Source: Candidatus Enterococcus huntleyi
GTDB taxonomy: Bacteria > Bacillota > Bacilli > Lactobacillales > Enterococcaceae
Direction: 5' to 3'
Length of the DNA stretch: 64,000 bases
Assembly: GCF_009933175.1 (NCBI RefSeq)
Contig: NZ_MAEJ01000012.1
Coordinates: 1 to 64,000 of the forward strand
Under the pieces are notes generated by a model, which was given only the letters and a program-made list of their open reading frames with translations, ran no database searches and was not told the DNA's origin. Below, piece after piece: positions 1-64,000 of the stretch; within the stretch, counting starts at the first letter, position 1; every line of letters starts with the position of its first letter. The position numbers and the translations under genes are program-made.

Positions 1-94
1 TATTCATTGTGGTTTCAAGCTGATTGCGAAAAACTTCTGTTAAATTTGTATTTTCTAGTAGTGCTTGAGCGATTTCTTTGTTAAACTGATTCAT
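1..94 (-). CDS. IS256-like transposase, N-terminal part only
   Basis: The reverse strand encodes a protein that begins MNQFNKEIAQALLENTNLTE and runs off the left edge of the window, so about 31 residues are visible. The N-terminal pattern (MNxF..., LTEVFRxQLE) resembles IS256-family transposases of Lactobacillales, which are DDE enzymes of about 390 residues. A purine-rich GAAAGAGG stretch lies just upstream of the ATG. The catalytic part is outside the window, so the family call rests on a short segment plus the terminus-like sequence on its 5' side. Confidence 0.55.
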   Translation of the reverse strand, partial: MNQFNKEIAQALLENTNLTEVFRNQLETTMN

Positions 95-205
95 GGGAAG
101 ACCTCTTTCGTTGATTTGGTTTAGTCGCTTTAATCATACGAATAAGGTCTTCCTTTTTCAATACCCTAATTTACACAAACTATTTTACGCTCTCTATGAA
201 ACGAC
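1..205 (-). mobile_element. End of an IS256-like insertion sequence
   Basis: Beyond the transposase start lies about 110 bases with no gene, ending in a T/A-rich stretch around 160-195 (ACCCTAATTTACACAAA followed by ACGCTCTC). This is the type of terminus seen on IS256-family elements. The exact outer end and the target duplication cannot be fixed because the other end is outside the window. Confidence 0.4.
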
Positions 206-230
206 AAAAAAGGAAGTGTGGGTGATCTAT

Positions 231-392
231 ATGACTATTTTTTGGCTTGTTATAATCTTTTTTATCTGTTTATATGCGCACCTTCAGGCAAAAAAGAACA
301 ATCGGCGTCCTTCAGAAAAAGAGAAAAAGTTCGCGTATGTACTTTTTTCTATGGTTTTTTACAGTTTTCATAGAAAGCTTCTATTTATCTGA
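231..392 (+). CDS. Small hydrophobic peptide next to the IS end
   Basis: This reading frame of 53 residues begins with one strongly hydrophobic segment (residues 3-17, MTIFWLVIIFFICLYAHLQ) followed by a lysine/arginine-rich tail. A GGAAG stretch lies upstream of the ATG. It starts some 25 bases past the apparent IS terminus, so it could be an intact small membrane peptide or the surviving piece of a gene cut by the insertion. No family is recognised. Confidence 0.3.
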   Translation: MTIFWLVIIFFICLYAHLQAKKNNRRPSEKEKKFAYVLFSMVFYSFHRKLLFI

Positions 393-466
393 TTTCATAG
401 TCCTCAATATGTTATTTAAAATGCCGTAAGCACTGAATAAAGAACAAAAAATATCGTTTTATTGGC

Positions 467-607
467 CACTTGTGGCTAGACGGCATCTTTTAGGGATAAA
501 AGTGACATAAAAAAGCTCGATTTAAGAGCAAAACCTATTAAGCGATGACTTCTTGGTTTTTGCTACTCTCCTGAGATGTTCGAAAACACCACGCCTAGCC
601 ACAAGTG
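467..607 (-). repeat. Mosaic palindromic repeat 1 (EFAR-like)
   Basis: This 141-bp unit is bounded by inverted copies of CACTTGTGGCTAG (467-479) and CTAGCCACAAGTG (595-607). Read on the minus strand it begins with the terminal arm, then GGTGTTTTC, and ends with AAAAGATGCC before the opposite arm. The same inner signatures occur in the three other copies in this window, while the central 90 bases differ. Confidence 0.75.
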
Positions 608-765
608 AGCAACTTCTAAAAATTCTGACTAACTAGCAAAAGCAGCCTCACAATAATTAATGATTCCCCCGTAAATTAACCGTAGAATCCCATATTTATA
701 GGATTTAGTAGCTCATATATATTTCAATTCAAACATTTACTGAACTAGTAAATGGCTAATTTATT

Positions 766-911
766 CCCACTTGTGGCTAGTTGCGCATCTATTGAGAGTA
801 AAAGTGGCGGGAAACTAACAAATAGTGCAGAGAAATACACTAAGCATAGGATTCTCGCTTATTCACGTCCGGTTCAAACGCTGGAAAACACCGCAACTAG
901 CCACAAGTGGG
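766..911 (-). repeat. Mosaic palindromic repeat 2 (EFAR-like)
   Basis: The termini are perfect 20-bp inverted repeats: CCCACTTGTGGCTAGTTGCG at 766-785 and its complement at 892-911. Total length is 146 bp. On the minus strand the left arm is followed by GTGTTTTC and the right arm is preceded by AGATG, as in the other copies. The interior carries no gene. Confidence 0.8.
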
Positions 912-1142
912 TAATTTCTCGTTTTCCACCAAAAAATAACGTCCATGACTGACTACAGATTCAATTTCAGATTATTTAATAAATCGTAAGAAGAGCTCAA
1001 TAGGTGTAGAACTTTATCATTTTTGTAAATTTCAAGTCAGATATTTATTCGGTATAAAAGGTGAGTAAACCGATTCTTTGGCAGAGACAAAAAAAGTCAC
1101 AATTGCTTAAAAAGCTTGCGACTTCTTTTCCTGTCATTTTGT

Positions 1143-1250
1143 CTAAACGAAACCTTCGCTTAACTTTTCAACCATTTGAGAAGGAATCACTGAAACGACG
1201 GTTAGAACGGCTAGAGTTGCGAACCATTTCCACCAAAACTTTTCCTCCAT
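1143..1250 (-). CDS. 35-residue membrane peptide
   Basis: A small gene not obvious from length alone. The ATG at 1250 has a strong AAAGGAG ribosome site eight bases upstream, formed by the last codons of the preceding gene. The peptide begins MEEKFWWKWFATLAVLTVVS: a short charged and tryptophan-rich head, one membrane-spanning segment (residues 10-22) and a short C-terminal tail ending at TAG. It follows the 106-residue membrane protein by only four bases, so the two are probably translated from one transcript. Function is unknown; small membrane peptides of this sort include immunity factors, toxins and complex subunits, and the sequence does not decide between them. Confidence 0.55.
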   Translation of the reverse strand: MEEKFWWKWFATLAVLTVVSVIPSQMVEKLSEGFV

Positions 1251-1254
1251 AATC

Positions 1255-1575
1255 CTATCTCCTTTGCAGTCGTTGGACTTCAAGTGTGACTTTATTTTTT
1301 ATGTATTTACGATATCTGAAAAGTAAATAGTGTACATTATAGATTGCTGTAAGTACCATGGTCATTTCTAATAAAGTGAGATGAAGGAATCGCTGAATTT
1401 GATTTACTTTCAAAAACTCGAGCAATCCTACAACAATTAAAGTAAACACCACAAGTGTGCCCACCGCAGAAAAAGCATTCATCTTTTCTTCGCCAAATTC
1501 TGAAATCCCCATAATAATTAAAAATAGGAGAATTGACAAACCACCTATACTATAAAGAATCCCTTCGAAATTCAT
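1255..1575 (-). CDS. Small three-helix membrane protein under LytTR-type operator
   Basis: A 106-residue protein with three hydrophobic segments at about residues 8-25, 36-56 and 66-85, and a basic C-terminus (RYRKYIKNK, ending RLQRR). The ATG at 1575 is chosen because AGAGGTGGG lies just upstream; a longer frame extends through the promoter and is rejected. Upstream on the coding strand are a TATAAT box (1606-1601) and two 13-bp direct repeats (1635-1668) spaced 21 bp apart, as LytTR-family regulators recognise. It heads a two-gene unit with the 35-residue peptide. The family is not recognised. Its promoter suggests peptide-pheromone or stress control of the type that often governs bacteriocin and immunity genes. 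Confidence 0.6.
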   Translation of the reverse strand: MNFEGILYSIGGLSILLFLIIMGISEFGEEKMNAFSAVGTLVVFTLIVVGLLEFLKVNQIQRFLHLTLLEMTMVLTAIYNVHYLLFRYRKYIKNKVTLEVQRLQRR

Positions 1576-1634
1576 CTTCCCACCTCTTTTCTTACTGTTA
1601 ATTATAGTTAAGTCAAAGGAGCACAGGACAATTA

Positions 1635-1668
1635 CGTCCTGAATGGTCGATTTCTCGTCCCGAATGGT
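1635..1668 (-). promoter_or_regulatory. Tandem LytTR-type operator
   Basis: On the minus strand two near-identical 13-mers, ACCATTCGGGACG (1668-1656) and ACCATTCAGGACG (1647-1635), lie 21 bp apart start to start. They sit just upstream of the -35 region of the promoter whose TATAAT is at 1606-1601. Paired direct repeats two helical turns apart are the usual target of LytTR-domain response regulators. No LytTR gene lies next to them. Confidence 0.6.
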
Positions 1669-1730
1669 CAATGATGAAAAGATGTCTGTTGGTTGGCAGA
1701 ATCTCTCGCTATAGTTGAGTTATCAAGTCT

Positions 1731-2219
1731 TTAGCCTACAGAGCCTCCACTACCATTCATACTATCGATATAGTCTAGTGCTAATGAAAAGGCCACAAGC
1801 AAAGGTTCATCTGTCCGATGTAGACAGTCAATCTCATAGGAATCGGCCATCTTCATCCATTGCTTATTCACATAGCCAATCTGTTGGCCATTTCGCAAGA
1901 CTTGAAACTTCGACATCCAGTTGCCCTCCATGACTATATCTGAGCCGATGATCTCAAATTTTGGTTTAAACGACATCATTTTTTGCTGAATCAGGAGTTC
2001 TTTGCCATCGGTTGTTCGTAAATAGAAGGCCGTAGACCAACTTTTCACCTTCTGAGCCACTTCGGCGACTTGAGTGCCGTCCTTGTCGTAGAGGAAAAAC
2101 CGTTTAGCGAAGCTCATTAACTTCTCCTCCGCGTAATAGACATCGTTCCCCGCAGCATCTTTAATATAGAAACGATCCTTCATACTCAATAATTGCTGTT
2201 TGACATATAGTTTTCTCAT
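1731..2219 (-). CDS. LURP-one-related (LOR/YxjI-like) protein
   Basis: A 162-residue soluble protein made of alternating beta strands with repeated turns such as FYIKDAAGNDVYYAEEKL and FFLYDKDGTQVAEV. This pattern is typical of the LURP-one-related/DUF567 beta-barrel family that includes B. subtilis YxjI. The fold resembles Tubby C-terminal domains and its bacterial role is not established. The ATG at 2219 follows GAGGAG by 11 bases; an in-frame GTG at 2231 overlaps that ribosome site and is less likely. The C-terminus ends in a short Gly/Ser-rich tail (MNGSGGSVG). It appears to be a single-gene unit. Confidence 0.7.
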   Translation of the reverse strand: MRKLYVKQQLLSMKDRFYIKDAAGNDVYYAEEKLMSFAKRFFLYDKDGTQVAEVAQKVKSWSTAFYLRTTDGKELLIQQKMMSFKPKFEIIGSDIVMEGNWMSKFQVLRNGQQIGYVNKQWMKMADSYEIDCLHRTDEPLLVAFSLALDYIDSMNGSGGSVG

Positions 2220-2785
2220 AAATATCAGCACTCCTCATTTAATTTGTTTGTGACTGTCACCAAGTGATTGGGTTATTTTCTTGGTTACTATTGTTTATTT
2301 TAGAAACTCTTTCGTGCAAAAGTCGTATGCACAATTAACTTATAGACTAAGTTTAATCTATCACATGCTTTTTTTGGCTATTTCGAATTTATATATTCAT
2401 TTTTGAAAGCAAGCAGTCAATTATTTTTAGCGATTGGTTCAAATTAGAACCTATAGTTTCCCTAGAATAGATGAGAATAATCAAAGCGGGCGAGTAGCTG
2501 AGGGTATTCAGCTTGAAGTGATTAATATGGAATCAATAATAGGGAATGAACAATAGGAAATGTTCAACTTAAAGTGAACAATCTGTCGGAAATCTCCGAT
2601 AGTTGTGGGACTTAACTGAAGGGGAGTGGACAGAAAAATTAATCAATACGTGTGTTCATTTTTTTGTTCATTCTGCTTTTTTTAAAATCGAAATTTTTTT
2701 CACCGATTCTAGCCATCTGGTAGTTTTTTTTATATAAATCACGTATAATGTGTACTAGTGAAATTTTCTAAGGAAGGGGTCCAAT
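2220..2785. other. 566-bp leader region upstream of dnaX
   Basis: No gene is seen. Bases 2480-2630 hold several short stem-loops (for example AGCTGA/TCAGCT around 2507-2524 and GAACA/TGTTC around 2548-2565). They also carry two imperfect copies of a TTCARCTTRAAGTGA block (near 2508 and 2563). The signal recognition particle RNA that lies upstream of dnaX in Bacillus was looked for, but its conserved GGAA-tetraloop helix was not found. The block could be a structured RNA or a regulatory array; evidence is weak. Confidence 0.35.
2721..2749 (+). promoter_or_regulatory. Promoter of the dnaX operon
   Basis: TATAAT at 2744-2749 with a poor -35 (TAGTTT, 2721-2726) at 17-bp spacing, 37 bases before the dnaX start codon. 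The T-rich spacer and strong -10 support sigma-A use. Confidence 0.5.
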
Positions 2786-4573
2786 ATGGCTTATCAAGCG
2801 CTCTACCGTGTCTGGCGTTCGCAACGATTTGATGATGTTGTGGGACAAAAGGCCATTACCCAAACACTTAAAAATGCGATTACCCAAAAGAAGACCTCTC
2901 ACGCGTATTTATTTACGGGTCCTAGAGGAACTGGGAAGACGAGTGCGGCGAAGATTTTTGCCAAAGCAATTAACTGTCCGAATAGTCAAGAGGGCGAACC
3001 GTGTAATGAATGTGAGATGTGTCAGTCGATTACAGCGGGTAGTCAAGAAGATGTGATTGAGATTGATGCGGCAAGTAACAATGGTGTGGAAGAAATTCGT
3101 TTTATTCGAGACAGAGCGAATTATGCGCCAACTAAAGCTGCCTACAAAGTCTATATTATTGATGAAGTGCATATGCTTTCGACCGGAGCCTTTAATGCCT
3201 TACTGAAAACATTAGAAGAGCCTAAAGAGCATGTTATTTTTATCTTAGCTACAACGGAACCACATAAGATTCCATTAACGATTATTTCAAGAACGCAACG
3301 ATTTGATTTTAAGCGAATTAATGCGCAGGATATTGTCGATCATTTAAAACATATTCTACAAGAGATTGATATTGCCTTTGAAGAGCAGGCGCTCTATATT
3401 ATTGCGCGAGCGGCGGAAGGTGGTATGCGGGATGCGTTGAGTATTCTCGATCAGGCGATTTCCTATAGCGATGGGACGATTACGACTGAGCATGCGATGC
3501 AAGTCACCGGTAGTTTGACGTTTGAGATGATGGATCAATATGTCGGGGCTTGTGTGAATCAAGAAGTCCAACGTGCCTTAACTGATCTGGAACAAATTTT
3601 GTCTGAGGGAAAAGAAGCGCGGCGCTTTTTAGAAGATTTATTGTTATATTGCCGCGATTTATTAATGTATCAACAGGCACCACAGCTTCTTTCAGAAAAA
3701 TCAGGTCATTTGACTGAGGCGTTTAAAGCGTTGGCGGGTCAAGTGTCGCCAGAAGCCATCTATCAAATGATTCAAATTCTGAGTGAGACCCAAAATGAAG
3801 TGCGTTTTACGAATAATGCGACGATTTATCTAGAGGTTGCGACCGTAAAATTAGCGACACCTAGCACAAATCAAGGAGTGTCTCAGGCAAGTGGTCAACC
3901 AGCTGGTCAATTAATGCCAGAAGCGTCAGGTCAGTCGGCTCATTCAGGGCAAACAGCGAATGCAGGTGAATTGCATCAATTGCAAGCACAGGTGGCGGCT
4001 TTACAAAAAGAAGTCCAGAGTTTGAAACAAAACGGAACCGCTAATGGTGCGGAACCAGCGGCAGCTAAGCCAAAAGCGAAACCTGTGAAAACTACTTTCC
4101 GGGTACCGACTGAGCGGGTCTTCCAAGTCTTAGCTGAGGCAACAAAACAAGATTTGTTAAATCTCAAAAATGTTTGGGATGATGTCTTGATGGCGATGTC
4201 CGTGACGCAACGGGCGATGCTGAAATCCAGTGAACCTGTTGCTGCAGGCCCAAATAGCTTAGTGATTGCTTTTGAATATGAGATTGTTTGTCAGAAAGCT
4301 ATGGGGGATGAAGAGCTGTCGCTGATGTTAAGTAACACGATTAGTCGAATGATTCCCAACTATGCGCCAACTGCGGTCTATATTACGCGGGAAAGCTGGC
4401 CGGCGATTCGACAATCCTATGTGCAGCAAAATAAGCACCAAGAAAAACCATCTGAATCGTTTAGCGAATCAGAAGAAGAAATGACCGCACCTCTTCCATC
4501 AGAGGAAGAAGTAGCTGTTGAAAAAGCCAAAGAATTTTTTGGTGAAGAATTACTAACAATTATTGATGATTAG
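2786..4573 (+). CDS. dnaX: DNA polymerase III subunits gamma/tau
   Basis: Clamp-loader ATPase of 595 residues. The N-terminal AAA+ module shows Walker A GPRGTGKTS (45-53), the four zinc cysteines C64, C73, C76 and C79, the DEVH Walker B box (126-129), and the SRTQRF arginine-finger region near 170. A Q/A-rich linker (about 365-425) separates the ATPase core from a C-terminal domain of the tau type (about 430-550) and an acidic tail. A GGAAGGGG ribosome site precedes the ATG. It heads the run dnaX-ybaB-recR, the usual Firmicute order. Tau joins the polymerase, the DnaB/C helicase and the clamp loader at the replication fork. Confidence 0.97.
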   Translation: MAYQALYRVWRSQRFDDVVGQKAITQTLKNAITQKKTSHAYLFTGPRGTGKTSAAKIFAKAINCPNSQEGEPCNECEMCQSITAGSQEDVIEIDAASNNGVEEIRFIRDRANYAPTKAAYKVYIIDEVHMLSTGAFNALLKTLEEPKEHVIFILATTEPHKIPLTIISRTQRFDFKRINAQDIVDHLKHILQEIDIAFEEQALYIIARAAEGGMRDALSILDQAISYSDGTITTEHAMQVTGSLTFEMMDQYVGACVNQEVQRALTDLEQILSEGKEARRFLEDLLLYCRDLLMYQQAPQLLSEKSGHLTEAFKALAGQVSPEAIYQMIQILSETQNEVRFTNNATIYLEVATVKLATPSTNQGVSQASGQPAGQLMPEASGQSAHSGQTANAGELHQLQAQVAALQKEVQSLKQNGTANGAEPAAAKPKAKPVKTTFRVPTERVFQVLAEATKQDLLNLKNVWDDVLMAMSVTQRAMLKSSEPVAAGPNSLVIAFEYEIVCQKAMGDEELSLMLSNTISRMIPNYAPTAVYITRESWPAIRQSYVQQNKHQEKPSESFSESEEEMTAPLPSEEEVAVEKAKEFFGEELLTIIDD

Positions 4574-4585
4574 GAGTGAAGAGAT

Positions 4586-4900
4586 ATGATGCGAGGCATG
4601 GGAAATATGCAAGGCATGATGAAACAAGTTCAAAAAATGCAAAAAGAAATGGTGAAAGCACAAGAAGCTTTAAACGAGAAAGAATTTACTGGTGAATCAA
4701 CCAATCAATTGGTGAAAGCCGTCTTTACTGGTGACCGAAAAATGAAAGATATTCAAATTAATGCAGAACTGATTGATCCGGAAGATCCAGATATGTTACA
4801 AGATTTTGTGATTATGGCAGTCAATGATGCTCTTTCAAAAATCGAAGTAGAAACTGAGCAAACGATGGGTAAATACACTAAAGGAATGCCAGGGTTCTAA
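4586..4900 (+). CDS. ybaB: YbaB/EbfC-family nucleoid-associated protein
   Basis: A 104-residue protein, standard length for the family, beginning with a methionine/glutamine-rich helix ([20 protein letters not shown]) followed by the conserved [16 protein letters not shown] beta segment. YbaB/EbfC proteins form tweezer-like dimers that bind DNA. The gene starts 12 bases after dnaX, as in many bacteria, and is followed by recR, suggesting a link with replication-repair. Confidence 0.95.
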
Positions 4901-4988
4901 GCTGTAGAACGCAAATAATGTGTAAATAAAACTGCAAAATAGGTGACAAACAAGTTAAAACGACAGAAAATATAAGGAGCAGACGCCC

Positions 4989-5585
4989 ATGCAATACCCA
5001 GAACCAATCGCTAAGTTGATTGATAGCTACATGAAATTGCCTGGAATTGGGCAGAAAACAGCGACTAGATTAGCTTTTTATACCATTGATATGAAGGATG
5101 AAGTGGTGAATGAATTTGCCAAATCCTTATTGAGTGTCAAACGTGATCTACATTTTTGTAGTATCTGCGGCAACATTACAGAGGAAGATCCTTGTGAGAT
5201 TTGTCAGGATACGACCAGAGACAAGAGTATGATTCTGGTGGTTGAAGAACCCAAGGATGTCATGGCAATGGAAAAAATGCGTGAGTTTCATGGTCTGTAT
5301 CATGTCTTACATGGGGTTCTTTCACCAATGGAAGGCACAGGGCCAGAAGATATTAATATCGCGCCGCTGATTCAACGCTTGCATGATGAAGAGGTTAAAG
5401 AAATAATTATTGCGACTAATGCAACGACAGAAGGAGAAGCAACTGCGATGTACCTGTCTCGTTTGATCAAACCGGCTGGCATTAAAGTTACCCGTTTGGC
5501 CCATGGATTATCTGTCGGCAGCGACATTGAATATGCGGATGAAGTGACTTTATTAAAGGCCGTTGAAGGTCGCCGAGAGTTATAA
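4989..5585 (+). CDS. recR: Recombination mediator RecR
   Basis: A 198-residue protein with all parts of RecR: an N-terminal helix-hairpin-helix ([15 protein letters not shown], about 17-31), a C4 zinc finger (C57, C60, C69, C72), a Toprim domain beginning [14 protein letters not shown] (about 80-170), and a C-terminal segment with [12 protein letters not shown]. RecR works with RecF and RecO to load RecA on gapped DNA. An AAGGAG site lies upstream of the ATG. Confidence 0.96.
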
Positions 5586-5647
5586 GTTTTCAATTGAATA
5601 AGTTTTCCAGTACAATAGAAGTGTATTGGATAGATGGAGGCAAAAAC

Positions 5648-6292
5648 GTGAACGGATTATTTATCACCGTTGAAGGACCAGATGGGGCTGGCAAGACCAG
5701 TGTCATCGAAGAATTATTTCCGAGATTACAAGCATTGACCAATCAACCACTTATAAAAACTAGAGAACCAGGTGGGATTGCGATTGCAGAAAAAATTCGC
5801 CAAGTCATCTTAGATCCTAAGAATGATGCGATGGATGAACGGACAGAAGCGTTATTGTATGCGGCTGCTCGTCGTCAACATTTAGTGGAAAAAGTGTTTC
5901 CCGCTTTAAATGAAGGCAAGATTATCTTATGTGACCGTTTTGTCGACAGCTCGTTGGCTTATCAAGGAGCCGGTCGCCGCATTGGAGTGGCCGCGATTGC
6001 TGAGATGAATATATTTGCGACAGAGGGGTTAGCACCTAATTTCACTTTGTACTTGGATGTGGATTCTGATACGGGCTTGCGCCGTATTTCGCAACATCGT
6101 TCGCATCAAATGGATCGTCTTGATTCAGAAGGCTTAGAGTTTCATCAACGGGTGCGTCATGCGTATTTGAAGCTTGCTGAAGAAAATCCATCACGGATTA
6201 CCAAAATCGATGCACGACAAGACTTATTTCATGTAGTGGAAGCTTGTTTTCAAGCAGTGGTCAGTCGTTATCCAGAGAAGTTTACTAAATAG
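5648..6292 (+). CDS. tmk: Thymidylate kinase
   Basis: dTMP kinase of 214 residues, converting dTMP to dTDP. P-loop GPDGAGKTS (10-18), the DRFVDSSLAYQGAGR nucleotide/LID segment and a DARQDL terminal motif are visible. The start is a GTG at 5648 preceded by GGAGG eight bases upstream; a longer frame opens at a TTG at 5594 but adds residues before the conserved start of the fold. It lies 62 bases after recR and is followed immediately by yaaQ, matching the Firmicute recR-tmk-yaaQ-holB order. Confidence 0.95.
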   Translation: MNGLFITVEGPDGAGKTSVIEELFPRLQALTNQPLIKTREPGGIAIAEKIRQVILDPKNDAMDERTEALLYAAARRQHLVEKVFPALNEGKIILCDRFVDSSLAYQGAGRRIGVAAIAEMNIFATEGLAPNFTLYLDVDSDTGLRRISQHRSHQMDRLDSEGLEFHQRVRHAYLKLAEENPSRITKIDARQDLFHVVEACFQAVVSRYPEKFTK

Positions 6293-6305
6293 GAGGGTGT
6301 TAAGT

Positions 6306-6635
6306 ATGAAAATCGTATTAGCTATTGTTCAAGATAAGGATAGTAACCGTTTGGCCAATGAGTTTATTGATTCAAATATTCGTGCGACAAAATTGTCATC
6401 AACAGGGGGCTTTCTAAAAGCCGGAAACAGCACGTTTATTATTGGGATTGACGATGATCGTGTGGAAGAAACACTTGAATTGATCAAAAAGACTTGCCAA
6501 TCAAGAAAACAATATGTTTCAACACCAGTAACATTAGATATTTCGATGGATGGCCAAGTACCTTATCCAGTTGAAGTCGAAGTTGGCGGAGCAACAGTCT
6601 TTGTTCTTCCAGTTGAAGGATTCCATCAATATTAA
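6306..6635 (+). CDS. yaaQ: YaaQ/DarA, PII-like cyclic-di-AMP receptor
   Basis: A 109-residue protein beginning MKIVLAIVQDKDSNRLANEF, followed by the ATKLSSTGGFLKAGNSTF loop that is the signature of the family. YaaQ homologues (DarA, PstA) are trimeric PII-like proteins that bind cyclic di-AMP. The ATG at 6306 is preferred because AGGAGG lies seven to nine bases upstream; an in-frame GTG at 6297 falls within the ribosome site. It sits between tmk and holB, its usual place. Confidence 0.93.
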   Translation: MKIVLAIVQDKDSNRLANEFIDSNIRATKLSSTGGFLKAGNSTFIIGIDDDRVEETLELIKKTCQSRKQYVSTPVTLDISMDGQVPYPVEVEVGGATVFVLPVEGFHQY

Positions 6636-6648
6636 GAAGGAGAACCAC

Positions 6649-7590
6649 ATGGAAGAAGCACAATTTTTAGAAAAAAATCAGCCAATTGTGTTTACCCAAC
6701 TTCAGAAAAGCTTTGAGCATGGGCGTCTTGCCCATGCTTATCTTTTTGAAGGTGAGTCAGGCACAGGCAAACATGAAGCCAGTATCTGGTTAGCCAAACA
6801 CCTATTTTGTAGTAATCTGCAAAATAATCAGCCGTGTAATCAGTGTAATAATTGTCAACGGATTGAACGAAGTGAGCATTTAGATGTTCAATCGATTGAA
6901 CCTGAAGGACAGACGATTAAGGTGGATCAAATACGTAAGCTACAATCTGAATTTTCAAGAAGTGGCTTTGAGACAAAACAAAAGGTCTTTATTATTAAAG
7001 ATGCGGACAAAATGAATAGTAGCGCGGCCAATAGTTTGTTGAAATTTCTAGAAGAGCCTGTGGGTCAATTCTTAGCTATCTTAGAAACGGATTCTGTGGG
7101 ACGCATTTTGCCAACGATTCAGTCTCGCTGCCAAATCCTACATTTTCAGCCACTTTCAAAAGAATTGTTGCAAACAAAACTAATGGAAAATGGCTTGGGC
7201 CAGCAGACAGCAAAACTTTTATCTTCATTGACAAATAGTTTCGCTAAAGCAGTTGAAATCTCGCAAAATGAATGGTTTAATGAAGCTAGGGATTCTGTTC
7301 AGCAATGGTTTAATTATCTGAAAGAAGCGGATCCACAAGCCTTTATTTATGTTCAAAAGAAGCTGGTCAAGGTCTTTAAAGAAAAAAGTCTGCAGTTTGA
7401 GTCGTTTAGTATGCTACTGTTTTATTATCAAAGTCAGTTAGCTGAAAAAACAGCGACCGGGACAGTTAATGAAATTGCGGAGACCAATCGAGTGATTGAA
7501 CTTATTTTACAGGCGGAACAAAAGTTGAGAGCGAATGTTTCTTTTCAGAGTACAGCTGAGCAACTCGCAGTAAGAATTATTTATAAATAA
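6649..7590 (+). CDS. holB: DNA polymerase III subunit delta-prime
   Basis: Clamp-loader subunit of 313 residues, related to DnaX. It shows a P-loop-like GESGTGKH (35-42), zinc cysteines C54, C63, C66 and C69, and the SSAANSLLKFLEEP sensor segment (about 125-140). The lysine of the P-loop is followed by His instead of Thr/Ser, consistent with the non-hydrolysing role of delta-prime. The ATG at 6649 follows AAGGAG. The longer frame overlapping yaaQ is rejected. Confidence 0.95.
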   Translation: MEEAQFLEKNQPIVFTQLQKSFEHGRLAHAYLFEGESGTGKHEASIWLAKHLFCSNLQNNQPCNQCNNCQRIERSEHLDVQSIEPEGQTIKVDQIRKLQSEFSRSGFETKQKVFIIKDADKMNSSAANSLLKFLEEPVGQFLAILETDSVGRILPTIQSRCQILHFQPLSKELLQTKLMENGLGQQTAKLLSSLTNSFAKAVEISQNEWFNEARDSVQQWFNYLKEADPQAFIYVQKKLVKVFKEKSLQFESFSMLLFYYQSQLAEKTATGTVNEIAETNRVIELILQAEQKLRANVSFQSTAEQLAVRIIYK

Positions 7591-7622
7591 ATTAACTAAC
7601 GAATTGATGAAGGAGGATGAAA

Positions 7623-8450
7623 ATGGTAGAAGTTGTAGGGGTCCGATACCGCGAAGCAGGACATATCTATTATTTTACTCCTGGGAAATCAGAGTATGTT
7701 TACAATGATAAAGTACTTGTTGAATCACAACAAGCGAAGCAAATAGCTACAGTTGCCATTCCAAAACGGGAGATTCAACCAGAGGATTTGCCTGATGAAT
7801 TAAAACCTATTTTACACAAGGCGTCACCGAAAGAATTGGAGAAGGCGGAGCAGAACGCAGCAGATGCAGAGGAAGCCTTCAAGATTGCAAAGGAAAAGAT
7901 TCGTCTTCATGAATTAGAAATGAAATTAATTCGAGCGGAATATACTTTTGATAGAAGTAAAATGATCTTTTATTTTACTGCGGATGGGCGTGTTGATTTC
8001 AGAGAATTGGTCAAAGACCTAGCAGGGATTTTTAGAACGCGGATTGAACTGCGTCAAATTGGTGTGAGAGATGAGGCCAAGATATTGGGTGGTATTGGTC
8101 CATGTGGTCGTCAATTATGTTGTTCGACTTTCTTAGGAGACTTTATTCCTGTGTCAATTAAGATGGCAAAAGACCAAGGTCTATCGTTAAATCCAACGAA
8201 AATTTCTGGCTTATGTGGCCGTTTGATGTGTTGTCTGAAATACGAGAATGATGAATATGAAAAGGCTAAAAAAGAATTGCCTGATTATGGCAAAGAAATT
8301 GAAACACCAGACGGCAAAGGTCGTGTTGTAGGATTGAATTTATTGAGTCGGATTATTAAGGTTCGCTTGGTTGGGAAAGAAACGCCAGTCGAATATGATT
8401 ATGAAGAGCTCAAAGAAGTGACAGCTAAAGCAGGTGAGATTCATGGATAA
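7623..8450 (+). CDS. ricT: RicT (YaaT), PSP1-domain iron-sulfur protein
   Basis: A 275-residue protein containing the PSP1 domain with two paired-cysteine motifs, GPCGRQLCCSTFL and GLCGRLMCCLKYE (about residues 160-205). In B. subtilis YaaT/RicT forms the Y-complex with RicA and RicF, carries Fe-S clusters and stimulates RNase Y maturation of certain mRNAs. The ATG at 7623 is spaced six bases from AAGGAGG; an ATG at 7617 overlaps it. RicA and RicF are not in this window. Confidence 0.93.
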   Translation: MVEVVGVRYREAGHIYYFTPGKSEYVYNDKVLVESQQAKQIATVAIPKREIQPEDLPDELKPILHKASPKELEKAEQNAADAEEAFKIAKEKIRLHELEMKLIRAEYTFDRSKMIFYFTADGRVDFRELVKDLAGIFRTRIELRQIGVRDEAKILGGIGPCGRQLCCSTFLGDFIPVSIKMAKDQGLSLNPTKISGLCGRLMCCLKYENDEYEKAKKELPDYGKEIETPDGKGRVVGLNLLSRIIKVRLVGKETPVEYDYEELKEVTAKAGEIHG

Positions 8451-8790
8451 ACGGTCGTTGTATGATGGCTTAAATCGGTTAGAATCCGAGTTGCGTAATA
8501 CATTGACGGAGCTCGTTGAACTGAAAGAAGGTTTCCATGAAATTGTCGAAAAAAATACGACTTTAGAGATGGAAAACCAGCGTTTACGGGAGCATTTAAG
8601 AGAATTAAATCAAGTGGCTGAGGAACCTTCTGAAAAAATCAAGCAGGCTCTTTCAAAATCACGGATGAATTTAGAAAAAATCTACGAAGAAGGCTTCCAT
8701 GTCTGTTACGATTTGTATGGCTCACGTCGAGAAAATGATGAACCTTGTGCGTTTTGTCTTGAGGTCATTTATCGTGAGAGCATTAAGTAA
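8443..8790 (+). CDS. yabA: Replication initiation control protein YabA
   Basis: A 115-residue protein: an N-terminal coiled coil (about 1-60, ELVELKEGFHEIVEKN and following) and a C-terminal zinc domain with HVCYDLYG and PCAFC. In B. subtilis YabA bridges DnaA and DnaN and restrains initiation. Its ATG overlaps the ricT stop codon (CATGGATAA), so the two are translationally coupled. An in-frame GTG nine bases earlier lacks a ribosome site. Transcription probably ends at the hairpin just downstream. Confidence 0.94.
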   Translation: MDKRSLYDGLNRLESELRNTLTELVELKEGFHEIVEKNTTLEMENQRLREHLRELNQVAEEPSEKIKQALSKSRMNLEKIYEEGFHVCYDLYGSRRENDEPCAFCLEVIYRESIK

Positions 8791-8810
8791 ATGAATCTTA
8801 TCGGAAAATC

Positions 8811-8856
8811 AAAAAGTTGAGAGTGAAGCTCGTTTCGTTCCTCTCAACTTTTTTGT
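8811..8856 (+). terminator. Terminator after yabA
   Basis: The stem AAGTTGAGAG pairs with CTCTCAACTT across a 17-base loop and is followed by a T run. It separates yabA from rsmI. Confidence 0.8.
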
Positions 8857-8892
8857 GGATAACTTTGACTGTGGATGGAAAGGTGGGCCTAT

Positions 8893-9771
8893 ATGAATAA
8901 ACAAAAAAGTTTTAAAGGAGCCCAGACAAGTGGGACGCTTTATCTAGTTCCGACACCTATCGGAAACCTTGAGGATATGACGTTTCGAGCGGTTAAAACG
9001 TTGCAATCAGCGGATTTAATTGCTAGTGAGGATACACGAAATACGCAAAAATTATTGAATCATTTTGATATACAAGTACCACAAAAAAGTCTACATGAGC
9101 ATAATTATAAAGAACGTGTTCCACAGCTTGTGGAACAATTATTGACTGGGCAGACGATTGCTCAGGTTAGTGATGCTGGCATGCCATCAATTAGTGATCC
9201 AGGACACGAGTTGGTTTTAGCTTGTATTGAGAAAGACATTCCAGTGGTTTCTTTACCGGGACCAACAGCGGGCATGACTGCTTTGATTGCGTCTGGTCTA
9301 TTGCCGCAACCGTTTTTATTTTATGGGTTTTTGCCGAGGAAAAAGAAAGAGCAACAAACAGCACTGACTGCATTAAAAAGTCAAGAAAGTACCTTGATTT
9401 TTTATGAATCACCGTATCGAGTAGCGGCGACTTTGAAGAATATGCAAGAGGTCTTAGGTGGACAAAGAAAAGCTGTCGTCTGTCGTGAGCTGACAAAAAT
9501 TCATGAAGAATATTTACGTGGCACAATCGATGAATTGATTGACTATTTGGAGACGACTGAGTTGAAGGGCGAATGTTGCCTCTTAGTTTCAGGAAATGAC
9601 GGGACAGAGCTTGAGATCAACGAGTCTATCGGTGGTAGCTTGAAAGAACAAGTGCAAGCGAAGATTGATCAAGGATTGTCTTCAAAAGCGGCGATTAAAG
9701 AAGTTGCTGTACTAAATAGCGTGAAAAAACAAGAAGTCTATCGGGTCTATCATGAGCTAGAAAATGAATAG
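8893..9771 (+). CDS. rsmI: 16S rRNA 2'-O-methyltransferase RsmI
   Basis: A 292-residue tetrapyrrole-methylase-fold enzyme that methylates the ribose of C1402 in 16S rRNA using SAM. Motifs visible: LYLVPTPIGNLEDMTFRA near the start, SEDTRNTQKLL, SDAGMPSISDPG, and PGPTAGMTALIASGL. The ATG at 8893 follows AAAGGTGGG; an upstream ATG at 8875 has no ribosome site. It lies after a terminator and is probably transcribed from its own promoter. Length matches the family. Confidence 0.95.
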   Translation: MNKQKSFKGAQTSGTLYLVPTPIGNLEDMTFRAVKTLQSADLIASEDTRNTQKLLNHFDIQVPQKSLHEHNYKERVPQLVEQLLTGQTIAQVSDAGMPSISDPGHELVLACIEKDIPVVSLPGPTAGMTALIASGLLPQPFLFYGFLPRKKKEQQTALTALKSQESTLIFYESPYRVAATLKNMQEVLGGQRKAVVCRELTKIHEEYLRGTIDELIDYLETTELKGECCLLVSGNDGTELEINESIGGSLKEQVQAKIDQGLSSKAAIKEVAVLNSVKKQEVYRVYHELENE

Positions 9772-9852
9772 AAAGCTTTTAATTTAAACGGATCAGAGAT
9801 GGGAAATGTTACCCATTTTTGGTCTTTTTTGATATTAAAGGGATTATAAAAA

Positions 9853-9899
9853 AATAGAAGACTGAAAATCATTTTGACGATTTTCGGTCTTCTATCTTA
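9853..9899. terminator. Bidirectional terminator after rsmI
   Basis: A near-perfect 17-bp stem (AATAGAAGACTGAAAATC with its complement) with T runs on both sides serves rsmI on the plus strand and the YcxB-like gene on the minus strand. A weaker hairpin (GATGGG/CCCATT) followed by Ts lies at about 9795-9830. Confidence 0.75.
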
Positions 9900-9924
9900 T
9901 TGGTTTTAGAACTAGTAAATCAAG

Positions 9925-10527
9925 TTATTTTTTATGCGTACACATAAGCTTCTTACTCATGAAGAGTTCTAAATCGTCCACAGAAAGTAAATGTTTTGGG
10001 AGGATAATAATTTTGTCTTCTGTAATTTGAATTATAAAATACTCATCTGCATCATGGATTTTTTTTAATTCGTCCCACCTCCATGTTTGATCATAGTCTG
10101 GCTGAGCACTTATTTTGCTAGATATGCCTATAGTATCGATCATAATTTGTTTTTCAGAAAATAATATATTATTTTCTGGGTCTGTAAGCTGATGATTTAT
10201 TTTTTGATTCGGATATGTTACTGCACGATAGACAAAGTAAATACCTATTATAAGATATATGACTATTATTGTCAGATAGATGTACTGTTGAGAAAAGAAT
10301 TCTTTAGCTAGCCGGTGGGCTATATATTTAGGATGCTCTTGGGTAAGTTGATATAGTTGAATAACTATTAAAACACCTATGAATACTGATGCGCTTAGTA
10401 AGGAAATTCCAGCTATAAAACTTCTAACGATTATTTTTTTACCCCTAGAGGAGCATTTTCGATTGAATTTTCTAATTGCTTTATGATAATCTTCTTTTTT
10501 TAAACAATAGAGATAGGTCAAATTCAT
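9925..10527 (-). CDS. YcxB-like membrane protein
   Basis: A 200-residue protein: an N-terminal cytosolic strip, two membrane helices (about 33-57 and 83-103), then a soluble C-terminal domain with ITEDKIIILPKHLL, the arrangement of YcxB-family proteins. Its role is not known. The ATG at 10527 lies only three bases after GAGG, so the start is uncertain; a TTG at 10536 lies within the same site. Base composition is A/T-rich compared with the housekeeping block, suggesting an accessory gene. Confidence 0.6.
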   Translation of the reverse strand: MNLTYLYCLKKEDYHKAIRKFNRKCSSRGKKIIVRSFIAGISLLSASVFIGVLIVIQLYQLTQEHPKYIAHRLAKEFFSQQYIYLTIIVIYLIIGIYFVYRAVTYPNQKINHQLTDPENNILFSEKQIMIDTIGISSKISAQPDYDQTWRWDELKKIHDADEYFIIQITEDKIIILPKHLLSVDDLELFMSKKLMCTHKK

Positions 10528-10574
10528 CACCCTCAAATTTAAATTTATATTAACATTAACAGATGACTATTAGA

Positions 10575-10748
10575 TTAGAGTGAGAATAATTTGTCTACTG
10601 GTTTAAATAACTCCATGTTAAACATCCCTGCTAAAAATAGGAACATTTCTATGCCTACTGATATTATTTCTCCAATACCTGTACCATGAGCAGCAACTAT
10701 AGTGATTACTGCAGTAGCGACACCTACTGTTAATTCAGCAACGTGGAT
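10575..10748 (-). pseudogene. C-terminal fragment of a small membrane protein
   Basis: A reading frame of 57 codons ending at TAA (10575) encodes a coherent hydrophobic sequence (ELTVGVATAVITIVAAHGTG and then IEMFLFLAGMFNMELFKP). It has no start codon with a ribosome site and is closed on its upstream side by TAA. It appears to be the tail of a decayed gene. The family is not recognised. Confidence 0.4.
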
Positions 10749-10756
10749 TTACTCGT

Positions 10757-11122
10757 TCATATTGAACTCATTAGTTGAATATTAAGATAAATATCATCGT
10801 AGTCTTCTTGAGATATTCTAATACTTGTAGGTAACATGGGCTTTGGATAAATTTCAATAATTAATTGTATTTTCTCTTTATATTGAGAATCTTCAATGCT
10901 TGTTTTGATAACTATTTTTGTACCAATTAAGTTGTTTCTAGCGCTAGATACAGTCTCTACAAATTTTTCTGAAATAAATTTATAGTCATTGGTGTAGTCA
11001 AATAAAAACTTTATATTTCTATCAATCAAAAAGTTACGCAGAAAGATTGAATGGGAACGGATGTTTGTATTATAATAAGAGAGAAGCTTGTGTGATGTTA
11101 GCTGATAAATAACAAATAACAA
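10757..11122 (-). CDS. Hypothetical protein, possibly a remnant
   Basis: A 121-residue frame with plausible protein composition (KIVIKTSIEDSQYKEKIQL, IRISQEDYDDIYLNIQ). The ATG at 11122 has no good ribosome site. The frame stops immediately before the broken frame at 10575-10748, so the two may derive from one inactivated locus. No family is recognised. Low GC and lack of signals argue for a decaying accessory gene. Confidence 0.3.
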   Translation of the reverse strand: MLFVIYQLTSHKLLSYYNTNIRSHSIFLRNFLIDRNIKFLFDYTNDYKFISEKFVETVSSARNNLIGTKIVIKTSIEDSQYKEKIQLIIEIYPKPMLPTSIRISQEDYDDIYLNIQLMSSI

Positions 11123-11199
11123 ATGACAGGGTCAACGGCGAGCTGTTCAGATCTGTAATAAATAGATAAGATAATACATAAACAGAAAGGATGATCCCC

Positions 11200-12330
11200 G
11201 TGGTCGAGATGCGTTTTCCCTTAAAAAATGATACTTCTAGGAAAATTATTCATATTGATATGGATGCTTTCTTTGCGGCAGTCGAAGAACGCGATCATCC
11301 TGAACTGGTGGGACATCCTTTAGTGATTGCTCGCCATCCTAGCGATACTGGAGGACGTGGCGTGGTGACGACTGCCAACTATATCGCTCGCCAGTATGGG
11401 ATTCATTCGGCGATGAGTGCCCAGAAAGCTTTTGAGTTGTGTCCTCATGCAATATTTAAGCCTGGTAGTTACGAAAAATATAGTCAAATATCTAAAGAGA
11501 TTCGTCAGATTTTTGCGCGGTACACGGATGTTATTGAGCCGATGTCGATTGATGAAGCCTATCTTGATGTGACAGAAAATAAAGTGCAGTCAAAGTCGGC
11601 GATTAAGATTGCTCGCATGATCCAACAAGATGTTTGGCGAGAACTGCGATTAACTTGTTCGGCGGGGGTAAGCTATAATAAGTTTATTGCAAAGTTAGCT
11701 TCTGATTACCAGAAACCAAAAGGTATGACGGTTGTGATGCCAGAGGATGCGGTGACGTTTTTGACGGCTTTACCGATTGAAAAATTTCATGGAGTCGGTA
11801 AAAAGACGGTACCCAAAATGAATGAGATGGGAATTTTTACTGGGGCTGATTTATACCGACAGAGTGAAATGGAGTTGATTCGGAATTTTGGTAAGATGGG
11901 TTATTCGCTTTATCGAAAGGTTCGAGGAATTCATGATTCACCAGTAAATGTCACGCGAGATCGAAAATCAGTTGGGCGCGAACACACCTATGGCACACCT
12001 TTAATGACAGAGGATGCAGTTTTAGGTCAGCTACGTCAATTGGCAGAAAGTGTCGAAGGCTCATTACAGCGAGTCCAAAAACATGGGAAAACAGTGGTTC
12101 TAAAAGTCCGCTACACAGATTATACAACCATCACTAAACGTGTAACCTTGCCTGAGTATGTCTATCGAAAAGAGGCTTTGTATCATGAAGCGAGTTTAAT
12201 TTGGGAAGACATTCTAGGGATTGAAAAGGGCATTCGCCTATTGGGAATTACTGTTACTAATTTGGATCCAATGTCCTATGAAAACATTGTCTTGCCACTG
12301 TGGGGGAAAGAGAAAGACGATAATAATTAG
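11200..12330 (+). CDS. dinB: DNA polymerase IV
   Basis: Y-family translesion polymerase of 376 residues. Catalytic motifs are intact: IDMDAFFAAVEERD near the start, and SIDEAYLDV with the paired acidic residues about 105. YNKFIAKLASDYQKPKG is the palm signature, and the helix-hairpin-helix FHGVGKKT and little-finger domain follow. The GTG at 11200 is chosen because AAAGGA lies eight bases upstream; the in-frame ATG at 11191 overlaps that site. It is followed 15 bases later by a small gene. Confidence 0.95.
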   Translation: MVEMRFPLKNDTSRKIIHIDMDAFFAAVEERDHPELVGHPLVIARHPSDTGGRGVVTTANYIARQYGIHSAMSAQKAFELCPHAIFKPGSYEKYSQISKEIRQIFARYTDVIEPMSIDEAYLDVTENKVQSKSAIKIARMIQQDVWRELRLTCSAGVSYNKFIAKLASDYQKPKGMTVVMPEDAVTFLTALPIEKFHGVGKKTVPKMNEMGIFTGADLYRQSEMELIRNFGKMGYSLYRKVRGIHDSPVNVTRDRKSVGREHTYGTPLMTEDAVLGQLRQLAESVEGSLQRVQKHGKTVVLKVRYTDYTTITKRVTLPEYVYRKEALYHEASLIWEDILGIEKGIRLLGITVTNLDPMSYENIVLPLWGKEKDDNN

Positions 12331-12345
12331 AAGTGAGGGAAAAGT

Positions 12346-12804
12346 ATGAGTGAGTATATCTATCTTGCAGGGAGCAAGCCTTTTTTGACTGGATCGATTG
12401 GTGATAACCCGCGTAAAATAGTCGGGGATACCATATATTATGACAGTGATGTAGACCTGGAATCATTTTATTTTGAAGATAATTATGACGTTGAAGATGA
12501 TAGTAGATATCCGTTCAGCACTCATTTTTCAAATTACAAATTTCAAGTTTGTTCTTCTGACTTGCATTTACCTGAAGAGGGGACATCTCGTTTGAGTCAG
12601 AGAGAAAAGAAGGCAGTAAACGAATTGTTTTCTTATATCCATCGATATTTTGAACAAGATGAGGTAAATCAGTTAGAAATTTTGTACAGTTTGAATAGCT
12701 ATGAAGATGAGCCTTTGAAAACCAAAAAGACAATAAAATTATCTGAGTTAAAAATGGAGGATTTATTTTATAAGCATTTTAAGTTTTTGACGATAGAAAG
12801 ATAG
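12346..12804 (+). CDS. Hypothetical acidic protein downstream of dinB
   Basis: A 152-residue soluble, acidic protein (MSEYIYLAGSKPFLTGSIGD at the start; DSDVDLESFYFEDNYD in the middle). A GAGGG site precedes the ATG. It lies 15 bases after dinB and probably shares its transcript. No transmembrane segment or known motif is seen. The arrangement, with a conserved-looking start and LPEEGTSRLSQREKKAV in the middle, suggests a genuine gene of unknown function. Confidence 0.6.
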   Translation: MSEYIYLAGSKPFLTGSIGDNPRKIVGDTIYYDSDVDLESFYFEDNYDVEDDSRYPFSTHFSNYKFQVCSSDLHLPEEGTSRLSQREKKAVNELFSYIHRYFEQDEVNQLEILYSLNSYEDEPLKTKKTIKLSELKMEDLFYKHFKFLTIER

Positions 12805-12843
12805 GCTCACAATAGCTATACTTTCTTTAACAGGTACAAAATA

Positions 12844-12900
12844 AAAATGTAGGAAACGACTAAGCGCGTGTGGCGGCTTCAGTCATTCCCTACATTTTTT
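12844..12900. terminator. Bidirectional terminator between dinB unit and nrdG
   Basis: ATGTAGG and CCTACAT arms with an extended imperfect stem (GAATGACTGAAGCC against the complement) and a T run on each side. It lies between converging genes. Confidence 0.7.
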
Positions 12901-12913
12901 ATTTGCATTAGCT

Positions 12914-13516
12914 TTAAATTAAATCGGCTTTTTTGATTTGTTCAAAGGTTTGTTCGCCGTCGTGACCTTTTGCCCACAGCACAACTTTTTGTTGAGCCAG
13001 TGATTGTTTGACGTCGATGATGCGTTGGTTACTGCTGCCACGAAATTGTAATTTAAGATCGCGTTTTGCAAGCTCAAAGCGACCGTCGACTAAGATGTCT
13101 ACTTGATTTAGTAGTTCAAGTTTGTCTTCTGATTCAAGCAATAATTCTTCAAAGGTGTAACCTGTCCAAGACCAAATATCTTTGGTTGTACCAAAGACGT
13201 TTCGGACACGGTTGACGACTTGCAGACAGACATCCGTGTTTAAGAAGGGTTCGCCACCTAAAAGAGTTAATCCTTGCACATAATCATGGCTCAGATCGGC
13301 GATGATTTGATCTTCTAATTCTTGTGTAAATGGCGTGCCGTACCGAAAATTCTGAACGGCTTTATTAAAGCACCCCTCACAAGCAAATAAACAGCCGCTG
13401 ACATACAAACTATTGCGGACGCCTTCGCCATCAACAAAATTAAAGGCTTTGTAATCGGCGATATAATTCTGACTATATTCTTTTGCTAACCATTCTTTTG
13501 GTTGGGGATTATTCAT
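12914..13516 (-). CDS. nrdG: Anaerobic ribonucleotide reductase activating protein
   Basis: A 200-residue radical-SAM enzyme that makes the glycyl radical on NrdD. The cluster-binding motif C-x3-C-x2-C appears in GCLFACEGC (about 41-49), followed by LLGGEPF. It is encoded downstream of nrdD on the same strand. Between them is a 190-bp gap with a long hairpin, which may tune the NrdG:NrdD ratio. Confidence 0.95.
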   Translation of the reverse strand: MNNPQPKEWLAKEYSQNYIADYKAFNFVDGEGVRNSLYVSGCLFACEGCFNKAVQNFRYGTPFTQELEDQIIADLSHDYVQGLTLLGGEPFLNTDVCLQVVNRVRNVFGTTKDIWSWTGYTFEELLLESEDKLELLNQVDILVDGRFELAKRDLKLQFRGSSNQRIIDVKQSLAQQKVVLWAKGHDGEQTFEQIKKADLI

Positions 13517-13625
13517 TTGGGAAAACTTCTTTCTTTGTCAGTCTAGTTAAAACGTGAAAGCCAGCCTAGCTAGCTACTTACTAATAAATGTGCATTTTGC
13601 CTTTAATACCTTTAGCTACAAATGA

Positions 13626-13683
13626 AGCCAGGAGTAGTGAGCAGTCTTTCGTCTAAGTGGCGAGAGGCTGCTCAATCCTGGCT
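13626..13683 (-). promoter_or_regulatory. Long hairpin between nrdD and nrdG
   Basis: AGCCAGGA (13626-13633) pairs with TCCTGGCT (13676-13683), and inside it GAGCAG pairs with CTGCTC and CTTTCG with CGAGAG, making an extended stem. It lies 24 bases after the nrdD stop and lacks a long T run, so partial termination, mRNA end protection or processing is more likely than full termination. Confidence 0.6.
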
Positions 13684-13707
13684 AATTAATTGTCGGATTG
13701 TAGCTAA

Positions 13708-15900
13708 TTATTTCATGTGTTTAACGCGTGAAGAGATTTCTTTGTGGCGTCCGTGAACCATTGGACGTGCTTGAGGATTTCCAAGATAGCCACAAGTTCG
13801 TTTAACAACATCACATGTTTTTGGATCGTGGTTGCCACATTCTGGACATTCAAAGCCTCGTTCAGTTGGCGTGAAATCACCTTCAAAACCACAACCATAA
13901 CAATGATCAATCGGAGTATTGGTTCCTAAATAGCCAACTTTATCGTAGGCATAATCCCAGACTGCTTCTAACGCCTTAGGATTTTGTTGAAGGACTGGAT
14001 ATTCACAATAATGAATGAAACCACCTGAGCAATATTCTGGATAATCTTTTTCAAAATCTAATTTTTCAAATGGTGTCGGATTCTTACGAACATCGTAATG
14101 GAAACTATTTGTATAGTAATCCTTGTCTGTAATATTTTCGACAAGACCAAATTTTTCTGTATCTAAACGACAGAAACGGTCAGTTAAGCTTTCGCTTGGT
14201 GTTGAGTACACGCTGAAATGATAGTCGTACTCGTCGCTCCAATCATCTGCATGAGCTTTAAGAGATTTTAAAATGCTTAACGTAAATTCTTTGGCTTCAG
14301 GCGTTTTTTCCCATTCGCCACCAAAGAAAGAAGAAGCGACTTCATAGAGACCGATATAGCCTAGAGAAACGGTTGCGCGGCGATTTTTGAAGAGCTCATT
14401 GACAGACTGCTTGCGGTCCAAACGTTTGCCAAAAGCGCCATACATATAAAGAATCGGTGCATTGGCAGGTGTTGCTTCTTTACAACGATCCACACGGTAG
14501 ACCAACGCATCCTTCACGATACTTAAACGTTCTTCCAGTAAAGACCAGAATTTGTCCATGTCGCCGTTTGCTTCTAAAGCGATACGAGGCAAGTTTAAGG
14601 TAACAACCCCTAAGTTCATCCGGCCAACATTAATTTCTTCGCCGTTCTCATCATTCCATCCTTGAAGGAATGAACGACAACCCATCGGAACCTTGAAACT
14701 ACCAGTTATTTCAACAATTTTATCGTAGTTTAGAATATCTGGATACATCCGTTTTGTGGCACATTCTAAGGCCAATTCTTTAATTTCATAGTTCGGATCA
14801 GATTTTTCCATATTTACGCCACGTTTTAAGGTGAAGATTAATTTAGGGAAAATCGCTGTCCGATGTTCGCTACCTAGACCATTAATTCTGATTTGTAAGA
14901 TAGCTCGTTGAATTTCACGTTCAAACCAGCTAGTTCCTAAGCCAAATCCTAGCGAAGTAAAGGGTGTTTGACCATTTGAAGTGAAGAGCGTATTAATCTC
15001 ATATTCTAAGCTTTGCATTGCGTCAAAAATATCTTTGCGCGTTTTTGATTTTGCGTATTCTTCACGACGATCAGGATTTTCAATCCATTCTTCAGCATCT
15101 TTTAAGTGTTTTTGATAATTTAATTCGGCAAAAGGAGCTAACAGTTCATCTGTCCGATCTGCTGAACATCCGCCATATTGGCTAGAAGCTACGTTAGCAA
15201 TAATCTGTGAAATCTGAGCGGTTGCTGTTTGGATTGATTTTGGTGATTCAACTTCAGCATTACCAATCTTGAAGCCTTTCGTTAGCATGCCTTTAAAATC
15301 GATTAAACAACAGTTTGTCATCGGCGTATATGGATGGTAATCCAAGTCATGGTAGTGAATATCACCTTTTTGATGGGCATTTGCCACATGTGGCGGTAAC
15401 ATTTTTAGACCGATTGATTTACCAACGATACCGGCGGTTAAATCACGCTGTGTGTTGAAAACATCACTATCTTTATTGGCGTTTTCGTTAACCACTGATT
15501 GATCTTTGTTGATTAATTTGCCGATAGTGAAGTTAATATCAGTTAATTTACTGCGTTCAAAATCACGACGTGTCCGGTAATTGATGTATTCTTCAGCTAA
15601 TTCATATTCATTTTTCTCTAATAGAATATGTTCAACGACGTTTTGAATTTCATAAATTTTGATATTTTGATTAAAGCGTTCAACGATTTCTTGATCCACT
15701 CGTTCAACGATATCTTGGATACGTTCATGGGAAAGAGGCGTCAATTCATTGGTTAATTTTTGTTCTGCCTTAATTAGTGCATCATAAATTTTGCGGTCAT
15801 CGAAATCTACGAGACGGCCATCACGCTTGATAATTTTCATACTTGCTAAACGAGTTTTTTCTGTCGTTCCTTGTGTACTCGTTTCTTTAATTTCCATCAT
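13708..15900 (-). CDS. nrdD: Anaerobic (class III) ribonucleoside-triphosphate reductase
   Basis: A 730-residue glycyl-radical enzyme that reduces ribonucleoside triphosphates without oxygen. An N-terminal ATP-cone (about 20-110) begins KIIKRDGRLVDFDDRKIYDA. The C-terminus carries a zinc ribbon (CYGCG ... CPECG) followed by the radical loop RTCGYLG. The ATG at 15900 follows AGGAGTGG. Two NrdR boxes lie upstream, so the gene is probably repressed by NrdR when dNTPs are plentiful. Length fits the family. Confidence 0.97.
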   Translation of the reverse strand: MMEIKETSTQGTTEKTRLASMKIIKRDGRLVDFDDRKIYDALIKAEQKLTNELTPLSHERIQDIVERVDQEIVERFNQNIKIYEIQNVVEHILLEKNEYELAEEYINYRTRRDFERSKLTDINFTIGKLINKDQSVVNENANKDSDVFNTQRDLTAGIVGKSIGLKMLPPHVANAHQKGDIHYHDLDYHPYTPMTNCCLIDFKGMLTKGFKIGNAEVESPKSIQTATAQISQIIANVASSQYGGCSADRTDELLAPFAELNYQKHLKDAEEWIENPDRREEYAKSKTRKDIFDAMQSLEYEINTLFTSNGQTPFTSLGFGLGTSWFEREIQRAILQIRINGLGSEHRTAIFPKLIFTLKRGVNMEKSDPNYEIKELALECATKRMYPDILNYDKIVEITGSFKVPMGCRSFLQGWNDENGEEINVGRMNLGVVTLNLPRIALEANGDMDKFWSLLEERLSIVKDALVYRVDRCKEATPANAPILYMYGAFGKRLDRKQSVNELFKNRRATVSLGYIGLYEVASSFFGGEWEKTPEAKEFTLSILKSLKAHADDWSDEYDYHFSVYSTPSESLTDRFCRLDTEKFGLVENITDKDYYTNSFHYDVRKNPTPFEKLDFEKDYPEYCSGGFIHYCEYPVLQQNPKALEAVWDYAYDKVGYLGTNTPIDHCYGCGFEGDFTPTERGFECPECGNHDPKTCDVVKRTCGYLGNPQARPMVHGRHKEISSRVKHMK

Positions 15901-16413
15901 TTGTATCCACTCCTAATTTTTCGTTCATTAACATCATAAAACAATTCAAGAGAAGTATCAACAATATATAGTGTTTTTGTTGATAAAATTTTCTATTCGT
16001 ACACTATATGTAGTGTGCGAAGAAATTGAAAATTTGTGAAAACTTGTGGTTATCAGCTTTGTGATGAGTTTCATAATATCCGAAAATTTTCAACAGATTT
16101 TTTATTAAAATTTTAGAAAAGCGGACGGAATTTTCAGTCAATTTTTGTAATTATCGGATGAATTAACTTTACCGATAGCCAAATAAGTGAATTATTTCTC
16201 ATTTAGTGGTTAAATAATCCCAAGTTTGACTGGCAGTTTTTTTGATTCGTGTAGATTAGCCACGGGAGAGGGGAGGTTGTCCATGAACAGATACTGAGCC
16301 ATCAAAACCAAAATATTTTTAAAACAAATAGAGAAATTTTGATTGTAAATACCTAAGAGCTTCTTACTATCGTATAATGGATGAATAGTAAGATTTGGAA
16401 GGGACTGTTTTGA
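15901..16413. other. nrdD promoter region and A/T-rich spacer
   Basis: Besides the NrdR boxes at 15960-16016 this 513-bp stretch is A/T-rich and holds no convincing gene. The plus-strand part (16260-16413) should contain the promoter of the YccF gene; no clear -10/-35 pair could be picked out. Confidence 0.5.
15960..16016 (-). promoter_or_regulatory. Two NrdR boxes upstream of nrdD
   Basis: Two 16-bp palindromes: AACAATATATAGTGTT (15960-15975) and ACACTATATGTAGTGT (16001-16016). Both fit the NrdR consensus ACACWATATATWGTGT. Their centres are 41 bp apart, four helical turns, as needed for cooperative binding. The nearer one lies 60 bases before the nrdD start. nrdR itself is not in the window. 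Confidence 0.85.
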
Positions 16414-16791
16414 TTGGGATGTTTAGGAAATATTATTTGGTTTATTTTTGGTGGTTTCTTTGGCGGACTTACTTGGTTTTTTGCTGGCGTTATCTGGTGC
16501 ATCACGATTGTCGGGATTCCCGTTGGCTTACAGTGTTTCAAGCTAGCTGGTCTGAGCTTTTGGCCGTTTGGCAAAGAAGTCGTCTATAGTAGTAGCAATG
16601 TTTCTTTTCTAATCAACATTATTTGGTTAATCATCAGCGGTTTTTGGCTAGCGCTGGGGCATTGCATCAGTGGCATTCTTTTGTGTATCACGATTATTGG
16701 GATTCCTTTTGGTAAGCAATCATTCAAATTAGCAAAATTAGCCTTGATGCCTTTTGGGGCAAGAGTTGTGCTTTCGAATCGTTCATGGTAA
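16414..16791 (+). CDS. YccF-domain membrane protein
   Basis: A 125-residue protein made of two copies of the YccF repeat: residues about 5-50 (GGFFGGLTWFFAGVIWCITI, then VGIPVGLQCFKLAGLSFWPFG) and about 65-118 (ITIIGIPFGKQSFKLAKLALMPFG). It has four membrane segments. The start is TTG at 16414, ten bases after GGAAGGG. YccF proteins are inner-membrane proteins of unknown function. The gene stands alone and is followed by a hairpin. Confidence 0.85.
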   Translation: MGCLGNIIWFIFGGFFGGLTWFFAGVIWCITIVGIPVGLQCFKLAGLSFWPFGKEVVYSSSNVSFLINIIWLIISGFWLALGHCISGILLCITIIGIPFGKQSFKLAKLALMPFGARVVLSNRSW

Positions 16792-17155
16792 GACGAATAC
16801 TATCGAACGAATCGGAAAATAAGCCTACAAAAACGACTAGAGCTGTTACGGAAATTACTTTCTCGTAGCAGTTTTTTTGGTGGTGAAGAGGTTCAGTATT
16901 GTTGATTGAGAGACAAATTCCTTTACAGAAAATACTTTCTTATCTGCTCGTTTAAAAAAGCGATATTTACAGTCGTAATTCACAAAAATGTGTCAGAAAA
17001 AGCCGGTAAACTATGCTACTATAAATAGAAATAGGAAAAAGCTACATTCACTAGATAAACAACCGTGGATTAGGTGGAATACTGGGCTTGTTGCGTAGTC
17101 AAAAAAGGACTGATCAGTAAACTAACTGATGCGAACGGTAGAAAGGTGGCAATCG
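16792..17155. other. Spacer between the YccF gene and the ABC operon
   Basis: This 364-bp stretch holds the YccF terminator (16840-16879) and an A/T-rich region with a TATAAA (within TACTATAAATAG, near 17019) that could be the -10 of the transporter promoter. No gene is seen. Confidence 0.45.
16840..16879 (+). terminator. Terminator after the YccF gene
   Basis: GCTGTTACG pairs with CGTAGCAG and is followed by seven Ts. Confidence 0.75.
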
Positions 17156-17923
17156 ATGAAAACGATGATTGATGTAAAACATTTGAGTAAAACATATGGC
17201 AATAAAGGCAACCATGCCAAAGTTTTGGATAACCTTTCTTTTCAAGTTGAGGAAGGGGAATTTGTAGGGATTATGGGGCCGAGTGGTGCGGGTAAGACCA
17301 CTCTTCTAAATATTTTGGCTACCATCAATTTACCGACAATTGGGCGTGTTCGAATCGACGGACAAGACATCACCCACATGAAAGAAAATCAGTTGAATAG
17401 CTTTCGTCGAAACGAGTTAGGCTTTATTTTTCAAGAATTCAACTTATTAGATACCTTAACGAATCGAGACAATATTGTCTTGCCACTTGCGGTTAATCGC
17501 GTACCAGTCAAGGAAATTAATCGGCGGATTGAAAAAGTCTCTGCCATTTTAAATGTTGAAACGAGTTTAGATAAATACCCTGATGAGGTTTCTGTTGGTC
17601 AACGCCAAAGAATAGCGGCAGCCAGAGCGCTTGTGAGTAAGCCAAGTGTTATTTTCGCAGATGAACCCACTGGATCGCTAGACTCAAAATCAGCCACCGA
17701 ATTGTTGCATTATTTGACTGAGATTAACATACAAGAGGATACGACCATCGTTATGGTCACACACGATCCGTATACGGCGAGTTTTTGTAATCGTATATTA
17801 TTTATCAAAGATGGCATAATTTTTTCAGAAGTAGTGAAGAGAGGCACCCGTCAGGAATTTTTTGACAAAGTCATTGATATGCAAGCAGCAATCGGCGGGG
17901 GAGGCAAACTGAATGGTCTATAG
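17156..17923 (+). CDS. BceA-type ABC transporter ATPase
   Basis: A 255-residue ATPase of the MacB/BceA (peptide-resistance) class. Walker A GPSGAGKTT (41-49), a Q-loop FQEFNLLDTL, signature VGQRQR and Walker B VIFADEPTGSLDSKSA are present. The signature has Val in place of the usual Ser of LSGGQ-like motifs (SVGQRQR). The ATG at 17156 follows GAAAGGTGG. The stop codon overlaps the start of the permease gene. BceAB-type transporters remove cell-wall antibiotics such as bacitracin from lipid targets and signal to a paired sensor kinase, but no such two-component genes flank this pair. Confidence 0.9.
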   Translation: MKTMIDVKHLSKTYGNKGNHAKVLDNLSFQVEEGEFVGIMGPSGAGKTTLLNILATINLPTIGRVRIDGQDITHMKENQLNSFRRNELGFIFQEFNLLDTLTNRDNIVLPLAVNRVPVKEINRRIEKVSAILNVETSLDKYPDEVSVGQRQRIAAARALVSKPSVIFADEPTGSLDSKSATELLHYLTEINIQEDTTIVMVTHDPYTASFCNRILFIKDGIIFSEVVKRGTRQEFFDKVIDMQAAIGGGGKLNGL

Positions 17924-19967
17924 ATTAGCCGTCCGTAGTTTTTTGAAGCAACTACAAGTGTACTTTGGTTACTTTCTAAGTATGGCAGTGGCGGTCATGA
18001 TTTATTATTCATTCAGCGCGATGACCTATGATCAACCGCTACTACGTCGTGCTAGTCAAGATGTTCGGATTGAGAGTTTTTTGAAAACGGGGAGCATTAT
18101 GGTTATTCTCGTGATTTTATTCTTTATGGTGAGTGCCAATCGGTTCTTTGTTAATAAGCGCTACAAAGAGGTTGGACTGTATCGTTTATTTGGCATGAGC
18201 AAGGTGCGGATCTCCGTTCTTTTCTTTGGAGAAACAATTGTTTTGGGCAGCTTTTCTTCTATTGTTGGTATCTTTTTTGGAATCATTTTCTCGAAGCTCT
18301 TCTCGATGATTCTCGTCAAGGCGATGAATTTATCTGTGGAAAGTGATTTCTTTATTTCATGGCCCTCGATTGGCAATACGGTCGTCGTTTTTTTCTTTGT
18401 GCTTCTCTTGGTTTCAATCAGAAGTACGCTGATGATTTTCCAGTATCAGTTAACTGGCTTCTTCAAAAAGAGAACGAGTTTGTTAGCCAAGAAGCTTCGT
18501 ATGACCTTTTGGACCTATTTTTTTGGGGTGTTAGGGGTAGTGATGATTGGGACAGGCTATGGTCTGGCCGTCTACGGCCGCAATGTCTTGCCGGAGATGA
18601 TTGCTGCGACCGATAGCTTTGGCTGGATTGTAGTTTTACCCTTCCTGATTTTTATATTGTGTGTGCTGGGCACTTACTTATTTTTTGGTTATACACTGAA
18701 AGTTATCTATCATTTACTGGGTGCGTGGAGAAATCGTCTATACACGAAGTTGCATGTGCTGACATTGGGCAATGCCAAAGTTCATCTAGCCAATAACTGG
18801 CGAATGATGGCCTGGGTTGCGATTATTTTGGGTACCTCGCTCGCCTTGATTGGTGGAACGGCTTTTTTCGCTTCCGTGATTATGAGAACCGTTCAGTTAG
18901 ACAATCCGGCTTCTTTTCAAGTGAAATCAGAGGAAGTTGATCAGGTTAAGCAGCTTTTAAATGAACGTGAAATTCCGATACTTGAGGAGGTTTCTCTGAA
19001 ATATAAAGTGGTTGCGGCAGAAGTCACGACAGCCATCGCAGATAAAAAGGAAACTTTCGTGACCGTCACAAACTTAATCACTGAAAAAGAGTACAGTTCC
19101 TTTAGAGCCATCAATCCTAATTTACCTGAGGTGTCATTGATGGATGATAAGCATGCAGTCGTATTAGATAGTCTAAGAACAATCCCAGAAGGCATCGAAC
19201 ATTATGAACCAGACTTGTTATTTTCAGGTAATATTGCTGCGACTTATCAAAGCACTATCGCCGATTATCTGGGAGATTCCTCCTTACGTTACATGGGGAT
19301 GTCCGGAGTGACGTTTGTGGTCTCTGATGAAGTTTTTAGCGAATCTAAAGGACTTATCTATCAGATTGATTCATTAAATATTTCAGCAGAAGATGAAGAA
19401 AAATATGGACAAGAGTTAGCTAGTCAACTAACGCAAACCTGGGGTGATGAGGTTATTTCTACCTATCACTCGACTGCATCAGGACTAGCCGGGACCATAA
19501 AGCCCGCCACTAATAAAGCCGAACTAAATGCGAATCAGGCAAGTTCTTTACGATTGAATCTGAATAATCGTTTTCCTAATATTCGTGCCTCAAGACGACA
19601 GATGGGTGTGTTGACTTATGTGGCCGTATTTATTGGGATGGTTTGTATGATCGCAACAGGCAGTATCTTGATGCTACGTCAATTTTCTGAGGCCAATACA
19701 GAGCGGGAAAATTATCGCTTATTAAAGAAAATGGGTATTTCCCGCAAACAATTAAATCACTTCACCTATGAGCGTAATGCCCGCGTCTTCTTTACACCAA
19801 TGATTGTCGGGATTAGTCATGCCTATTTTGCGATTCATTTCTTTAGTGAGTTCTCAGCAACCGCCAGCTATTGGCTCGCCTATTTATTCTGTGGCCTCTT
19901 GATGCTCGTCTACATTTTTTTCTACGTATTAACTATTTTACTGTACGGACGAATTGTTGAGAAATAG
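17913..19967 (+). CDS. BceB-type FtsX-domain permease
   Basis: A 684-residue membrane protein, partner of the preceding ATPase, overlapping it by 11 bases. It has about ten membrane segments, two FtsX-like regions (about 60-150 and 560-660) and a large extracytoplasmic domain between helices seven and eight (about 325-555), the layout of BceB proteins. That domain is the ligand/sensor-contact region. Substrate cannot be named from sequence. Confidence 0.9.
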   Translation: MVYRLAVRSFLKQLQVYFGYFLSMAVAVMIYYSFSAMTYDQPLLRRASQDVRIESFLKTGSIMVILVILFFMVSANRFFVNKRYKEVGLYRLFGMSKVRISVLFFGETIVLGSFSSIVGIFFGIIFSKLFSMILVKAMNLSVESDFFISWPSIGNTVVVFFFVLLLVSIRSTLMIFQYQLTGFFKKRTSLLAKKLRMTFWTYFFGVLGVVMIGTGYGLAVYGRNVLPEMIAATDSFGWIVVLPFLIFILCVLGTYLFFGYTLKVIYHLLGAWRNRLYTKLHVLTLGNAKVHLANNWRMMAWVAIILGTSLALIGGTAFFASVIMRTVQLDNPASFQVKSEEVDQVKQLLNEREIPILEEVSLKYKVVAAEVTTAIADKKETFVTVTNLITEKEYSSFRAINPNLPEVSLMDDKHAVVLDSLRTIPEGIEHYEPDLLFSGNIAATYQSTIADYLGDSSLRYMGMSGVTFVVSDEVFSESKGLIYQIDSLNISAEDEEKYGQELASQLTQTWGDEVISTYHSTASGLAGTIKPATNKAELNANQASSLRLNLNNRFPNIRASRRQMGVLTYVAVFIGMVCMIATGSILMLRQFSEANTERENYRLLKKMGISRKQLNHFTYERNARVFFTPMIVGISHAYFAIHFFSEFSATASYWLAYLFCGLLMLVYIFFYVLTILLYGRIVEK

Positions 19968-20038
19968 AAATGTAGGGTAAGAATAGGTGCAAGAGGGGTT
20001 AATGAAGCATAGATTACGTGATTCATAGGAGGAAAAGG

Positions 20039-21013
20039 ATGAAGTATCGAGTTGGGAAATCTGTTGTTGGTATCCTATTGTTACTGACTTTAAGTGCTTG
20101 TACGAAAGAGCAGGAGACTTCTGTAGGAACTATTGAAAGGGCAACATCAAGTAGTATAATTAAGTCGACGACAGGGCCAAGATTAGATAAGTCTGAAGAC
20201 GTTAAGGCTTTATGGAATGATGCAAAAGCAACAAACTTGAAATCCTATATAGCTTATTGGGGAACGGTGATGAACCAACAATATAAGGAGTACACCAAGG
20301 ATAATAGTGCCAATTTTTATGGAGTATCTATTCCACTAGGTATTATAGAACAAGAGATGCGACCCAAAGTAGGTGAGCAATTTGTTCAAATGGGCTGGAT
20401 GGACGAAAATAAGTCGGCAGATTATAAAATAGTTGCTGTCTATTCCGATATAGAAACAGCACAAGGTGGAGAAGGGCATTGTTATTTATTTGCAATACAC
20501 AAAAAGCAGCCGATTGTCTTGGTCACGATGCAAAACCAAGGGAATGCCGAAAATTCACTGACGTTCAATGAGACAGAAAATCAAGAGCTGAAGAAAAATT
20601 TTCAGGCAATTTTTGACAATACCTATGTAGCAAAAGAAAGCGAGAGGCCAGATAAAAACAGCGCATTTGATAGTAAGACGATAGAAGCCATCGCATTACT
20701 CCAAGGGATTTATTATAATACGGAGACCGGTGAAGCCAGTTTTTCTATAGATGATGAGTTTTATACCGATTTAATCAGAAAGCGGAAGTTTAAAATTATT
20801 CGAATAGATGTTTATGAAGCGGATGGATACGTGAATTATCATATAGCTTGGGATATTGATGAATTCGAGCGACGGTACGGTGAGGGGAGTGCAGGTCCAG
20901 GCCCTCAAGGATTTATGTATAGATATCTTGTCGTTGAAACGGGTGAAGATATTATGCTTGATGATTATGTTGGAAGGTTCTACACGAGAGATGAAACCAA
21001 ATTATTAAATTGA
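20039..21013 (+). CDS. DUF4767 lipoprotein
   Basis: A 324-residue secreted lipoprotein. The lipobox is LSAC at residues 18-21 of a short signal peptide, followed by a Ser/Thr-rich spacer. The central domain starting LWNDAKATNLKSYIAYWGTV matches the DUF4767 domain found in Lactobacillales lipoproteins. An AGGAGG site precedes the ATG at 20039. It lies 71 bases after the permease gene and may be cotranscribed, although no close coupling is seen. Function is unknown. Confidence 0.8.
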   Translation: MKYRVGKSVVGILLLLTLSACTKEQETSVGTIERATSSSIIKSTTGPRLDKSEDVKALWNDAKATNLKSYIAYWGTVMNQQYKEYTKDNSANFYGVSIPLGIIEQEMRPKVGEQFVQMGWMDENKSADYKIVAVYSDIETAQGGEGHCYLFAIHKKQPIVLVTMQNQGNAENSLTFNETENQELKKNFQAIFDNTYVAKESERPDKNSAFDSKTIEAIALLQGIYYNTETGEASFSIDDEFYTDLIRKRKFKIIRIDVYEADGYVNYHIAWDIDEFERRYGEGSAGPGPQGFMYRYLVVETGEDIMLDDYVGRFYTRDETKLLN

Positions 21014-21275
21014 GAGACTAGACAGCCACTTGTCGAAAATTGTCGGTAGTGCCACAACAACTATAAAAGTGAAGTACGAGTAGGGAAATAATAGAAATAG
21101 CAATGATCGGTTCCTATCAATAAGATGAATAAAGGGGAAACAAGTTGCGCAATCTACACCCATATGCTAAATCGCTCAAACAAGTTAAAATCAAGTTCAA
21201 ATAAATAACAGAATTAAGTCTTATCATTCCAGTAGCGTCATGATATACTTTTCAAGAGAAGAAAGGAGTTTTTCG

Positions 21276-22358
21276 ATGGATAAAAAGGAAGAAAACTTAT
21301 TAATAGAATTAACTAGCGCGCGAGGCGTTCCCGGAAATGAAGAAGAGGTCCGCGAGGTCTTTAAAAAATATGCAAAGCCATTTGCTGAAGATATCTTTTT
21401 TGACGGCTTAGGTAGTGTGATTGCCAAACATTCTGGCACTGGCGGCGGTCCGAAGATTTTCATTTCAGGACACATGGATGAGGTTGGCTTCATGGTCACT
21501 AAGATTACTGAAAAAGGCTTTATTGAATTTCAAACGCTTGGTGGTTGGTGGGGACAAGTTATGCTCGCTCAACAAGTGGAAATTAAAACGCAAGATGGCA
21601 AAATTATTCATGGGGTAATTGGCTCAAAACCGCCACATGTTTTGACGGCGGCAGTGCGTAATAAACCTTATGATATTAAGGATATGTTCATTGATATCGG
21701 TGCTTCAAGTGCTGATGAAGCAAAAGGCTGGGGCATTCGTCCAGGCGATATGGTGACACCTTATATTGAATACAAACGATTAAATGAGAGTAAATTCTTA
21801 TTAGCGAAAGCTTGGGACAATCGCATTGGGACAGCTGTTTCATTGCGCGTACTTGAGAATTTATCAAAAGAAGAACACCCGAATGTTTTATTTGCGGGCA
21901 GTGACGTGCAAGAAGAAGTTGGTTTACGCGGAGCTAGAACCAGTACGCACTTGGTTAACCCGGATATTGCCATCGCTTTGGATACAGGAACAGCCGGAGA
22001 TACACCAGGCATGACAGCCAAAGAGGCAGACTCTGTGTTAGGTGAGGGGCCGCAAGTATTGATTTTCGACGCTTCAATGATTCCACATAAAAAATTATTG
22101 AATTTCGTGATTCGTGTGGCAGAAGAATTGGAGATTCCTTTCCAATACACTGTTATTACTGGTGGCGGAACCGACGCTGGACAGATGCATTTGACTAGAG
22201 ATGGTGTGCCTGCTGTAGCCATCACTGTCCCAGTTCGCTACCTGCATTCGCATACTTCTGTGATTCATGAGGATGATTATTTTAATACAGTCAAATTAGT
22301 AACGGAAGTCGTTCGTCGTTTGGATCGTGAAACGGTCGAAGAACTTAAAAGTTACTAG
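21276..22358 (+). CDS. pepA: Glutamyl aminopeptidase, M42 family
   Basis: A 360-residue cytosolic metallopeptidase. Metal and catalytic motifs of M42 are visible: SGHMDEVGFMV, AWDNRIGTAV, VQEEVGLRGA, IALDTGTAGDTPG, and the C-terminal LHSHTSVIHEDD. Lactococcal PepA homologues release N-terminal Glu/Asp from peptides. The ATG at 21276 follows AAAGGAG; the longer frame from 21240 is rejected. A 14-base gap separates it from the next gene. Confidence 0.94.
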   Translation: MDKKEENLLIELTSARGVPGNEEEVREVFKKYAKPFAEDIFFDGLGSVIAKHSGTGGGPKIFISGHMDEVGFMVTKITEKGFIEFQTLGGWWGQVMLAQQVEIKTQDGKIIHGVIGSKPPHVLTAAVRNKPYDIKDMFIDIGASSADEAKGWGIRPGDMVTPYIEYKRLNESKFLLAKAWDNRIGTAVSLRVLENLSKEEHPNVLFAGSDVQEEVGLRGARTSTHLVNPDIAIALDTGTAGDTPGMTAKEADSVLGEGPQVLIFDASMIPHKKLLNFVIRVAEELEIPFQYTVITGGGTDAGQMHLTRDGVPAVAITVPVRYLHSHTSVIHEDDYFNTVKLVTEVVRRLDRETVEELKSY

Positions 22359-22372
22359 GATAAGGAGCCTTT

Positions 22373-23191
22373 ATGAAAATAAGTATTTCAGAATATAAAA
22401 ACCGAGCAAGAAACGCCTTGGCAGGTCAATGGGGTGTCAATGCTGGAGTGATCTTTGTTTCCTTTTTGACAACAAGTATTGTCAGCTCAATTGTGATGTC
22501 ACTTTCCAATTTTGAGACAGACAGTATTCAACAAGCGGGGTTAGATTGGATAATTTCCGCCTGTATTTTATTTGCTTTCACTTACGGTTGTTTCTACGTT
22601 TCCCTATTTGTCAGTCGTGGGGGACGCGCGAGTATTGGACAAGTTTTTAGCATATTTCAATCGAAATATTATTTCCCTCTGTTATTAATCAACTTGATTG
22701 AAACGGTGGCTCAATTTATCATCAGTGCCATCATCATGATTCCTGTCCTTTTAATTGCGGGCGCATCATTATATGCAACTATCTTACTGACCGACAATAC
22801 TAATCGAGCGATTCAATTGAGAGAACTGGGGGGAATGACAATCGGGATAAGTCTCGGTGCGATTGTAGTCACCTTGTTACTCATCATTGCCGTGATTGTG
22901 TTATCTTTCCTTCTTTCTGGCGTTTTTCGCTTTGTCGTCCTTGCTAAAATGGATTTCCCTCATTTAACTATCACTGAAGCATTACGGTATGGTTGGTTTT
23001 TAGTAAAGGATCGCTTAGGACAATATTTACTACTACAGCTATCATTTATTGGCTGGTATATTTTAGGAACAATCTTATTTTTCGTTGGAGTATTCTGGGT
23101 CAATGCCTATCAAAATGTTACAAATGCAGCCTTCTATGACGAAGCACGCAAACAAAAAGGCAACCCACAAGAAGTTTCAATCGGGGAATAA
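22373..23191 (+). CDS. DUF975-family integral membrane protein
   Basis: A 272-residue protein beginning ISEYKNRARNALAGQWGVNA, the recognisable start of DUF975 proteins, followed by about five to six membrane segments with the YGCFYVSLFVSRGG loop between. Function is not known; the family is common in Lactobacillales. It lies 14 bases after pepA with a GGAG site and ends at a hairpin, so pepA and this gene form a two-gene operon. Confidence 0.85.
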   Translation: MKISISEYKNRARNALAGQWGVNAGVIFVSFLTTSIVSSIVMSLSNFETDSIQQAGLDWIISACILFAFTYGCFYVSLFVSRGGRASIGQVFSIFQSKYYFPLLLINLIETVAQFIISAIIMIPVLLIAGASLYATILLTDNTNRAIQLRELGGMTIGISLGAIVVTLLLIIAVIVLSFLLSGVFRFVVLAKMDFPHLTITEALRYGWFLVKDRLGQYLLLQLSFIGWYILGTILFFVGVFWVNAYQNVTNAAFYDEARKQKGNPQEVSIGE

Positions 23192-23222
23192 TAAGACAAA
23201 TTGGATGTATGTGTTAACAATC

Positions 23223-23259
23223 GACTGCCCTCATTTTCTAGTGACGGGTGGTCTTTTTT
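23223..23259 (+). terminator. Terminator after the DUF975 gene
   Basis: GACTGCCC pairs (with one G:T) with GGGTGGTC across a 15-base loop and is followed by six Ts. Confidence 0.7.
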
Positions 23260-23412
23260 GTTTAGGGAGAATTTATGCGGTGGGATTTTAGGTGAAATCG
23301 TGGGGTAATTAATTCGTATGTTATAAAAGAGGAGGGCGTAAAGGATAAAATAAATTTGCGAAAAATAAATTTCATCGAGGACTTGAATTCTAAAGAAAAT
23401 TGATTTAAGATA

Positions 23413-23430
23413 TAGTTAGCCGGCTAACTA
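23413..23430. promoter_or_regulatory. Perfect 18-bp palindrome, probable MarR operator
   Basis: TAGTTAGCCGGCTAACTA is a perfect palindrome 20 bases before the MarR-family start codon. Its position over or just past the promoter fits autoregulation, the rule for MarR proteins. Confidence 0.75.
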
Positions 23431-23450
23431 AATGCAAAAGGAGGATGGAC

Positions 23451-23993
23451 ATGGCTTATTTTAATTTTTCGGATCGACCAACAGAACAAAGAATTGCTTC
23501 AATTGCCTCACAGTTTAACCTAGAAATAAACCCTAATTCAATAAATTTATATTTAGAATTTCAACAAGTATACCGAGAGATAGAAAAGAGATATGATCAA
23601 TTATTAGAAAAATTTGATTTAACTGAGTCACGCTTTGCGATTTTGATGTTTTTATTTTATTCAGCAGACAAACAGCTTTTGCCTTCAGAAATCGCTGAAA
23701 AGCTCGGAGTCGCTAGACCAACTGCGAGCAAATTGCTTAAAGGAATGAAAACACAAGGACTTGTTACGATTGAGATGTCGCCTTCTGATAAACGAGCGAG
23801 TATTGTTGGTATTACAGAAAAAGGGATTGCGACGCTACAGCGTTTTTTACCTTATAACTACCAAGCAGTTGATCGCCTTTTTGAAGAGTTTACAGAAGAA
23901 GAAAGAGCCCAATTCTATCGCCTTTTACATAAATTAAACAGTGGGAAAAATAAATTACAATTATTGGAGGAATCACTCGATGGAGACAACTAA
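23451..23993 (+). CDS. MarR-family transcriptional regulator
   Basis: A 180-residue winged-helix regulator, longer than the usual 140-150 because of an N-terminal extension (about residues 1-30). The DNA-binding core (PSEIAEKLGVARPTASKLLK, about 80-100) and the wing (IEMSPSDKRASIVGITEKG) are clear. The ATG at 23451 is seven bases after AAAGGAGG. A perfect palindrome lies directly upstream. The last 14 bases overlap the following rhodanese-like gene, so the two are cotranscribed. Confidence 0.9.
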   Translation: MAYFNFSDRPTEQRIASIASQFNLEINPNSINLYLEFQQVYREIEKRYDQLLEKFDLTESRFAILMFLFYSADKQLLPSEIAEKLGVARPTASKLLKGMKTQGLVTIEMSPSDKRASIVGITEKGIATLQRFLPYNYQAVDRLFEEFTEEERAQFYRLLHKLNSGKNKLQLLEESLDGDN

Positions 23994-24342
23994 AATAAAT
24001 TTACTTGAAACTTACCTAAGCTTATATATTAATCATTTTGAGGTACTGAATCATTTGGAAGAAGAAAATTCACCTTATGTTATGTTAGATGTCAGAAATG
24101 CTCCAGCTCAAATGAAAAAAGATCAGATTAAAGGGGCGCTAGCAATTCCTGCAAAAGAATTAGCCGCTCATTTAGAGGAACTCGATAAGACAAAAACGTA
24201 TGTGGTCTACGATTGGACAGCAGGAACAATATTAGGTAAACAAGCACTCTTATTGTTATTAAAAGCAGGCTTCACTGCCTATGAATTAGCGGGCGCATTG
24301 GAAGGCTGGAAAGGCATGAACTTACCCGTAGAAGAAATTTAA
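23980..24342 (+). CDS. Rhodanese-fold protein lacking the catalytic cysteine
   Basis: A 120-residue single-domain rhodanese fold with VMLDVRN (about 34-40), GALAIPAKEL and the terminal YELAGALEGWKGMNLPVE signature. In active sulfurtransferases a cysteine follows the VVY strand; here it is Asp78 (YVVYDWTAGT), so sulfur transfer by the usual route is not expected. The ATG at 23980 follows GGAGG inside the marR-like gene. The MarR neighbour suggests a sensing or binding role in stress response. Confidence 0.8.
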   Translation: METTKINLLETYLSLYINHFEVLNHLEEENSPYVMLDVRNAPAQMKKDQIKGALAIPAKELAAHLEELDKTKTYVVYDWTAGTILGKQALLLLLKAGFTAYELAGALEGWKGMNLPVEEI

Positions 24343-24478
24343 TTTTCCGGAGTAAAAAAGCTTACGATGTAAGAATCAGTCGATGCGAACTTCAGACTGA
24401 TTTTCATCTGTTTTATTGTGAAATAAATGCGGAGCTTAGTCTATTTCTTTCATTTTCAATAAAAACTAGCCACCTTAA

Positions 24479-24526
24479 AAAAATCACCTCAAAATCGGAC
24501 AGGATTTTGGTGTGATTTTCTTTTTT
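24479..24526 (+). terminator. Terminator after the MarR/rhodanese pair
   Basis: AAATCACCTCAAAATC pairs with GATTTTGGTGTGATTT over a six-base loop, followed by TCTTTTTT. Confidence 0.8.
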
Positions 24527-24559
24527 ATGATAACATATCTTATGGAAGGTGGGAGTTTT

Positions 24560-25300
24560 ATGAAATTAACGGTACTTGGTTGTTTAGGTGCCTATCCATA
24601 CAATGGGCAAGGGACGACGGGCTATTTACTGACGTCTGGCGATTACAACTTGTTGGTGGATGCTGGCAGTACAACCTTAGTGAATTTGGAAAAACATCTG
24701 GATCCATTAGCTTTAGACGCGGTTATTTTGAGCCATTATCACCATGATCATATAGCTGATTTAGGGGTATTGCAATATTATTGGCAGTTATTTCCCACAG
24801 ATGAGAAGAAACCTATTTTACCGATTTATGGTCATACGGAAGATGAGCGCCACTTTTTAGAGCTGACGATGGAGAATGTCAGTCAAGGCTATCCTTATCT
24901 TGGCTCAGATGAATTACAATTAGGGCCATTCACCGTGACATTTATGAAAACGATTCACCCAGTACCTTGTTATGCGATGCGCTTTACGGAGACAGCCACT
25001 GGAAAAGTCTTTGTCTTCACCGGAGATTCTGGTTATTTAGAAAGCTTTGTCGACTTTGCCAAAGGCGCTGACCTATTTTTAGCCGACACGTATTTATTTG
25101 AAGGTAACGAGCGCCATAAAGCCCATTTTACCTCTAAGGAATCTGGTGAAATTGCTAAGGCAGCCGCTGTGAAAAAATTAGTGCTGACGCATTTGCCGCA
25201 AATCGGTGATTTAAATCAATTAAAAGAAGAAGCGCAAGCCGCAGCAGGCTCAACTATTTCGGTAGAACTTGCTGAGCCAAATAAAGAATTTATCATTTAG
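24560..25300 (+). CDS. Metallo-beta-lactamase-fold hydrolase
   Basis: A 246-residue enzyme with the zinc motif HYHHDH (about 62-67), a later metal histidine in MKTIHPVPCYAMRF, the bridging Asp in FTGDSGY and a final histidine in VLTHLPQ. It belongs to the RNase Z/PhnP-like branch of MBL proteins; the substrate is not clear. The ATG at 24560 follows GGAAGGTGGG. The gene is followed 12 bases later by lplA, suggesting one operon. Confidence 0.88.
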   Translation: MKLTVLGCLGAYPYNGQGTTGYLLTSGDYNLLVDAGSTTLVNLEKHLDPLALDAVILSHYHHDHIADLGVLQYYWQLFPTDEKKPILPIYGHTEDERHFLELTMENVSQGYPYLGSDELQLGPFTVTFMKTIHPVPCYAMRFTETATGKVFVFTGDSGYLESFVDFAKGADLFLADTYLFEGNERHKAHFTSKESGEIAKAAAVKKLVLTHLPQIGDLNQLKEEAQAAAGSTISVELAEPNKEFII

Positions 25301-25312
25301 GAGGAAATTTCT

Positions 25313-26317
25313 GTGATCTTTGTACCCAACGAAAATAACGACCCAAGAGTCAACCTAGCAATCGAAACATATTTATTAAAAGAGTTACCTTTAGACGAAC
25401 CAATCTTGTTATTTTACATCAACGAACCGTCAATTATTATCGGTCGTAACCAAAATACAATCGAAGAAATTAATGTCGATTACGTGGAAGAACATGGCAT
25501 TCATGTCGTGCGTCGTCTGAGTGGAGGCGGAGCAGTTTACCATGACTTTGGGAACTTAAACTTCAGCTTTATCATGCCGGATGACGGCAATTCATTCCGT
25601 GATTTTGCCAAATTAACAAAGCCAATTATTCAAGCTTTACACGAATTAGGAATTGATGGCGCTGAATTAAAAGGCCGTAATGATTTAGTGATTAATGACA
25701 TGAAATTCTCAGGGAATGCGATGTATGCAACGAGTGGCAGAATGTTCGCTCACGGCACGATTATGTTTGATAGTGACGTCAACGAAGTCGTTAATGCCTT
25801 GAAAGTGCGTAAAGATAAAATTGAATCAAAAGGCATTAAATCAATCCGTTCTCGTGTAACGAATATCAAACCATTCTTACCGAAAGAAAAACAAGACATG
25901 ACCACTAAAGAATTCCGTCAAGATATTCTCTTGAAAATCTTTGGTGTGGATTCAGTAGATCAAGTCAAAACTTATGAACTAACTGACAAGGACTGGGTCG
26001 AAATCAATAAAATTTCTGATGAATATTATCGCAATTGGGACTGGAATTACGGAAAATCACCTGAATTTGATATCGAAAGACGTCATCGTTTCCCAATCGG
26101 TTCGATTGAAATTCGTCTAAACGTCTCAAATGGTGAAATCGTTGATGCAAAAATCTTCGGTGATTTCTTCGGATTAGGCGAAATCTCAGATGTTGAAAAA
26201 GCTTTAGTTGGTGTAAAATACGAAAAAGCAGCCATCAACGAAGCAGTCAAAGACATCGATGTTAAGAAATACTTCGGTAATATTGAAGGCCAAGAATTAG
26301 CAGATTTAATCTATTAA
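25313..26317 (+). CDS. lplA: Lipoate-protein ligase
   Basis: A 334-residue enzyme that activates lipoate with ATP and attaches it to E2 or GcvH lysines. The lipoate-binding RRLSGGGAVYHDFGN (about 68-82) and the lysine-bearing NDMKFSGNAMYA loop (about 130) are intact, and the C-terminal accessory domain is present. The start is GTG at 25313, eight bases after AGGAGG. A strong terminator follows. Confidence 0.95.
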   Translation: MIFVPNENNDPRVNLAIETYLLKELPLDEPILLFYINEPSIIIGRNQNTIEEINVDYVEEHGIHVVRRLSGGGAVYHDFGNLNFSFIMPDDGNSFRDFAKLTKPIIQALHELGIDGAELKGRNDLVINDMKFSGNAMYATSGRMFAHGTIMFDSDVNEVVNALKVRKDKIESKGIKSIRSRVTNIKPFLPKEKQDMTTKEFRQDILLKIFGVDSVDQVKTYELTDKDWVEINKISDEYYRNWDWNYGKSPEFDIERRHRFPIGSIEIRLNVSNGEIVDAKIFGDFFGLGEISDVEKALVGVKYEKAAINEAVKDIDVKKYFGNIEGQELADLIY

Positions 26318-26332
26318 TAAAAAGAACAGATA

Positions 26333-26375
26333 AGGTTATGGGTGCCGTAAAAGACGGTCCTCATAACCTTTTTTT
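26333..26375 (+). terminator. Terminator after lplA
   Basis: AGGTTATG pairs with CATAACCT and is followed by a seven-T run. Confidence 0.85.
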
Positions 26376-26489
26376 GCTGAATAAGTAGAATCTATTTGAC
26401 TATCCGGAAATTATTTTTCGCTAACAGCGTTTCCTTATTGAAAGAACGGCGCACTCTTCGTATAATAGATAAGGAAATGAGGGGAAAGT

Positions 26490-27200
26490 ATGCGTAATGA
26501 AATGATGCATCGTCCAGTAGTCAAACAAGAACTAGTGGACTTTATGAGAAATGAACAAAAAAAACTACCAGGTGAATTAGGCAAGCTCGAAGAAGAAGCT
26601 CATGCAGACGGCGTCCCAGTGATTCCGCATGAGACCGTTGTATTTCTACAATTCTTTTTAGGCCAACTAAAACCAAAAAATATTTTAGAAATCGGCGCAG
26701 CGATTGGCTTTTCATCTAGTGTGATGGCTCAATATGTCGGCGATGAAGGACAAGTTACAACAATTGATCGCTTCGATGTGATGATTAGAAAAGCCAAGAA
26801 AAATTATGAGCGCTTAGGCCTAGAAGACAAAGTTACTTTACTAGAAGGCCAAGCAGCAGAAATTCTGCCAACCTTAACCGGACCATACGACTTTATCTTT
26901 ATGGACAGCGCAAAATCAAAATATATCGAATTTTTACCAGAATGCCTACGCCTTCTAAGAAAAGGCGGTGTCTTAATGGTGGATGACGTCTTCCAAGCTG
27001 GCACGATTCTCGATCCAATCGAAGAAATCCCGCGCAGTCAACGGACGATTCACCGCAAGCTCAATCAATTCTTGCAAACAGTCATGCAACACCCAGGGCT
27101 AACCTCAACACTATTACCTCTAGGCGATGGCGTTATCTTGATGACTAAAGAAGAAGAAAACATTCAGCTAGATGCACCAGATGGGAAAGAAGAAGTGTAA
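26490..27200 (+). CDS. SAM-dependent O-methyltransferase, TrmR/YrrM type
   Basis: A 236-residue methyltransferase of the class I fold. The SAM loop ILEIGAAIGFSSSVMAQ (about 68-84), TTIDRFDVM and FIFMDSAKSKYIEFLPE with the metal Asp match catechol-type O-methyltransferases. B. subtilis YrrM/TrmR, which methylates 5-hydroxyuridine in tRNA, is the likely relative. A GAGGGG site precedes the ATG. It stands alone between terminators. Confidence 0.85.
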   Translation: MRNEMMHRPVVKQELVDFMRNEQKKLPGELGKLEEEAHADGVPVIPHETVVFLQFFLGQLKPKNILEIGAAIGFSSSVMAQYVGDEGQVTTIDRFDVMIRKAKKNYERLGLEDKVTLLEGQAAEILPTLTGPYDFIFMDSAKSKYIEFLPECLRLLRKGGVLMVDDVFQAGTILDPIEEIPRSQRTIHRKLNQFLQTVMQHPGLTSTLLPLGDGVILMTKEEENIQLDAPDGKEEV

Positions 27201-27240
27201 GGGAATAAATTGTTATGAATGTGTAATTGAATAGGTACGA

Positions 27241-27284
27241 ATAAGAGATAAGCAAAGTGATCAAGCTTATCTCTTATTTATTTT
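27241..27284 (+). terminator. Terminator after the O-methyltransferase gene
   Basis: ATAAGAGATAAGC pairs with GCTTATCTCTTAT over an 11-base loop, with Ts following. Confidence 0.8.
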
Positions 27285-27380
27285 CCTTCTAGGCATTTCC
27301 CCATCACAAACTTCAATCTTTAAAAATAACGAATTCTATATTATACTCAAAGAGTCAAAAATTATTATTTGGGGAATGGG

Positions 27381-28127
27381 ATGAAGATGAAAAAAAGGTC
27401 GAATCAATTTAAAACAGTTGTCATGTTAGTCATGGCGGTGCTATTAGTGGGGTGTTCAGATAGTGCAAAAGATGGTTCAAAAAAGAATCCGGATGGGGAA
27501 AGTACGGAGGAAAAAATAATCAAGAAGCTGGAAGGCGATTGGCTAGCTGAAGAGTATGATGGGGAAATTCATACGATTGCCTATGAAAAAGGCATTCTTT
27601 CTTTCGATACGGCTGCCTTGGAGATTGAGGGAGCGAAGAAAAATAGTTTGTCGACACATGAAGTGAGTGAAGAACGTTCTCATTATAACTTCGAATTATC
27701 TAAGGACACAGTAACTGTCAAACGCTATTATGAAACGGAACAAGAATCAGGAAATCCTTCTGCGGGTGGAGCTCTCGCACCGATTAAGATGCGGCGACCG
27801 AAGCAAGTGACACAAGAAAATATTCTTGGAGAATGGCATTCGGTGGAAGAGGATTATCCAGTTTTTGTTCGAATAACAGAGACGGATACAAAAGATCAAC
27901 TAACATTGGAAGAGTCAGAAGATCCATCATTTATGTATAGTGACAAAACACTTCTCAAAAAAGAATCAAAATCAAAGGAATTTAGTTATTTGACTGAAGA
28001 GGGATCAGTGCGCTACACATTTTCTTATGGTAGCCATGACAACCTATACATTATCAGTTCAACGACTGATGAAGCAAGTGAAGGAACTGCCAGACCTTAT
28101 ATTTTAGAGGAAATTAACGAAGAGTAA
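27381..28127 (+). CDS. Hypothetical lipoprotein
   Basis: A 248-residue lipoprotein: basic start (MKMKKRSNQFK), hydrophobic segment and the lipobox LVGC, followed by a charged spacer and two repeated beta-rich halves, each starting with a glycine-tryptophan pair (EGDWLAEEYDGE and LGEWHSVEEDYP). The duplicated layout suggests two copies of one small domain. An in-frame ATG six bases later is also possible; GGGG lies upstream. Function unknown. Confidence 0.65.
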   Translation: MKMKKRSNQFKTVVMLVMAVLLVGCSDSAKDGSKKNPDGESTEEKIIKKLEGDWLAEEYDGEIHTIAYEKGILSFDTAALEIEGAKKNSLSTHEVSEERSHYNFELSKDTVTVKRYYETEQESGNPSAGGALAPIKMRRPKQVTQENILGEWHSVEEDYPVFVRITETDTKDQLTLEESEDPSFMYSDKTLLKKESKSKEFSYLTEEGSVRYTFSYGSHDNLYIISSTTDEASEGTARPYILEEINEE

Positions 28128-28170
28128 ATGTAGTGAAACCGATGTGTAAGTGCCATAAATAATCTATGGG

Positions 28171-28225
28171 AAGTCATGAATCAAAGAGAGCAATAAAGCT
28201 CATTACTTGATTCGTGACTTTTTTC
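28171..28225 (+). terminator. Terminator after the hypothetical lipoprotein gene
   Basis: AAGTCATGAATCAA pairs with TTGATTCGTGACTT, followed by a T run; an inner GAG...CTC helix extends the stem. Confidence 0.8.
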
Positions 28226-28429
28226 GTTAAAGAAAGTATAGCTATTGTGCGTGCTAGGAAGCATGGAGATACATAACACATCTGAAGGTAGATTTGAATT
28301 CAAAAATCTAGATTATCTGTTGAAAAAAAGCTAAAAGTATCGTTACTAAATTTTCTTATAAATTTTAAGAAAAACGAGGTTTTTATGTTTTTTGAGGAGT
28401 AATATATTGAAAGTCCAAAATTGTGGCTA

Positions 28430-28529
28430 AAAATATTAAGTATACCAAATTTTTTGGATAGCTCTTCTATTAAGTGTCAAAATTCTTCAAAAGGCAAATA
28501 GGGCAAAATATTAAGTATACCAAATTTTT
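28430..28529 (+). repeat. Pair of identical 25-bp direct repeats
   Basis: Bases 28430-28454 and 28505-28529 are identical: AAAATATTAAG followed by TATACCAAATTTTT. They are spaced 75 bp start to start, which is seven helical turns. They lie about 300 bp upstream of a lipoprotein gene. Confidence 0.75.
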
Positions 28530-28819
28530 CCTTATTAGGAGGATTTCCTGTTACTAGAAGTGGTAAGTAGCAATTTGATTAAAAGAATCAATAAGATAAC
28601 ACTAAATGGAAGACTGTAAAAATAATTTTCTGGAAACATCATGAAGCAATCTACACTATTTAATTTGTAAGGATAGCTAATCTAACTGAAGTGTAGATCT
28701 GTCGAAAATTTATAAGATTTCTTAAGAAATCTGTTACGAGTATTCTTTATTTGCTAATATTAGACGATGCTTTTTTAAGGATCGTTATTTATAAAAAACT
28801 AGATAAAGAAGGAATCATT

Positions 28820-29374
28820 ATGAAAAAGTTTTATCCGGTAATTTTGTTAACAGGAATTATTTTATTGGGAGCTTGTGGACCATCAGAAAAAGAAAGAGCA
28901 GTAGCGCCAAATTCGAATGTCCATGAATCAAGCCAAGCACAATCTTCTACCACTGAAGAAAGTCAATCGACTGCAGTATCTTCGACAAATGAACAAACTC
29001 AGCAGACAGTAAGCTCAACGAATCAGCAAGAAGCGACTTCTTCCACACAAGTAAGTGCAGACAGTGATAGCTGGTCCTCAATAGATGAAGCAATCGAGTT
29101 TTATGAAGCAGTCTACAAAAATCCTGAAAATGAGATTAGCAAAAATATTCTGTGGGATAATTACAATCGCAAATGTTGGAGTCTAATCGAGCAAGAAGGC
29201 AATACGATTGTGCTTCATTGGAGCAATATCGGTGGCGCAGGCGGTAGCTATGATAAATTTGTGAAGGATGGCGACACTACTCAACTGATTAAATACGATG
29301 GCAATGCTTCTTATCCGGATAGTCCTACCAAGACGTATACGATTCGAAACAGCGATAATTTAGTTGTGGAGTAG
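28820..29374 (+). CDS. Lipoprotein with Ser/Thr/Gln-rich stalk
   Basis: A 184-residue lipoprotein with signal peptide and lipobox LGAC (about 16-19), a long Ser/Thr/Gln-rich stalk (about 25-80), and a small C-terminal domain (about 85-184; includes WSLIEQEGNTIVLHWSNIGG). The stalk suggests exposure through the wall. The ATG at 28820 follows AAGGAA. Similar stalked lipoproteins are common in enterococci; function is unknown. Confidence 0.7.
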   Translation: MKKFYPVILLTGIILLGACGPSEKERAVAPNSNVHESSQAQSSTTEESQSTAVSSTNEQTQQTVSSTNQQEATSSTQVSADSDSWSSIDEAIEFYEAVYKNPENEISKNILWDNYNRKCWSLIEQEGNTIVLHWSNIGGAGGSYDKFVKDGDTTQLIKYDGNASYPDSPTKTYTIRNSDNLVVE

Positions 29375-29462
29375 AGTAGTAGAGTCGGGAGATAGAATGA
29401 GCAAACGTATGAATCAAAACTGGTAAAAATAATAAATGAAAAAGCAAGATCATAGTCAGTAA

Positions 29463-29993
29463 AAACCTATAGCAAAAATAAAAAGTGATTATATCGCATT
29501 TAGTTACTACTGTACCGGGTCAATTAGTCATAAAAACATTTCGAATGATGTTGCGCCTAATTACTACTTAAGGCATGGCGAGGTTGAGAATCCTTTTGTT
29601 CTAGAAAATAAGTGGGGACTTGGGATTGATTCACTCGGTTTTAGAGATATCATTAATAAGATTTATCAGAAGTATCATATCCCAATTTTTCCAGTTGAGA
29701 ATGGGATTGGTACACAAGAAAAATGGGATGGTAACAACCCTATTCAGGACGACTATCGCATTTTCTATCATGAGCAACATATCAAAGCGATGATGGATGC
29801 AATTGAAATTGATGGTTGTGAAGTACTAGGATACCTTGGCTGGGGCTTGATTGATCTACCCAGTTCAAAAGGCGATATGGAAAAGAGATATGGGATGGTC
29901 TACGTCAATCGTGGCAACCATGATTTACGAGATATGAAGCGAGTCCCTAAAAAAAGTTTTTTCTGGTTTAAAGAGTTTCTAAGAGATAGATGA
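29463..29993 (+). pseudogene. C-terminal fragment of a GH1 6-phospho-beta-glucosidase
   Basis: An open frame of 176 codons ending in TGA, preceded directly by an in-frame TAA and with no proper start. It encodes the last third of a family 1 glycosidase: YIAFSYYCTGS, the nucleophile strand IFPVENGIGTQE, DDYRIFYHEQHIKAM and the terminal YGMVYVNRGN...KKSFFWFKEF. The first ~300 residues, including the acid/base motif TFNEP, are missing. A shorter in-frame ATG at 29790 could only make a 67-residue tail. It is a decayed gene. Confidence 0.8.
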
Positions 29994-30012
29994 ATTAGAA
30001 AAATATAGAAAT

Positions 30013-30059
30013 AGACCCAGCTCCTTAGCTGTATCATTCTGAGGGACTGGGTCTGTTTT
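30013..30059. terminator. Terminator downstream of the GH1 fragment
   Basis: AGACCCAG pairs with CTGGGTCT; an inner imperfect helix and a T-rich tail follow. Confidence 0.7.
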
Positions 30060-30207
30060 GTATATCGCTGAGTCTAAAGAATGCACAAGCAAACTATATT
30101 ATAGAAGGAACTAGCGTTTAATTGAATATAGTCGTAAATGATAAGTGACTAGCAAGAGCTCAAACAGGTGGTAAATAAGAAAATGGCTTTTAGATAGTGA
30201 AAAAAAT

Positions 30208-30942
30208 TCAAGCTTCCAGTTGAAAAAATGTCTGAATGCTTCTCTTTGTAGATTTTTTGTAGCGCCTACTGATGGGGAGCTTTCTCTCCTCAGAATTATT
30301 TATCAAGATCTGAGCATTATGAAAATGATCTTCTATCAAGATATACGTGAATGTATAGCCTTTTATATGAGTTAAATTTACGACATAGGCAGAATGAATC
30401 TGAATAAAATGCGTAGTATCCAATTGATCGAGTATTGATTGGATCGTCATATTACTTTTTGAAATGCCAGCTTCGTGATAGATATAGGCAATCCGGCCTT
30501 TCTTTTCAAAGTATAAAATTTTATCGACATCTAGAACGTAATTGATTTTTTTGTAGCTAAAATGAAAATACTTCTTATCGAGAGCCAGATAATGTTGAGC
30601 CCTTTGCAAAACACTGGTTAAATTTTCTTCTGTGATTGGTTTGATTAGATAGTCAAATGTTCGCAGCTCAAATACAAGAGGCATATATTCTTTTGAAGAA
30701 GTTAAGAACACAATCAATGCATTTGGGGCGAGCATTCGAATTTTTTTGGCTATTTCAAGTGAGACGTTGCCATCTGATTCAAGTGTCACAATATAGAGCT
30801 CAAATAATTGGCTATTCTCATTGATATCACGTAGCAGTCGATTGCTGTCTGAATAGACAGAGTATTCGACTGCATGCTGTGCTAAGAGTTGTTCTAAGGC
30901 ACTCAAATCGGACAGGTTTTCTTCATACATCGCTATTTGCAT
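30208..30942 (-). CDS. Orphan LytTR response regulator without phospho-Asp
   Basis: A 244-residue protein: receiver domain (about 1-120) joined to a LytTR DNA-binding domain (about 130-240, with YFEKKGRIAYIYHEAG, FIQIHSAYVVNLTHIKGY and the terminal KLPISRRYKKS). In the receiver the strand that normally carries the phosphorylated Asp reads ELYIVTLESD, placing Thr53 at that position. The acidic pair E7/E8 and the LIKPI lysine remain. No sensor kinase is adjacent. It may act without phosphorylation. A gene for small membrane proteins lies divergently about 500 bp away. Confidence 0.85.
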   Translation of the reverse strand: MQIAMYEENLSDLSALEQLLAQHAVEYSVYSDSNRLLRDINENSQLFELYIVTLESDGNVSLEIAKKIRMLAPNALIVFLTSSKEYMPLVFELRTFDYLIKPITEENLTSVLQRAQHYLALDKKYFHFSYKKINYVLDVDKILYFEKKGRIAYIYHEAGISKSNMTIQSILDQLDTTHFIQIHSAYVVNLTHIKGYTFTYILIEDHFHNAQILINNSEERKLPISRRYKKSTKRSIQTFFQLEA

Positions 30943-31451
30943 ACATTACCTCCAAAAATTGGGTGACTAGAAATTTTTTCTAGTTATGTACAGCAGAACA
31001 CCAAAGTTTATGTAAGTAAATCTCAGGCTAGTATGAAGTTAATTGGTTGTTAATTTGTAGAGTTGGATTCTGTGTTTGTATAGCTCTAAATATTGTGCAT
31101 AGAAAAGACTATTTATTGAGCTGGATTATCGAGTATAGAGGGATAAATGCTACTTGCATTATGTGCTAGAAATGAATGAAAAGCAACTGAATAAATAGTT
31201 TTCCATTTCGAACGACCAATTAATACAGCTTGCTAGTTATTTGTGACAGGATAATTTTCAAATTGATGATTCATGCTATATTTTAGACAGAGATAATCGA
31301 CTAGAACATCAATCGTACAGTATTCTACAATGCCTATTATTGATTAGAAAATCCTTTTCTAAATGAATAAAAAATAAAAGGAACACTAATCAAGAATAAT
31401 TAACGGCAGGTGATATTCGTGAGTAAATGTAAGATTACAGGAGGATTTTAG
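30943..31451. other. Region between the LytTR gene and the small-protein cassette
   Basis: A/T-rich 509-bp spacer. It contains a perfect 7-bp-arm palindrome CTAGAAATTTTTTCTAG (30967-30983) just upstream of the LytTR gene and a pair of GTTAATT motifs 11 bp apart near 31040-31060. No gene is seen; promoters for both flanking units should lie here. Confidence 0.45.
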
Positions 31452-31532
31452 ATGAATAAGATGGAAAAATTATTGTTTGTAGATGGAGGCATGATAATGG
31501 AGAATAATTTTGGAGGAATTGTTGTATGCTAG
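31452..31532 (+). CDS. 26-residue peptide, coupled to a membrane-protein gene
   Basis: ATG at 31452 lies six bases after a strong AGGAGG. The peptide reads MNKMEKLLFVDGGMIMENNF and then GGIVVC before TAG. Its last seven bases overlap the start of the next gene. It could be a leader that couples translation of the downstream membrane protein, or a secreted signal: it has a DGG resembling a double-glycine processing site and a C-terminal cysteine. Neither is proved by sequence. Confidence 0.4.
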   Translation: MNKMEKLLFVDGGMIMENNFGGIVVC

Positions 31533-31744
31533 GAGTAACTTATGACGCAGTACTCATGGGATTTCCATTTTTAGTTTATAAATTTATAGGTCTTGATAGA
31601 AAAAAGTGGGTATCATGGACTAAAAAGAAACGATTCCTTTTTCTTTTCAGCTGGTTAGTCGTCTCCTCCGTACTAGTCTATGCCGATCTTTCTATCTTTG
31701 TTTTGGCCTCAATAATACTTTTTTTAATTGAAATATATCTGTAA
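31526..31744 (+). CDS. 72-residue membrane protein
   Basis: Small protein with a hydrophobic start (about 4-20), a basic loop (GLDRKKWVSWTKKKR) and a second hydrophobic half (about 37-71) that may form two helices. GGAGG lies nine bases before the ATG. It overlaps the 26-residue peptide gene. No family is recognised. Followed by two more membrane-associated genes on the same strand, forming a small cassette. Confidence 0.55.
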   Translation: MLGVTYDAVLMGFPFLVYKFIGLDRKKWVSWTKKKRFLFLFSWLVVSSVLVYADLSIFVLASIILFLIEIYL

Positions 31745-31874
31745 TTTTTTAAAATTAAAAATTAGATTTGTAAATAAGATTAAGCTAAAATCATTTGTGG
31801 AATCTGAAAATAGTTAAGCGTATATGCGAATAAACTACAGATAAATTAGATCTAAAAAGTAGGGGAGTAAGAAG

Positions 31875-32162
31875 ATGAAAAAGGTAATTTATTATTTTTT
31901 GGGAGCTTGTATCTGTGCGATTCCTATCGTTCTTCAAGTCTATCAAGATAGAGTACCTGCAGAGAAGCAGATTGATATTTCTCCTTTCTGTATAGCAGTG
32001 CTAATAATGACTAAGCTATCATCGGTTAATCCAAAGGATAAGAACAAACTAATTCTTCCAATAGGTGTGGGCGTCGGCTATACACTGAATTTTTCAAATA
32101 AATGGATTTTTTATCCCCTTTTAATTTTGGCAATAGTTCTAATTGCTAAATATTTTATTTAG
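31875..32162 (+). CDS. 95-residue membrane protein
   Basis: Three hydrophobic segments (about 3-20, 34-50, 72-94) separated by short charged loops (YQDRVPAEKQ; VNPKDKNK). The ATG follows a GGGGAG stretch. No recognised family. The spacing from its neighbours (130 and 104 bases) leaves open separate promoters. Confidence 0.5.
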   Translation: MKKVIYYFLGACICAIPIVLQVYQDRVPAEKQIDISPFCIAVLIMTKLSSVNPKDKNKLILPIGVGVGYTLNFSNKWIFYPLLILAIVLIAKYFI

Positions 32163-32265
32163 TATCTATAGGATATTATTAATACTATCACCAGTGATTG
32201 TGAACTAGTAGGCAGCCTAGTCACATATGATAAAACTATAAAAAAGTAGAGAGGATCATCGAGTT

Positions 32266-32730
32266 ATGAAAAAGAAAGTTAAAGCTATTGGTATCACGTT
32301 TATTGTTTTATTGTGTCTAGCAGCAATTAGTTATACGGTATTATTTTTCCATTTTAGAAGTCAATTCGAACCCTATATAAAAGAATTTACGACATTAGAA
32401 GAGAATCGTTCGTACTATTATAATGATTCAGATAATGGCTTTTTACTGAATGTGAAATATCCTGGTTATGGAACGTTAACTGGCAATTTGGCTGTTCAAA
32501 CATCGGATAGTCAATATGCATTAATTATTTGGCCAAAAGTGAATAATAAGATAGAAACAGGATTCCAAACGGCGATAATCAATCCACAAAAAAAACAAGA
32601 TCAATACTTAACAGTAAAGAATGGTCAGATAGATTTGGAAAAGACAAGCTATTCGAAAAAAGAACAAGAGATGATTCTATCTTTGGAAAAAGAAGCTAAG
32701 AAGATCTGGGGAGCAGACGTGCTGGGATAG
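32266..32730 (+). CDS. Membrane-anchored hypothetical protein
   Basis: A 154-residue protein with one N-terminal membrane anchor (about 7-28) and an extracytoplasmic domain of about 120 residues (DNGFLLNVKYPGYGTLTGNL, then YALIIWPKVNNK). No lipobox is present. The ATG follows AGAGGA. It ends the small-protein cassette before the tRNA gene on the other strand. Function unknown. Confidence 0.55.
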   Translation: MKKKVKAIGITFIVLLCLAAISYTVLFFHFRSQFEPYIKEFTTLEENRSYYYNDSDNGFLLNVKYPGYGTLTGNLAVQTSDSQYALIIWPKVNNKIETGFQTAIINPQKKQDQYLTVKNGQIDLEKTSYSKKEQEMILSLEKEAKKIWGADVLG

Positions 32731-32775
32731 AGATAAAATTATTCCTCATAATTACCAAAATTTGGCACAAAACAC

Positions 32776-32812
32776 ATAAAAACCCTTGAGAACACAGTTC
32801 TCAAGGGTTTAA
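32776..32812 (-). terminator. Terminator of tRNA-Arg
   Basis: AAACCCTTGAGAAC pairs with GTTCTCAAGGGTTT across a three-base loop, with a T run on the minus strand after it. Confidence 0.85.
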
Positions 32813-32815
32813 ATA

Positions 32816-32889
32816 TGTGCCAGGAGGGATTCGAACCCCCGACCGCTCGCTTAGAAGGCGAGTGCTCTATCCAGCTGAGCTACTAGCAC
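32816..32889 (-). tRNA. tRNA-Arg (anticodon TCT)
   Basis: The minus strand folds as a complete cloverleaf: acceptor GTGCTAG/CTGGCAC, D-arm with AGCTCAGCTGGATAGAGC, anticodon stem CTCGC/GCGAG around loop CTTCTAA with anticodon TCT, and T-arm with GTTCGAATC. CCA is not encoded. A terminator follows at once. Confidence 0.95.
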
Positions 32890-33225
32890 GTAGTTTACTG
32901 AAGTGATTTAGTTACAGATGTTCTAAATCAGCAACATATTGAATTTTAGCAGATTAACCGTAGATATTCAAGAAGAATTTGAAATAAATTGTTATTTTCA
33001 CAGAAAATATTTTGTTTGTCGAAATAGTAATAAATCAGACTATATCTAAAGTCTTACTAATAATAACAGTCTCAATCAAATAAAAGTATTTGTTTTTATT
33101 CTAAGGATGGAAATGATCAGCGTGAGAAGTGCCAATTTATTATACAGTGAAGAGGAATTTGGGTGGTATTCCTATAAATAGTGGTGATTATTAGAACGCG
33201 TATCGCAATAAAATCAAATCCTTAA

Positions 33226-33393
33226 ATGAGATTAACGGGTATTTTCCGGGGACTCATTTTATTATTATTAACAGTCGTCTTGGCTCTGGTGGAAAAGTGA
33301 TCAGAGCAATATGATACTGTGGCTGATGTGCTACACATGTTGAAGCTGTCTGACAATTCGCGGCTAATCGAGAGAGTAATGATGACGTCTTGA
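33226..33393 (+). pseudogene. Small membrane-protein frame with an in-frame TGA
   Basis: From ATG 33226 the frame encodes a signal-like hydrophobic stretch (MRLTGIFRGLILLLLTVVLA then LVEK) and hits TGA at 33298-33300. It continues in the same frame with coherent sequence (SEQYDTVADVLHMLKLSDNS) to TGA at 33391. No ribosome site precedes the ATG. Most likely a short decayed gene with a Trp-to-stop change. Confidence 0.35.
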
Positions 33394-33433
33394 AAATGAA
33401 TATCTGAAAACTTTCAGTTAAGCCAAGTTTTTG

Positions 33434-33578
33434 TTGACTCAGTAGCATTTATTTGATAAGATATGAATGTTGTAATTGTGGTCTCCACAGCTACAACCGC
33501 ACAGAACAAGTTAATAAGAACAGTCATGTCACTTGGGATGGCGAGTCTAAGTATAAAAATAAGGAGGTGCTGTATAGC
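33434..33578 (+). promoter_or_regulatory. Promoter and leader of the rplU-prp-rpmA operon
   Basis: TTGACT (33434-33439) with a TAAGAT-like -10 at 17 bp spacing starts a leader of about 110 bases before rplU. L21 leaders that fold as autoregulatory RNA are known in Firmicutes; here short complementary segments (GTGGT/ACAGC..., GCGAGTC) are visible but a consensus fold could not be confirmed by eye. Confidence 0.4.
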
Positions 33579-33887
33579 ATGTACGCAATTATCAAAACTG
33601 GTGGGAAACAAATCAAAGTTGAGGTCGGCCAAACAATCTATATTGAAAAATTAGATGTTGAAGCTGGTGAAAAAGTTGTCTTTGACGAAGTAATTTTAGT
33701 CGGTGGTGAATCTACGAAAGTAGGCGCTCCAACTGTAGCTGGAGCTTCTGTTGAAGGAACTGTTGAAAAACACGGCAAACAAAAGAAAGTCGTGACTTTC
33801 AAATACAAACCTAAAAAACATTCTCATCGTAAACAAGGTCACCGTCAACCATATACAAAAGTTGTCATTGAAGCAATCAACGCTTAA
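33579..33887 (+). CDS. rplU: 50S ribosomal protein L21
   Basis: A 102-residue protein with the L21 signature: [18 protein letters not shown] at the start and [20 protein letters not shown] at the C-terminus. AAGGAGG lies upstream of the ATG at 33579; a longer in-frame extension is not conserved. First gene of the standard rplU-prp-rpmA operon. Confidence 0.98.
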
Positions 33888-33909
33888 TTAGCGAAAGAAG
33901 GCCTTTATA

Positions 33910-34254
33910 ATGATTAAAGGGACATTTAAACGAAATGACTCCGGTCAGATTGTTTCATTTACCCTAACTGGGCATGCTGAAGCTGGACCTTATGGTAGTG
34001 ATATTGTCTGTGCAGGTGTTTCTGCATTAGCAATTAGCGCCATTAACGGAATCGATGCGTTAGCAGGTTTTGAACCAATTGTTGATATGAATGAAACAGA
34101 GGGTGGCTATTTATACGCCGAGGTTGTTTCAGGAATGACGCAGGAACAAAATAACATTGCCCAAATTCTACTGGAAAATCTTTTATTAGGTTTACAATCC
34201 ATAGAAACTGAGAATGCAAACTATATTCAGATTGATACAAACACTCAAAACTAG
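33910..34254 (+). CDS. prp: Ribosomal-processing cysteine protease Prp
   Basis: A 114-residue protease that trims the N-terminal extension of L27. The catalytic pair is visible: His22 in LTGHAEAGPYGSD and Cys34 in IVCAGVSAL. It sits between rplU and rpmA as in other Firmicutes with an extended L27. Cytosolic and essential in S. aureus. Confidence 0.95.
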   Translation: MIKGTFKRNDSGQIVSFTLTGHAEAGPYGSDIVCAGVSALAISAINGIDALAGFEPIVDMNETEGGYLYAEVVSGMTQEQNNIAQILLENLLLGLQSIETENANYIQIDTNTQN

Positions 34255-34266
34255 GAGGTGCAGACT

Positions 34267-34560
34267 ATGTTATTAAATATGAATTTACAATTATTCGCCC
34301 ATAAAAAAGGTGGAGGTTCTACTTCCAACGGACGTGATTCAGAGTCTAAACGTCTAGGTGCTAAACGCGCTGACGGACAAACTGTTTCAGGTGGTTCAAT
34401 TCTTTACCGCCAACGTGGAACAAAAATTTACCCAGGTGTGAACGTGGGTATCGGTGGCGATGACACTTTATTCGCTAAAGTTGATGGTGTGGTACGTTTC
34501 GAACGTAAAGGCCGCGACAAAAAGCAAGTGTCTGTTTACCCAGTAGCTCAAGAAGCTTAA
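34267..34560 (+). CDS. rpmA: 50S ribosomal protein L27 with Prp-cleaved leader
   Basis: A 97-residue L27 carrying the Firmicute N-terminal extension ending NLQLF before AHKKGGGST. Prp cuts after the Phe, exposing the mature N-terminus that reaches the peptidyl-transferase centre. The ATG at 34267 follows AGGAGG by eight bases. The last 18 bases of the gene (34543-34560) are repeated at 35979-35996, marking it as an integration site. Confidence 0.97.
34543..34560 (+). other. attL-like site at the 3' end of rpmA
   Basis: GTAGCTCAAGAAGCTTAA, the last codons of rpmA, is repeated exactly at 35979-35996. The repeats bracket an integrase remnant and small genes, so they look like attL and attR of an integrated element that preserved the rpmA reading frame. 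Confidence 0.75.
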
Positions 34561-34569
34561 TTATTAATT

Positions 34570-34606
34570 GCTCTATCCCTTGTCTCATAAGGGGTAGGGC
34601 TTTTTT
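34570..34606 (+). terminator. Terminator after rpmA
   Basis: GCTCTATCCCTT pairs with AAGGGGTAGGGC, followed by six Ts. Confidence 0.8.
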
Positions 34607-34651
34607 GTTTTTGGTAAACAAACACTTGAATGCCATATTGAATGCCATTAG

Positions 34652-34768
34652 TTAGAAATTAGCAAATTTTGCGAGTTTTTCAGCTGTGGCATTCTTTTGT
34701 TTTCTGCTTAAGTGCGTATAGATTGAATTAGTTATCTCTAAACTAGCATGGCCAAGTCTTTCTTGTGG
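34652..34768 (-). pseudogene. C-terminal remnant of a tyrosine integrase
   Basis: The minus strand encodes QERLGHASLEITNSIYTHLS followed by RKQKNATAEKLAKFANF and TAA. This is the terminal part of phage/ICE-type tyrosine recombinases, with the conserved His of LGHAS and the catalytic Tyr of IYTHLS. Homology ends abruptly near 34768, so the rest of the integrase (~340 residues) has been deleted. Confidence 0.8.
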
Positions 34769-35124
34769 GTGTGACTACCTAGCAATTTTTGAACAGAGTA
34801 GAAATTTTCGATCCCGTACTAAAAAGTACATGCTTTTGAGAGTAGACTAGATACTTTCTAGGTTGTTATTGGTTACTTTAATGTGAAAAGATATTCGTAG
34901 CCAAGTCGAACTAATCGACCTAGCTCAAACTCTTAGTATCTAATAAGCTAAGAAATTAAGAGTTGCAAAATTTTTAGACCGCCCTCCAATAGCGATTCAG
35001 TATTTCTGAGGTATGTCTAATATTGGACACACTCTTTTAAACAGGAATGAAATACAGTATTATAGATTTATAAAGGTATAGCAGTCCTCAGTATTCTAAA
35101 CAGGGATAAGTTAGGAATGATAAA

Positions 35125-35355
35125 ATGATAATCTTTTTTTATGATTTAGAATTGGCTTACGGAATTTTAGATACTCATTATTCTGATAGCGCAGTTGATA
35201 ATTTTACTGAGATGTTTAATAGTTTGGAAGCAGAAGAAGATGAAAGAGGCTACATTCATTTCACCAATATAGAAAAATTTTATTTTAAAGGTATAACTGA
35301 AGAAGATAAAGTAATACTTGCTAAAGAAATAGAATCCAAAAAAATATCAACATAA
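35125..35355 (+). CDS. Hypothetical acidic small protein
   Basis: A 76-residue acidic protein (MIIFFYDLELAYGILDTHYS at the start; SLEAEEDERGYIHF in the middle). AGGAATG precedes the ATG. It lies inside the rpmA-integrated remnant and is probably cargo or a leftover of the element. No family is recognised. Confidence 0.45.
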   Translation: MIIFFYDLELAYGILDTHYSDSAVDNFTEMFNSLEAEEDERGYIHFTNIEKFYFKGITEEDKVILAKEIESKKIST

Positions 35356-35429
35356 TAAGCACTCAGTAATAAATGAAAGCACAGCGATTTATAACTATGT
35401 TAAAGGGCTAAAAGAATGGAGGAAGAACA

Positions 35430-35666
35430 ATGGTAACATTCAAATTAATCAAGATTGTAGATGGGGTTTATCATTATGAAATCTATCCTGATGGTAAAGA
35501 AGAATATGTCGGAACTTTAGTTTTTAATCCCGAAACGAAAGTGTTGAAAGAAAGAACTAATCCTCCTGCTCCGTATGATTTTGATAAGTGGGTTAGCATG
35601 GCAATCAATGGTTTGTTCGATGAAAACGGAAATTATAAAGAAAATGGTATGGTTGCCTGGTGTTAA
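35430..35666 (+). CDS. Hypothetical small protein
   Basis: A 78-residue protein with beta-rich start (FKLIKIVDGVYHYEIYPDGK) and a Pro/Trp-containing second half. GGAGGAAG precedes the ATG. It lies in the remnant element, 40 bases before the next small gene. No family is recognised. Confidence 0.5.
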   Translation: MVTFKLIKIVDGVYHYEIYPDGKEEYVGTLVFNPETKVLKERTNPPAPYDFDKWVSMAINGLFDENGNYKENGMVAWC

Positions 35667-35706
35667 TATCACCCAGTTAGTATAGATAGAAAAGGAGTTG
35701 TCAACC

Positions 35707-35910
35707 ATGAGCGAGTGGAAAGGTTGGAGAAGTGATCTAGCGACTAAAAAAGAAGTGCCGTATTCAGCGCTACGATGGACTGAAAATCCTCTCCCAACAA
35801 TGATTGGGCAGACTCCACTATCTGAGGAACAGAAGAAGAGTAGGGAGAAATTTTTAAAAGACTTTGCTAAAATAACTGGTAAAAAAATAGCATCCAATCA
35901 CAATGATTGA
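35707..35910 (+). CDS. Hypothetical small protein
   Basis: A 67-residue protein (MSEWKGWRSDLATKKEVPYS at the start, then a Lys/Glu-rich helix SEEQKKSREKFLKDFAKI). The ATG at 35707 is nine bases after AAAGGAG. It follows the 78-residue gene closely and may be its partner. No family is recognised. Confidence 0.45.
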   Translation: MSEWKGWRSDLATKKEVPYSALRWTENPLPTMIGQTPLSEEQKKSREKFLKDFAKITGKKIASNHND

Positions 35911-35978
35911 GTGCAGTCTTTTGCCAGTAATAAATATATAGCGCCCCACGTTAGATGAAGAATTTTTTTGAATGCCAT

Positions 35979-35996
35979 GTAGCTCAAGAAGCTTAA
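35979..35996 (+). other. attR-like copy of the rpmA 3' end
   Basis: An exact 18-bp copy of 34543-34560, immediately preceded by TTGAATGCCAT and followed by a strong hairpin that may be the original rpmA terminator. Confidence 0.75.
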
Positions 35997-36004
35997 GAAA
36001 TTTA

Positions 36005-36045
36005 AACGCTCAACTCTTTGTCTGACAAGGAGTTGAGCGTTTTTC
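36005..36045 (+). terminator. Hairpin after attR, probably the ancestral rpmA terminator
   Basis: AACGCTCAACTC pairs with GAGTTGAGCGTT followed by Ts. Its place right after the second rpmA tail suggests it ended rpmA transcription before the element integrated. Confidence 0.75.
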
Positions 36046-36123
36046 TGTATCTTCAAATTTTAGGATTTTCAAAATTGACCATACTTTTGACCATATTTTT
36101 TGAAAAGTTTACCTAGTTTACGA

Positions 36124-36435
36124 TTATTCAAGTTCTAATTCTGAAATGCTGTCATCAAACATTTCGATAAAACCTATCTCATCCATAAAATCGACCCAAA
36201 TTTGATAGCCATTAATGAGAGGCATGCCTTTTTGACCTCTAATCTTATCATAAGCACCTGTGACCGCTCGTTTCCATTCTGCTAATCCATTTCTGAGTAC
36301 TTTCTTTTCATCCCATCTTTTCTTAGGTTGACGCTTTTTATTTTTTTCTACTTGAGAGGCAGCCCATTTGCCCAAAAATACCTCTTTTGATTTTGAGTTA
36401 AGTTCCAACCATTCCTGAAATTCTTTAAATTGCAT
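36124..36435 (-). CDS. Hypothetical phage-like protein
   Basis: A 103-residue charged, tryptophan-containing protein (MQFKEFQEWLELNSKSKEVF at the start; KKRQPKKRWDEKKV in the middle; acidic C-terminus). The ATG at 36435 follows AGGAAG; a longer frame up to 36516 lacks a ribosome site. The layout resembles small phage tail- or packaging-region proteins but no family is assigned. It lies in the decayed island next to rpmA. Confidence 0.5.
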   Translation of the reverse strand: MQFKEFQEWLELNSKSKEVFLGKWAASQVEKNKKRQPKKRWDEKKVLRNGLAEWKRAVTGAYDKIRGQKGMPLINGYQIWVDFMDEIGFIEMFDDSISELELE

Positions 36436-36696
36436 TATTCTTCCTGCTCTCTTTTTTGCTTTTTCTCTAATTTGAAGTTGCGCACACAATTTCACTTGTG
36501 CTTCAATCTTAATCATTGAATAACTGCATTTAAATAAAAACGGAATATACGTTCTTTTTAAGTTAAAAAATAATAAGGTTGATTAGTCAGATATATGTAG
36601 AAAATCTGCTATTATAGGGAATTGATATATTTATTGAACTATGGGTAAATACTACAGCATTCGCTACTTATTATCAATATAAACTGGTTAATTTAA

Positions 36697-37221
36697 TTAG
36701 CTTGTAAATTTTGCGGACTAATTGTTCTGTTCTTAAAAACTGAAAACATCGAGGAGACAGCAAATCAACTCGGGGATTATGAGATTTCCAAGCCTGAGCG
36801 AATTGTTTTTCCGTTATTTTTCAATTTAATAAAGTTATCTGCAAAGTGGCGCAATGCCTATCTACCCTATTTTAATAATAGTCCTTTTCAAATAGGATTC
36901 CAACAAGTCGATAATGAAAAGATAGAGAGAAGAATGAAGGCAAGAATGGTACCGAATAGTCAGAAGAACGGAATAACAGGGATTAAAACAATTACATATT
37001 ATGGACCATTTGACGAGAAAGAGTTAGAACGACTCAAAAAAATATTTATCTGTATGGAAGAGAAGGAAAAACAGTTAGAAATTCCGTTGTTAAAAGGACA
37101 GTCTCTAATTATCCGTAATTCTGATGAAGTAAAGACCGAGGTTCAACTATTCAATCACGAAGGCGATATTTCACCATTAATGATTGAAAATGTGACAATT
37201 ATGGAGAATCCGCTAACATAA
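36697..37221 (+). pseudogene. N-terminally truncated gene of unknown family
   Basis: The frame is open from a TAA at 36694 to the stop at 37221. Coherent coding sequence (TENIEETANQLGDYEISKPE, later AKWRNAYLPYFNNSPFQIGF) begins upstream of the only in-frame ATG at 36934. That ATG would give 95 residues without the conserved-looking first part. No start codon with a ribosome site precedes the longer form, so the beginning appears lost. No family is recognised. Confidence 0.5.
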
Positions 37222-37231
37222 TAAGATAGAG

Positions 37232-37267
37232 AACAGCCTCCAATTCAATGAAGATGGAGGCTGTTTT
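37232..37267. terminator. Bidirectional terminator
   Basis: AACAGCCTCCA pairs with TGGAGGCTGTT across a 12-base loop, between converging units. Confidence 0.8.
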
Positions 37268-37722
37268 CAGATATTCAATTTTCTGTCGGCGATGGCATCG
37301 GTCAGTGTTTTGGAGAAGTTTAACTGCATCTCTCTGCCAAGTTTATCCGCCCATTTGGGAATAGTTAGAGTTTTCTTTACAGGCTCTTGGCTACCTAAGT
37401 ATTGGGAAACATCAACAGTAACCATTGATTTAAATGATTTTTCGGTATCAAACACTGTCTCAACCTCTTGGTCATTTTTTAATGGATGATTAGCTATAAG
37501 CGACAGTCTATTAATTGAGGAAGGTGTAGGGATTTCACGACCGTTTTCAATCGTATCGGCCAAAACCATTCCTAACCAATCGGAAGCCATGCACATTGCA
37601 TCCGGAATATCTATACCCTGTGTTCCTGCTTGACCTGAAAAATCAGGGAATGAAACAAAGAATTTTGCATCAACATCGTCGCTATCATCATAATAGAAAA
37701 GAGCGGGATAACTAACTAACAT
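37267..37722 (-). CDS. HicB-family antitoxin
   Basis: A 151-residue protein whose N-terminal half has the HicB partial RNase-H-like fold: YPALFYYDDSDDVDAKFFVS, then FPDFSGQAGTQGIDIPDAM, with the acidic stretch typical of Firmicute HicB. The C-terminal segment (TLTIPKWADKLGREMQLNFS) is a DNA-binding ribbon-helix-helix or HTH part. HicB neutralises the HicA mRNA interferase and represses the operon. The partner gene just upstream is deleted internally, so this is an orphan antitoxin. AGGAGG precedes the start. Confidence 0.85.
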   Translation of the reverse strand: MLVSYPALFYYDDSDDVDAKFFVSFPDFSGQAGTQGIDIPDAMCMASDWLGMVLADTIENGREIPTPSSINRLSLIANHPLKNDQEVETVFDTEKSFKSMVTVDVSQYLGSQEPVKKTLTIPKWADKLGREMQLNFSKTLTDAIADRKLNI

Positions 37723-37759
37723 ACGATAAACCTCCTAGATTATTGATGAAAGACCCAGG

Positions 37760-37888
37760 CTATTTTAGCCCAGCATCCTTCTCTATTCCACGTTCAGTGA
37801 ATTTATTTAACTCACCATGTGGAATTATGATAGGTCTCATATCGGCATCCGCCATTTTTATGAATCCGTTCCTGCCGATGGGTTTCAT
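37760..37888 (-). pseudogene. HicA toxin with internal deletion
   Basis: The minus-strand frame of 42 codons ends RPIIIPHGELNKFTERGIEK, then DAGLK, which is the C-terminal half of HicA mRNA interferases. The N-terminal part is reduced to a few residues (GFIKMADADM); the segment that normally holds the catalytic histidine (GSH motif) is missing. It lies directly upstream of hicB, in the standard toxin-antitoxin order. The toxin is therefore expected to be dead. Confidence 0.7.
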
Positions 37889-37917
37889 CCTACACGTAGT
37901 ACACGTATCAGTCAAAT

Positions 37918-37976
37918 GATATTGGTGTTACTTCCGATGGTCGTACTTTATTGGTTGAAGTGAATGATGGCTATGC
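37918..37976 (+). repeat. 59-bp copy of the ATP-grasp gene
   Basis: These 59 bases are identical to 48740-48798 inside the ATP-grasp gene, same orientation, offset 10,822 bp. The copy encodes IGVTSDGRTLLVEVNDGY but has no gene around it. Its right junction lies inside the 3' end of the minus-strand gene at 37971. Confidence 0.85.
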
Positions 37977-38240
37977 ATGAAAAGATATTTTCTGTTTTTC
38001 GAATTTTTTCTTTTGATCATCAGGTAAATCTATAAATCTATTTCTAGTTGAATATTCATAGTCCTGTATTTTTCGTAAATCATATTTTAGAGGCTCTAAC
38101 TCAATTTCTTCAGGTCTCCCTATCTGTATATGCTCGAATGCTTCATCCATTGCCTTAATATCATCCCAAGTTAGTTTTTTTGAACTATCTTTTTCTGTTT
38201 TCCAATCATATTTTGGTGTTTTGTTATCTGGACTATTCAC
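37971..38240 (-). CDS. Hypothetical charged protein, C-terminus altered by a junction
   Basis: An 89-residue charged protein (NKTPKYDWKTEKDSSKKLTW at the start; RFIDLPDDQKKKFEKQK near the end). GTG at 38240 follows AGAAGGAG. The last two residues and stop are supplied by the 59-bp copied fragment, so the original C-terminus has been replaced or cut. No family is recognised; the composition suggests a phage or island gene. Confidence 0.5.
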   Translation of the reverse strand: MNSPDNKTPKYDWKTEKDSSKKLTWDDIKAMDEAFEHIQIGRPEEIELEPLKYDLRKIQDYEYSTRNRFIDLPDDQKKKFEKQKISFHA

Positions 38241-38341
38241 TTAAAATCTCCTTCTAATATTTTAATTAATAATATTGTCACCCTAATCAGTATTTACTTT
38301 AGAAAAGTCCTTTTTGAGCTAAGATAATTGCTGCACAAAAT

Positions 38342-39046
38342 TTACAGATAATATTTAAATAAATCAGGTAAGTCGACACGTACTAATTCTTCTGAGATGA
38401 GTACCAATTGATTACTGGAATCGTAGACGGTTCCAGCATGATGAATGACCGAAATGCCGCTTTGAACATTGAAGAGTTTGGCTTGCTCTTGTGTTAGTTG
38501 GCTGATTGACACATGGTTCATTCCTTTATATTCAGGTTCGATACCTTGGGTTTGAAGAAGTTCGTACAGAGAACCGTTTAGCTTATTTTCTAATAAAAAA
38601 TGAAAAGTATTAGGGAAAAAAGTATGCTCTAGCATAATTACGACACCATCAATTTTTCTAAGTCGTTCAATTTTTATCAGATTATCTGTTGAAAAAAATT
38701 GCGCATATTCTTGCGGGACTGGACTGTAGTCAGCAGATAAAACTTCTGAGCTGAGTTTTTTTCCTTGCTCTAAGCAAAGCTGTGTTAAAGAGAGTGTTTT
38801 TTGGCGATGCACCTTATTTTTTACAAAGGTTCCTTTACCATGAAGGCGGGTTAAATAATCTTCGTCGACTAGTTCATCTAATGCTTTACGTACAGTGATT
38901 CTACTGACATTGAATTCTTTTTGAAACTGCGCTTCGGAGAGTAACTTATCCCCTGGACGGAGCTCTTTTGTTTCAATTTGTCGTAGAATTGTTTCTTTTA
39001 TTTGTAGATATAGTGGCTTTTTTGTATCCACTAAATGTTTATTCAT
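38342..39046 (-). CDS. GntR/UTRA-family regulator of the deglycase locus
   Basis: A 234-residue regulator: N-terminal winged helix of the GntR type (PGDKLLSEAQFQKEFNVSRI, then TVRKALDELVDEDYL) and a C-terminal UTRA ligand domain (about 90-230). B. subtilis FrlR, which controls the fructosamine genes, has the same architecture. It is divergent from a FrlB-like gene. Two inverted 17-bp sites lie between the genes, one next to each promoter. Its ligand is probably a phosphorylated sugar-amine. Confidence 0.88.
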   Translation of the reverse strand: MNKHLVDTKKPLYLQIKETILRQIETKELRPGDKLLSEAQFQKEFNVSRITVRKALDELVDEDYLTRLHGKGTFVKNKVHRQKTLSLTQLCLEQGKKLSSEVLSADYSPVPQEYAQFFSTDNLIKIERLRKIDGVVIMLEHTFFPNTFHFLLENKLNGSLYELLQTQGIEPEYKGMNHVSISQLTQEQAKLFNVQSGISVIHHAGTVYDSSNQLVLISEELVRVDLPDLFKYYL

Positions 39047-39095
39047 CTTTAATCACCGTCCTGCTTTCTATTATAAATAATATATATTGACAATT

Positions 39096-39168
39096 CAACT
39101 ATAGTATAAGTTTTGGCTAGTTGTTATAAAGATGTGTTGACTAAGTATCGCAAGTTGTACTATACTTG
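39096..39168. promoter_or_regulatory. Two inverted 17-bp GntR operators and sigma-A promoter
   Basis: CAACTATAGTATAAGTT (39096-39112) and, in opposite orientation, CAAGTATAGTACAACTT (39168-39152) match at 14 of 17 bases. The second overlaps the TATACT -10 (39161-39166) of a promoter with TTGACT at 39137-39142. This predicts repression of the deglycase gene and autoregulation of the GntR gene. Confidence 0.75.
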
Positions 39169-39205
39169 TATTGTTTTTAAGAATATTAATTAGGAGGTTC
39201 ATCTT

Positions 39206-40189
39206 ATGAATTATCAAGAAATGGTCAGAGAAATAAACGATAGCAAACAAGAGATTGGTGGTATTAAGCAAATAGTTTGGATAGCTGCGGGAGGGAGTCA
39301 TGGTGGTTTTTATCCGGCTCACTATTTTTTGGATCAAGAAGCTACGACGATTCGTTCAAAAAATATAACAAGTAATGAATTTGTTAAAGCACCGCCAGCT
39401 TTTGTAGGAGAAAATACGGTTGCTGTTATTTGTTCTATGAGAGGGACTGCTGAAACAATTGAAGCGGCAAAAGTTGCAAAAAATTTGGGTGCTACAACGA
39501 TTGCTTTGTACGTAGATGAGTCAGAATTGACAGAAATCTGTTCCTATAAAATAGCTTATGAGTCTTTGGCAATCGATGAGAGTGATTTTTCAAAAACGAA
39601 TTCAGCATATGGTTTACTGTTGGCAATGTTGTTAATGGATGAGGTAGAAGGGTATCCGCATATGCAAACCGCTCTAGCAGAATTTGCTAAAGTAGATGCA
39701 GTGTATAAACAAGCAGCTTACGATATTCGACCTAGAGCAATCAAGTGGGGACTTCAAAATCGTGAATCTAAGTCTATCCATGTCATGGGGAGCGGTCCAA
39801 CCTTTGGTGCGGCCTACATTTTCTCCATTTGTAATGTGATGGAGATGTTACAAATCGATTCACCAACTGTTAATAGCTGTGATTTCTTCCATGGACCTTT
39901 TGAGGTGATCAATGAGGAGACTTCTGTATTTTTAATCATCGGTCAAGGTAGAAGTCGTTCAAATGATGAACGTGCCGCTCGATTCCTCCAAGAATTTGGT
40001 GGGCGAAAAGTCTTTACACTTGATGCATTAGAAGTTGGTATTGGCCAGTTTGATGATCAAGTAAGTGAATATTTCAATCATTTAATTCTTGCTCCTATTT
40101 TAAATAATGTCTTTATGAGAGAGCTGGCTTATCAAATTAAAAAAGACTACAATACGCGTACGTATATGTGGAAAGCTGCTTACGAATAA
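39206..40189 (+). CDS. SIS-domain deglycase of the FrlB/FraB type (first copy)
   Basis: A 327-residue double-SIS enzyme. FrlB/FraB-type deglycases split a 6-phosphofructose-amine into glucose 6-phosphate and the amine using a Glu/His pair 16 residues apart. Here Glu213 (VMEML) and His229 (FFHGP) occupy those places. The first SIS has AAGGSHGGFYPAHYF and CSMRGTAETIEAA. It has its own promoter with a GntR operator and is followed by a terminator, so it is controlled separately from the PTS genes. It is more divergent from FrlB than the second copy, for instance SCDFFHGP in place of SGEFxHGP. Confidence 0.82.
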   Translation: MNYQEMVREINDSKQEIGGIKQIVWIAAGGSHGGFYPAHYFLDQEATTIRSKNITSNEFVKAPPAFVGENTVAVICSMRGTAETIEAAKVAKNLGATTIALYVDESELTEICSYKIAYESLAIDESDFSKTNSAYGLLLAMLLMDEVEGYPHMQTALAEFAKVDAVYKQAAYDIRPRAIKWGLQNRESKSIHVMGSGPTFGAAYIFSICNVMEMLQIDSPTVNSCDFFHGPFEVINEETSVFLIIGQGRSRSNDERAARFLQEFGGRKVFTLDALEVGIGQFDDQVSEYFNHLILAPILNNVFMRELAYQIKKDYNTRTYMWKAAYE

Positions 40190-40205
40190 AAGGTTAGCAT
40201 GAGAG

Positions 40206-40275
40206 AAACGCTAAAAGCTTGCAAAGAATCAACGATAGTACATGTTGATTGGCGCAAATCTTTTAGCGTTTTTTG
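40206..40275 (+). terminator. Terminator after the first deglycase gene
   Basis: AAACGCTAAAAG pairs with CTTTTAGCGTTT, followed by Ts; the loop itself holds a small helix. Confidence 0.75.
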
Positions 40276-40312
40276 ATGGTTTGAGTTCAAAATTGAAGAC
40301 TGTATTTTTATT

Positions 40313-40357
40313 CAACACTTGCTATCCACACTGTTACATATATTTTTGAAAGTGTTG
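40313..40357. promoter_or_regulatory. Inverted repeat, probable activator site for the PTS operon
   Basis: CAACACTT (40313-40320) and AAGTGTTG (40350-40357) form an inverted repeat 54 bp upstream of the sigma-54 promoter. This is the position expected for the enhancer bound by the LevR-type activator encoded downstream. Confidence 0.5.
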
Positions 40358-40410
40358 AGATGGGTTTCAAAAGCCTTATGAAATAAGAAGTTTATAGCGA
40401 TTTTAAAAAT

Positions 40411-40426
40411 TGGCACGGTTTTTGCA
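40411..40426 (+). promoter_or_regulatory. Sigma-54 promoter of the first PTS operon
   Basis: TGGCACGGTTTTTGCA matches the -24/-12 consensus TGGCAC-N5-TTGCW exactly, 38 bases before the EIIA start codon. Confidence 0.92.
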
Positions 40427-40463
40427 TATTAATAAAGTGTAAGTTGAATGAGGAGGATAGCGA

Positions 40464-40883
40464 ATGAACAAGATTATTTTAGCAAGCCATGGAGAATTAT
40501 CTCAAGGGATGAAGCAAACGGCTTCGATGATTATTGGAGATGCTGGCAATATTTTTGCAGTTTCTGCATTCCGAGATGAAGATGAACCTATAAAAAATCA
40601 AGTAGAAAATTTATTAGCGAATATTGGAGATGAAAATGTCTATATTATGACAGATATTTTTGGTGGCAGTGTCAATAATGATTTATTGCAAGTCCAACAA
40701 TTGCATCCGGGAATTCATTTATTAGCCGGAATGAATTTACCATTAGTCATCTCAATTGCCACACAGATATCAGCCGTTTCATCTGAGCAGATGGCAAACA
40801 TTATTGAAGAAAGTCGTCAAGGGGTCATTGACTGTAAACAATTATTAACGACAAATATGAGTATTGGAGGAGACGATTTATGA
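40464..40883 (+). CDS. Mannose-family PTS EIIA component
   Basis: A 139-residue EIIA of the mannose superfamily. The phosphorylated histidine is His9 in IILASHGELSQGM; MTDIFGGSVNND is the second conserved loop. It accepts phosphate from HPr and passes it to EIIB. First gene of the operon behind the sigma-54 promoter. In E. faecium and Salmonella a similar stand-alone set (GfrA-D) takes up fructoselysine and glucoselysine. Confidence 0.93.
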   Translation: MNKIILASHGELSQGMKQTASMIIGDAGNIFAVSAFRDEDEPIKNQVENLLANIGDENVYIMTDIFGGSVNNDLLQVQQLHPGIHLLAGMNLPLVISIATQISAVSSEQMANIIEESRQGVIDCKQLLTTNMSIGGDDL

Positions 40884-41350
40884 TTAAATTAGCCCGTATT
40901 GATTATCGCCTGTTACATGGACAGGTAGTATTTTCTTGGACCAAGACTTTAGGAATTAATCGAATTATCGTGGTCAATCATGAAGCAGCAACAGATGAAT
41001 TTAAGAAGATGTCTTTAAATCTAGCAAAACCTACGGGAGTTAAATTAAACATTTTCACCGTTGAAGAAGCGTTAAGCAAGATGGAAAAAGTTGAACAGTT
41101 AAAAGAGAACATTATGATGATTTTTGGTAATACTAAAGAAACATTAGCTTTTTGTAAAGTATACTCAAAAATTCCCGAAATCAATTATGGTGGAATTCCT
41201 AAAAGCGGCGAAGCTAAACAGTTTGGTAGTGCAATCTTTCTGAATGAAGAAGAGCAAAACGAAGCGCGCGCGTTGAAGGAAATGGGTGTAAATCAATACA
41301 TACAACAGGTACCAACCTCTAAATCAGAGGATCTTAATAAATTACTTTAG
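40880..41350 (+). CDS. Mannose-family PTS EIIB component
   Basis: A 156-residue EIIB with the active histidine His13 in RIDYRLLHGQVVFSW, followed by INRIIVVNHEAATDEFKKM. It phosphorylates the sugar during transport through EIIC/EIID. The start overlaps the EIIA stop by four bases (ATGA), so translation is coupled. Confidence 0.93.
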   Translation: MIKLARIDYRLLHGQVVFSWTKTLGINRIIVVNHEAATDEFKKMSLNLAKPTGVKLNIFTVEEALSKMEKVEQLKENIMMIFGNTKETLAFCKVYSKIPEINYGGIPKSGEAKQFGSAIFLNEEEQNEARALKEMGVNQYIQQVPTSKSEDLNKLL

Positions 41351-41365
41351 AAGGAGGGTTTTAAA

Positions 41366-42151
41366 ATGTTGGTTCAATCGATAGTTTTAGGGTTGATCGG
41401 TGTATTTGCGATGTTGGATTCCCGTTTACTAGGCCGTTTGAATTTTGAACGTCCGTTGATTGTCGGGACGATGGTCGGGTTAGCATTAGGTGATTTGGAA
41501 AAGGGTCTATTGGTGGGAGCGTCTATTGAGTTAATTTCATTAGGTGTTGTGCAAGTCGGAGCGGCTGTACCTGCAGATATGACATTAGGCGCAGTTATCG
41601 CTACAGCTTTTGCAATTTTATCTGGTTCAAATGCAGAAACTGCTTTGACAATCGCCATTCCAATCGCAGTTTTAGGTCAGTTGTTAGGTATTCTGATGAG
41701 AACAGTTTTAGCAAGTTTAACGCACAGAGGGGACTTGTACATTCAGGAAGGTAAATTCAAAAAAGCACAGCATATACATATTGTGTGGGGAACGATTTTG
41801 TACTCATTAATGTATTTTGTACCGATTTTCTTAGCTATTTATTTTGGAACAGATTTAGTGAAATCAATTGTTGAAGCAATTCCTGAATGGGTAACTAATG
41901 GATTAAACTTAGCAAGTAAGATTTTGCCTGCCTACGGGTTTGCACTATTACTTCAAACAATGTTAACGAAGAAAATGATGGCTTTCTTATTCTTAGGGTT
42001 CTTGATTACCGCTTATTCTGGATTAGGCATTACAGGGGTAGCTTTGTTCGCTTGTATTGTAGCTTTTGTAATGTATCAAATTGAAACAGCAAAATCTGGT
42101 GGTGGGGGTAATGGCCCTATGCAAGAACCAGATCCATTAGATGATTTATAA
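41366..42151 (+). CDS. Mannose-family PTS EIIC component
   Basis: A 261-residue membrane protein with the EIIC-Man sequence pattern: LGLIGVFAMLDSRLLGRLNF, VGLALGDLEKGLLVGASIEL and VPADMTLGAVIATAFAIL. About eight membrane segments. With EIID it makes the sugar channel. AAGGAGG precedes the ATG. The C-terminus is a glycine-rich tail ending EPDPLDDL, also seen in the ManM-type paralogue at 57.6 kb. Confidence 0.92.
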   Translation: MLVQSIVLGLIGVFAMLDSRLLGRLNFERPLIVGTMVGLALGDLEKGLLVGASIELISLGVVQVGAAVPADMTLGAVIATAFAILSGSNAETALTIAIPIAVLGQLLGILMRTVLASLTHRGDLYIQEGKFKKAQHIHIVWGTILYSLMYFVPIFLAIYFGTDLVKSIVEAIPEWVTNGLNLASKILPAYGFALLLQTMLTKKMMAFLFLGFLITAYSGLGITGVALFACIVAFVMYQIETAKSGGGGNGPMQEPDPLDDL

Positions 42152-42168
42152 AAAGGAGGGACTACAAA

Positions 42169-42984
42169 ATGACAAAAGAAAAAGATTCAAATAAATTAAA
42201 ATATTGGCAGTTTTTCTGGCGTTCATGGGCGATTCAAGACTCTTGGAATTATGAACGTGCGATGAACATGGGTTTCTTGTACGGGATAGCTCCGACTTTA
42301 GATCGTATATATAGTGATCCAAAAGACGAAGAATTGAAAAAAGAAGCGTATCAACGTCACATGTTGTATTACAACTGTACGCCACAAACGAGTGCATTCG
42401 TATTAGGCTTAACAGCTTCGATGGAAGAGCAATACTACGAAGATCAAGAAGGTTTCAATCCAGAAACAATCAGCTCAGTTAAAACTTCTTTAATGGGTCC
42501 TTTGTCTGGTATTGGTGATTCGTTCTTCCAGGGGACAGTTCGTGTGTTAGCGTTTGGATTAGGGATTAACTTAGCTCAACAAGGGAGTATATTAGGCCCG
42601 ATTTTGGCGATGGTTATCTCGTTTGTACCATCTTTCTTAGTCACCTACTATGGTGGGAAATTTGGCTATAACATGGGGAATAAGTATTTAACAAAATTAT
42701 ACGAAGGCGGTTTGATGGACCGCGTAATGTACGTTTGCTCGATTATTGGTTTGATGGTTATCGGAGCAATGATTGCCAGCATGATCGGTATTACGACACC
42801 GTTAACATTTGGTGAAACATTCGTTTTACAAGATGTCTTAGATACAATTATGCCGCAAATGTTACCTCTAGGGTTGACGATGCTTATGTATTGGTTGTTG
42901 CAAAAGAAAGTCAATACTAGTGTTATGTTGTTAATTTGTATTGTAGGCGGATTAGTTTTAAGTGCATTAGGAATTTTTGTTTAA
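42169..42984 (+). CDS. Mannose-family PTS EIID component
   Basis: A 271-residue membrane protein of the EIID-Man family: RSWAIQDSWNYERAMNMGFL at the start, MGPLSGIGDSFFQGTVRVL in the centre and three to four terminal membrane helices. It starts 17 bases after EIIC with AAGGAGG. EIID is specific to mannose-class PTSs, which also serve as phage and class IIa bacteriocin receptors. Confidence 0.92.
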   Translation: MTKEKDSNKLKYWQFFWRSWAIQDSWNYERAMNMGFLYGIAPTLDRIYSDPKDEELKKEAYQRHMLYYNCTPQTSAFVLGLTASMEEQYYEDQEGFNPETISSVKTSLMGPLSGIGDSFFQGTVRVLAFGLGINLAQQGSILGPILAMVISFVPSFLVTYYGGKFGYNMGNKYLTKLYEGGLMDRVMYVCSIIGLMVIGAMIASMIGITTPLTFGETFVLQDVLDTIMPQMLPLGLTMLMYWLLQKKVNTSVMLLICIVGGLVLSALGIFV

Positions 42985-43074
42985 CTAGTTAGTTAGAAAT
43001 GGATTATTCTTTATCATGGGGTAATTGATTTCTCTAAATAAAAAATTGGAAAAACTCAGGAGGAATTGTAAATA

Positions 43075-44052
43075 ATGAATTCAACAATGGGACCAAAAGA
43101 AATTATCAAAGAGATTGTAGCAAAAACTGACGTAAAACATGTTATTTTCGTCGGCTGCGGGGCATCTAAAGCAGATCTTTATCCAGCAAAATACTTTTTA
43201 GATCAAAACGCAAGCCAATTGCGTATTAGCCACTACACAGCCAACGAATTTAACTTTGCAACACCAGCATCAGTCAACGAAAATGCGGTAGTTATCTCGG
43301 CATCTCTTGGAGGTACGACTCCAGAAACAGTCGAAGCAAATGCAGTTGCTAAAGCGAAAGGCGCTACAGTTATTAGTTTAACACGAGTTGTTGATTCAGC
43401 GTTAACAAAAGATGCAGATTATGTAATTTATCATGGTTTTGCTGAAAACTACGCAACAAAATTAGAAAAGACTGGTTATTGTTTACAACTGGCTGTTGAG
43501 CTATTAAATCAAGTAGAAGGCTATGCTCATTATGATAAAATGATGGCTGGATTTGATGTTATTTACAAACTGTCACAAGAAAGTGCAGAATCAGCTCGTA
43601 AAGTCGCAAAACAGTTTGCAGAACGCTTTAAAGATGAAAAAGTTGTTTATGTAATGAGTAGTGGTGCGACACATGAAGTTGCTTACTCTAGTTCAATTTG
43701 TTTAATGATGGAAATGCAATGGATTAACTCAGGTACTTTCCATGCAGGAGAGTTCTTCCATGGACCATTCGAAATTGTTGATAAAGATGTACCATTTATC
43801 TTATTAATGAACGATGGTAAAACACGTAGCATTGATTCTCGTGCATTAGCGTTTTTAGATCGCTTTGATGCCAAAACAGAAGTGGTTGATGCATTGGATT
43901 ATGGTTTATCGTCACATGTGGCTGAAGAAGTTGTTGATTACTTCAACCCATTTGTCATCACAGCTGTCTTCCGTGTGTATGCAGAAGAGTTGTCTTATGC
44001 AAGAGAGCATCCATTAACTAAACGTCGTTACATGTGGAAACTTTCTTACTAA
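43075..44052 (+). CDS. SIS-domain deglycase of the FrlB/FraB type (second copy)
   Basis: A 325-residue double-SIS enzyme, last gene of the PTS operon. It matches FrlB/GfrF closely: CGASKADLYPAKYFLDQ, SASLGGTTPETVEANAVAK and the catalytic block with Glu213 (MMEMQ) and His229 in AGEFFHGPFEIVDKDVPF. It should convert the imported 6-phospho fructosamine into glucose 6-phosphate plus an amine. The GlmS-like second enzyme (GfrE) found in E. faecium gfr operons is not seen here; both SIS proteins are of the FrlB type. AGGAGG precedes the start. Confidence 0.88.
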   Translation: MNSTMGPKEIIKEIVAKTDVKHVIFVGCGASKADLYPAKYFLDQNASQLRISHYTANEFNFATPASVNENAVVISASLGGTTPETVEANAVAKAKGATVISLTRVVDSALTKDADYVIYHGFAENYATKLEKTGYCLQLAVELLNQVEGYAHYDKMMAGFDVIYKLSQESAESARKVAKQFAERFKDEKVVYVMSSGATHEVAYSSSICLMMEMQWINSGTFHAGEFFHGPFEIVDKDVPFILLMNDGKTRSIDSRALAFLDRFDAKTEVVDALDYGLSSHVAEEVVDYFNPFVITAVFRVYAEELSYAREHPLTKRRYMWKLSY

Positions 44053-44064
44053 TCTGAGAATGAT

Positions 44065-44149
44065 TTGAAAAAACTAAGGCCTTTGTCTTGGTTTTTTCAA
44101 ACATTGTAAAAGTTGTATTCTAGGGCTAGCTAAACTTAGCCCTTTTTTT
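44065..44149 (+). terminator. Tandem terminators after the PTS operon
   Basis: TTGAAAAAACTAAGGC pairs with its complement to 44100, and a second stem (AGGGCTAG / CTTAGCCC, 44122-44142) ends in seven Ts. Confidence 0.75.
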
Positions 44150-44235
44150 GCAAAAAAAGACTGCCATTTATGGACGAAATGTTTTACAGTATAAGTGAAG
44201 GTACATGAAAAAACGATTAAAAGTAGGTGAGAAGG

Positions 44236-46965
44236 ATGAAAAAGGAACTAGATGAATACTTGTATGAATGGACTATTAATCTTAGTAATGAATCAAAGGA
44301 CCGTCTTTCTGCGCATGAAATTGGCGAAGCATTGAAATTGACTCGTAGTACCGTGAGTAGCTACTTAAATCAAGCAGTCCGTGAAGGTGAATTAGTCAAA
44401 ATAAAGAGTTACCCAGTCTTGTTTTTACATAAACGAGCATTAGAGGCTGCAAAATTTACTGTCGATAAAAACGAATATTTGTCGTTAGATGAGTTAATGT
44501 CAGAAGGTAAAAATCATGCTTTGGCAGAAATTATCGGAGCGACTGGCAGTTTGAAAGAAGCTATTGATCAGATTAAAACCGCTGTACTATATCCTCATAA
44601 TGGGTTGCCGATTCTCTTGATGGGAATGAGTGGATCAGGAAAAACATTTTTGGCTGAACGAATTCATCAATATGCTATAGAAGAGCAAGTCATTACAAGT
44701 GATGCGCCATTTATTTCTTATAATTGTGCGCAATACTATAATAATCCGGAGTTGCTGTCTTCTGCATTATTTGGTCATACCAAAGGGGCTTTTACCGGAG
44801 CGGATCAGACACATTATGGCCTAATTGAAAAGGCGCATGGCGGAATCTTATTTTTAGACGAGGTTCATCGATTAAGTGAAGAAGGACAAGAAAAATTGTT
44901 CACGTTTATGGATACAGGTGAATTTTCACCTATGGGAGATACAAGTATTCGTCAACGAGCAGATGTGCGTTTAATTTTTGCAACAACTGAAAATGTCTAC
45001 TCGACTTTTTTGCCAACTTTTTTGCGTAGATTACCGGTTATTGTCAATCTACCGAAGTTTCAACATCGACCTCAGTCTGAACGCTTGAGCTTGATTGATG
45101 CGTTCTTTATTGCTGAAAGTAATATTTTGTCAAAAGAATTGCAAGTTTCTTCTCAGTTAGTTGATTTTCTGTTGAATAGTGATTTAGAAGGTAATGTTGG
45201 GAAAATTAAGAATATAATTAAATACGCTTGCGGTAGTGCCTATGTTCATCAGAAACAAGAGATAAGTATTCAAGTTCGGTTGCGTGATTTACCGTTAGAA
45301 TTTAGTCTGAAATTTAAGGAACAATTTAGTAAGCCGAAGAAGAAGCTTCCTAATCGGCGCTATTTACCGAATACTTCTCAACAAATATATCTTGAAAGTA
45401 AACAGACACAACTGCTGAAAGAATTTTTTTGGGAGATGCTAACCGAATTTAAAAAGGTGCAACAGCAAATATCTTCATCAACAAAATTTATCGAAGCTAT
45501 GGCAAATAGAGTCACTCAGATTATGGATGAGTTTATGTTCCAAGAAACTTATCAAAAAGAGGAATCATTCTACTCGGTGTTGACCTATCATATTCGACAA
45601 ACGATTGATATGATGTATGAAAATTATGGATTTGAACAAGATGGTCATCGAGTTGTGTCTCTAGCGAGTTATCTTTATTTAAAGGATAACGCAGATATTT
45701 TAGGTAGCCATTATGAATGGCAAGAGCAAAAGACGAGTTTGTTAGAATTTTTGGATACTTCTTTGGAGAATACTTACTGGTACGCAAAAAAGCTACTTTC
45801 TCATTTATCTCAGCAATTAGATCAAGATCTTTTTGAAGAGGACATTGTATTTGTTGCTTTTTATTTTTATAGTTTACACATTAATGATTTACCTAGCGAT
45901 GTTAAAAGTATTGTCCTAGCGCATGGTTACTCGACAGCTAGTAGCTTGGCGAATGTCGTCAATCGAATGCTGGAGAAAAATGTTTTTCAAGCCTATGATA
46001 TGCCAATTAATATCACTTTAGATAAAGTCGAATCACAGATTATACGCTATCTAAATGAATATCGTACAGATGCAGGCTTAATTCTTTTAGTAGATATGGG
46101 TTCTTTTAACCAGTTAGGTGAGCGGTTGGCTAAACATATCCAAAGCCCGATGATGATTATTGATAATGTCAGTACTCCACTTGTTTTGGAAGTGGGTAGT
46201 CATATTGTACAGGGAGCTAGTATTACTGAAATTTATGAGGCAATTTCGGTTGAGAAACGAATTCAAAAGCAGTTGATTATTCCAGAAGTCAACAAGAAAA
46301 AAGCAATCATTACTTGTTGTTATACAGGGTTAGGAAGTGCGACGCAGATTCAGGAAATTCTTCTGAAATGTTTAGGCGAATCGGCTAAAGAGTTGGTTAT
46401 TTTGCCGTATGACTACAAAAAGTTATTGCAAAATAAGTTATATGAGGCGCCTTTTCAGCTATATGATGTGTTGATGATTGTAGGAACAGAAAGTCCTAAA
46501 ATCCATCAAGTGCCTTATATTAGTGTCGACAAATTAATCAATGGGGAAGCTGTTGAAGAGTTTGCTAATCTTTTGCATTCAGAAATATCTTTAGATGCTC
46601 AAATACTTAAGAGTCAGCTTATTTTCAATTTTTCAATTAACAAAATTGTTGAAAATTTGACAATTTTAGATGCGAATAAGGTACTGCTTTTAGTTCAACG
46701 TGCGGTTAAGGAAATGGAAGAGTTGATGGGCATCGATTTTTCGAATAATCAACTATTTCTCTTATATATGCATTGTTGTTCCATGATTGAACGTATTTTA
46801 CGAAAAGAAACAGTGGATGAACAAGAGGATATTGATGACTACATTCAACAAGAAGGCAAAAACATGGAATTAATTCATAAAGCTTTTCAGGAAGTCGAGA
46901 AAGAATATACAATCGAATTGCCGATATTAGAATTACGATTGTTAAATGACATTGTAAAGGATTAA
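44236..46965 (+). CDS. LevR-type sigma-54 activator of the Amadori-type PTS operon
   Basis: A 909-residue activator. Order: N-terminal winged helix (SAHEIGEALKLTRSTVSSYL, about 17-40), AAA+ sigma-54 interaction domain with Walker A GMSGSGKTF, GAFTGADQT and LDEVHRL (about 100-330), first PRD (about 460-560), EIIA-Man-like module (LAHGYSTASSLANVV near 565), EIIB-like module (ITCCYTGLGSATQIQEIL near 700) and a last PRD (about 800-905). This is the LevR/ManR plan: the PRDs and EII-like modules sense PTS phosphorylation. Only a sigma-54 promoter upstream of the EIIA gene is nearby, so this operon is the likely target. ATG at 44236 is preferred over GTG at 44227. Confidence 0.93.
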   Translation: MKKELDEYLYEWTINLSNESKDRLSAHEIGEALKLTRSTVSSYLNQAVREGELVKIKSYPVLFLHKRALEAAKFTVDKNEYLSLDELMSEGKNHALAEIIGATGSLKEAIDQIKTAVLYPHNGLPILLMGMSGSGKTFLAERIHQYAIEEQVITSDAPFISYNCAQYYNNPELLSSALFGHTKGAFTGADQTHYGLIEKAHGGILFLDEVHRLSEEGQEKLFTFMDTGEFSPMGDTSIRQRADVRLIFATTENVYSTFLPTFLRRLPVIVNLPKFQHRPQSERLSLIDAFFIAESNILSKELQVSSQLVDFLLNSDLEGNVGKIKNIIKYACGSAYVHQKQEISIQVRLRDLPLEFSLKFKEQFSKPKKKLPNRRYLPNTSQQIYLESKQTQLLKEFFWEMLTEFKKVQQQISSSTKFIEAMANRVTQIMDEFMFQETYQKEESFYSVLTYHIRQTIDMMYENYGFEQDGHRVVSLASYLYLKDNADILGSHYEWQEQKTSLLEFLDTSLENTYWYAKKLLSHLSQQLDQDLFEEDIVFVAFYFYSLHINDLPSDVKSIVLAHGYSTASSLANVVNRMLEKNVFQAYDMPINITLDKVESQIIRYLNEYRTDAGLILLVDMGSFNQLGERLAKHIQSPMMIIDNVSTPLVLEVGSHIVQGASITEIYEAISVEKRIQKQLIIPEVNKKKAIITCCYTGLGSATQIQEILLKCLGESAKELVILPYDYKKLLQNKLYEAPFQLYDVLMIVGTESPKIHQVPYISVDKLINGEAVEEFANLLHSEISLDAQILKSQLIFNFSINKIVENLTILDANKVLLLVQRAVKEMEELMGIDFSNNQLFLLYMHCCSMIERILRKETVDEQEDIDDYIQQEGKNMELIHKAFQEVEKEYTIELPILELRLLNDIVKD

Positions 46966-46973
46966 GGTGGAAA

Positions 46974-47627
46974 ATGAAAAAGGCAGTTATTTTCGATATG
47001 GATGGTGTACTGATTGATAGTGAACATTTTTACTTTGAACGTAGAATGGCGTTCTTTCGTGAAAAAGGACTGGTCCCTGGGTCGACGGACTTAGAGGATT
47101 ACGTAGGGAAAACCGAGAAACAGTTGTGGGAAACTTTGGTGCCAAATGATGAAGAGTTACGGAAATCATTGTATCCAGATTACGTAATTTATAGAGAATT
47201 ACATCCAATTGATTTCACCGTGGCACTAAGAAAGCAGGTGCCAGAAGTTTTAGGAAATTTAACTAGTCGAGGGATACTTGTGGGTTTAGCTTCTTCCTCT
47301 CCACGCAATGAAATAGATGAAATGCTCACACAGTGTCAGCTCACTCAGTACTTTTCTTTTGTTATCAGTGGAGAAGAGGTACAAGAAAGTAAGCCCAATC
47401 CGGCTATCTATTTACGTAGTATAGAGGCTCTAGATTGTGAGGGCTACATTGCTGTTGAGGATTCAACATTTGGTATTGCTGCGGCAAAAGCTGCAGGACT
47501 CTATACCGTTGCTTTAAAGCAAGCTTTTGAAATCGATCAAGAAGCAGCAGATGTTCGAATCTCTGAATTAAGTGAGCTTTGTCATTTGACAGAAAATGAA
47601 CGTATCTTTACACATAGAAACGGATGA
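46974..47627 (+). CDS. HAD-family phosphatase, beta-phosphoglucomutase-like
   Basis: A 217-residue HAD hydrolase with FDMDGVLIDSEHFYFERR (nucleophile Asp), LASSSPRNEI, the ESKPNPAIYL lysine and VEDSTFGIAAAKAAG. Members dephosphorylate sugar phosphates or isomerise beta-glucose 1-phosphate. It follows the activator gene by eight bases, suggesting a role in the same pathway, for example removing phosphate from dead-end sugar-amine phosphates. A terminator follows after 130 bases. Confidence 0.88.
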   Translation: MKKAVIFDMDGVLIDSEHFYFERRMAFFREKGLVPGSTDLEDYVGKTEKQLWETLVPNDEELRKSLYPDYVIYRELHPIDFTVALRKQVPEVLGNLTSRGILVGLASSSPRNEIDEMLTQCQLTQYFSFVISGEEVQESKPNPAIYLRSIEALDCEGYIAVEDSTFGIAAAKAAGLYTVALKQAFEIDQEAADVRISELSELCHLTENERIFTHRNG

Positions 47628-47759
47628 ATCAGTGCTAAACACAGATAAAAGTGTTAGCTATATAGGATTAAAAGAAGTTGATTAGGTTTGCTAAATAGAA
47701 ATTCCTTTATAATCATTTACAACTGAGTTTACGAACTCAACCGAGTAAATTTAATCAAA

Positions 47760-47802
47760 AGCGCTAAGTTCAGATCGTTGGACTTAGTGCTATTCTTTTT
47801 TT
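47760..47802 (+). terminator. Terminator downstream of the HAD gene
   Basis: AGCGCTAAGTTC pairs with GACTTAGTGCT, followed by TTCTTTTTTT. Confidence 0.8.
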
Positions 47803-47848
47803 AGAAGTTTAAGAGGAGTGTTATACAAATTTATATTGTTGCCTTAGT

Positions 47849-47887
47849 GCAACACTTGTGTTATTGTTTTTATAGAACAAGTGTAAC
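47849..47887. promoter_or_regulatory. Paired operators of the ribbon-helix-helix gene
   Basis: GCAACACTTGT (47849-47859) and, inverted, GTTACACTTGT (47887-47877) flank a TATAGA -10 (47871-47876). A third copy lies upstream of the next gene. The set predicts autoregulation. Confidence 0.6.
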
Positions 47888-47905
47888 ATTTAACAGGAGG
47901 TACTT

Positions 47906-48103
47906 ATGGCTACAGATAAAAATCGTGTAATGATTAGTCTTGATGATAAAAATCTCGAGCATTTAGAAAATTTGATTGAAGATGCTAGAGACAGAAGAGG
48001 AATGAGATTAACAAAATCTCAAATCATTGAGCTGTTACTAAATACCGTTGAAACATTTGATGACATAATGGGTCATCTAAAACCGACTACGGATAAAGAA
48101 TAG
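47906..48103 (+). CDS. CopG/Arc-like ribbon-helix-helix regulator
   Basis: A 65-residue protein with a beta strand (NRVMISLDDKNLEHLENLI) and two helices (RLTKSQIIELLLNTVETFDD), the plan of CopG/Arc repressors. AGGAGG precedes the ATG. The promoter carries an inverted pair of CACTTGT motifs and another copy stands before the downstream ATP-grasp gene, so the protein probably represses both. Such short regulators are typical of plasmids, toxin-antitoxin pairs and genomic islands. Confidence 0.8.
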   Translation: MATDKNRVMISLDDKNLEHLENLIEDARDRRGMRLTKSQIIELLLNTVETFDDIMGHLKPTTDKE

Positions 48104-48134
48104 GAGGCAACTCCTTTTTCTTTTTGGTATAGGT

Positions 48135-48145
48135 GTTGCACTTGT
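48135..48145 (+). promoter_or_regulatory. Third CACTTGT operator, before the ATP-grasp gene
   Basis: GTTGCACTTGT resembles the two sites at the ribbon-helix-helix promoter and lies 16 bases before the ATP-grasp start codon. Confidence 0.5.
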
Positions 48146-48160
48146 GTATCAGTTAGGAGG

Positions 48161-48931
48161 ATGGAAATGACTACATATATTAGAGAACTTAAATATCCAA
48201 TGGAAGTAACAATTAATAAATATAATCTTCAGGTGGGGGCCTATCTTCTGGGTGAAGAAGTCAAAACATATCGTTCGCTTCATGAAATACCAGTAATAAA
48301 AGAAGAGGATTTAGTTGTTGATTATCTTTATGAAACCAGAATGATTCTTGAATTAATGGGTGTTGAACTAAATGAGCTTGATTATCCAGAAGTACTGAAA
48401 GAATTATTTGGGCGAACGATTCGGGAAGGAATTTTGGGAGAAATTGTAAATATGCCAGAGAACTGGGGCCAATTTGTTAAGCCAAAGTTAGGGACTAAAA
48501 GTTTTACAGGCAGAGTGGTGAATGGAACAAAAGATTTAGTTGGGATCGGGTTGCCATTTGACTATCCTGTTTGGATAAGTGAGGCAGTTGATTTCAAACG
48601 AGAATGGCGAGCATATATCCTTAACGGCGAGGTTTTAGACGTTCGTCCTTACAAAGGTGATTATCATTATACTTATAATCCTAGTGTAATCGATGAAGCA
48701 GTCAGATTATGGACGGATGCGCCTGCAGCGTATGGATTGGATATTGGTGTTACTTCCGATGGTCGTACTTTATTGGTTGAAGTGAATGATGGCTATGCTT
48801 TGGGAAATTATGGGCTTTCTCCGATTGATGCATTTAAGTTTCAAAAAGCGAGGTGGGCAGAAATGACGGCAAGTTATTTTAAAGAAAATAAAACGTTAGT
48901 CATCCCATCAGATTTCTTTTCGGAGTTGTAA
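48161..48931 (+). CDS. ATP-grasp-domain protein
   Basis: A 256-residue protein. The C-terminal two thirds resemble an ATP-grasp ligase: FVKPKLGTKSFTGRVVNG (phosphate-binding lysine), VWISEAVDFKREWRAYILNG, and LLVEVNDGYALGNYG as the metal-binding acidic/Asn pair. It matches the DUF4343 type of stand-alone ATP-grasp proteins, whose acceptor is unknown. GGAGG lies before the ATG. It follows a ribbon-helix-helix regulator with shared operators. Bases 48740-48798 are duplicated at 37918. Confidence 0.75.
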   Translation: MEMTTYIRELKYPMEVTINKYNLQVGAYLLGEEVKTYRSLHEIPVIKEEDLVVDYLYETRMILELMGVELNELDYPEVLKELFGRTIREGILGEIVNMPENWGQFVKPKLGTKSFTGRVVNGTKDLVGIGLPFDYPVWISEAVDFKREWRAYILNGEVLDVRPYKGDYHYTYNPSVIDEAVRLWTDAPAAYGLDIGVTSDGRTLLVEVNDGYALGNYGLSPIDAFKFQKARWAEMTASYFKENKTLVIPSDFFSEL

Positions 48932-49284
48932 GTAGGCTTCATTTCATAGTTACAAATAAATGACCTCTCCAGTCATTAGACCAGAGAGGTATAGCAGTAG
49001 AGATTTGCAAAATCATCAACAAAAATAGGGTAAGGAGTTGACTACTGCTAAATTAAGTATAACAGAATGGTCTTTGGATGATGTGCTGGATGCACTTGAT
49101 TGTTAAAAAAAGTGTGTTCATCAGAGTAGATTAGTTGTTAGAAAGTAGAATAAAAAAGCAAATACTGAGCTAATTAGAGGTAAAAAGAGGGGAATGAACG
49201 AATAATTTCAGTAGAGGGTTTACAAGCGAGTTTTTCTTTCTATATAATGAAAGAAATAAGGAAGATTGGGTTGGTATATTGCGT
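48932..49284. other. Spacer before the serine-hydrolase gene
   Basis: About 350 bp without a gene. A hairpin (ACCTCTC/GAGAGGT, about 48962-48990) lies after the ATP-grasp gene but lacks a T run. A TATAAT-like TATATAATG occurs near 49240. Confidence 0.45.
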
Positions 49285-50610
49285 ATGAACAGACGGCAAA
49301 GAGGGTTTAGAAGAGAACGGCAGAAACGACAGCGGAGAAGGTTGGCGATAGCTAGTCTAGTGATTGTATTACTGGCTTGTTCGGCTTTCATTTTTGTGTA
49401 TTTGAATCAACAGAATACGGCAGCTGTAGTGAAACAGAATAACACAATAAAAGAAAATAAGAAGACAGAAACGCTAGCCGCGGACAAGAATACGGATCAA
49501 ACAAAAGAGAAAAGTGTCGAGCAACCGAAAGAAACTAAAAAGGATCAGGGTGCAGATAAAGGTAAAGAGAAACAAGCTGACTCTGCTAAATCCAAGGAAC
49601 ATAAATCTAAAAAACAGACAGCGGATGAGCAGTACGTTGTTACAGAGAAGACAAATATTTATTTGGATAACAAAATGCAAACAATTCGTGAGGAACAAAT
49701 TCCTAAGGGAGCAATCATCAAAGTTAAGGCTGTTCCTGGTGATGAGCAGCTTGTTGAAGTATTGACGGAGCATAATAAGGGGTTCATTGGGAAAGAATTT
49801 CTAGTCCCGCGTTCAGAGGTACAAGAAAAGCGTGAGTCTTTAAAAGCACCGAGTTTAAGTGCGGATGAAGTAACGGGACTTCTAGATGATAAGATTCAGA
49901 CGTTCATTAATCAAAATGGCGGAGATTTGAGTATCTACATAGAGACAGCGGATGGGACGCTCAAGTATGGTTATCAAGAGGCGGCGGTGCGCCGGACTGC
50001 GAGCAGTATTAAGCTGGCGTTCATCACCTACATGATGACTTTGGCTGATGCGGGCACGATTAATCTATCTGAAGAATTGACTTACCAAGAGAGCGATTAT
50101 TATGGCGGAACGGGAATTATTCAATATGATCCTTTTGGTTCGAAGTATTCGCTGGAGCGCTTGGCGGAGTTGGTGATTCGGTATAGTGACAATGTTGCTT
50201 ATCTGAAATTATTGGCTTATTTGGGCGAACAAAATTTTGTGGCATTCTTAAAAACGATGGATCCTGAGTCACAAAATGATCGATTCTTCTCGACGGCTAA
50301 AGTCTTAACCAGCTATCTGAAATATGTCAATAATCAAAAGGATTCGAGTCCGCATATTAAAAAGTTATATGATTGGTTACATCATAGTACCTTCGATGAC
50401 GGAGTGGCTATTGGTATTCCTGCGGTAGATGTGGTGCATAAAACGGGCTGGATGCCTATGTATGCAGTCAGTAATGACATCGCGTTGGTGGAATCTGATC
50501 GACCGTATTATGTGACAATCATGACCAATGGCTATTCAGAAGACTACAGTGAACAAGCTATTTCTGATTTGGCTGAGTCGATTGACGGCTGTCTGTTACA
50601 ATTAAAATAA
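49285..50610 (+). CDS. Membrane-anchored class A beta-lactamase-like serine hydrolase
   Basis: A 441-residue protein: basic head (MNRRQRGFRRERQKRQRRR), one membrane helix (about 20-40), a Lys/Glu/Gln-rich stalk (about 45-110), an SH3-like stretch (YVVTEKTNIYLDNKMQTIRE and following) and a penicillin-recognising hydrolase domain (about 190-441). The serine-hydrolase motifs are SSIK, SDN (IRYSDNVAYL) and KTG (VVHKTGWM). Similar enterococcal and lactobacillary proteins act on the wall or are inactive relatives; true beta-lactamase activity is not implied. ATG at 49285 has no strong ribosome site. Confidence 0.85.
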   Translation: MNRRQRGFRRERQKRQRRRLAIASLVIVLLACSAFIFVYLNQQNTAAVVKQNNTIKENKKTETLAADKNTDQTKEKSVEQPKETKKDQGADKGKEKQADSAKSKEHKSKKQTADEQYVVTEKTNIYLDNKMQTIREEQIPKGAIIKVKAVPGDEQLVEVLTEHNKGFIGKEFLVPRSEVQEKRESLKAPSLSADEVTGLLDDKIQTFINQNGGDLSIYIETADGTLKYGYQEAAVRRTASSIKLAFITYMMTLADAGTINLSEELTYQESDYYGGTGIIQYDPFGSKYSLERLAELVIRYSDNVAYLKLLAYLGEQNFVAFLKTMDPESQNDRFFSTAKVLTSYLKYVNNQKDSSPHIKKLYDWLHHSTFDDGVAIGIPAVDVVHKTGWMPMYAVSNDIALVESDRPYYVTIMTNGYSEDYSEQAISDLAESIDGCLLQLK

Positions 50611-50869
50611 ATGATCTATTGAGTGGGGGAAACGTAGTTGTTTCTCTCACTTTTTGTGCTTTTTGTCGTAACGGCTATAGTTTTTTACGAGTAATAGAGT
50701 GAGTTATTTAGTGGAAATTTTTATCGAAAGAGTCGCTAAACTAATGGTGATATAGAGCTGATTCTAGTGAGTGTTGCGTGATGAATTATGCTACAAACAA
50801 AAATGTTGCAAAGGTTTGTGGTTTATATTAGAATAACATTAATTAAAAATGATGCTTTGAAGAGAAGAG
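50611..50869. terminator. Terminator region after the serine-hydrolase gene
   Basis: GAGTGGGGGAAAC pairs imperfectly with GTTTCTCTCAC (50621-50650), followed by five Ts. The remaining 210 bases are A/T-rich without a gene. Confidence 0.6.
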
Positions 50870-51120
50870 TAAATAATTGTAGGTAATTAAAGAGACCCTT
50901 GTCTGGTGAAAATAGGGATTATTCGTGGTTATTGAAGATGAGCTCTGAGCTTTTGGTGCTGTTCACGCAGGCCAAACGGTATGCAACCGTTAGATTGCCA
51001 AGTATGTTTGTACTGTTGAGGTATTGTTTGTAAAAGCAATATAAATGAGGGTGGTAACACGGAAATATTCGTCCCTTTATCTATCAAGAGATTGGTAGGT
51101 AAAGGGATGGATATTTTTTT
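50870..51120 (+). promoter_or_regulatory. T-box riboswitch, probably methionine-specific
   Basis: A tRNA-sensing leader. The conserved T-box stretch AGGGTGGTAACACGG is at about 51049-51063 and is followed by the competing terminator (GTCCCTTTATCTATC with its complement, then a seven-T run ending near 51118). The stem I region (about 50880-50960) contains GAAGATGAGC, so ATG is the likely specifier codon. The downstream metQ supports tRNA-Met. Confidence 0.85.
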
Positions 51121-51149
51121 CTGTCAAAAAAAGGAAAGGGTGTTTTTGG

Positions 51150-51962
51150 ATGAAAAAAAGAGGATTATTTTTATTATTATTGAGTGGCCTATTATTTGTT
51201 TCAGCGTGTGGCGCGAAGGAGGAAAAGGCCCAAAGTGTTTTAAAAATTGGAGCTTCACCGACTCCTCATGCTGAAATTTTGGAGCATATCAAACCGGAAC
51301 TTGCGGAAAAAGGGATTGACCTTGAAATCGTCAAGTTCGATGATTACATACTCCCTAATAAAGCGCTAGATGATGGGGAGATTGATGCGAACTATTTTTC
51401 TACAGTGCCTTATTTTAATTTGCAAAAGGAAGAGAATGGTTATGATTTTGAAAATGTCGGCGCGATCCATATTGAACCGATGGGGATTTATTCGCATGAT
51501 ATTACTGATATCAATCAAATACCTGATGGCGCTAAAGTGATTGTCTCGAATATCCCTTCAGAATGGGGCCGTGTATTGAATATTTTTGTGCAAAATGATT
51601 TAATTAAGATTAAAGAAGGACTGGCGATTGATAAAGCGAGTTTCGAAGATATCATCGATAATCCGAAAAATCTCGAGTTTGATCATAGTATGGATCCGAC
51701 GTTATTGACCGCTGCCTATGAAAATAAAGAAGGCGATCTGGTGGCGATTAATTCCAATTTTGCCTATGAAAAGGGCTTGAATCCAACAAAAGATTCATTG
51801 ATGATTGAAAACGAAGACTCGCCGTATGTGAATATCGTGGCAACTAACACAAAAGACAAGAATAATGAAGCAATCAAAGAATTAGTGTCTGTTTTACATG
51901 AGGAAGATGTTCAAAAATGGATTGAGGATGAGTGGGGCGGCTCGATTGTCCCGGTAGATTAA
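51150..51962 (+). CDS. metQ: Methionine-binding lipoprotein MetQ
   Basis: A 270-residue NlpA-family solute-binding lipoprotein. Signal peptide with lipobox FVSACG (Cys20), then LKIGASPTPHAEILEHIKPE and DANYFSTVPYFNLQKEENG, typical of MetQ. It delivers methionine to the MetNP transporter. No ATPase or permease gene follows; msrA comes next, so the cognate MetNP must be elsewhere. Regulated by the T-box upstream. Confidence 0.93.
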   Translation: MKKRGLFLLLLSGLLFVSACGAKEEKAQSVLKIGASPTPHAEILEHIKPELAEKGIDLEIVKFDDYILPNKALDDGEIDANYFSTVPYFNLQKEENGYDFENVGAIHIEPMGIYSHDITDINQIPDGAKVIVSNIPSEWGRVLNIFVQNDLIKIKEGLAIDKASFEDIIDNPKNLEFDHSMDPTLLTAAYENKEGDLVAINSNFAYEKGLNPTKDSLMIENEDSPYVNIVATNTKDKNNEAIKELVSVLHEEDVQKWIEDEWGGSIVPVD

Positions 51963-51992
51963 AAATAGGTAGTGAGAAAGAAGGATGGATAG

Positions 51993-52505
51993 ATGGAACG
52001 AGCAATTTTTGCAGGTGGCTGCTTTTGGTGCATGATTAAACCGTTTGATACACAACCGGGAATTATCTCGGTGCTGTCAGGGTATACAGGTGGTACGAAA
52101 GAAAATCCGACGTATGAAGAAGTCAAAGCGGGTGGCACAGGTCATACCGAAGCTGTCGAGATTATTTTTGATCCGGCTGTTATTTCTTTTGATGAGTTAG
52201 TCGAAATTTATTGGCAACAAACGGACCCGACTGATGCGTTCGGGCAATTCGAAGATCGTGGCGATAGCTATCGCCCAGTCATTTTCTATTTTACTGATGC
52301 GCAGAAAAAAGCAGCTGAAGAAAGTAAAGCACGTTTACAGGCAAGTGGTTTATTTGAAAAGGAAATTGTTACTAAGATTGAACCGGCTGCGCCCTTTTAT
52401 CCAGCAGAAGCCTACCATCAGGATTATTATAAAAAGAATCCTGACAACTACACAAAAAATGCGCAACAAAGAATACAATTTATCGAGCAAGTGTGGCAAG
52501 ATTAA
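51993..52505 (+). CDS. msrA: Peptide methionine sulfoxide reductase A
   Basis: A 170-residue MsrA, reducing (S)-methionine sulfoxide. The active-site motif GCFWCM has the nucleophilic Cys near residue 11 and is followed by [19 protein letters not shown] and GHTEAVEI. It is 30 bases after metQ and in the same T-box-controlled transcript. The resolving cysteines seen in some MsrA C-termini are absent. Confidence 0.96.
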
Positions 52506-52887
52506 CGTGTGCAAACTTAGGATTTTTTCATGATAGAGACTGTGTTCCTTCGATTTATATTCTGGCTAGACCAGAATTTTATCGATGGAGCACAGTTTTT
52601 TTGTTCTTGAAGAGTTTTTTTCAGATAGTTTCTTCTATATAATAGTCTTCTAGTTGTGTATATAAATAGTAGGGTTGAAAAGTGAATCAGAAGGAGAGTC
52701 AGAAAATTGGAGCTGATGGCTTGGGAAAAAGATTCAGAACGGGTGGGTAATCTGCGTAATGGCTCAATAAATTCAATGAGAGTCCAGTTTATTTGAAAAT
52801 CTAAAAAGAGTTTAGAAATGCATTTTGCCTGTAAGATAGGTATAATTGCGATAAGAGAAAAGAATGTGTTGAAAAGGGGGGCTCGAT
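52506..52887. other. Spacer between msrA and manR
   Basis: Holds the msrA terminator (52538-52602) and about 280 bp of A/T-rich sequence, which should contain the manR promoter. A GATAAGAG near 52850 is the only -10-like motif noted. No gene is seen. Confidence 0.45.
52538..52602 (+). terminator. Terminator after msrA
   Basis: GACTGTGTTCCTTCGAT pairs with ATCGATGGAGCACAGT, followed by T run; an inner CTGG/CCAG helix closes the loop. Confidence 0.8.
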
Positions 52888-55731
52888 TTGCCGAAACGAA
52901 TCGACCGAATCTATGCCTATGTAAAAGAGCAGACGGAACAGCTGTCTGAAGAGGCTATACAAAATGGTGCAGGGGTGACCACAGCGGAAATTGCTGACGT
53001 CCTGTCTATTCAGAGAACGAATAGTAGTAAAGACCTGAATCAGCTGGTAAAAGAGGGTAAGTTAACAAAACTATCTGGCCGTCCAGTACGCTATCGAGTC
53101 ACTAAAGGTTGGCAAGAATTGCCGGCAAAAAAATATGTACCAAGTTATATGGAGACCCCAAAAGAGAAAAAAGAGCAAAAAATACGACAAAACCAGTCAG
53201 TCATGGCGAGTAAGGATATCTTTTCGCGGATTATTGGTTCTACTGGCAGTATGCGAAATTCGATTGAGCAGGCCAAAGCGGCGGTTCTTTACCCACCTAA
53301 AGGCTTGAATTGTTTAATCACTGGACCGACTGGATCCGGGAAGACGTATTTTGCCCATGCGATTTTTCAATATGCGAAAGTTAATCAAGTGATTGCGCCG
53401 GAGAAAGAATTGATTGTCTTTAATTGTGCTGATTATGCCAATAATCCAGAGCTCTTGATGAGTCATCTGTTTGGCTATGTTAAAGGGGCTTTTACTGGGG
53501 CGGATAGTGAGAAGGCTGGGATTATTGATGAAGCGGATGGTGGGATGCTTTTCTTAGATGAAATTCATCGATTGCCACCTGAAGGGCAAGAAATGATCTT
53601 TTATTTCATGGATCATGGGACTTATAGCCGACTAGGTGAGACGAGTAAAACGCATCAGGCAGCTGTCCGAATTATCGGCGCGACAACCGAGGATCCTAAT
53701 TCGACTTTATTGGATACCTTTGTTCGTCGAATTCCGATTAATATTCAATTGCCGCCATTTGCCAAACGGCCGGCTTCTGAGAAAGTTGACTTGGTCAAAG
53801 TGATGGTGGCCCAAGAGGCTAATCGAATCGAACGCCGAATTTCATTGACTGAAGATGTGGTTAAAGCGTTGATTGGTAGCGTGACCTATGGCAATATTGG
53901 TCAACTAAAATCGAATATTCAGCTGGTTTGCGCGCGCGGTTTTCTGAATCATATGCAAAAGGAAGAGATTCCGATTACGGTCAACGATTTGCCAGAAGGA
54001 ATTCGAGCAGGGGTCATCCAATTGGCGAGTGATCGTGAGGCGTCGATGGAACTGGCTAAGGTCTTGGAGCCGACGATAGATATTTCTCCAAATGCGTCAA
54101 TCCTTGAAATACAATCAGATTCCTATGAGCTGCCGTACAATTTATACGATATTATTGGCGATAAGGCGACTTTATTAAAGTCAGATGGGCTAGATCAAGA
54201 AGCGATTAATCATTTTATTTCGACGGATATTAATATCCATTTGAAGTCATTTTATAAAGACCACGGGTTCTCATTTAATGCGGAAAATAAGTTATCTGAG
54301 TTTGTGGATCAGGCGATTATTGATGTCACTAGTCAGATTTATCAGCTGGTTAAAACAGAGCTGAATCATGAATATCAACAAAATTTCGTTTATGCTATGA
54401 GTTTGCATATTAGTTCGTTTTTGAAGAAAATTTATCTGGGTGAAGAGCGACACACCAATGATAATATCCGGGAAATGGCAGTGGATTTTCCAGAGGAATT
54501 CGAAATGGCTAAGAAAATCCGCCAATTTATTGCTGAACGCTTCCAAGTAACGATTCCTGAGAGTGAAGATTACTATTTGACGGTCTTGCTAGTTTCATTG
54601 AGAGATGATCAGTCGGTCGGGCGCGTGGGCGTGATCGTGGCTTCACATGGCAACAGTACGGCTAGCAGCATGGTCCAAGTAGTTAAGCAATTATTAGATG
54701 TGGATAAAATTATTGCGGTGGACATGCCGTTAGATATGCATCCGAAAACAGCCTTAGAGCGCATTGAGCATGCGGCCTTGCAGCTGGATGAAGGGAATGG
54801 CGTGATGTTATTGGTGGATATGGGCTCCTTAGCAACCTTTAGCGAAAAAATTCAGCGAGAGACTGGTGTGCCAGTCAGAACGATTGATATGGTCACGACT
54901 TCTTTGGTCTTAGAGACCGTCCGCAAAGCTTCTGTTATGGGGGCTGACTTAGATAATCTGTATGATTCTTTAAAGAATTTTAGAGGTTATGCGGATGTCA
55001 GTCCAGGAAAAATTGAGAAGCGTCTGGGCAATAATCAAGCTATTTTAGCCATTTGTGCTTCTGGCGAAGGAACGGCGCAAAAGATTAAAGAAATTATTGA
55101 TGAGGCCTTGGTAAAACGTCAGAATGAGTCGATTGTGGTTGTGCCTTTATCTGTTTTAGAAGTCAAAGAGAAGATGGCTACTATTCAAGAAAGCTATGAT
55201 ATCATTGCAACGACGGGGATTATTGATCCCAAAATTCAAGCGCCGTTTATTCCACTGGAGCGTTTTATTGATCATGACGTTGATCATATCTTAGACCACC
55301 TGCTATTAGAGGATGAACTGGAAGAGTTGACCGAAATGATCGATGTTTCAGTTAATGAAGAGCAGGCGCAAACAATCTGTGTGAATTATATGGTGGAAAG
55401 TTTTACTTTTATTAATCCTACCAAGCTGATTCATCCGTTGTGGCAATTTACGATGAATATAGCAGAGAAGATTGGTTTAGATTCTCCTAGATATGCGTTT
55501 CAAATTAATTTAACTATGCATTTGGCGGGGATGATGGAACGTATCTTACTTGGTGATGTATTAACAGTGGAAGAAGAAGATTTAGAGGTCATGAGAGGGC
55601 AAGCAATCTATCAAACAGTGCAGCAGGCTGTGACTAAATTAGAGGAACAAGTCCGACTTTCGATTCCTTCTGCGGAAGTGTATTATTTGATGCAATCAAT
55701 TACCAATCAGCAGATGAAAAAGATACAGTAA
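52888..55731 (+). CDS. manR: ManR, sigma-54 activator of the mannose PTS
   Basis: A 947-residue LevR-family activator. N-terminal winged helix (TTAEIADVLSIQRTNSSKDL, about 30-50), AAA+ domain with GPTGSGKTYF, GAFTGADSE and LDEIHRLP (about 125-360), first PRD (about 460-570), EIIA-Man-like module (VIVASHGNSTASSMVQVVKQ near 595), EIIB-like module (ILAICASGEGTAQKIKEII near 725) and a final PRD. It starts with TTG after GGGGGG. It lies directly upstream of the PTS genes, as in Listeria and E. faecalis. It probably binds the GATACACT repeats beyond its own stop codon. Confidence 0.95.
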   Translation: MPKRIDRIYAYVKEQTEQLSEEAIQNGAGVTTAEIADVLSIQRTNSSKDLNQLVKEGKLTKLSGRPVRYRVTKGWQELPAKKYVPSYMETPKEKKEQKIRQNQSVMASKDIFSRIIGSTGSMRNSIEQAKAAVLYPPKGLNCLITGPTGSGKTYFAHAIFQYAKVNQVIAPEKELIVFNCADYANNPELLMSHLFGYVKGAFTGADSEKAGIIDEADGGMLFLDEIHRLPPEGQEMIFYFMDHGTYSRLGETSKTHQAAVRIIGATTEDPNSTLLDTFVRRIPINIQLPPFAKRPASEKVDLVKVMVAQEANRIERRISLTEDVVKALIGSVTYGNIGQLKSNIQLVCARGFLNHMQKEEIPITVNDLPEGIRAGVIQLASDREASMELAKVLEPTIDISPNASILEIQSDSYELPYNLYDIIGDKATLLKSDGLDQEAINHFISTDINIHLKSFYKDHGFSFNAENKLSEFVDQAIIDVTSQIYQLVKTELNHEYQQNFVYAMSLHISSFLKKIYLGEERHTNDNIREMAVDFPEEFEMAKKIRQFIAERFQVTIPESEDYYLTVLLVSLRDDQSVGRVGVIVASHGNSTASSMVQVVKQLLDVDKIIAVDMPLDMHPKTALERIEHAALQLDEGNGVMLLVDMGSLATFSEKIQRETGVPVRTIDMVTTSLVLETVRKASVMGADLDNLYDSLKNFRGYADVSPGKIEKRLGNNQAILAICASGEGTAQKIKEIIDEALVKRQNESIVVVPLSVLEVKEKMATIQESYDIIATTGIIDPKIQAPFIPLERFIDHDVDHILDHLLLEDELEELTEMIDVSVNEEQAQTICVNYMVESFTFINPTKLIHPLWQFTMNIAEKIGLDSPRYAFQINLTMHLAGMMERILLGDVLTVEEEDLEVMRGQAIYQTVQQAVTKLEEQVRLSIPSAEVYYLMQSITNQQMKKIQ

Positions 55732-55742
55732 TACGATAGAAT

Positions 55743-55840
55743 GATACACTAATTGACACACTTAAGAAAAACGATACACTAGAAATAGTGTATCGTTTTC
55801 TTTTTATCAGTGGGCTCTAGGTAAAATAAAAGAGTGTATC
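55743..55840. promoter_or_regulatory. GATACACT repeat array, probable ManR enhancer
   Basis: GATACACT at 55743-55750 and 55773-55780, variant GACACACT at 55755-55762, and the inverted AGTGTATC at 55787-55794 and 55833-55840. The pair at 55773/55787 also forms a hairpin with T run (to 55805) that may end manR transcription. The array lies 11-108 bp upstream of the sigma-54 promoter. Confidence 0.7.
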
Positions 55841-55850
55841 ATTTGAAAGT

Positions 55851-55866
55851 TGGCATACTTCTTGCT
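55851..55866 (+). promoter_or_regulatory. Sigma-54 promoter of the mannose PTS operon
   Basis: TGGCATACTTCTTGCT fits the -24/-12 consensus with one change (T for C at the last GGCAC base). It lies 103 bases before the first PTS start codon. Confidence 0.88.
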
Positions 55867-55968
55867 TATTATAAGTGTGAACGCAGGAGGTGATTTTAGA
55901 GTCTAGAAGAACACAAAGGTTATCGAATCGTGTTCTGCTAGAAAGAACAATGAAGGAGGTCCGTCAAT

Positions 55969-56463
55969 ATGGGGATGGATATTCGTTTGGCTCGGATTGA
56001 TGATCGTTTGATTCATGGACAGGTGGCAACCGCGTGGTCAAAATCAACGGACATTAGTCGAATTCTCGTGGTCAGTGACGAGGTAGCACATGATGAGCTT
56101 CGAAAGTTTTTATTAAAAGAAGCTGCTCCACCAGGTATTAAGTCGAATGTAATCACAATCAAAAAAATGATTGAGGTCTACAATCACGACTTGTTTAATG
56201 GCATCAAGGTGATGTTGCTTTTCACTAATCCAGTAGATGTTGCTCAGTTAGTTCGTGCGGGTATCAAATTTTCGTCAATCAATATCGGTGGGATGCGTTT
56301 CACTGATGGGAAACGAATGATTACCAATTTTGTTTCGATTGATGAAACGGACATTGAAGCGTTTCGCTACTTAGATCAACAGGGTGTCGAGTTAGAAATC
56401 CGCAAGGTCCCGGCTGATCGCAAAGTCAATCTGATGGAGCTACTTCAAAAAGAGAAGAAGTGA
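55969..56463 (+). CDS. Mannose PTS stand-alone EIIB component
   Basis: A 164-residue EIIB with the active histidine His16 in RIDDRLIHGQVATAWSK and LVVSDEVAHDELRKFLLKEA. It duplicates the EIIB domain of the following EIIAB protein (VSDAVAKDDLRKKLIEQAAP). The same extra EIIB precedes the mpt genes in E. faecalis. AAGGAGG precedes the ATG. Its exact job next to the EIIAB protein is unclear. Confidence 0.92.
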   Translation: MGMDIRLARIDDRLIHGQVATAWSKSTDISRILVVSDEVAHDELRKFLLKEAAPPGIKSNVITIKKMIEVYNHDLFNGIKVMLLFTNPVDVAQLVRAGIKFSSINIGGMRFTDGKRMITNFVSIDETDIEAFRYLDQQGVELEIRKVPADRKVNLMELLQKEKK

Positions 56464-56583
56464 TAGCGCAGTATTTCGTAACTAAGCGATTACCGCGTTA
56501 GGCAATCTGCAATTATCTGTCGTTCATTATTATTTTTATGCGTTGTTGGAAAACAAAAAAGTAAGATTATAGGAGGTAAAAAC

Positions 56584-57576
56584 ATGGTAGGGATTATCCT
56601 TGCAAGTCATGGTGAATTCGCAAATGGCATTTTGCAATCAGGCTCAATGATTTTTGGCGAGCAAGAAAACGTAAAAGCTGTTACTTTGCAACCAAGCGAA
56701 GGTCCAGATGACTTAAAAGCCAAATTAGTAGCAGCAATCGACTCGTTTGATGATCAAGAAGAAGTCTTGTTCTTAGTCGATTTATGGGGCGGTACACCAT
56801 TCAATCAGGCCAATAGTTTATTCGAAGAACACAAGGACAAATGGGCAATCGTCGCAGGTATGAATTTACCGATGGTGATTGAAGCTTATTCTTCACGCTT
56901 CTCAATGAATTCAGCCCAAGAAATTGCGGCTCACATTCTTGAAACAGCAAAAGAAGGGGTTAAAGTAAAACCAGAAGAACTAGAACCAGCAGACACTGCC
57001 AAAGCAGCAGTAGTTGATAACCAACCAAAAGGCTCTTTAGCACCAGGAACAGTGGTTGGCGATGGCAAAATCAAAATTGTTCTCACACGTGTGGATTCTC
57101 GTTTACTTCACGGTCAAGTAGCAACTGCTTGGACAAAATCAGTGACTCCATCACGGATTATCGTCGTGTCAGATGCAGTAGCGAAAGATGATTTACGTAA
57201 GAAATTAATCGAGCAAGCAGCTCCTCCAGGTGTTAAAGCCAACGTCATTCCAGTTCAAAAAATGATTGAAGTCGCAAAAGATCCTCGTTTTGGTGGAACA
57301 AAAGCCTTGCTTTTATTCGAAAATCCAGAAGATGTTTTACGCGCAATCGATGGCGGCGTGCCTATCTCAGAAGTTAATGTTGGCTCAATGGCCCATTCTG
57401 TTGGTAAAGTAGTCGTAAGTAAAGTCTTGTCTATGGGTACTGAAAATGTTGAAACATTCGAAAAATTGAAGGAAAAAGGGGTTACCTTTGATGTCCGCAA
57501 AGTGCCGAATGATTCAAAAGACAACATGGATGAATTATTAAGAAAAGCGAAAGCTGAGTTAGCAAACGTCAAATAA
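56584..57576 (+). CDS. manL: Mannose PTS EIIAB component
   Basis: A 330-residue fusion: EIIA domain with His9 (IILASHGEFANGI), an alanine/proline-rich linker (about 137-158), and EIIB domain with His176 (VDSRLLHGQVATAW). It relays phosphate from HPr to incoming glucose or mannose. AGGAGG precedes the ATG. It is 120 bases after the stand-alone EIIB. Confidence 0.95.
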   Translation: MVGIILASHGEFANGILQSGSMIFGEQENVKAVTLQPSEGPDDLKAKLVAAIDSFDDQEEVLFLVDLWGGTPFNQANSLFEEHKDKWAIVAGMNLPMVIEAYSSRFSMNSAQEIAAHILETAKEGVKVKPEELEPADTAKAAVVDNQPKGSLAPGTVVGDGKIKIVLTRVDSRLLHGQVATAWTKSVTPSRIIVVSDAVAKDDLRKKLIEQAAPPGVKANVIPVQKMIEVAKDPRFGGTKALLLFENPEDVLRAIDGGVPISEVNVGSMAHSVGKVVVSKVLSMGTENVETFEKLKEKGVTFDVRKVPNDSKDNMDELLRKAKAELANVK

Positions 57577-57611
57577 ATGAAAAATTTAATTTAAAAAATA
57601 GGAGGCTTATC

Positions 57612-58430
57612 ATGTCTATTATATCAATAATATTAGTAGTGTTCGTTGCCTTTCTAGCGGGTATGGAAGGGATTTTAGATGAATTCCAATTCCATCAACC
57701 GTTAGTCGCATGTACATTAATCGGTCTAGTAACTGGGAATTTAACTGCAGGAATCATGCTAGGTGGGTCATTACAAATGATCGCGCTTGGTTGGGCAAAT
57801 ATCGGTGCTGCCGTAGCACCAGATGCTGCATTAGCGTCTGTTGCATCCGCAATTATTTTAGTCAAAGCATTAGGTACTGATAACATTTCTGTTCAATCAG
57901 CTATTACAACATCAATCGCTGTCGCTATTCCATTGGCTGTTGCTGGTCTATTCTTAACAATGATCGTTCGGACACTTGCTGTACCAATCGTTCACTTGAT
58001 GGATGCCGCAGCTGAAAAAGGAAATATTCGTCGAATTGAAGTTTTACACATTTTAGCCGTTTGTATGCAAGGGATTCGTATTGCGATTCCTGCTGGCGCA
58101 TTGCTGTTCATTCCAGCTCAAACCGTTCAAAGCTTCTTAGAATCAATGCCTGCTTGGTTAACTGATGGTATGGCAATTGGTGGGGGTATGGTGGTAGCCG
58201 TTGGGTATGCAATGGTTATTAACATGATGGCAACAAAAGAAGTTTGGCCTTTCTTCATTATCGGTTTTGTCGTGGCAGCTGTTACTCAATTGACCTTGAT
58301 TGCACTAGGCGCATTAGGTGTGGCTATGGCCTTAATTTACTTAAACTTATCTAAAATGGGTGGTTCAAGTAATGGCGGTGGCGGAAGCAACACTGGTGAT
58401 CCGCTTGGCGACATTCTAAACGACTATTAA
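57612..58430 (+). CDS. manM: Mannose PTS EIIC component
   Basis: A 272-residue membrane protein with VAFLAGMEGILDEFQFHQPL, IGLVTGNLTAGIMLGGSLQM and GWANIGAAVAPDAALASV, the recognised ManM pattern. It has a glycine/serine-rich C-terminal tail. Together with ManN it forms the glucose/mannose channel and the target of class IIa bacteriocins. Confidence 0.95.
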   Translation: MSIISIILVVFVAFLAGMEGILDEFQFHQPLVACTLIGLVTGNLTAGIMLGGSLQMIALGWANIGAAVAPDAALASVASAIILVKALGTDNISVQSAITTSIAVAIPLAVAGLFLTMIVRTLAVPIVHLMDAAAEKGNIRRIEVLHILAVCMQGIRIAIPAGALLFIPAQTVQSFLESMPAWLTDGMAIGGGMVVAVGYAMVINMMATKEVWPFFIIGFVVAAVTQLTLIALGALGVAMALIYLNLSKMGGSSNGGGGSNTGDPLGDILNDY

Positions 58431-58449
58431 TAAGAAGGAGGAGAAAAAA

Positions 58450-59361
58450 ATGGCAGAAAAAATTGAATTAACTAAAAAAGATCGATTAGCCGTTGCATGG
58501 CGCTCTACCTTCATCCAAGGTTCATGGAACTACGAACGTATGCAAAATGGTGGTTGGGCATTCTCAATGATCCCAGCAATTAAAAAATTATATAAATCAA
58601 AAGAAGATCGCGCAGCAGCGTTAAAACGTCACTTGGAATTCTTTAATACCCATCCTTATATTGCTTCACCAATCTTGGGGGTTACTTTGGCGCTGGAAGA
58701 AGAACGCGCAAATGGTTCACCAGTTGATGATGTAGCGATTCAAGGGGTAAAAGTTGGGATGATGGGTCCTTTAGCCGGTGTCGGTGACCCAGTCTTCTGG
58801 TTTACTGTTCGACCAATGTTAGGTGCCCTTGGCGCTTCACTTGCTATGTCAGGAAATATCATGGGACCAATCATTTTCTTCGTTGCTTGGAACTTAATTC
58901 GTTGGGCTTTCATGTGGTATACACAAGAATTTGGCTACAAAGCTGGTTCTAAAATCACAGAAGACCTTTCAGGTGGTGTATTACAAGACGTAACTAAAGG
59001 TGCATCAATTCTCGGGATGTTCGTCCTAGCTGCCTTAGTTCAACGATGGGTTTCCATCAAATTCTTACCAGTTGTCTCTGAAGTTAAATTAGACAAGGGT
59101 GCTTATATTGAATGGGATAAGATCGATATGAGTGGAAAAGGGCTTCAATCAGCCTTTGAACAAGTCAACAGTGGTTTATCTCTGACTGAAACAAAAGTAA
59201 CAACGCTACAAAATAACTTGGATCAATTAATTCCAGGTTTAGCAGCCTTACTTTTAACTTTCTTCTGTATGTGGTTATTGAAGAAAAAAGTTTCACCAAT
59301 CGTTATCATCATCGGCCTATTCATCGTTGGGGTAGCCGGACATTATATCGGTCTATTATAA
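58450..59361 (+). CDS. manN: Mannose PTS EIID component
   Basis: A 303-residue EIID: RSTFIQGSWNYERMQNGGWA, HPYIASPILGVTLALEEERA and MGPLAGVGDPVFWFTVRPM. It carries an insertion of about 35 residues before the last helices (about 205-260) that the paralogue at 42.2 kb lacks. AGGAGG precedes the ATG. Confidence 0.95.
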   Translation: MAEKIELTKKDRLAVAWRSTFIQGSWNYERMQNGGWAFSMIPAIKKLYKSKEDRAAALKRHLEFFNTHPYIASPILGVTLALEEERANGSPVDDVAIQGVKVGMMGPLAGVGDPVFWFTVRPMLGALGASLAMSGNIMGPIIFFVAWNLIRWAFMWYTQEFGYKAGSKITEDLSGGVLQDVTKGASILGMFVLAALVQRWVSIKFLPVVSEVKLDKGAYIEWDKIDMSGKGLQSAFEQVNSGLSLTETKVTTLQNNLDQLIPGLAALLLTFFCMWLLKKKVSPIVIIIGLFIVGVAGHYIGLL

Positions 59362-59426
59362 TCTAGGTTGAGAAAAATATGGTTATTCAACTGAGGCGTA
59401 GCGGAATTTTCGACGAATCAGTATTT

Positions 59427-59469
59427 ATCAGGATCAAGAGTTATTTAGTTGCTCTTGGTCCTGATTTTA
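59427..59469 (+). terminator. Hairpin between manN and manO
   Basis: ATCAGGATCAAGAG pairs with CTCTTGGTCCTGAT, followed by only four Ts. It probably lets part of the transcripts through to manO. A frame of 60 codons crosses this hairpin but looks accidental. TATAAT within CGTATAATAAATG (near 59542) could give manO its own promoter. Confidence 0.7.
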
Positions 59470-59586
59470 TCTATGTTGGAAAGAATGCCGAAGATAGTCT
59501 CAAAAAGATGTTTAGATTAGAAAAAATAGCCAAAGACTCGTATAATAAATGTATCGAATAGTAAGAACTAATAAGGAGTAGATGAG

Positions 59587-59961
59587 ATGGTTCAGTCACT
59601 AAATACAAAAGTTGATTTAACAATTGATGCCACTGCGTTTAACGGAATCACTGAATATGGCAAAATTATGATAGGCGACAATGGCTTTGAGTTTTATAAT
59701 GCGCGTGATACTCGGAAATTTATTCAAATTCCATGGGATGAAGTGGATAAGGTGATTGCTTCTGTCATGTTTAAAGGCAAATGGATTCCTCGTTATGCGG
59801 TGAAAACAAAGCAGAGTGGGACCTTTACTTTTGCTTCAAAAGAGCCTAAAAAAGTCTTGCGAGCAATTCGCGAGTACGTCAATCCAGAAAAAATGGTGCA
59901 ATCACTAAGCTTTTTCGAGGTCATCAAACGTGGGATTTTATCGATTGGCAAGAAGAAATGA
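59587..59961 (+). CDS. manO: ManO, DUF956 protein of the mannose operon
   Basis: A 124-residue protein: SLNTKVDLTIDATAFNGITE at the start, GDNGFEFYNARDTRKFIQIP, a PH-like fold pattern, and the conserved TFTFASKEPKKVLRAIREYV. DUF956/ManO proteins close mannose-PTS operons across Lactobacillales and are reported to influence their expression. An AAGGAG site precedes the ATG. Confidence 0.92.
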   Translation: MVQSLNTKVDLTIDATAFNGITEYGKIMIGDNGFEFYNARDTRKFIQIPWDEVDKVIASVMFKGKWIPRYAVKTKQSGTFTFASKEPKKVLRAIREYVNPEKMVQSLSFFEVIKRGILSIGKKK

Positions 59962-59992
59962 AGCAGCGTTTTGAACATATTAAAATAAGAAC

Positions 59993-60040
59993 AAAGACCA
60001 TTTGTAAGTAGGGTAACCTGGTTATGAAGGGTCTTTTTGT
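59993..60040 (+). terminator. Terminator after manO
   Basis: AAAGACC pairs with GGGTCTTT, with an inner GGTAACC/GGTTA helix and a T run. Confidence 0.75.
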
Positions 60041-60079
60041 TTTCCTTGTAAAATGCTTCTACTCTGTGCGACTATTTAG

Positions 60080-60199
60080 TGGAATGCTAAGCTAAAGCTT
60101 TCAAATGACAAAATCTTGGGTGAATTATGGCGGCAGAAAAATGAGCTATCTATTGAAGATTGGCCCACGGATATTATTCTTGCTAGTCTAGGTAAATAA
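60080..60199 (+). pseudogene. Short coding remnant
   Basis: A 39-codon frame opening after TAG and ending in TAA reads NDKILGELWRQKNELSIEDW and then PTDIILASLGK. The composition is protein-like but there is no start codon or ribosome site. It appears to be the C-terminal tail of a lost gene. Family not recognised. Confidence 0.3.
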
Positions 60200-60368
60200 T
60201 AGGAATGTGCTAGTTCATCTAGATCATACTTTGTTTACTATTATCGCATTACGTTTACCATCCTATTACTCTAAAACTTGGTAAGTAGAGCTGACAAATA
60301 ACAAATACCTTGTCTACTGATTTTTCCTATAAGGCTGTTAACTAGATATTTGCGAGTTTCTAGTAAAA

Positions 60369-60502
60369 GGTTGTTTGTTGCGATGTTTTTACTTATTTTA
60401 GCAAAATGTCGAGTTGAAGGAATCCATTGTCTAGCAGGTTTTACTTTTAAAGTTACCTTTTTTAGCTCGTTTTTCATCTAGAATAGTACGCAACAAACAA
60501 CC
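60369..60502 (+). repeat. Mosaic palindromic repeat 3 (EFAR-like)
   Basis: A 134-bp unit with 14-bp inverted ends GGTTGTTTGTTGCG (60369-60382) and CGCAACAAACAACC (60489-60502). The left end runs on into ATGTTTTT, as in the other copies. Confidence 0.75.
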
Positions 60503-60670
60503 ATTTTAGGAAAAGCAGCTAATTTATTGTCTATTGAATGAGAAGCTCGAAGATTATCGAAGCTATAAACCTTATAAACTCAGGGCTGTTATAGCTATTC
60601 TTTATAAAAGCCAGTTGAGTTAAGTGCCTATTTTTCTTAAAGTTAGAGACTTTTAGTGCTTTTTCAAAAA

Positions 60671-60805
60671 GGTTGTTTGTTGCGATGTTTTCACGCTTAT
60701 TAGTAGAGCCGAAAATAGCAGAAGTCCTGCAGCTAGCGTTTTTTCTTTCCAAACTCGCTTTTTACCTCGATTTTCTCTCTAAAAGATGCGCAACTAGCCA
60801 CAAGT
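60671..60805 (+). repeat. Mosaic palindromic repeat 4, hybrid ends
   Basis: Left end GGTTGTTTGTTGCGATGTTT is that of repeat 3; right end AGATGCGCAACTAGCCACAA is that of repeat 2. Only the inner TTGCG/CGCAA pair. It looks like a recombinant of the two end types. Confidence 0.7.
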
Positions 60806-61048
60806 ATCTGAAAAGCAGGTATTTGTGGCTCTTTTACAGTGTTTGATGCCGTTTTAAATAACAAATCTGGAGTTATTGAATTTGATTTATGGAGCTTATG
60901 TGGGATTGTAGTTGGATTTAGGTGTCTTATTGCATTGGTGATGGGGAAGAGGAAGAGAGAAAGATAAGGGAATGAACGTAAGTCATATAGAGAAAAGCCG
61001 TCTTTTCCTCTAGAAATACAGGTAATTTTTAATTGAAATTCATCAAAT

Positions 61049-61116
61049 TTGAATCGATTCAAAAAAGTCTTGATATTTAAGTTTTTGCTTGCTATCATAT
61101 AATTGAATCGATTCAA
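61049..61116. promoter_or_regulatory. Promoter with twin LacI-family operators
   Basis: Two perfect palindromes TTGAATCGATTCAA at 61049-61062 and 61103-61116 flank a sigma-A promoter (TTGATA 61070-61075, 17 bp, TATCAT 61093-61098). The sites are 54 bp apart, about five helical turns, suggesting a repression loop. Confidence 0.88.
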
Positions 61117-61159
61117 TTTTTGTTGTTTTTTGAGTGGGGATCAAAAATGGAGGGATGAT

Positions 61160-62155
61160 ATGGCGACTATCCAAGAGGTTGCGAAGTATGCGGGGGTTTC
61201 CGTGGGCAGTGTTTCACGGTATTTGAATGGCTATACCTTGAAAGCCGACAATATGAGTAAAATTATGGAAGCAATTGCGGCTTTGGATTACAGAGAAAAT
61301 TTGCTAGCGAAGGGCTTGAAAAGTAATCAGAGTCTTTCTGTCGGGTTATTAGTCAACAATATGGGGAGTAATTTTAGTAGTACCTTAGTGGCGAAGATTG
61401 CTGAAGAGATGGAACGAGCGGGTTATAGTTTGTTGCTTAGCGGTTTTCAAGGAGATCCGGAGCAGGTTCAAAAGAAGATTGATTTTATGTTATCGCGATC
61501 TGTTGATGGTCTAATTTTATTTGAAGTGGAGCAACATTGGCCTGAGATTCAAGCGTTAAAGGAGCTTGATCTGCCAGTCTTATCTATTAACACGCCAGTT
61601 GAATTTGAGAAAGTCGATTCCATTTTGGTTAATAACCAACAAAGTACGAAGGAAGTTATTTTGCGGATGCTTCATTTGGGTCACGAGAAGATGGGGATTA
61701 TTGCTGCGCCGCAAAAAGATTATGTTGCCCAGGAAAGATTGTCCGGTGTGCTGGCGGCTTATGAAGAAGCGGGGATTTCTACCGATAATTTAGCGATTTA
61801 TTATGGTGATTACTCGAAAGAAAGTGGCATTAAAGGCGCGACTTATTTACTTAATGAGGAGAAAGTTTCCGCGTTGTTTGTCTGCAATTATAATATGTCG
61901 TTAGGTGCGCTGCAGGTGATTTATGAAGCGGGTCTTCAATTGGGGCAGGATTTATCTTTTGCCAGTTATGACTATTTTGAAGCGAGTGAGATTTTTACCC
62001 CAAAATTAACGGTTATTAAACAGCCGATTCTGGAGATTGGGACGCTGGCAGCAAATCGAATGATTGAGAGAATTCAACAGAAAAATCAGTTATCTGGAGA
62101 AACGTTGGTTTTGAATAATGAAGTATTATGGCGAGATTCTATCGCGCAAAAATAG
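61160..62155 (+). CDS. LacI-family repressor
   Basis: A 331-residue regulator: N-terminal helix-turn-helix and hinge (ATIQEVAKYAGVSVGSVSRY, 2-21) followed by a periplasmic-binding-protein-like sensor domain (LSVGLLVNNMGSNFSSTLVA onward). ATG at 61160 follows GGAGGG; a longer frame from 61103 overlaps the operator. It is preceded by twin palindromes and followed 48 bases later by a GH1 gene, so it probably represses itself and the glycosidase until the sugar is present. Confidence 0.92.
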   Translation: MATIQEVAKYAGVSVGSVSRYLNGYTLKADNMSKIMEAIAALDYRENLLAKGLKSNQSLSVGLLVNNMGSNFSSTLVAKIAEEMERAGYSLLLSGFQGDPEQVQKKIDFMLSRSVDGLILFEVEQHWPEIQALKELDLPVLSINTPVEFEKVDSILVNNQQSTKEVILRMLHLGHEKMGIIAAPQKDYVAQERLSGVLAAYEEAGISTDNLAIYYGDYSKESGIKGATYLLNEEKVSALFVCNYNMSLGALQVIYEAGLQLGQDLSFASYDYFEASEIFTPKLTVIKQPILEIGTLAANRMIERIQQKNQLSGETLVLNNEVLWRDSIAQK

Positions 62156-62203
62156 ATAGGTGATGAAGTTACTGAGAGTGACTACAACATATGAGTAAGA
62201 GAA

Positions 62204-63616
62204 ATGTACGACAATACTAAAAAAGAAATGAGTGTCAAAAAAATGAAAAAATTTCCAAAAGGTTTCTTGTGGGGTTCAGCGATGTCAGCGCCACAAACAG
62301 AAGGACATGGGTCAAAGAATGGCAAATCTCCTTCAACGTGGGATTACTGGTTTGAAAAAAATCCGGAGAAGTTTAATCAGGATCAAGGACCAGAGAATAC
62401 TTCGAATATGTATGAAACGTATGCCGAAGATTGCCTAAGAATGAAAGAAATCGGCTTGAATTCTATCCGGACATCGATTGCTTGGACGCGTTTATTACCT
62501 GATGGAAAGACGTTAAATCCTGAAGCAGTTGCTTTTTATCGCGATTATTTCCAAAAAATGAAGGACAATGGCGTGGAGCCTATTATGAATTTATTCCATT
62601 TTGATATGCCGATGTGGTTGATGGAAAAAGGCGGTTGGGAAGTTAGAGAATCAGTCGAAGTTTTTGCTTTTTATGCCAAGACCGCTTTTGAACAATTTGG
62701 CGATCTTGTGACGAAATGGACGACCTTTAATGAACCAATCGTTCATGTGGAGTGTGGTTATCTGTATGGCTACCATTACCCAGATGTGGTTGATTTTAAA
62801 AAGGCGGTTCAGGTAGGCTACAATACGCTGATGGCGCATGTGCGCGCGGTGGAAGAGTTCCGTAAAGTATTACCGAATGGCGAAATTGGGATTATTTTGA
62901 ATATTTCACCGGCTTATGGCCGCAGTGCTAGTCCAGAAGACGAAAAAGCGAAAGAAGCTTCGGACTTGTTGAATATCAATAGTTTCTTAGATCCAGCCGT
63001 ACATGGGCAGCTCCCTGAAGCACTGATTCAATTAGTTAAAGAGCATCAATTAACTCCTGAAACACAATCAGAAGATAAAGCTTTGATGCAAGACAATACG
63101 GTTGATTTTATTGGCTTAAATTATTACCAACCGAGACGTGTGCAAGCGCCAGAAAACCCTAAAGTGCCTGCAAAGATGCCAGAGGATCTGTATATGCCTT
63201 ACGATTGGCCTGAGAAAAAGATTAATCCTTATCGTGGCTGGGAAATTTATCCGAAAGCTTTGTATGATGTAGCGATTATGATGAAAGAAAAATACAACAA
63301 TATTCCGTGGTATGTCAGCGAAAACGGCATGGGTGTGGCAGATGAAGAACGCTTCTTACAGGAAGATGGCATGATTGAAGATGATTACCGTATCGAATTC
63401 ATGCAGGAGCATCTGGATTATTTGCACCAAGGAATTGAAGAAGGTAGTAACTGTTTCGGTTATCATACCTGGACTTTTGTCGATTGTTGGTCATGGCTGA
63501 ATGGCTACAGAAACCGTTATGGCTTCTACCGGGTTGACTTAGAAAATGATTATGAACGCACAATGAAGAAGAGTGGTCTCTGGTACAAAGCATTATCAGA
63601 AAATAATGGCTATTAA
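62204..63616 (+). CDS. GH1 glycosidase, 6-phospho-beta-glycosidase type
   Basis: A 470-residue family 1 retaining glycosidase. FPKGFLWGSAMSAPQTEGH starts the fold, acid/base Glu177 is in TFNEPIV and nucleophile Glu373 in VSENGMG. The phosphate-binding tail of LacG/BglA types (S-W-x-N-G-Y-x-K-R-Y-G) appears as SWLNGYRNRYG, with Asn where the phosphate-binding Lys is expected. Activity on phosphorylated or free glucosides is therefore open. No PTS gene is next to it. Start is uncertain: ATG 62204, 62228 or 62243. Confidence 0.88.
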   Translation: MYDNTKKEMSVKKMKKFPKGFLWGSAMSAPQTEGHGSKNGKSPSTWDYWFEKNPEKFNQDQGPENTSNMYETYAEDCLRMKEIGLNSIRTSIAWTRLLPDGKTLNPEAVAFYRDYFQKMKDNGVEPIMNLFHFDMPMWLMEKGGWEVRESVEVFAFYAKTAFEQFGDLVTKWTTFNEPIVHVECGYLYGYHYPDVVDFKKAVQVGYNTLMAHVRAVEEFRKVLPNGEIGIILNISPAYGRSASPEDEKAKEASDLLNINSFLDPAVHGQLPEALIQLVKEHQLTPETQSEDKALMQDNTVDFIGLNYYQPRRVQAPENPKVPAKMPEDLYMPYDWPEKKINPYRGWEIYPKALYDVAIMMKEKYNNIPWYVSENGMGVADEERFLQEDGMIEDDYRIEFMQEHLDYLHQGIEEGSNCFGYHTWTFVDCWSWLNGYRNRYGFYRVDLENDYERTMKKSGLWYKALSENNGY

Positions 63617-63688
63617 TAAAAGTCAGTAAAATAACTCTGTAAAAAGATCAGTAAAAAAATAATTTTAAGTAGTTGTGTGAAGATTAAT

Positions 63689-63745
63689 AAATAGAAAGAA
63701 AGCAGTCATGGAGAATTTTCTTCATGGCTGTTTCTTTCTATTTAA
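63689..63745 (+). terminator. Terminator after the GH1 gene
   Basis: AAATAGAAAGAAA pairs with TTTCTTTCTATTT, enclosing a second helix (CAGTCATGGAGAA with its partner). Confidence 0.8.
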
Positions 63746-63819
63746 AGTGGTGATAGGTTTTACTTTTTCCATTTTTTGCTATAATGAACGAGACAGGAAA
63801 AGAAAGTAGGGATAATTCG

Positions 63820-64000
63820 ATGATGAATCGTGTAAACAAATTAAGAGATGAAATGAAGAAGGATGGATTGGATAGCTTTTTAGTGACGAGCAAATACAAT
63901 CTGCGTTATTTAACTAATTTTACTGGGACGACTGGTTTAGCAGTAATTACCTTAGATAAAGCTTTTTTTATTACTGACTTTAGATATACCGAACAGGCTG
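63820..64000 (+). CDS. Aminopeptidase P-like gene, 5' part
   Basis: About 60 residues are visible before the right edge of the window. NRVNKLRDEMKKDGLDSFLV, then YNLRYLTNFTGTTGLAVITL and ITDFRYTEQA, match the N-terminal creatinase-like domain of aminopeptidase P (Xaa-Pro aminopeptidase). The metal-binding C-terminal domain lies outside. TATAAT near 63779 gives a promoter. AAAGTAGGG lies before the ATG. Confidence 0.85.
   Translation, partial: MMNRVNKLRDEMKKDGLDSFLVTSKYNLRYLTNFTGTTGLAVITLDKAFFITDFRYTEQA

Follow-up and report, generated by a model that had tools for sequence, protein, structure and literature searches.

Gene content of the locus

Nine genes lie between positions 38342 and 47627 of the window, by which we mean the whole 64,000-nucleotide stretch of DNA that was analysed, in the order GntR (minus strand), SIS1, EIIA, EIIB, EIIC, EIID, SIS2, LevR-type activator and HAD. 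The GntR/UTRA regulator gene (38342-39046, minus strand; GntR and UTRA domains in Pfam) is divergent from SIS1 and falls just outside the interval 39096-47627, in which the other eight genes, all on the plus strand, are each intact at the place noted for them. The two SIS genes, SIS1 (39206-40189) and SIS2 (43075-44052), stand on either side of a mannose-family PTS made up of EIIA (40464-40883, His9 in ILASHGELS), EIIB of the sorbose subfamily (40880-41350, His13 in DYRLLHGQV), EIIC (41366-42151) and EIID (42169-42984), and the Pfam families SIS, EIIA-man, PTSIIB_sorb, EII-Sor and EIID-AGA each fit the assigned gene. The activator (44227-46965) combines Sigma54_activat, EIIA-man and PRD domains, and the HAD-family hydrolase (46974-47627, HAD_2) forms one unit with it. 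The first-pass annotation had named this same set of PTS, SIS and regulatory genes, and Pfam bears out every one of them. The host is a gut-type Enterococcus (Enterococcaceae), whose 3.49 Mb assembly comprises 32 contigs and has five EIID genes and a single RpoN gene.

The HAD hydrolase is probably a sugar-phosphate phosphatase, to judge from its sequence, and PTS-SIS2 loci retain its gene in Enterococcus, Pediococcus and Collinsella. Beta-phosphoglucomutase, the annotation carried by the Pediococcus copy, was rejected for the protein of this locus as its score lies under the cut-off of that family; the cap His of the Lactococcus enzyme is moreover a Tyr here.

Two other features of the window may be recorded. 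A gene for a HicB-like antitoxin (PF15919) lies at 37267-37722, where an adjoining HicA is not obvious, and at 52888-59361 EIIB/C/D-like genes come after another LevR-size gene, a sigma-54-like site, TGGCATACTTCTTGCT, being present at 55851; this second region is probably the housekeeping mannose PTS and its activator.

Amadori compounds are amino acids bearing a sugar and occur, for example, in heated food. The known PTS-type Amadori system is gfr of E. faecium and Salmonella, an operon for the lysine adducts fructoselysine and glucoselysine. The host genome has a separate gfr-type operon of its own (L011:1806-9247; G000:C1, about 485800-493250), with a LevR-type activator, the sigma-54 site TGGCACGCGTCTTGCT, EIIABCD, a GfrE-like enzyme (43% identity to 2aml) and a GfrF-like enzyme (33% to 2a3n). 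Butyrate kinase- and dehydrogenase-like genes lie 3' of it.

Transcription units and regulatory sites

From the placement of terminators and promoters, the locus is predicted to be three transcription units, SIS1, EIIABCD-SIS2 under sigma-54 and LevR-HAD, and the single sigma-54 operon implied by the first-pass annotation did not hold. A rho-independent terminator after SIS1 (40206-40277, plus strand; 28-nt arms, 75% complementary, then a T run) stands between SIS1 and the sigma-54 promoter and so places SIS1 outside the sigma-54 unit; in aligned Enterococcus loci the same place holds a stem-loop and T run of different sequence. The activator gene and HAD probably form a separate third unit, because a second terminator (AGGGCTAGCTAAACTTAGCCCT followed by T7, 44122-44150, plus strand) lies between SIS2 and the activator gene and a stable stem is found there in homologous loci. 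A third terminator, a 14-pair stem with a T run, follows HAD (47760-47800, plus strand).

The promoter that had been called a perfect sigma-54 site is exactly that: TGGCACGGTTTTTGCA, at 40411-40426 on the plus strand and 38 bp upstream of EIIA, has zero mismatches and is the window's sole exact match. Nearly all of the loci tested have the site as well, 36-60 bp upstream of EIIA, and in two it is 154 bp away. Upstream of it, at 40312-40358 (plus strand), lies an inverted repeat, TCAACACTT...AAGTGTTGA, which is a candidate upstream activating sequence. The window has a single match to the pattern CAACACT-N(10-52)-AGTGTTG (chance expectation 0.02 per 64 kb), and the 1.37 Mb of loci that were scanned have 15, each of them just upstream of EIIA in a homologous operon. 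It is reduced to half-sites or absent in the homologous operons of G058, G104, G070, Pediococcus and G053, and it is absent from the host genome's own gfr-type operon. The CAACACT/AGTGTTG repeat is probably the binding site of the LevR-type activator.

As for the activator itself, it has an AAA+ domain with GAFTGA at residue 187, an EIIA-like domain with H566 and a C-terminal PRD with H849, the features of a LevR-type PRD activator, and neither His varies among eight relatives, of which Salmonella STM0571 is one. The protein is 36% identical to the gfr activator and 32% to STM0571; its closest named NCBIfam model is DagR, with a score under the DagR cut-off. Activators of the LevR-like kind are turned on through HPr phosphorylation near PRD1, whereas EII phosphorylation in PRD2 turns them off (PMC4987338).

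Between gntR and SIS1 there are two putative copies of a GntR operator. Copy 1, TTATACTATAGTTG (39096-39109, minus strand; one mismatch to the pattern), overlaps a sigma-70-like gntR promoter, TTGAAT-17-TATAAT (39070-39098, minus strand), that is assigned by its position, matches of 10/12 to the consensus such as this one occurring at chance density across the region. Copy 2, TTGTACTATACTTG (39155-39168, plus strand), overlaps the -10 box of the SIS1 promoter, TTGACT-18-TATACT (39137-39166, plus strand; 10/12), of which TTGAC and TA.AC are kept across Enterococcus loci. Together the copies make up an inverted repeat of 23 nt with 83% complementarity, and they are kept in the E. avium group, E. 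gilvus and E. florum; the regulator lies beside SIS1 in all E. avium-group loci, at 66-71% identity. Copy 2 is the sole perfect operator in the genome. These sites suggest that GntR probably represses SIS1 and its own gene. A role for GntR as shared regulator of all the units was considered and rejected, since the operator pattern is absent from the sigma-54 promoter and single-mismatch matches elsewhere in the genome are at the level of a reversed-pattern control.

Family and phylogeny of the two SIS enzymes

Among solved structures, both SIS proteins have their best sequence matches in FraB (9otj and others) and STM0572 (3fkj), followed by B. subtilis FrlB (3eua). The AlphaFold model of SIS1 (pLDDT 93.5) gave the same three as its closest neighbours in a fold search, with TM about 0.9, the structures named including 9otj (FraB), 9otu (FraB E214A) and 8glr (FrlB, 6-phosphofructose-lysine). 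Identity to Salmonella FraB is 47% for SIS2 and 37% for SIS1, and SIS2 is 44% identical to STM0572. Identity of the two to B. subtilis FrlB is 32-40% and falls to 17-24% with GfrF and E. coli FrlB, and neither reaches the cut-off of 430 of the NCBIfam E. coli FrlB equivalog NF008481 (SIS1 46.5 bits, SIS2 107.6 bits).

In trees the SIS1 and SIS2 families are separate from one another and lie inside the FraB/STM0572 clade (support 100/99, 100/100 and 99/100), with SIS2 within the FraB group at full support. Grouping with GfrF was rejected by the AU test for SIS1 (p = 0.027) and SIS2 (p = 0.0014), and grouping of SIS1 with GfrE/GlmS, the test being run on SIS1, was rejected at p = 0.0025. The first reading was thus right that the locus has no GlmS-like partner, and its label of 'FrlB-type' fails if taken in the sense of GfrF or E. 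coli FrlB. A grouping of B. subtilis FrlB with SIS1 and SIS2 to the exclusion of GfrF was obtained in one tree at 98/96, lacked support after long-branch rows were dropped and stood at 72/60 with reduced sampling; because the grouping depends on sampling, an alpha-clade that includes B. subtilis FrlB is not settled. Origin of the pair by recent tandem duplication was rejected, the AU test giving p 2e-5 for a sole-sister grouping of SIS1 and SIS2.

Both proteins have E213 and H229 at exactly the positions claimed for them, aligned with E214 and H230 of FraB and invariant in 25-27 relatives; E214 is the residue that the depositors of FraB changed in the E214A structure. The pair was discarded as evidence for a deglycase over GlmS, because E. 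coli GlmS and GfrE carry it too. The SIS1 proteins share two features, a phosphate loop shortened by one residue (SMRG-T.ET; SMRGTAET in this locus) and, at the catalytic Glu, EMLQ instead of EMQW, with LQ replacing QW. On phylogeny and residues together, SIS1 and SIS2 are predicted fructosamine-6-phosphate deglycases of the FraB clade that belong to two different old subfamilies.

This placement bears on two other readings of the locus. It might serve some other amino sugar or sugar acid, as the dga system serves D-glucosaminate, with the SIS proteins acting as isomerases or deaminases; DagR is the best-named model for the activator, and mannose-family PTS often serve amino sugars. We regard this as very unlikely, as both SIS proteins are near FraB and far from GlmD, NagB-II, AgaS and GlmS, and their subfamilies are also found with a FrlD-like kinase and a FrlC-like epimerase. 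It is unlikely, too, if to a lesser degree, that the locus serves epsilon-fructoselysine (and glucoselysine) as another gfr-like system, one in which SIS1 has replaced GfrE. Here the plan of the locus does match gfr (LevR-type activator, sigma-54 promoter, EIIABCD and two SIS genes), and SIS1 is paired with a gfr-like PTS in some Lachnospiraceae, but the AU tests reject both GfrE/GlmS and GfrF as partners of SIS1, the separate gfr-type operon of the genome already has GfrE- and GfrF-like enzymes, and the activator is just 36% identical to that of gfr, from which the upstream repeat is absent.

Distribution and gene context

The full nine-gene order recurs in E. florum, E. avium, E. raffinosus, E. 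malodoratus, others, and on the E. gilvus plasmid pCR1B, where IS1216 flanks the cluster. On a Pediococcus pentosaceus plasmid the order is GntR, SIS1, LevR, EIIABCD, SIS2, HAD, and in Collinsella, Atopobium fossor and other Coriobacteria it is SIS1, PTS, SIS2, HAD, with no LevR-type match found in these coriobacterial loci. E. faecium plasmids carry PTS-SIS2-LevR-HAD without GntR-SIS1; the plasmid records that match this core number 133 and are Enterococcus only, nearly all of them E. faecium and many from human isolates. No paper describing this operon, or a fructosamine PTS of Collinsella, came up in a literature search that took in few subscription journals.

The SIS2 family is present in 27 of 106 Enterococcaceae genomes (25 at >=77% identity, two at 52%). 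SIS1 occurs in 10 of these 27, the other 17 having SIS2 only, and in none of the 79 genomes that lack SIS2 (Fisher p 2.6e-7, with kinship among the genomes ignored). Across 11 loci SIS1 and SIS2 distances correlate (r = 0.89), and the pairing recurs in Enterococcus (E. avium group), on Pediococcus plasmids and in Coriobacteria.

Each enzyme is also found without the other. SIS2 is the sole deglycase in PTS-LevR-HAD operons of other Enterococcaceae, and a SIS2 relative of Liquorilactobacillus hordei is accompanied by an ABC importer and a PfkB kinase. SIS1 is the sole SIS enzyme in Lachnospiraceae such as Coprococcus comes, its neighbours there being a GntR/UTRA regulator, a PfkB/FrlD-like kinase, an ABC importer and a FrlC-like epimerase; in two other Lachnospiraceae it accompanies a gfr-like PTS, and in one of these two a HAD-like protein lies between them. 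Since SIS1 and SIS2 are each the sole SIS enzyme elsewhere, each subfamily alone appears to be the deglycase of some Amadori-type operon. The suggestion that one of the two enzymes may be a scavenger is weakened, because whole Amadori operons of the kinase type in Lachnospiraceae have SIS1 as their sole deglycase.

The same evidence bears on the reading in which SIS1 is a detoxification or overflow enzyme for the substrate of SIS2, induced through GntR when a toxic 6-phosphate builds up and adding nothing to the range of substrates. SIS1 is in its own GntR-linked unit, the phospho-intermediate of fra is toxic to Salmonella that lack FraB (PMC4941530; PMC12755824), a phosphorylated Amadori compound is the proposed effector of FrlR (PMC12632257), and a HAD phosphatase would follow the same logic. 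We nevertheless think it somewhat improbable, given that SIS1 serves alone in the Lachnospiraceae operons, that in G053 and G054 it lies directly 3' of SIS2 with no GntR match found beside it, and that the two subfamilies differ in the phosphate loop and beside the catalytic Glu.

Some homologous loci depart from the common plan. SIS2, SIS1, HAD and a distant GlmS-like third SIS gene stand in a row in G053 (L094:8837-12579), and G030 (L102:5041-7669) has its activator gene split over three reading frames, with PTS, SIS2, sigma-54 site and upstream repeat retained. G104 (L099:4352-16057) has tandem PTS-SIS clusters, in which GntR, a third FraB-related SIS gene and a PTS precede the PTS-SIS2-LevR-HAD core. 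In one Collinsella locus (L024:11224-12342) a DMT/EamA-type-like membrane protein, possibly an exporter of the released amino acid, is encoded between SIS1 and an EIIA-EIIB fusion gene.

Proposed function

We consider it likely that the locus serves the utilisation of fructosamines (Amadori compounds) by means of a PTS and two FraB-clade deglycases of different range, probably with alpha-glycated amino acids as substrates. This explanation draws on gene order, conserved sites, phylogeny, catalytic residues and repeated co-occurrence; the substrate, phosphorylation at C6, the product, the GntR effector and the role of HAD are what we infer. Counting against it are the altered phosphate loop and the LQ of SIS1, the scores of both SIS proteins under the FrlB cut-off and a sigma-54 promoter that lacks the GntR operator. 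The mannose-family PTS would import a fructosyl-amine and phosphorylate its sugar, presumably at C6, and SIS1 and SIS2 would cleave the 6-phosphate to glucose 6-phosphate and the free amine or amino acid, SIS2 acting as the core enzyme and SIS1 extending the range of substrates. The LevR-type activator, governed by PTS phosphorylation, would act at the CAACACT/AGTGTTG repeat to turn on the sigma-54 promoter of EIIABCD-SIS2, while the UTRA-GntR regulator would repress SIS1 and itself through the two operators and would probably be released by a phosphorylated intermediate. HAD is probably a relief phosphatase against build-up of phospho-intermediate; such a role, for HAD and for the GntR-linked SIS1, is plausible because the phospho-intermediate is toxic in Salmonella without FraB.

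The substrates are most likely alpha-glycated amino acids rather than epsilon-fructoselysine, which is presumably handled by the separate gfr-type operon. FraB acts on alpha-linked 6-P-fructose-aspartate (6-P-F-Asp), unlike epsilon-linked fructose-lysine (PMC9609667), and alpha-glycated amino acids are preferred by B. subtilis FrlB/FrlD (PMC12632257); it is on this activity, this preference and the gfr-type operon that the proposal is built. Since the grouping of FrlB in the trees depends on sampling, alpha-specificity is argued here from kinship with FraB, the identity figures and the spare gfr operon.

A bolder proposal, which we offer as a possibility short of an even chance, is that SIS1 represents a deglycase subfamily for a class of substrate new to bacterial enzymes, for example glycated peptides or those alpha-glycated amino acids that FraB and FrlB refuse. 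A promiscuous PTS would then feed two separately regulated deglycases, in a plasmid-borne module common to Bacillota and gut Coriobacteria. Two divergent deglycases in one cell offer a handle on the basis of amino-acid specificity among enzymes of this family. The form with both deglycases is found in E. avium-group species, on food Pediococcus plasmids and in many Collinsella genomes, with the core on 130-odd sequenced Enterococcus plasmids.

Comparison with known systems

The locus is real and well conserved, and its PTS with two FraB-clade deglycases is a variant of the known Amadori systems. It resembles gfr and fra and, on gene content and phylogeny, is a member of neither, because neither of its SIS proteins is of the GfrE or GfrF type and it is without the kinase, transporter and FraE of fra. 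The first-pass annotation had set it apart from E. faecium gfr as a sigma-54/LevR PTS locus of Amadori type, a view that is supported; the comparison needed the addition of the host genome's own gfr-type operon. Like gfr, the locus has a LevR-type activator and a sigma-54 promoter and joins EIIABCD to two SIS enzymes, but gfr has GfrF, of the epsilon-fructoselysine type, and the GlmS-like GfrE, whereas neither SIS1 nor SIS2 is of the GfrE or GfrF type and this locus adds a GntR-linked SIS1 unit and HAD. With Salmonella fra, the operon for fructose-asparagine, the likeness is in FraB, which shares the catalytic Glu/His and the fold of SIS1 and SIS2; fra has a transporter (FraA), a kinase (FraD), FraE and one FraB, and neither the gene list nor Pfam gave a FraA, FraD or FraE gene at this locus, which has a PTS and two deglycases instead. 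B. subtilis frlBONMD-frlP and E. coli frlABCD-R likewise have a fructosamine-6-phosphate deglycase and a GntR/UTRA-type regulator, but combine a single deglycase with an ABC importer or permease and the FrlD kinase. As known so far, alpha-glycated amino acids are taken up by ABC importers or permeases and phosphorylated by a kinase; the prediction from this locus is that a FraB-type substrate enters through a PTS.

On a Salmonella plasmid (NZ_CP149222.1, L114:56-4826) the STM0572 frame is truncated beside an IS5 transposase gene, and an STM0571-type activator gene adjoins. The locus also resembles the orphan Salmonella system STM0577-0572, which is sigma-54-dependent with the LevR-like STM0571 (PMC3844500; PMC4987338). 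It too joins a sigma-54/LevR-type PTS to a FraB-clade SIS gene, STM0572, and the present locus supplies a concrete guess at its substrate.
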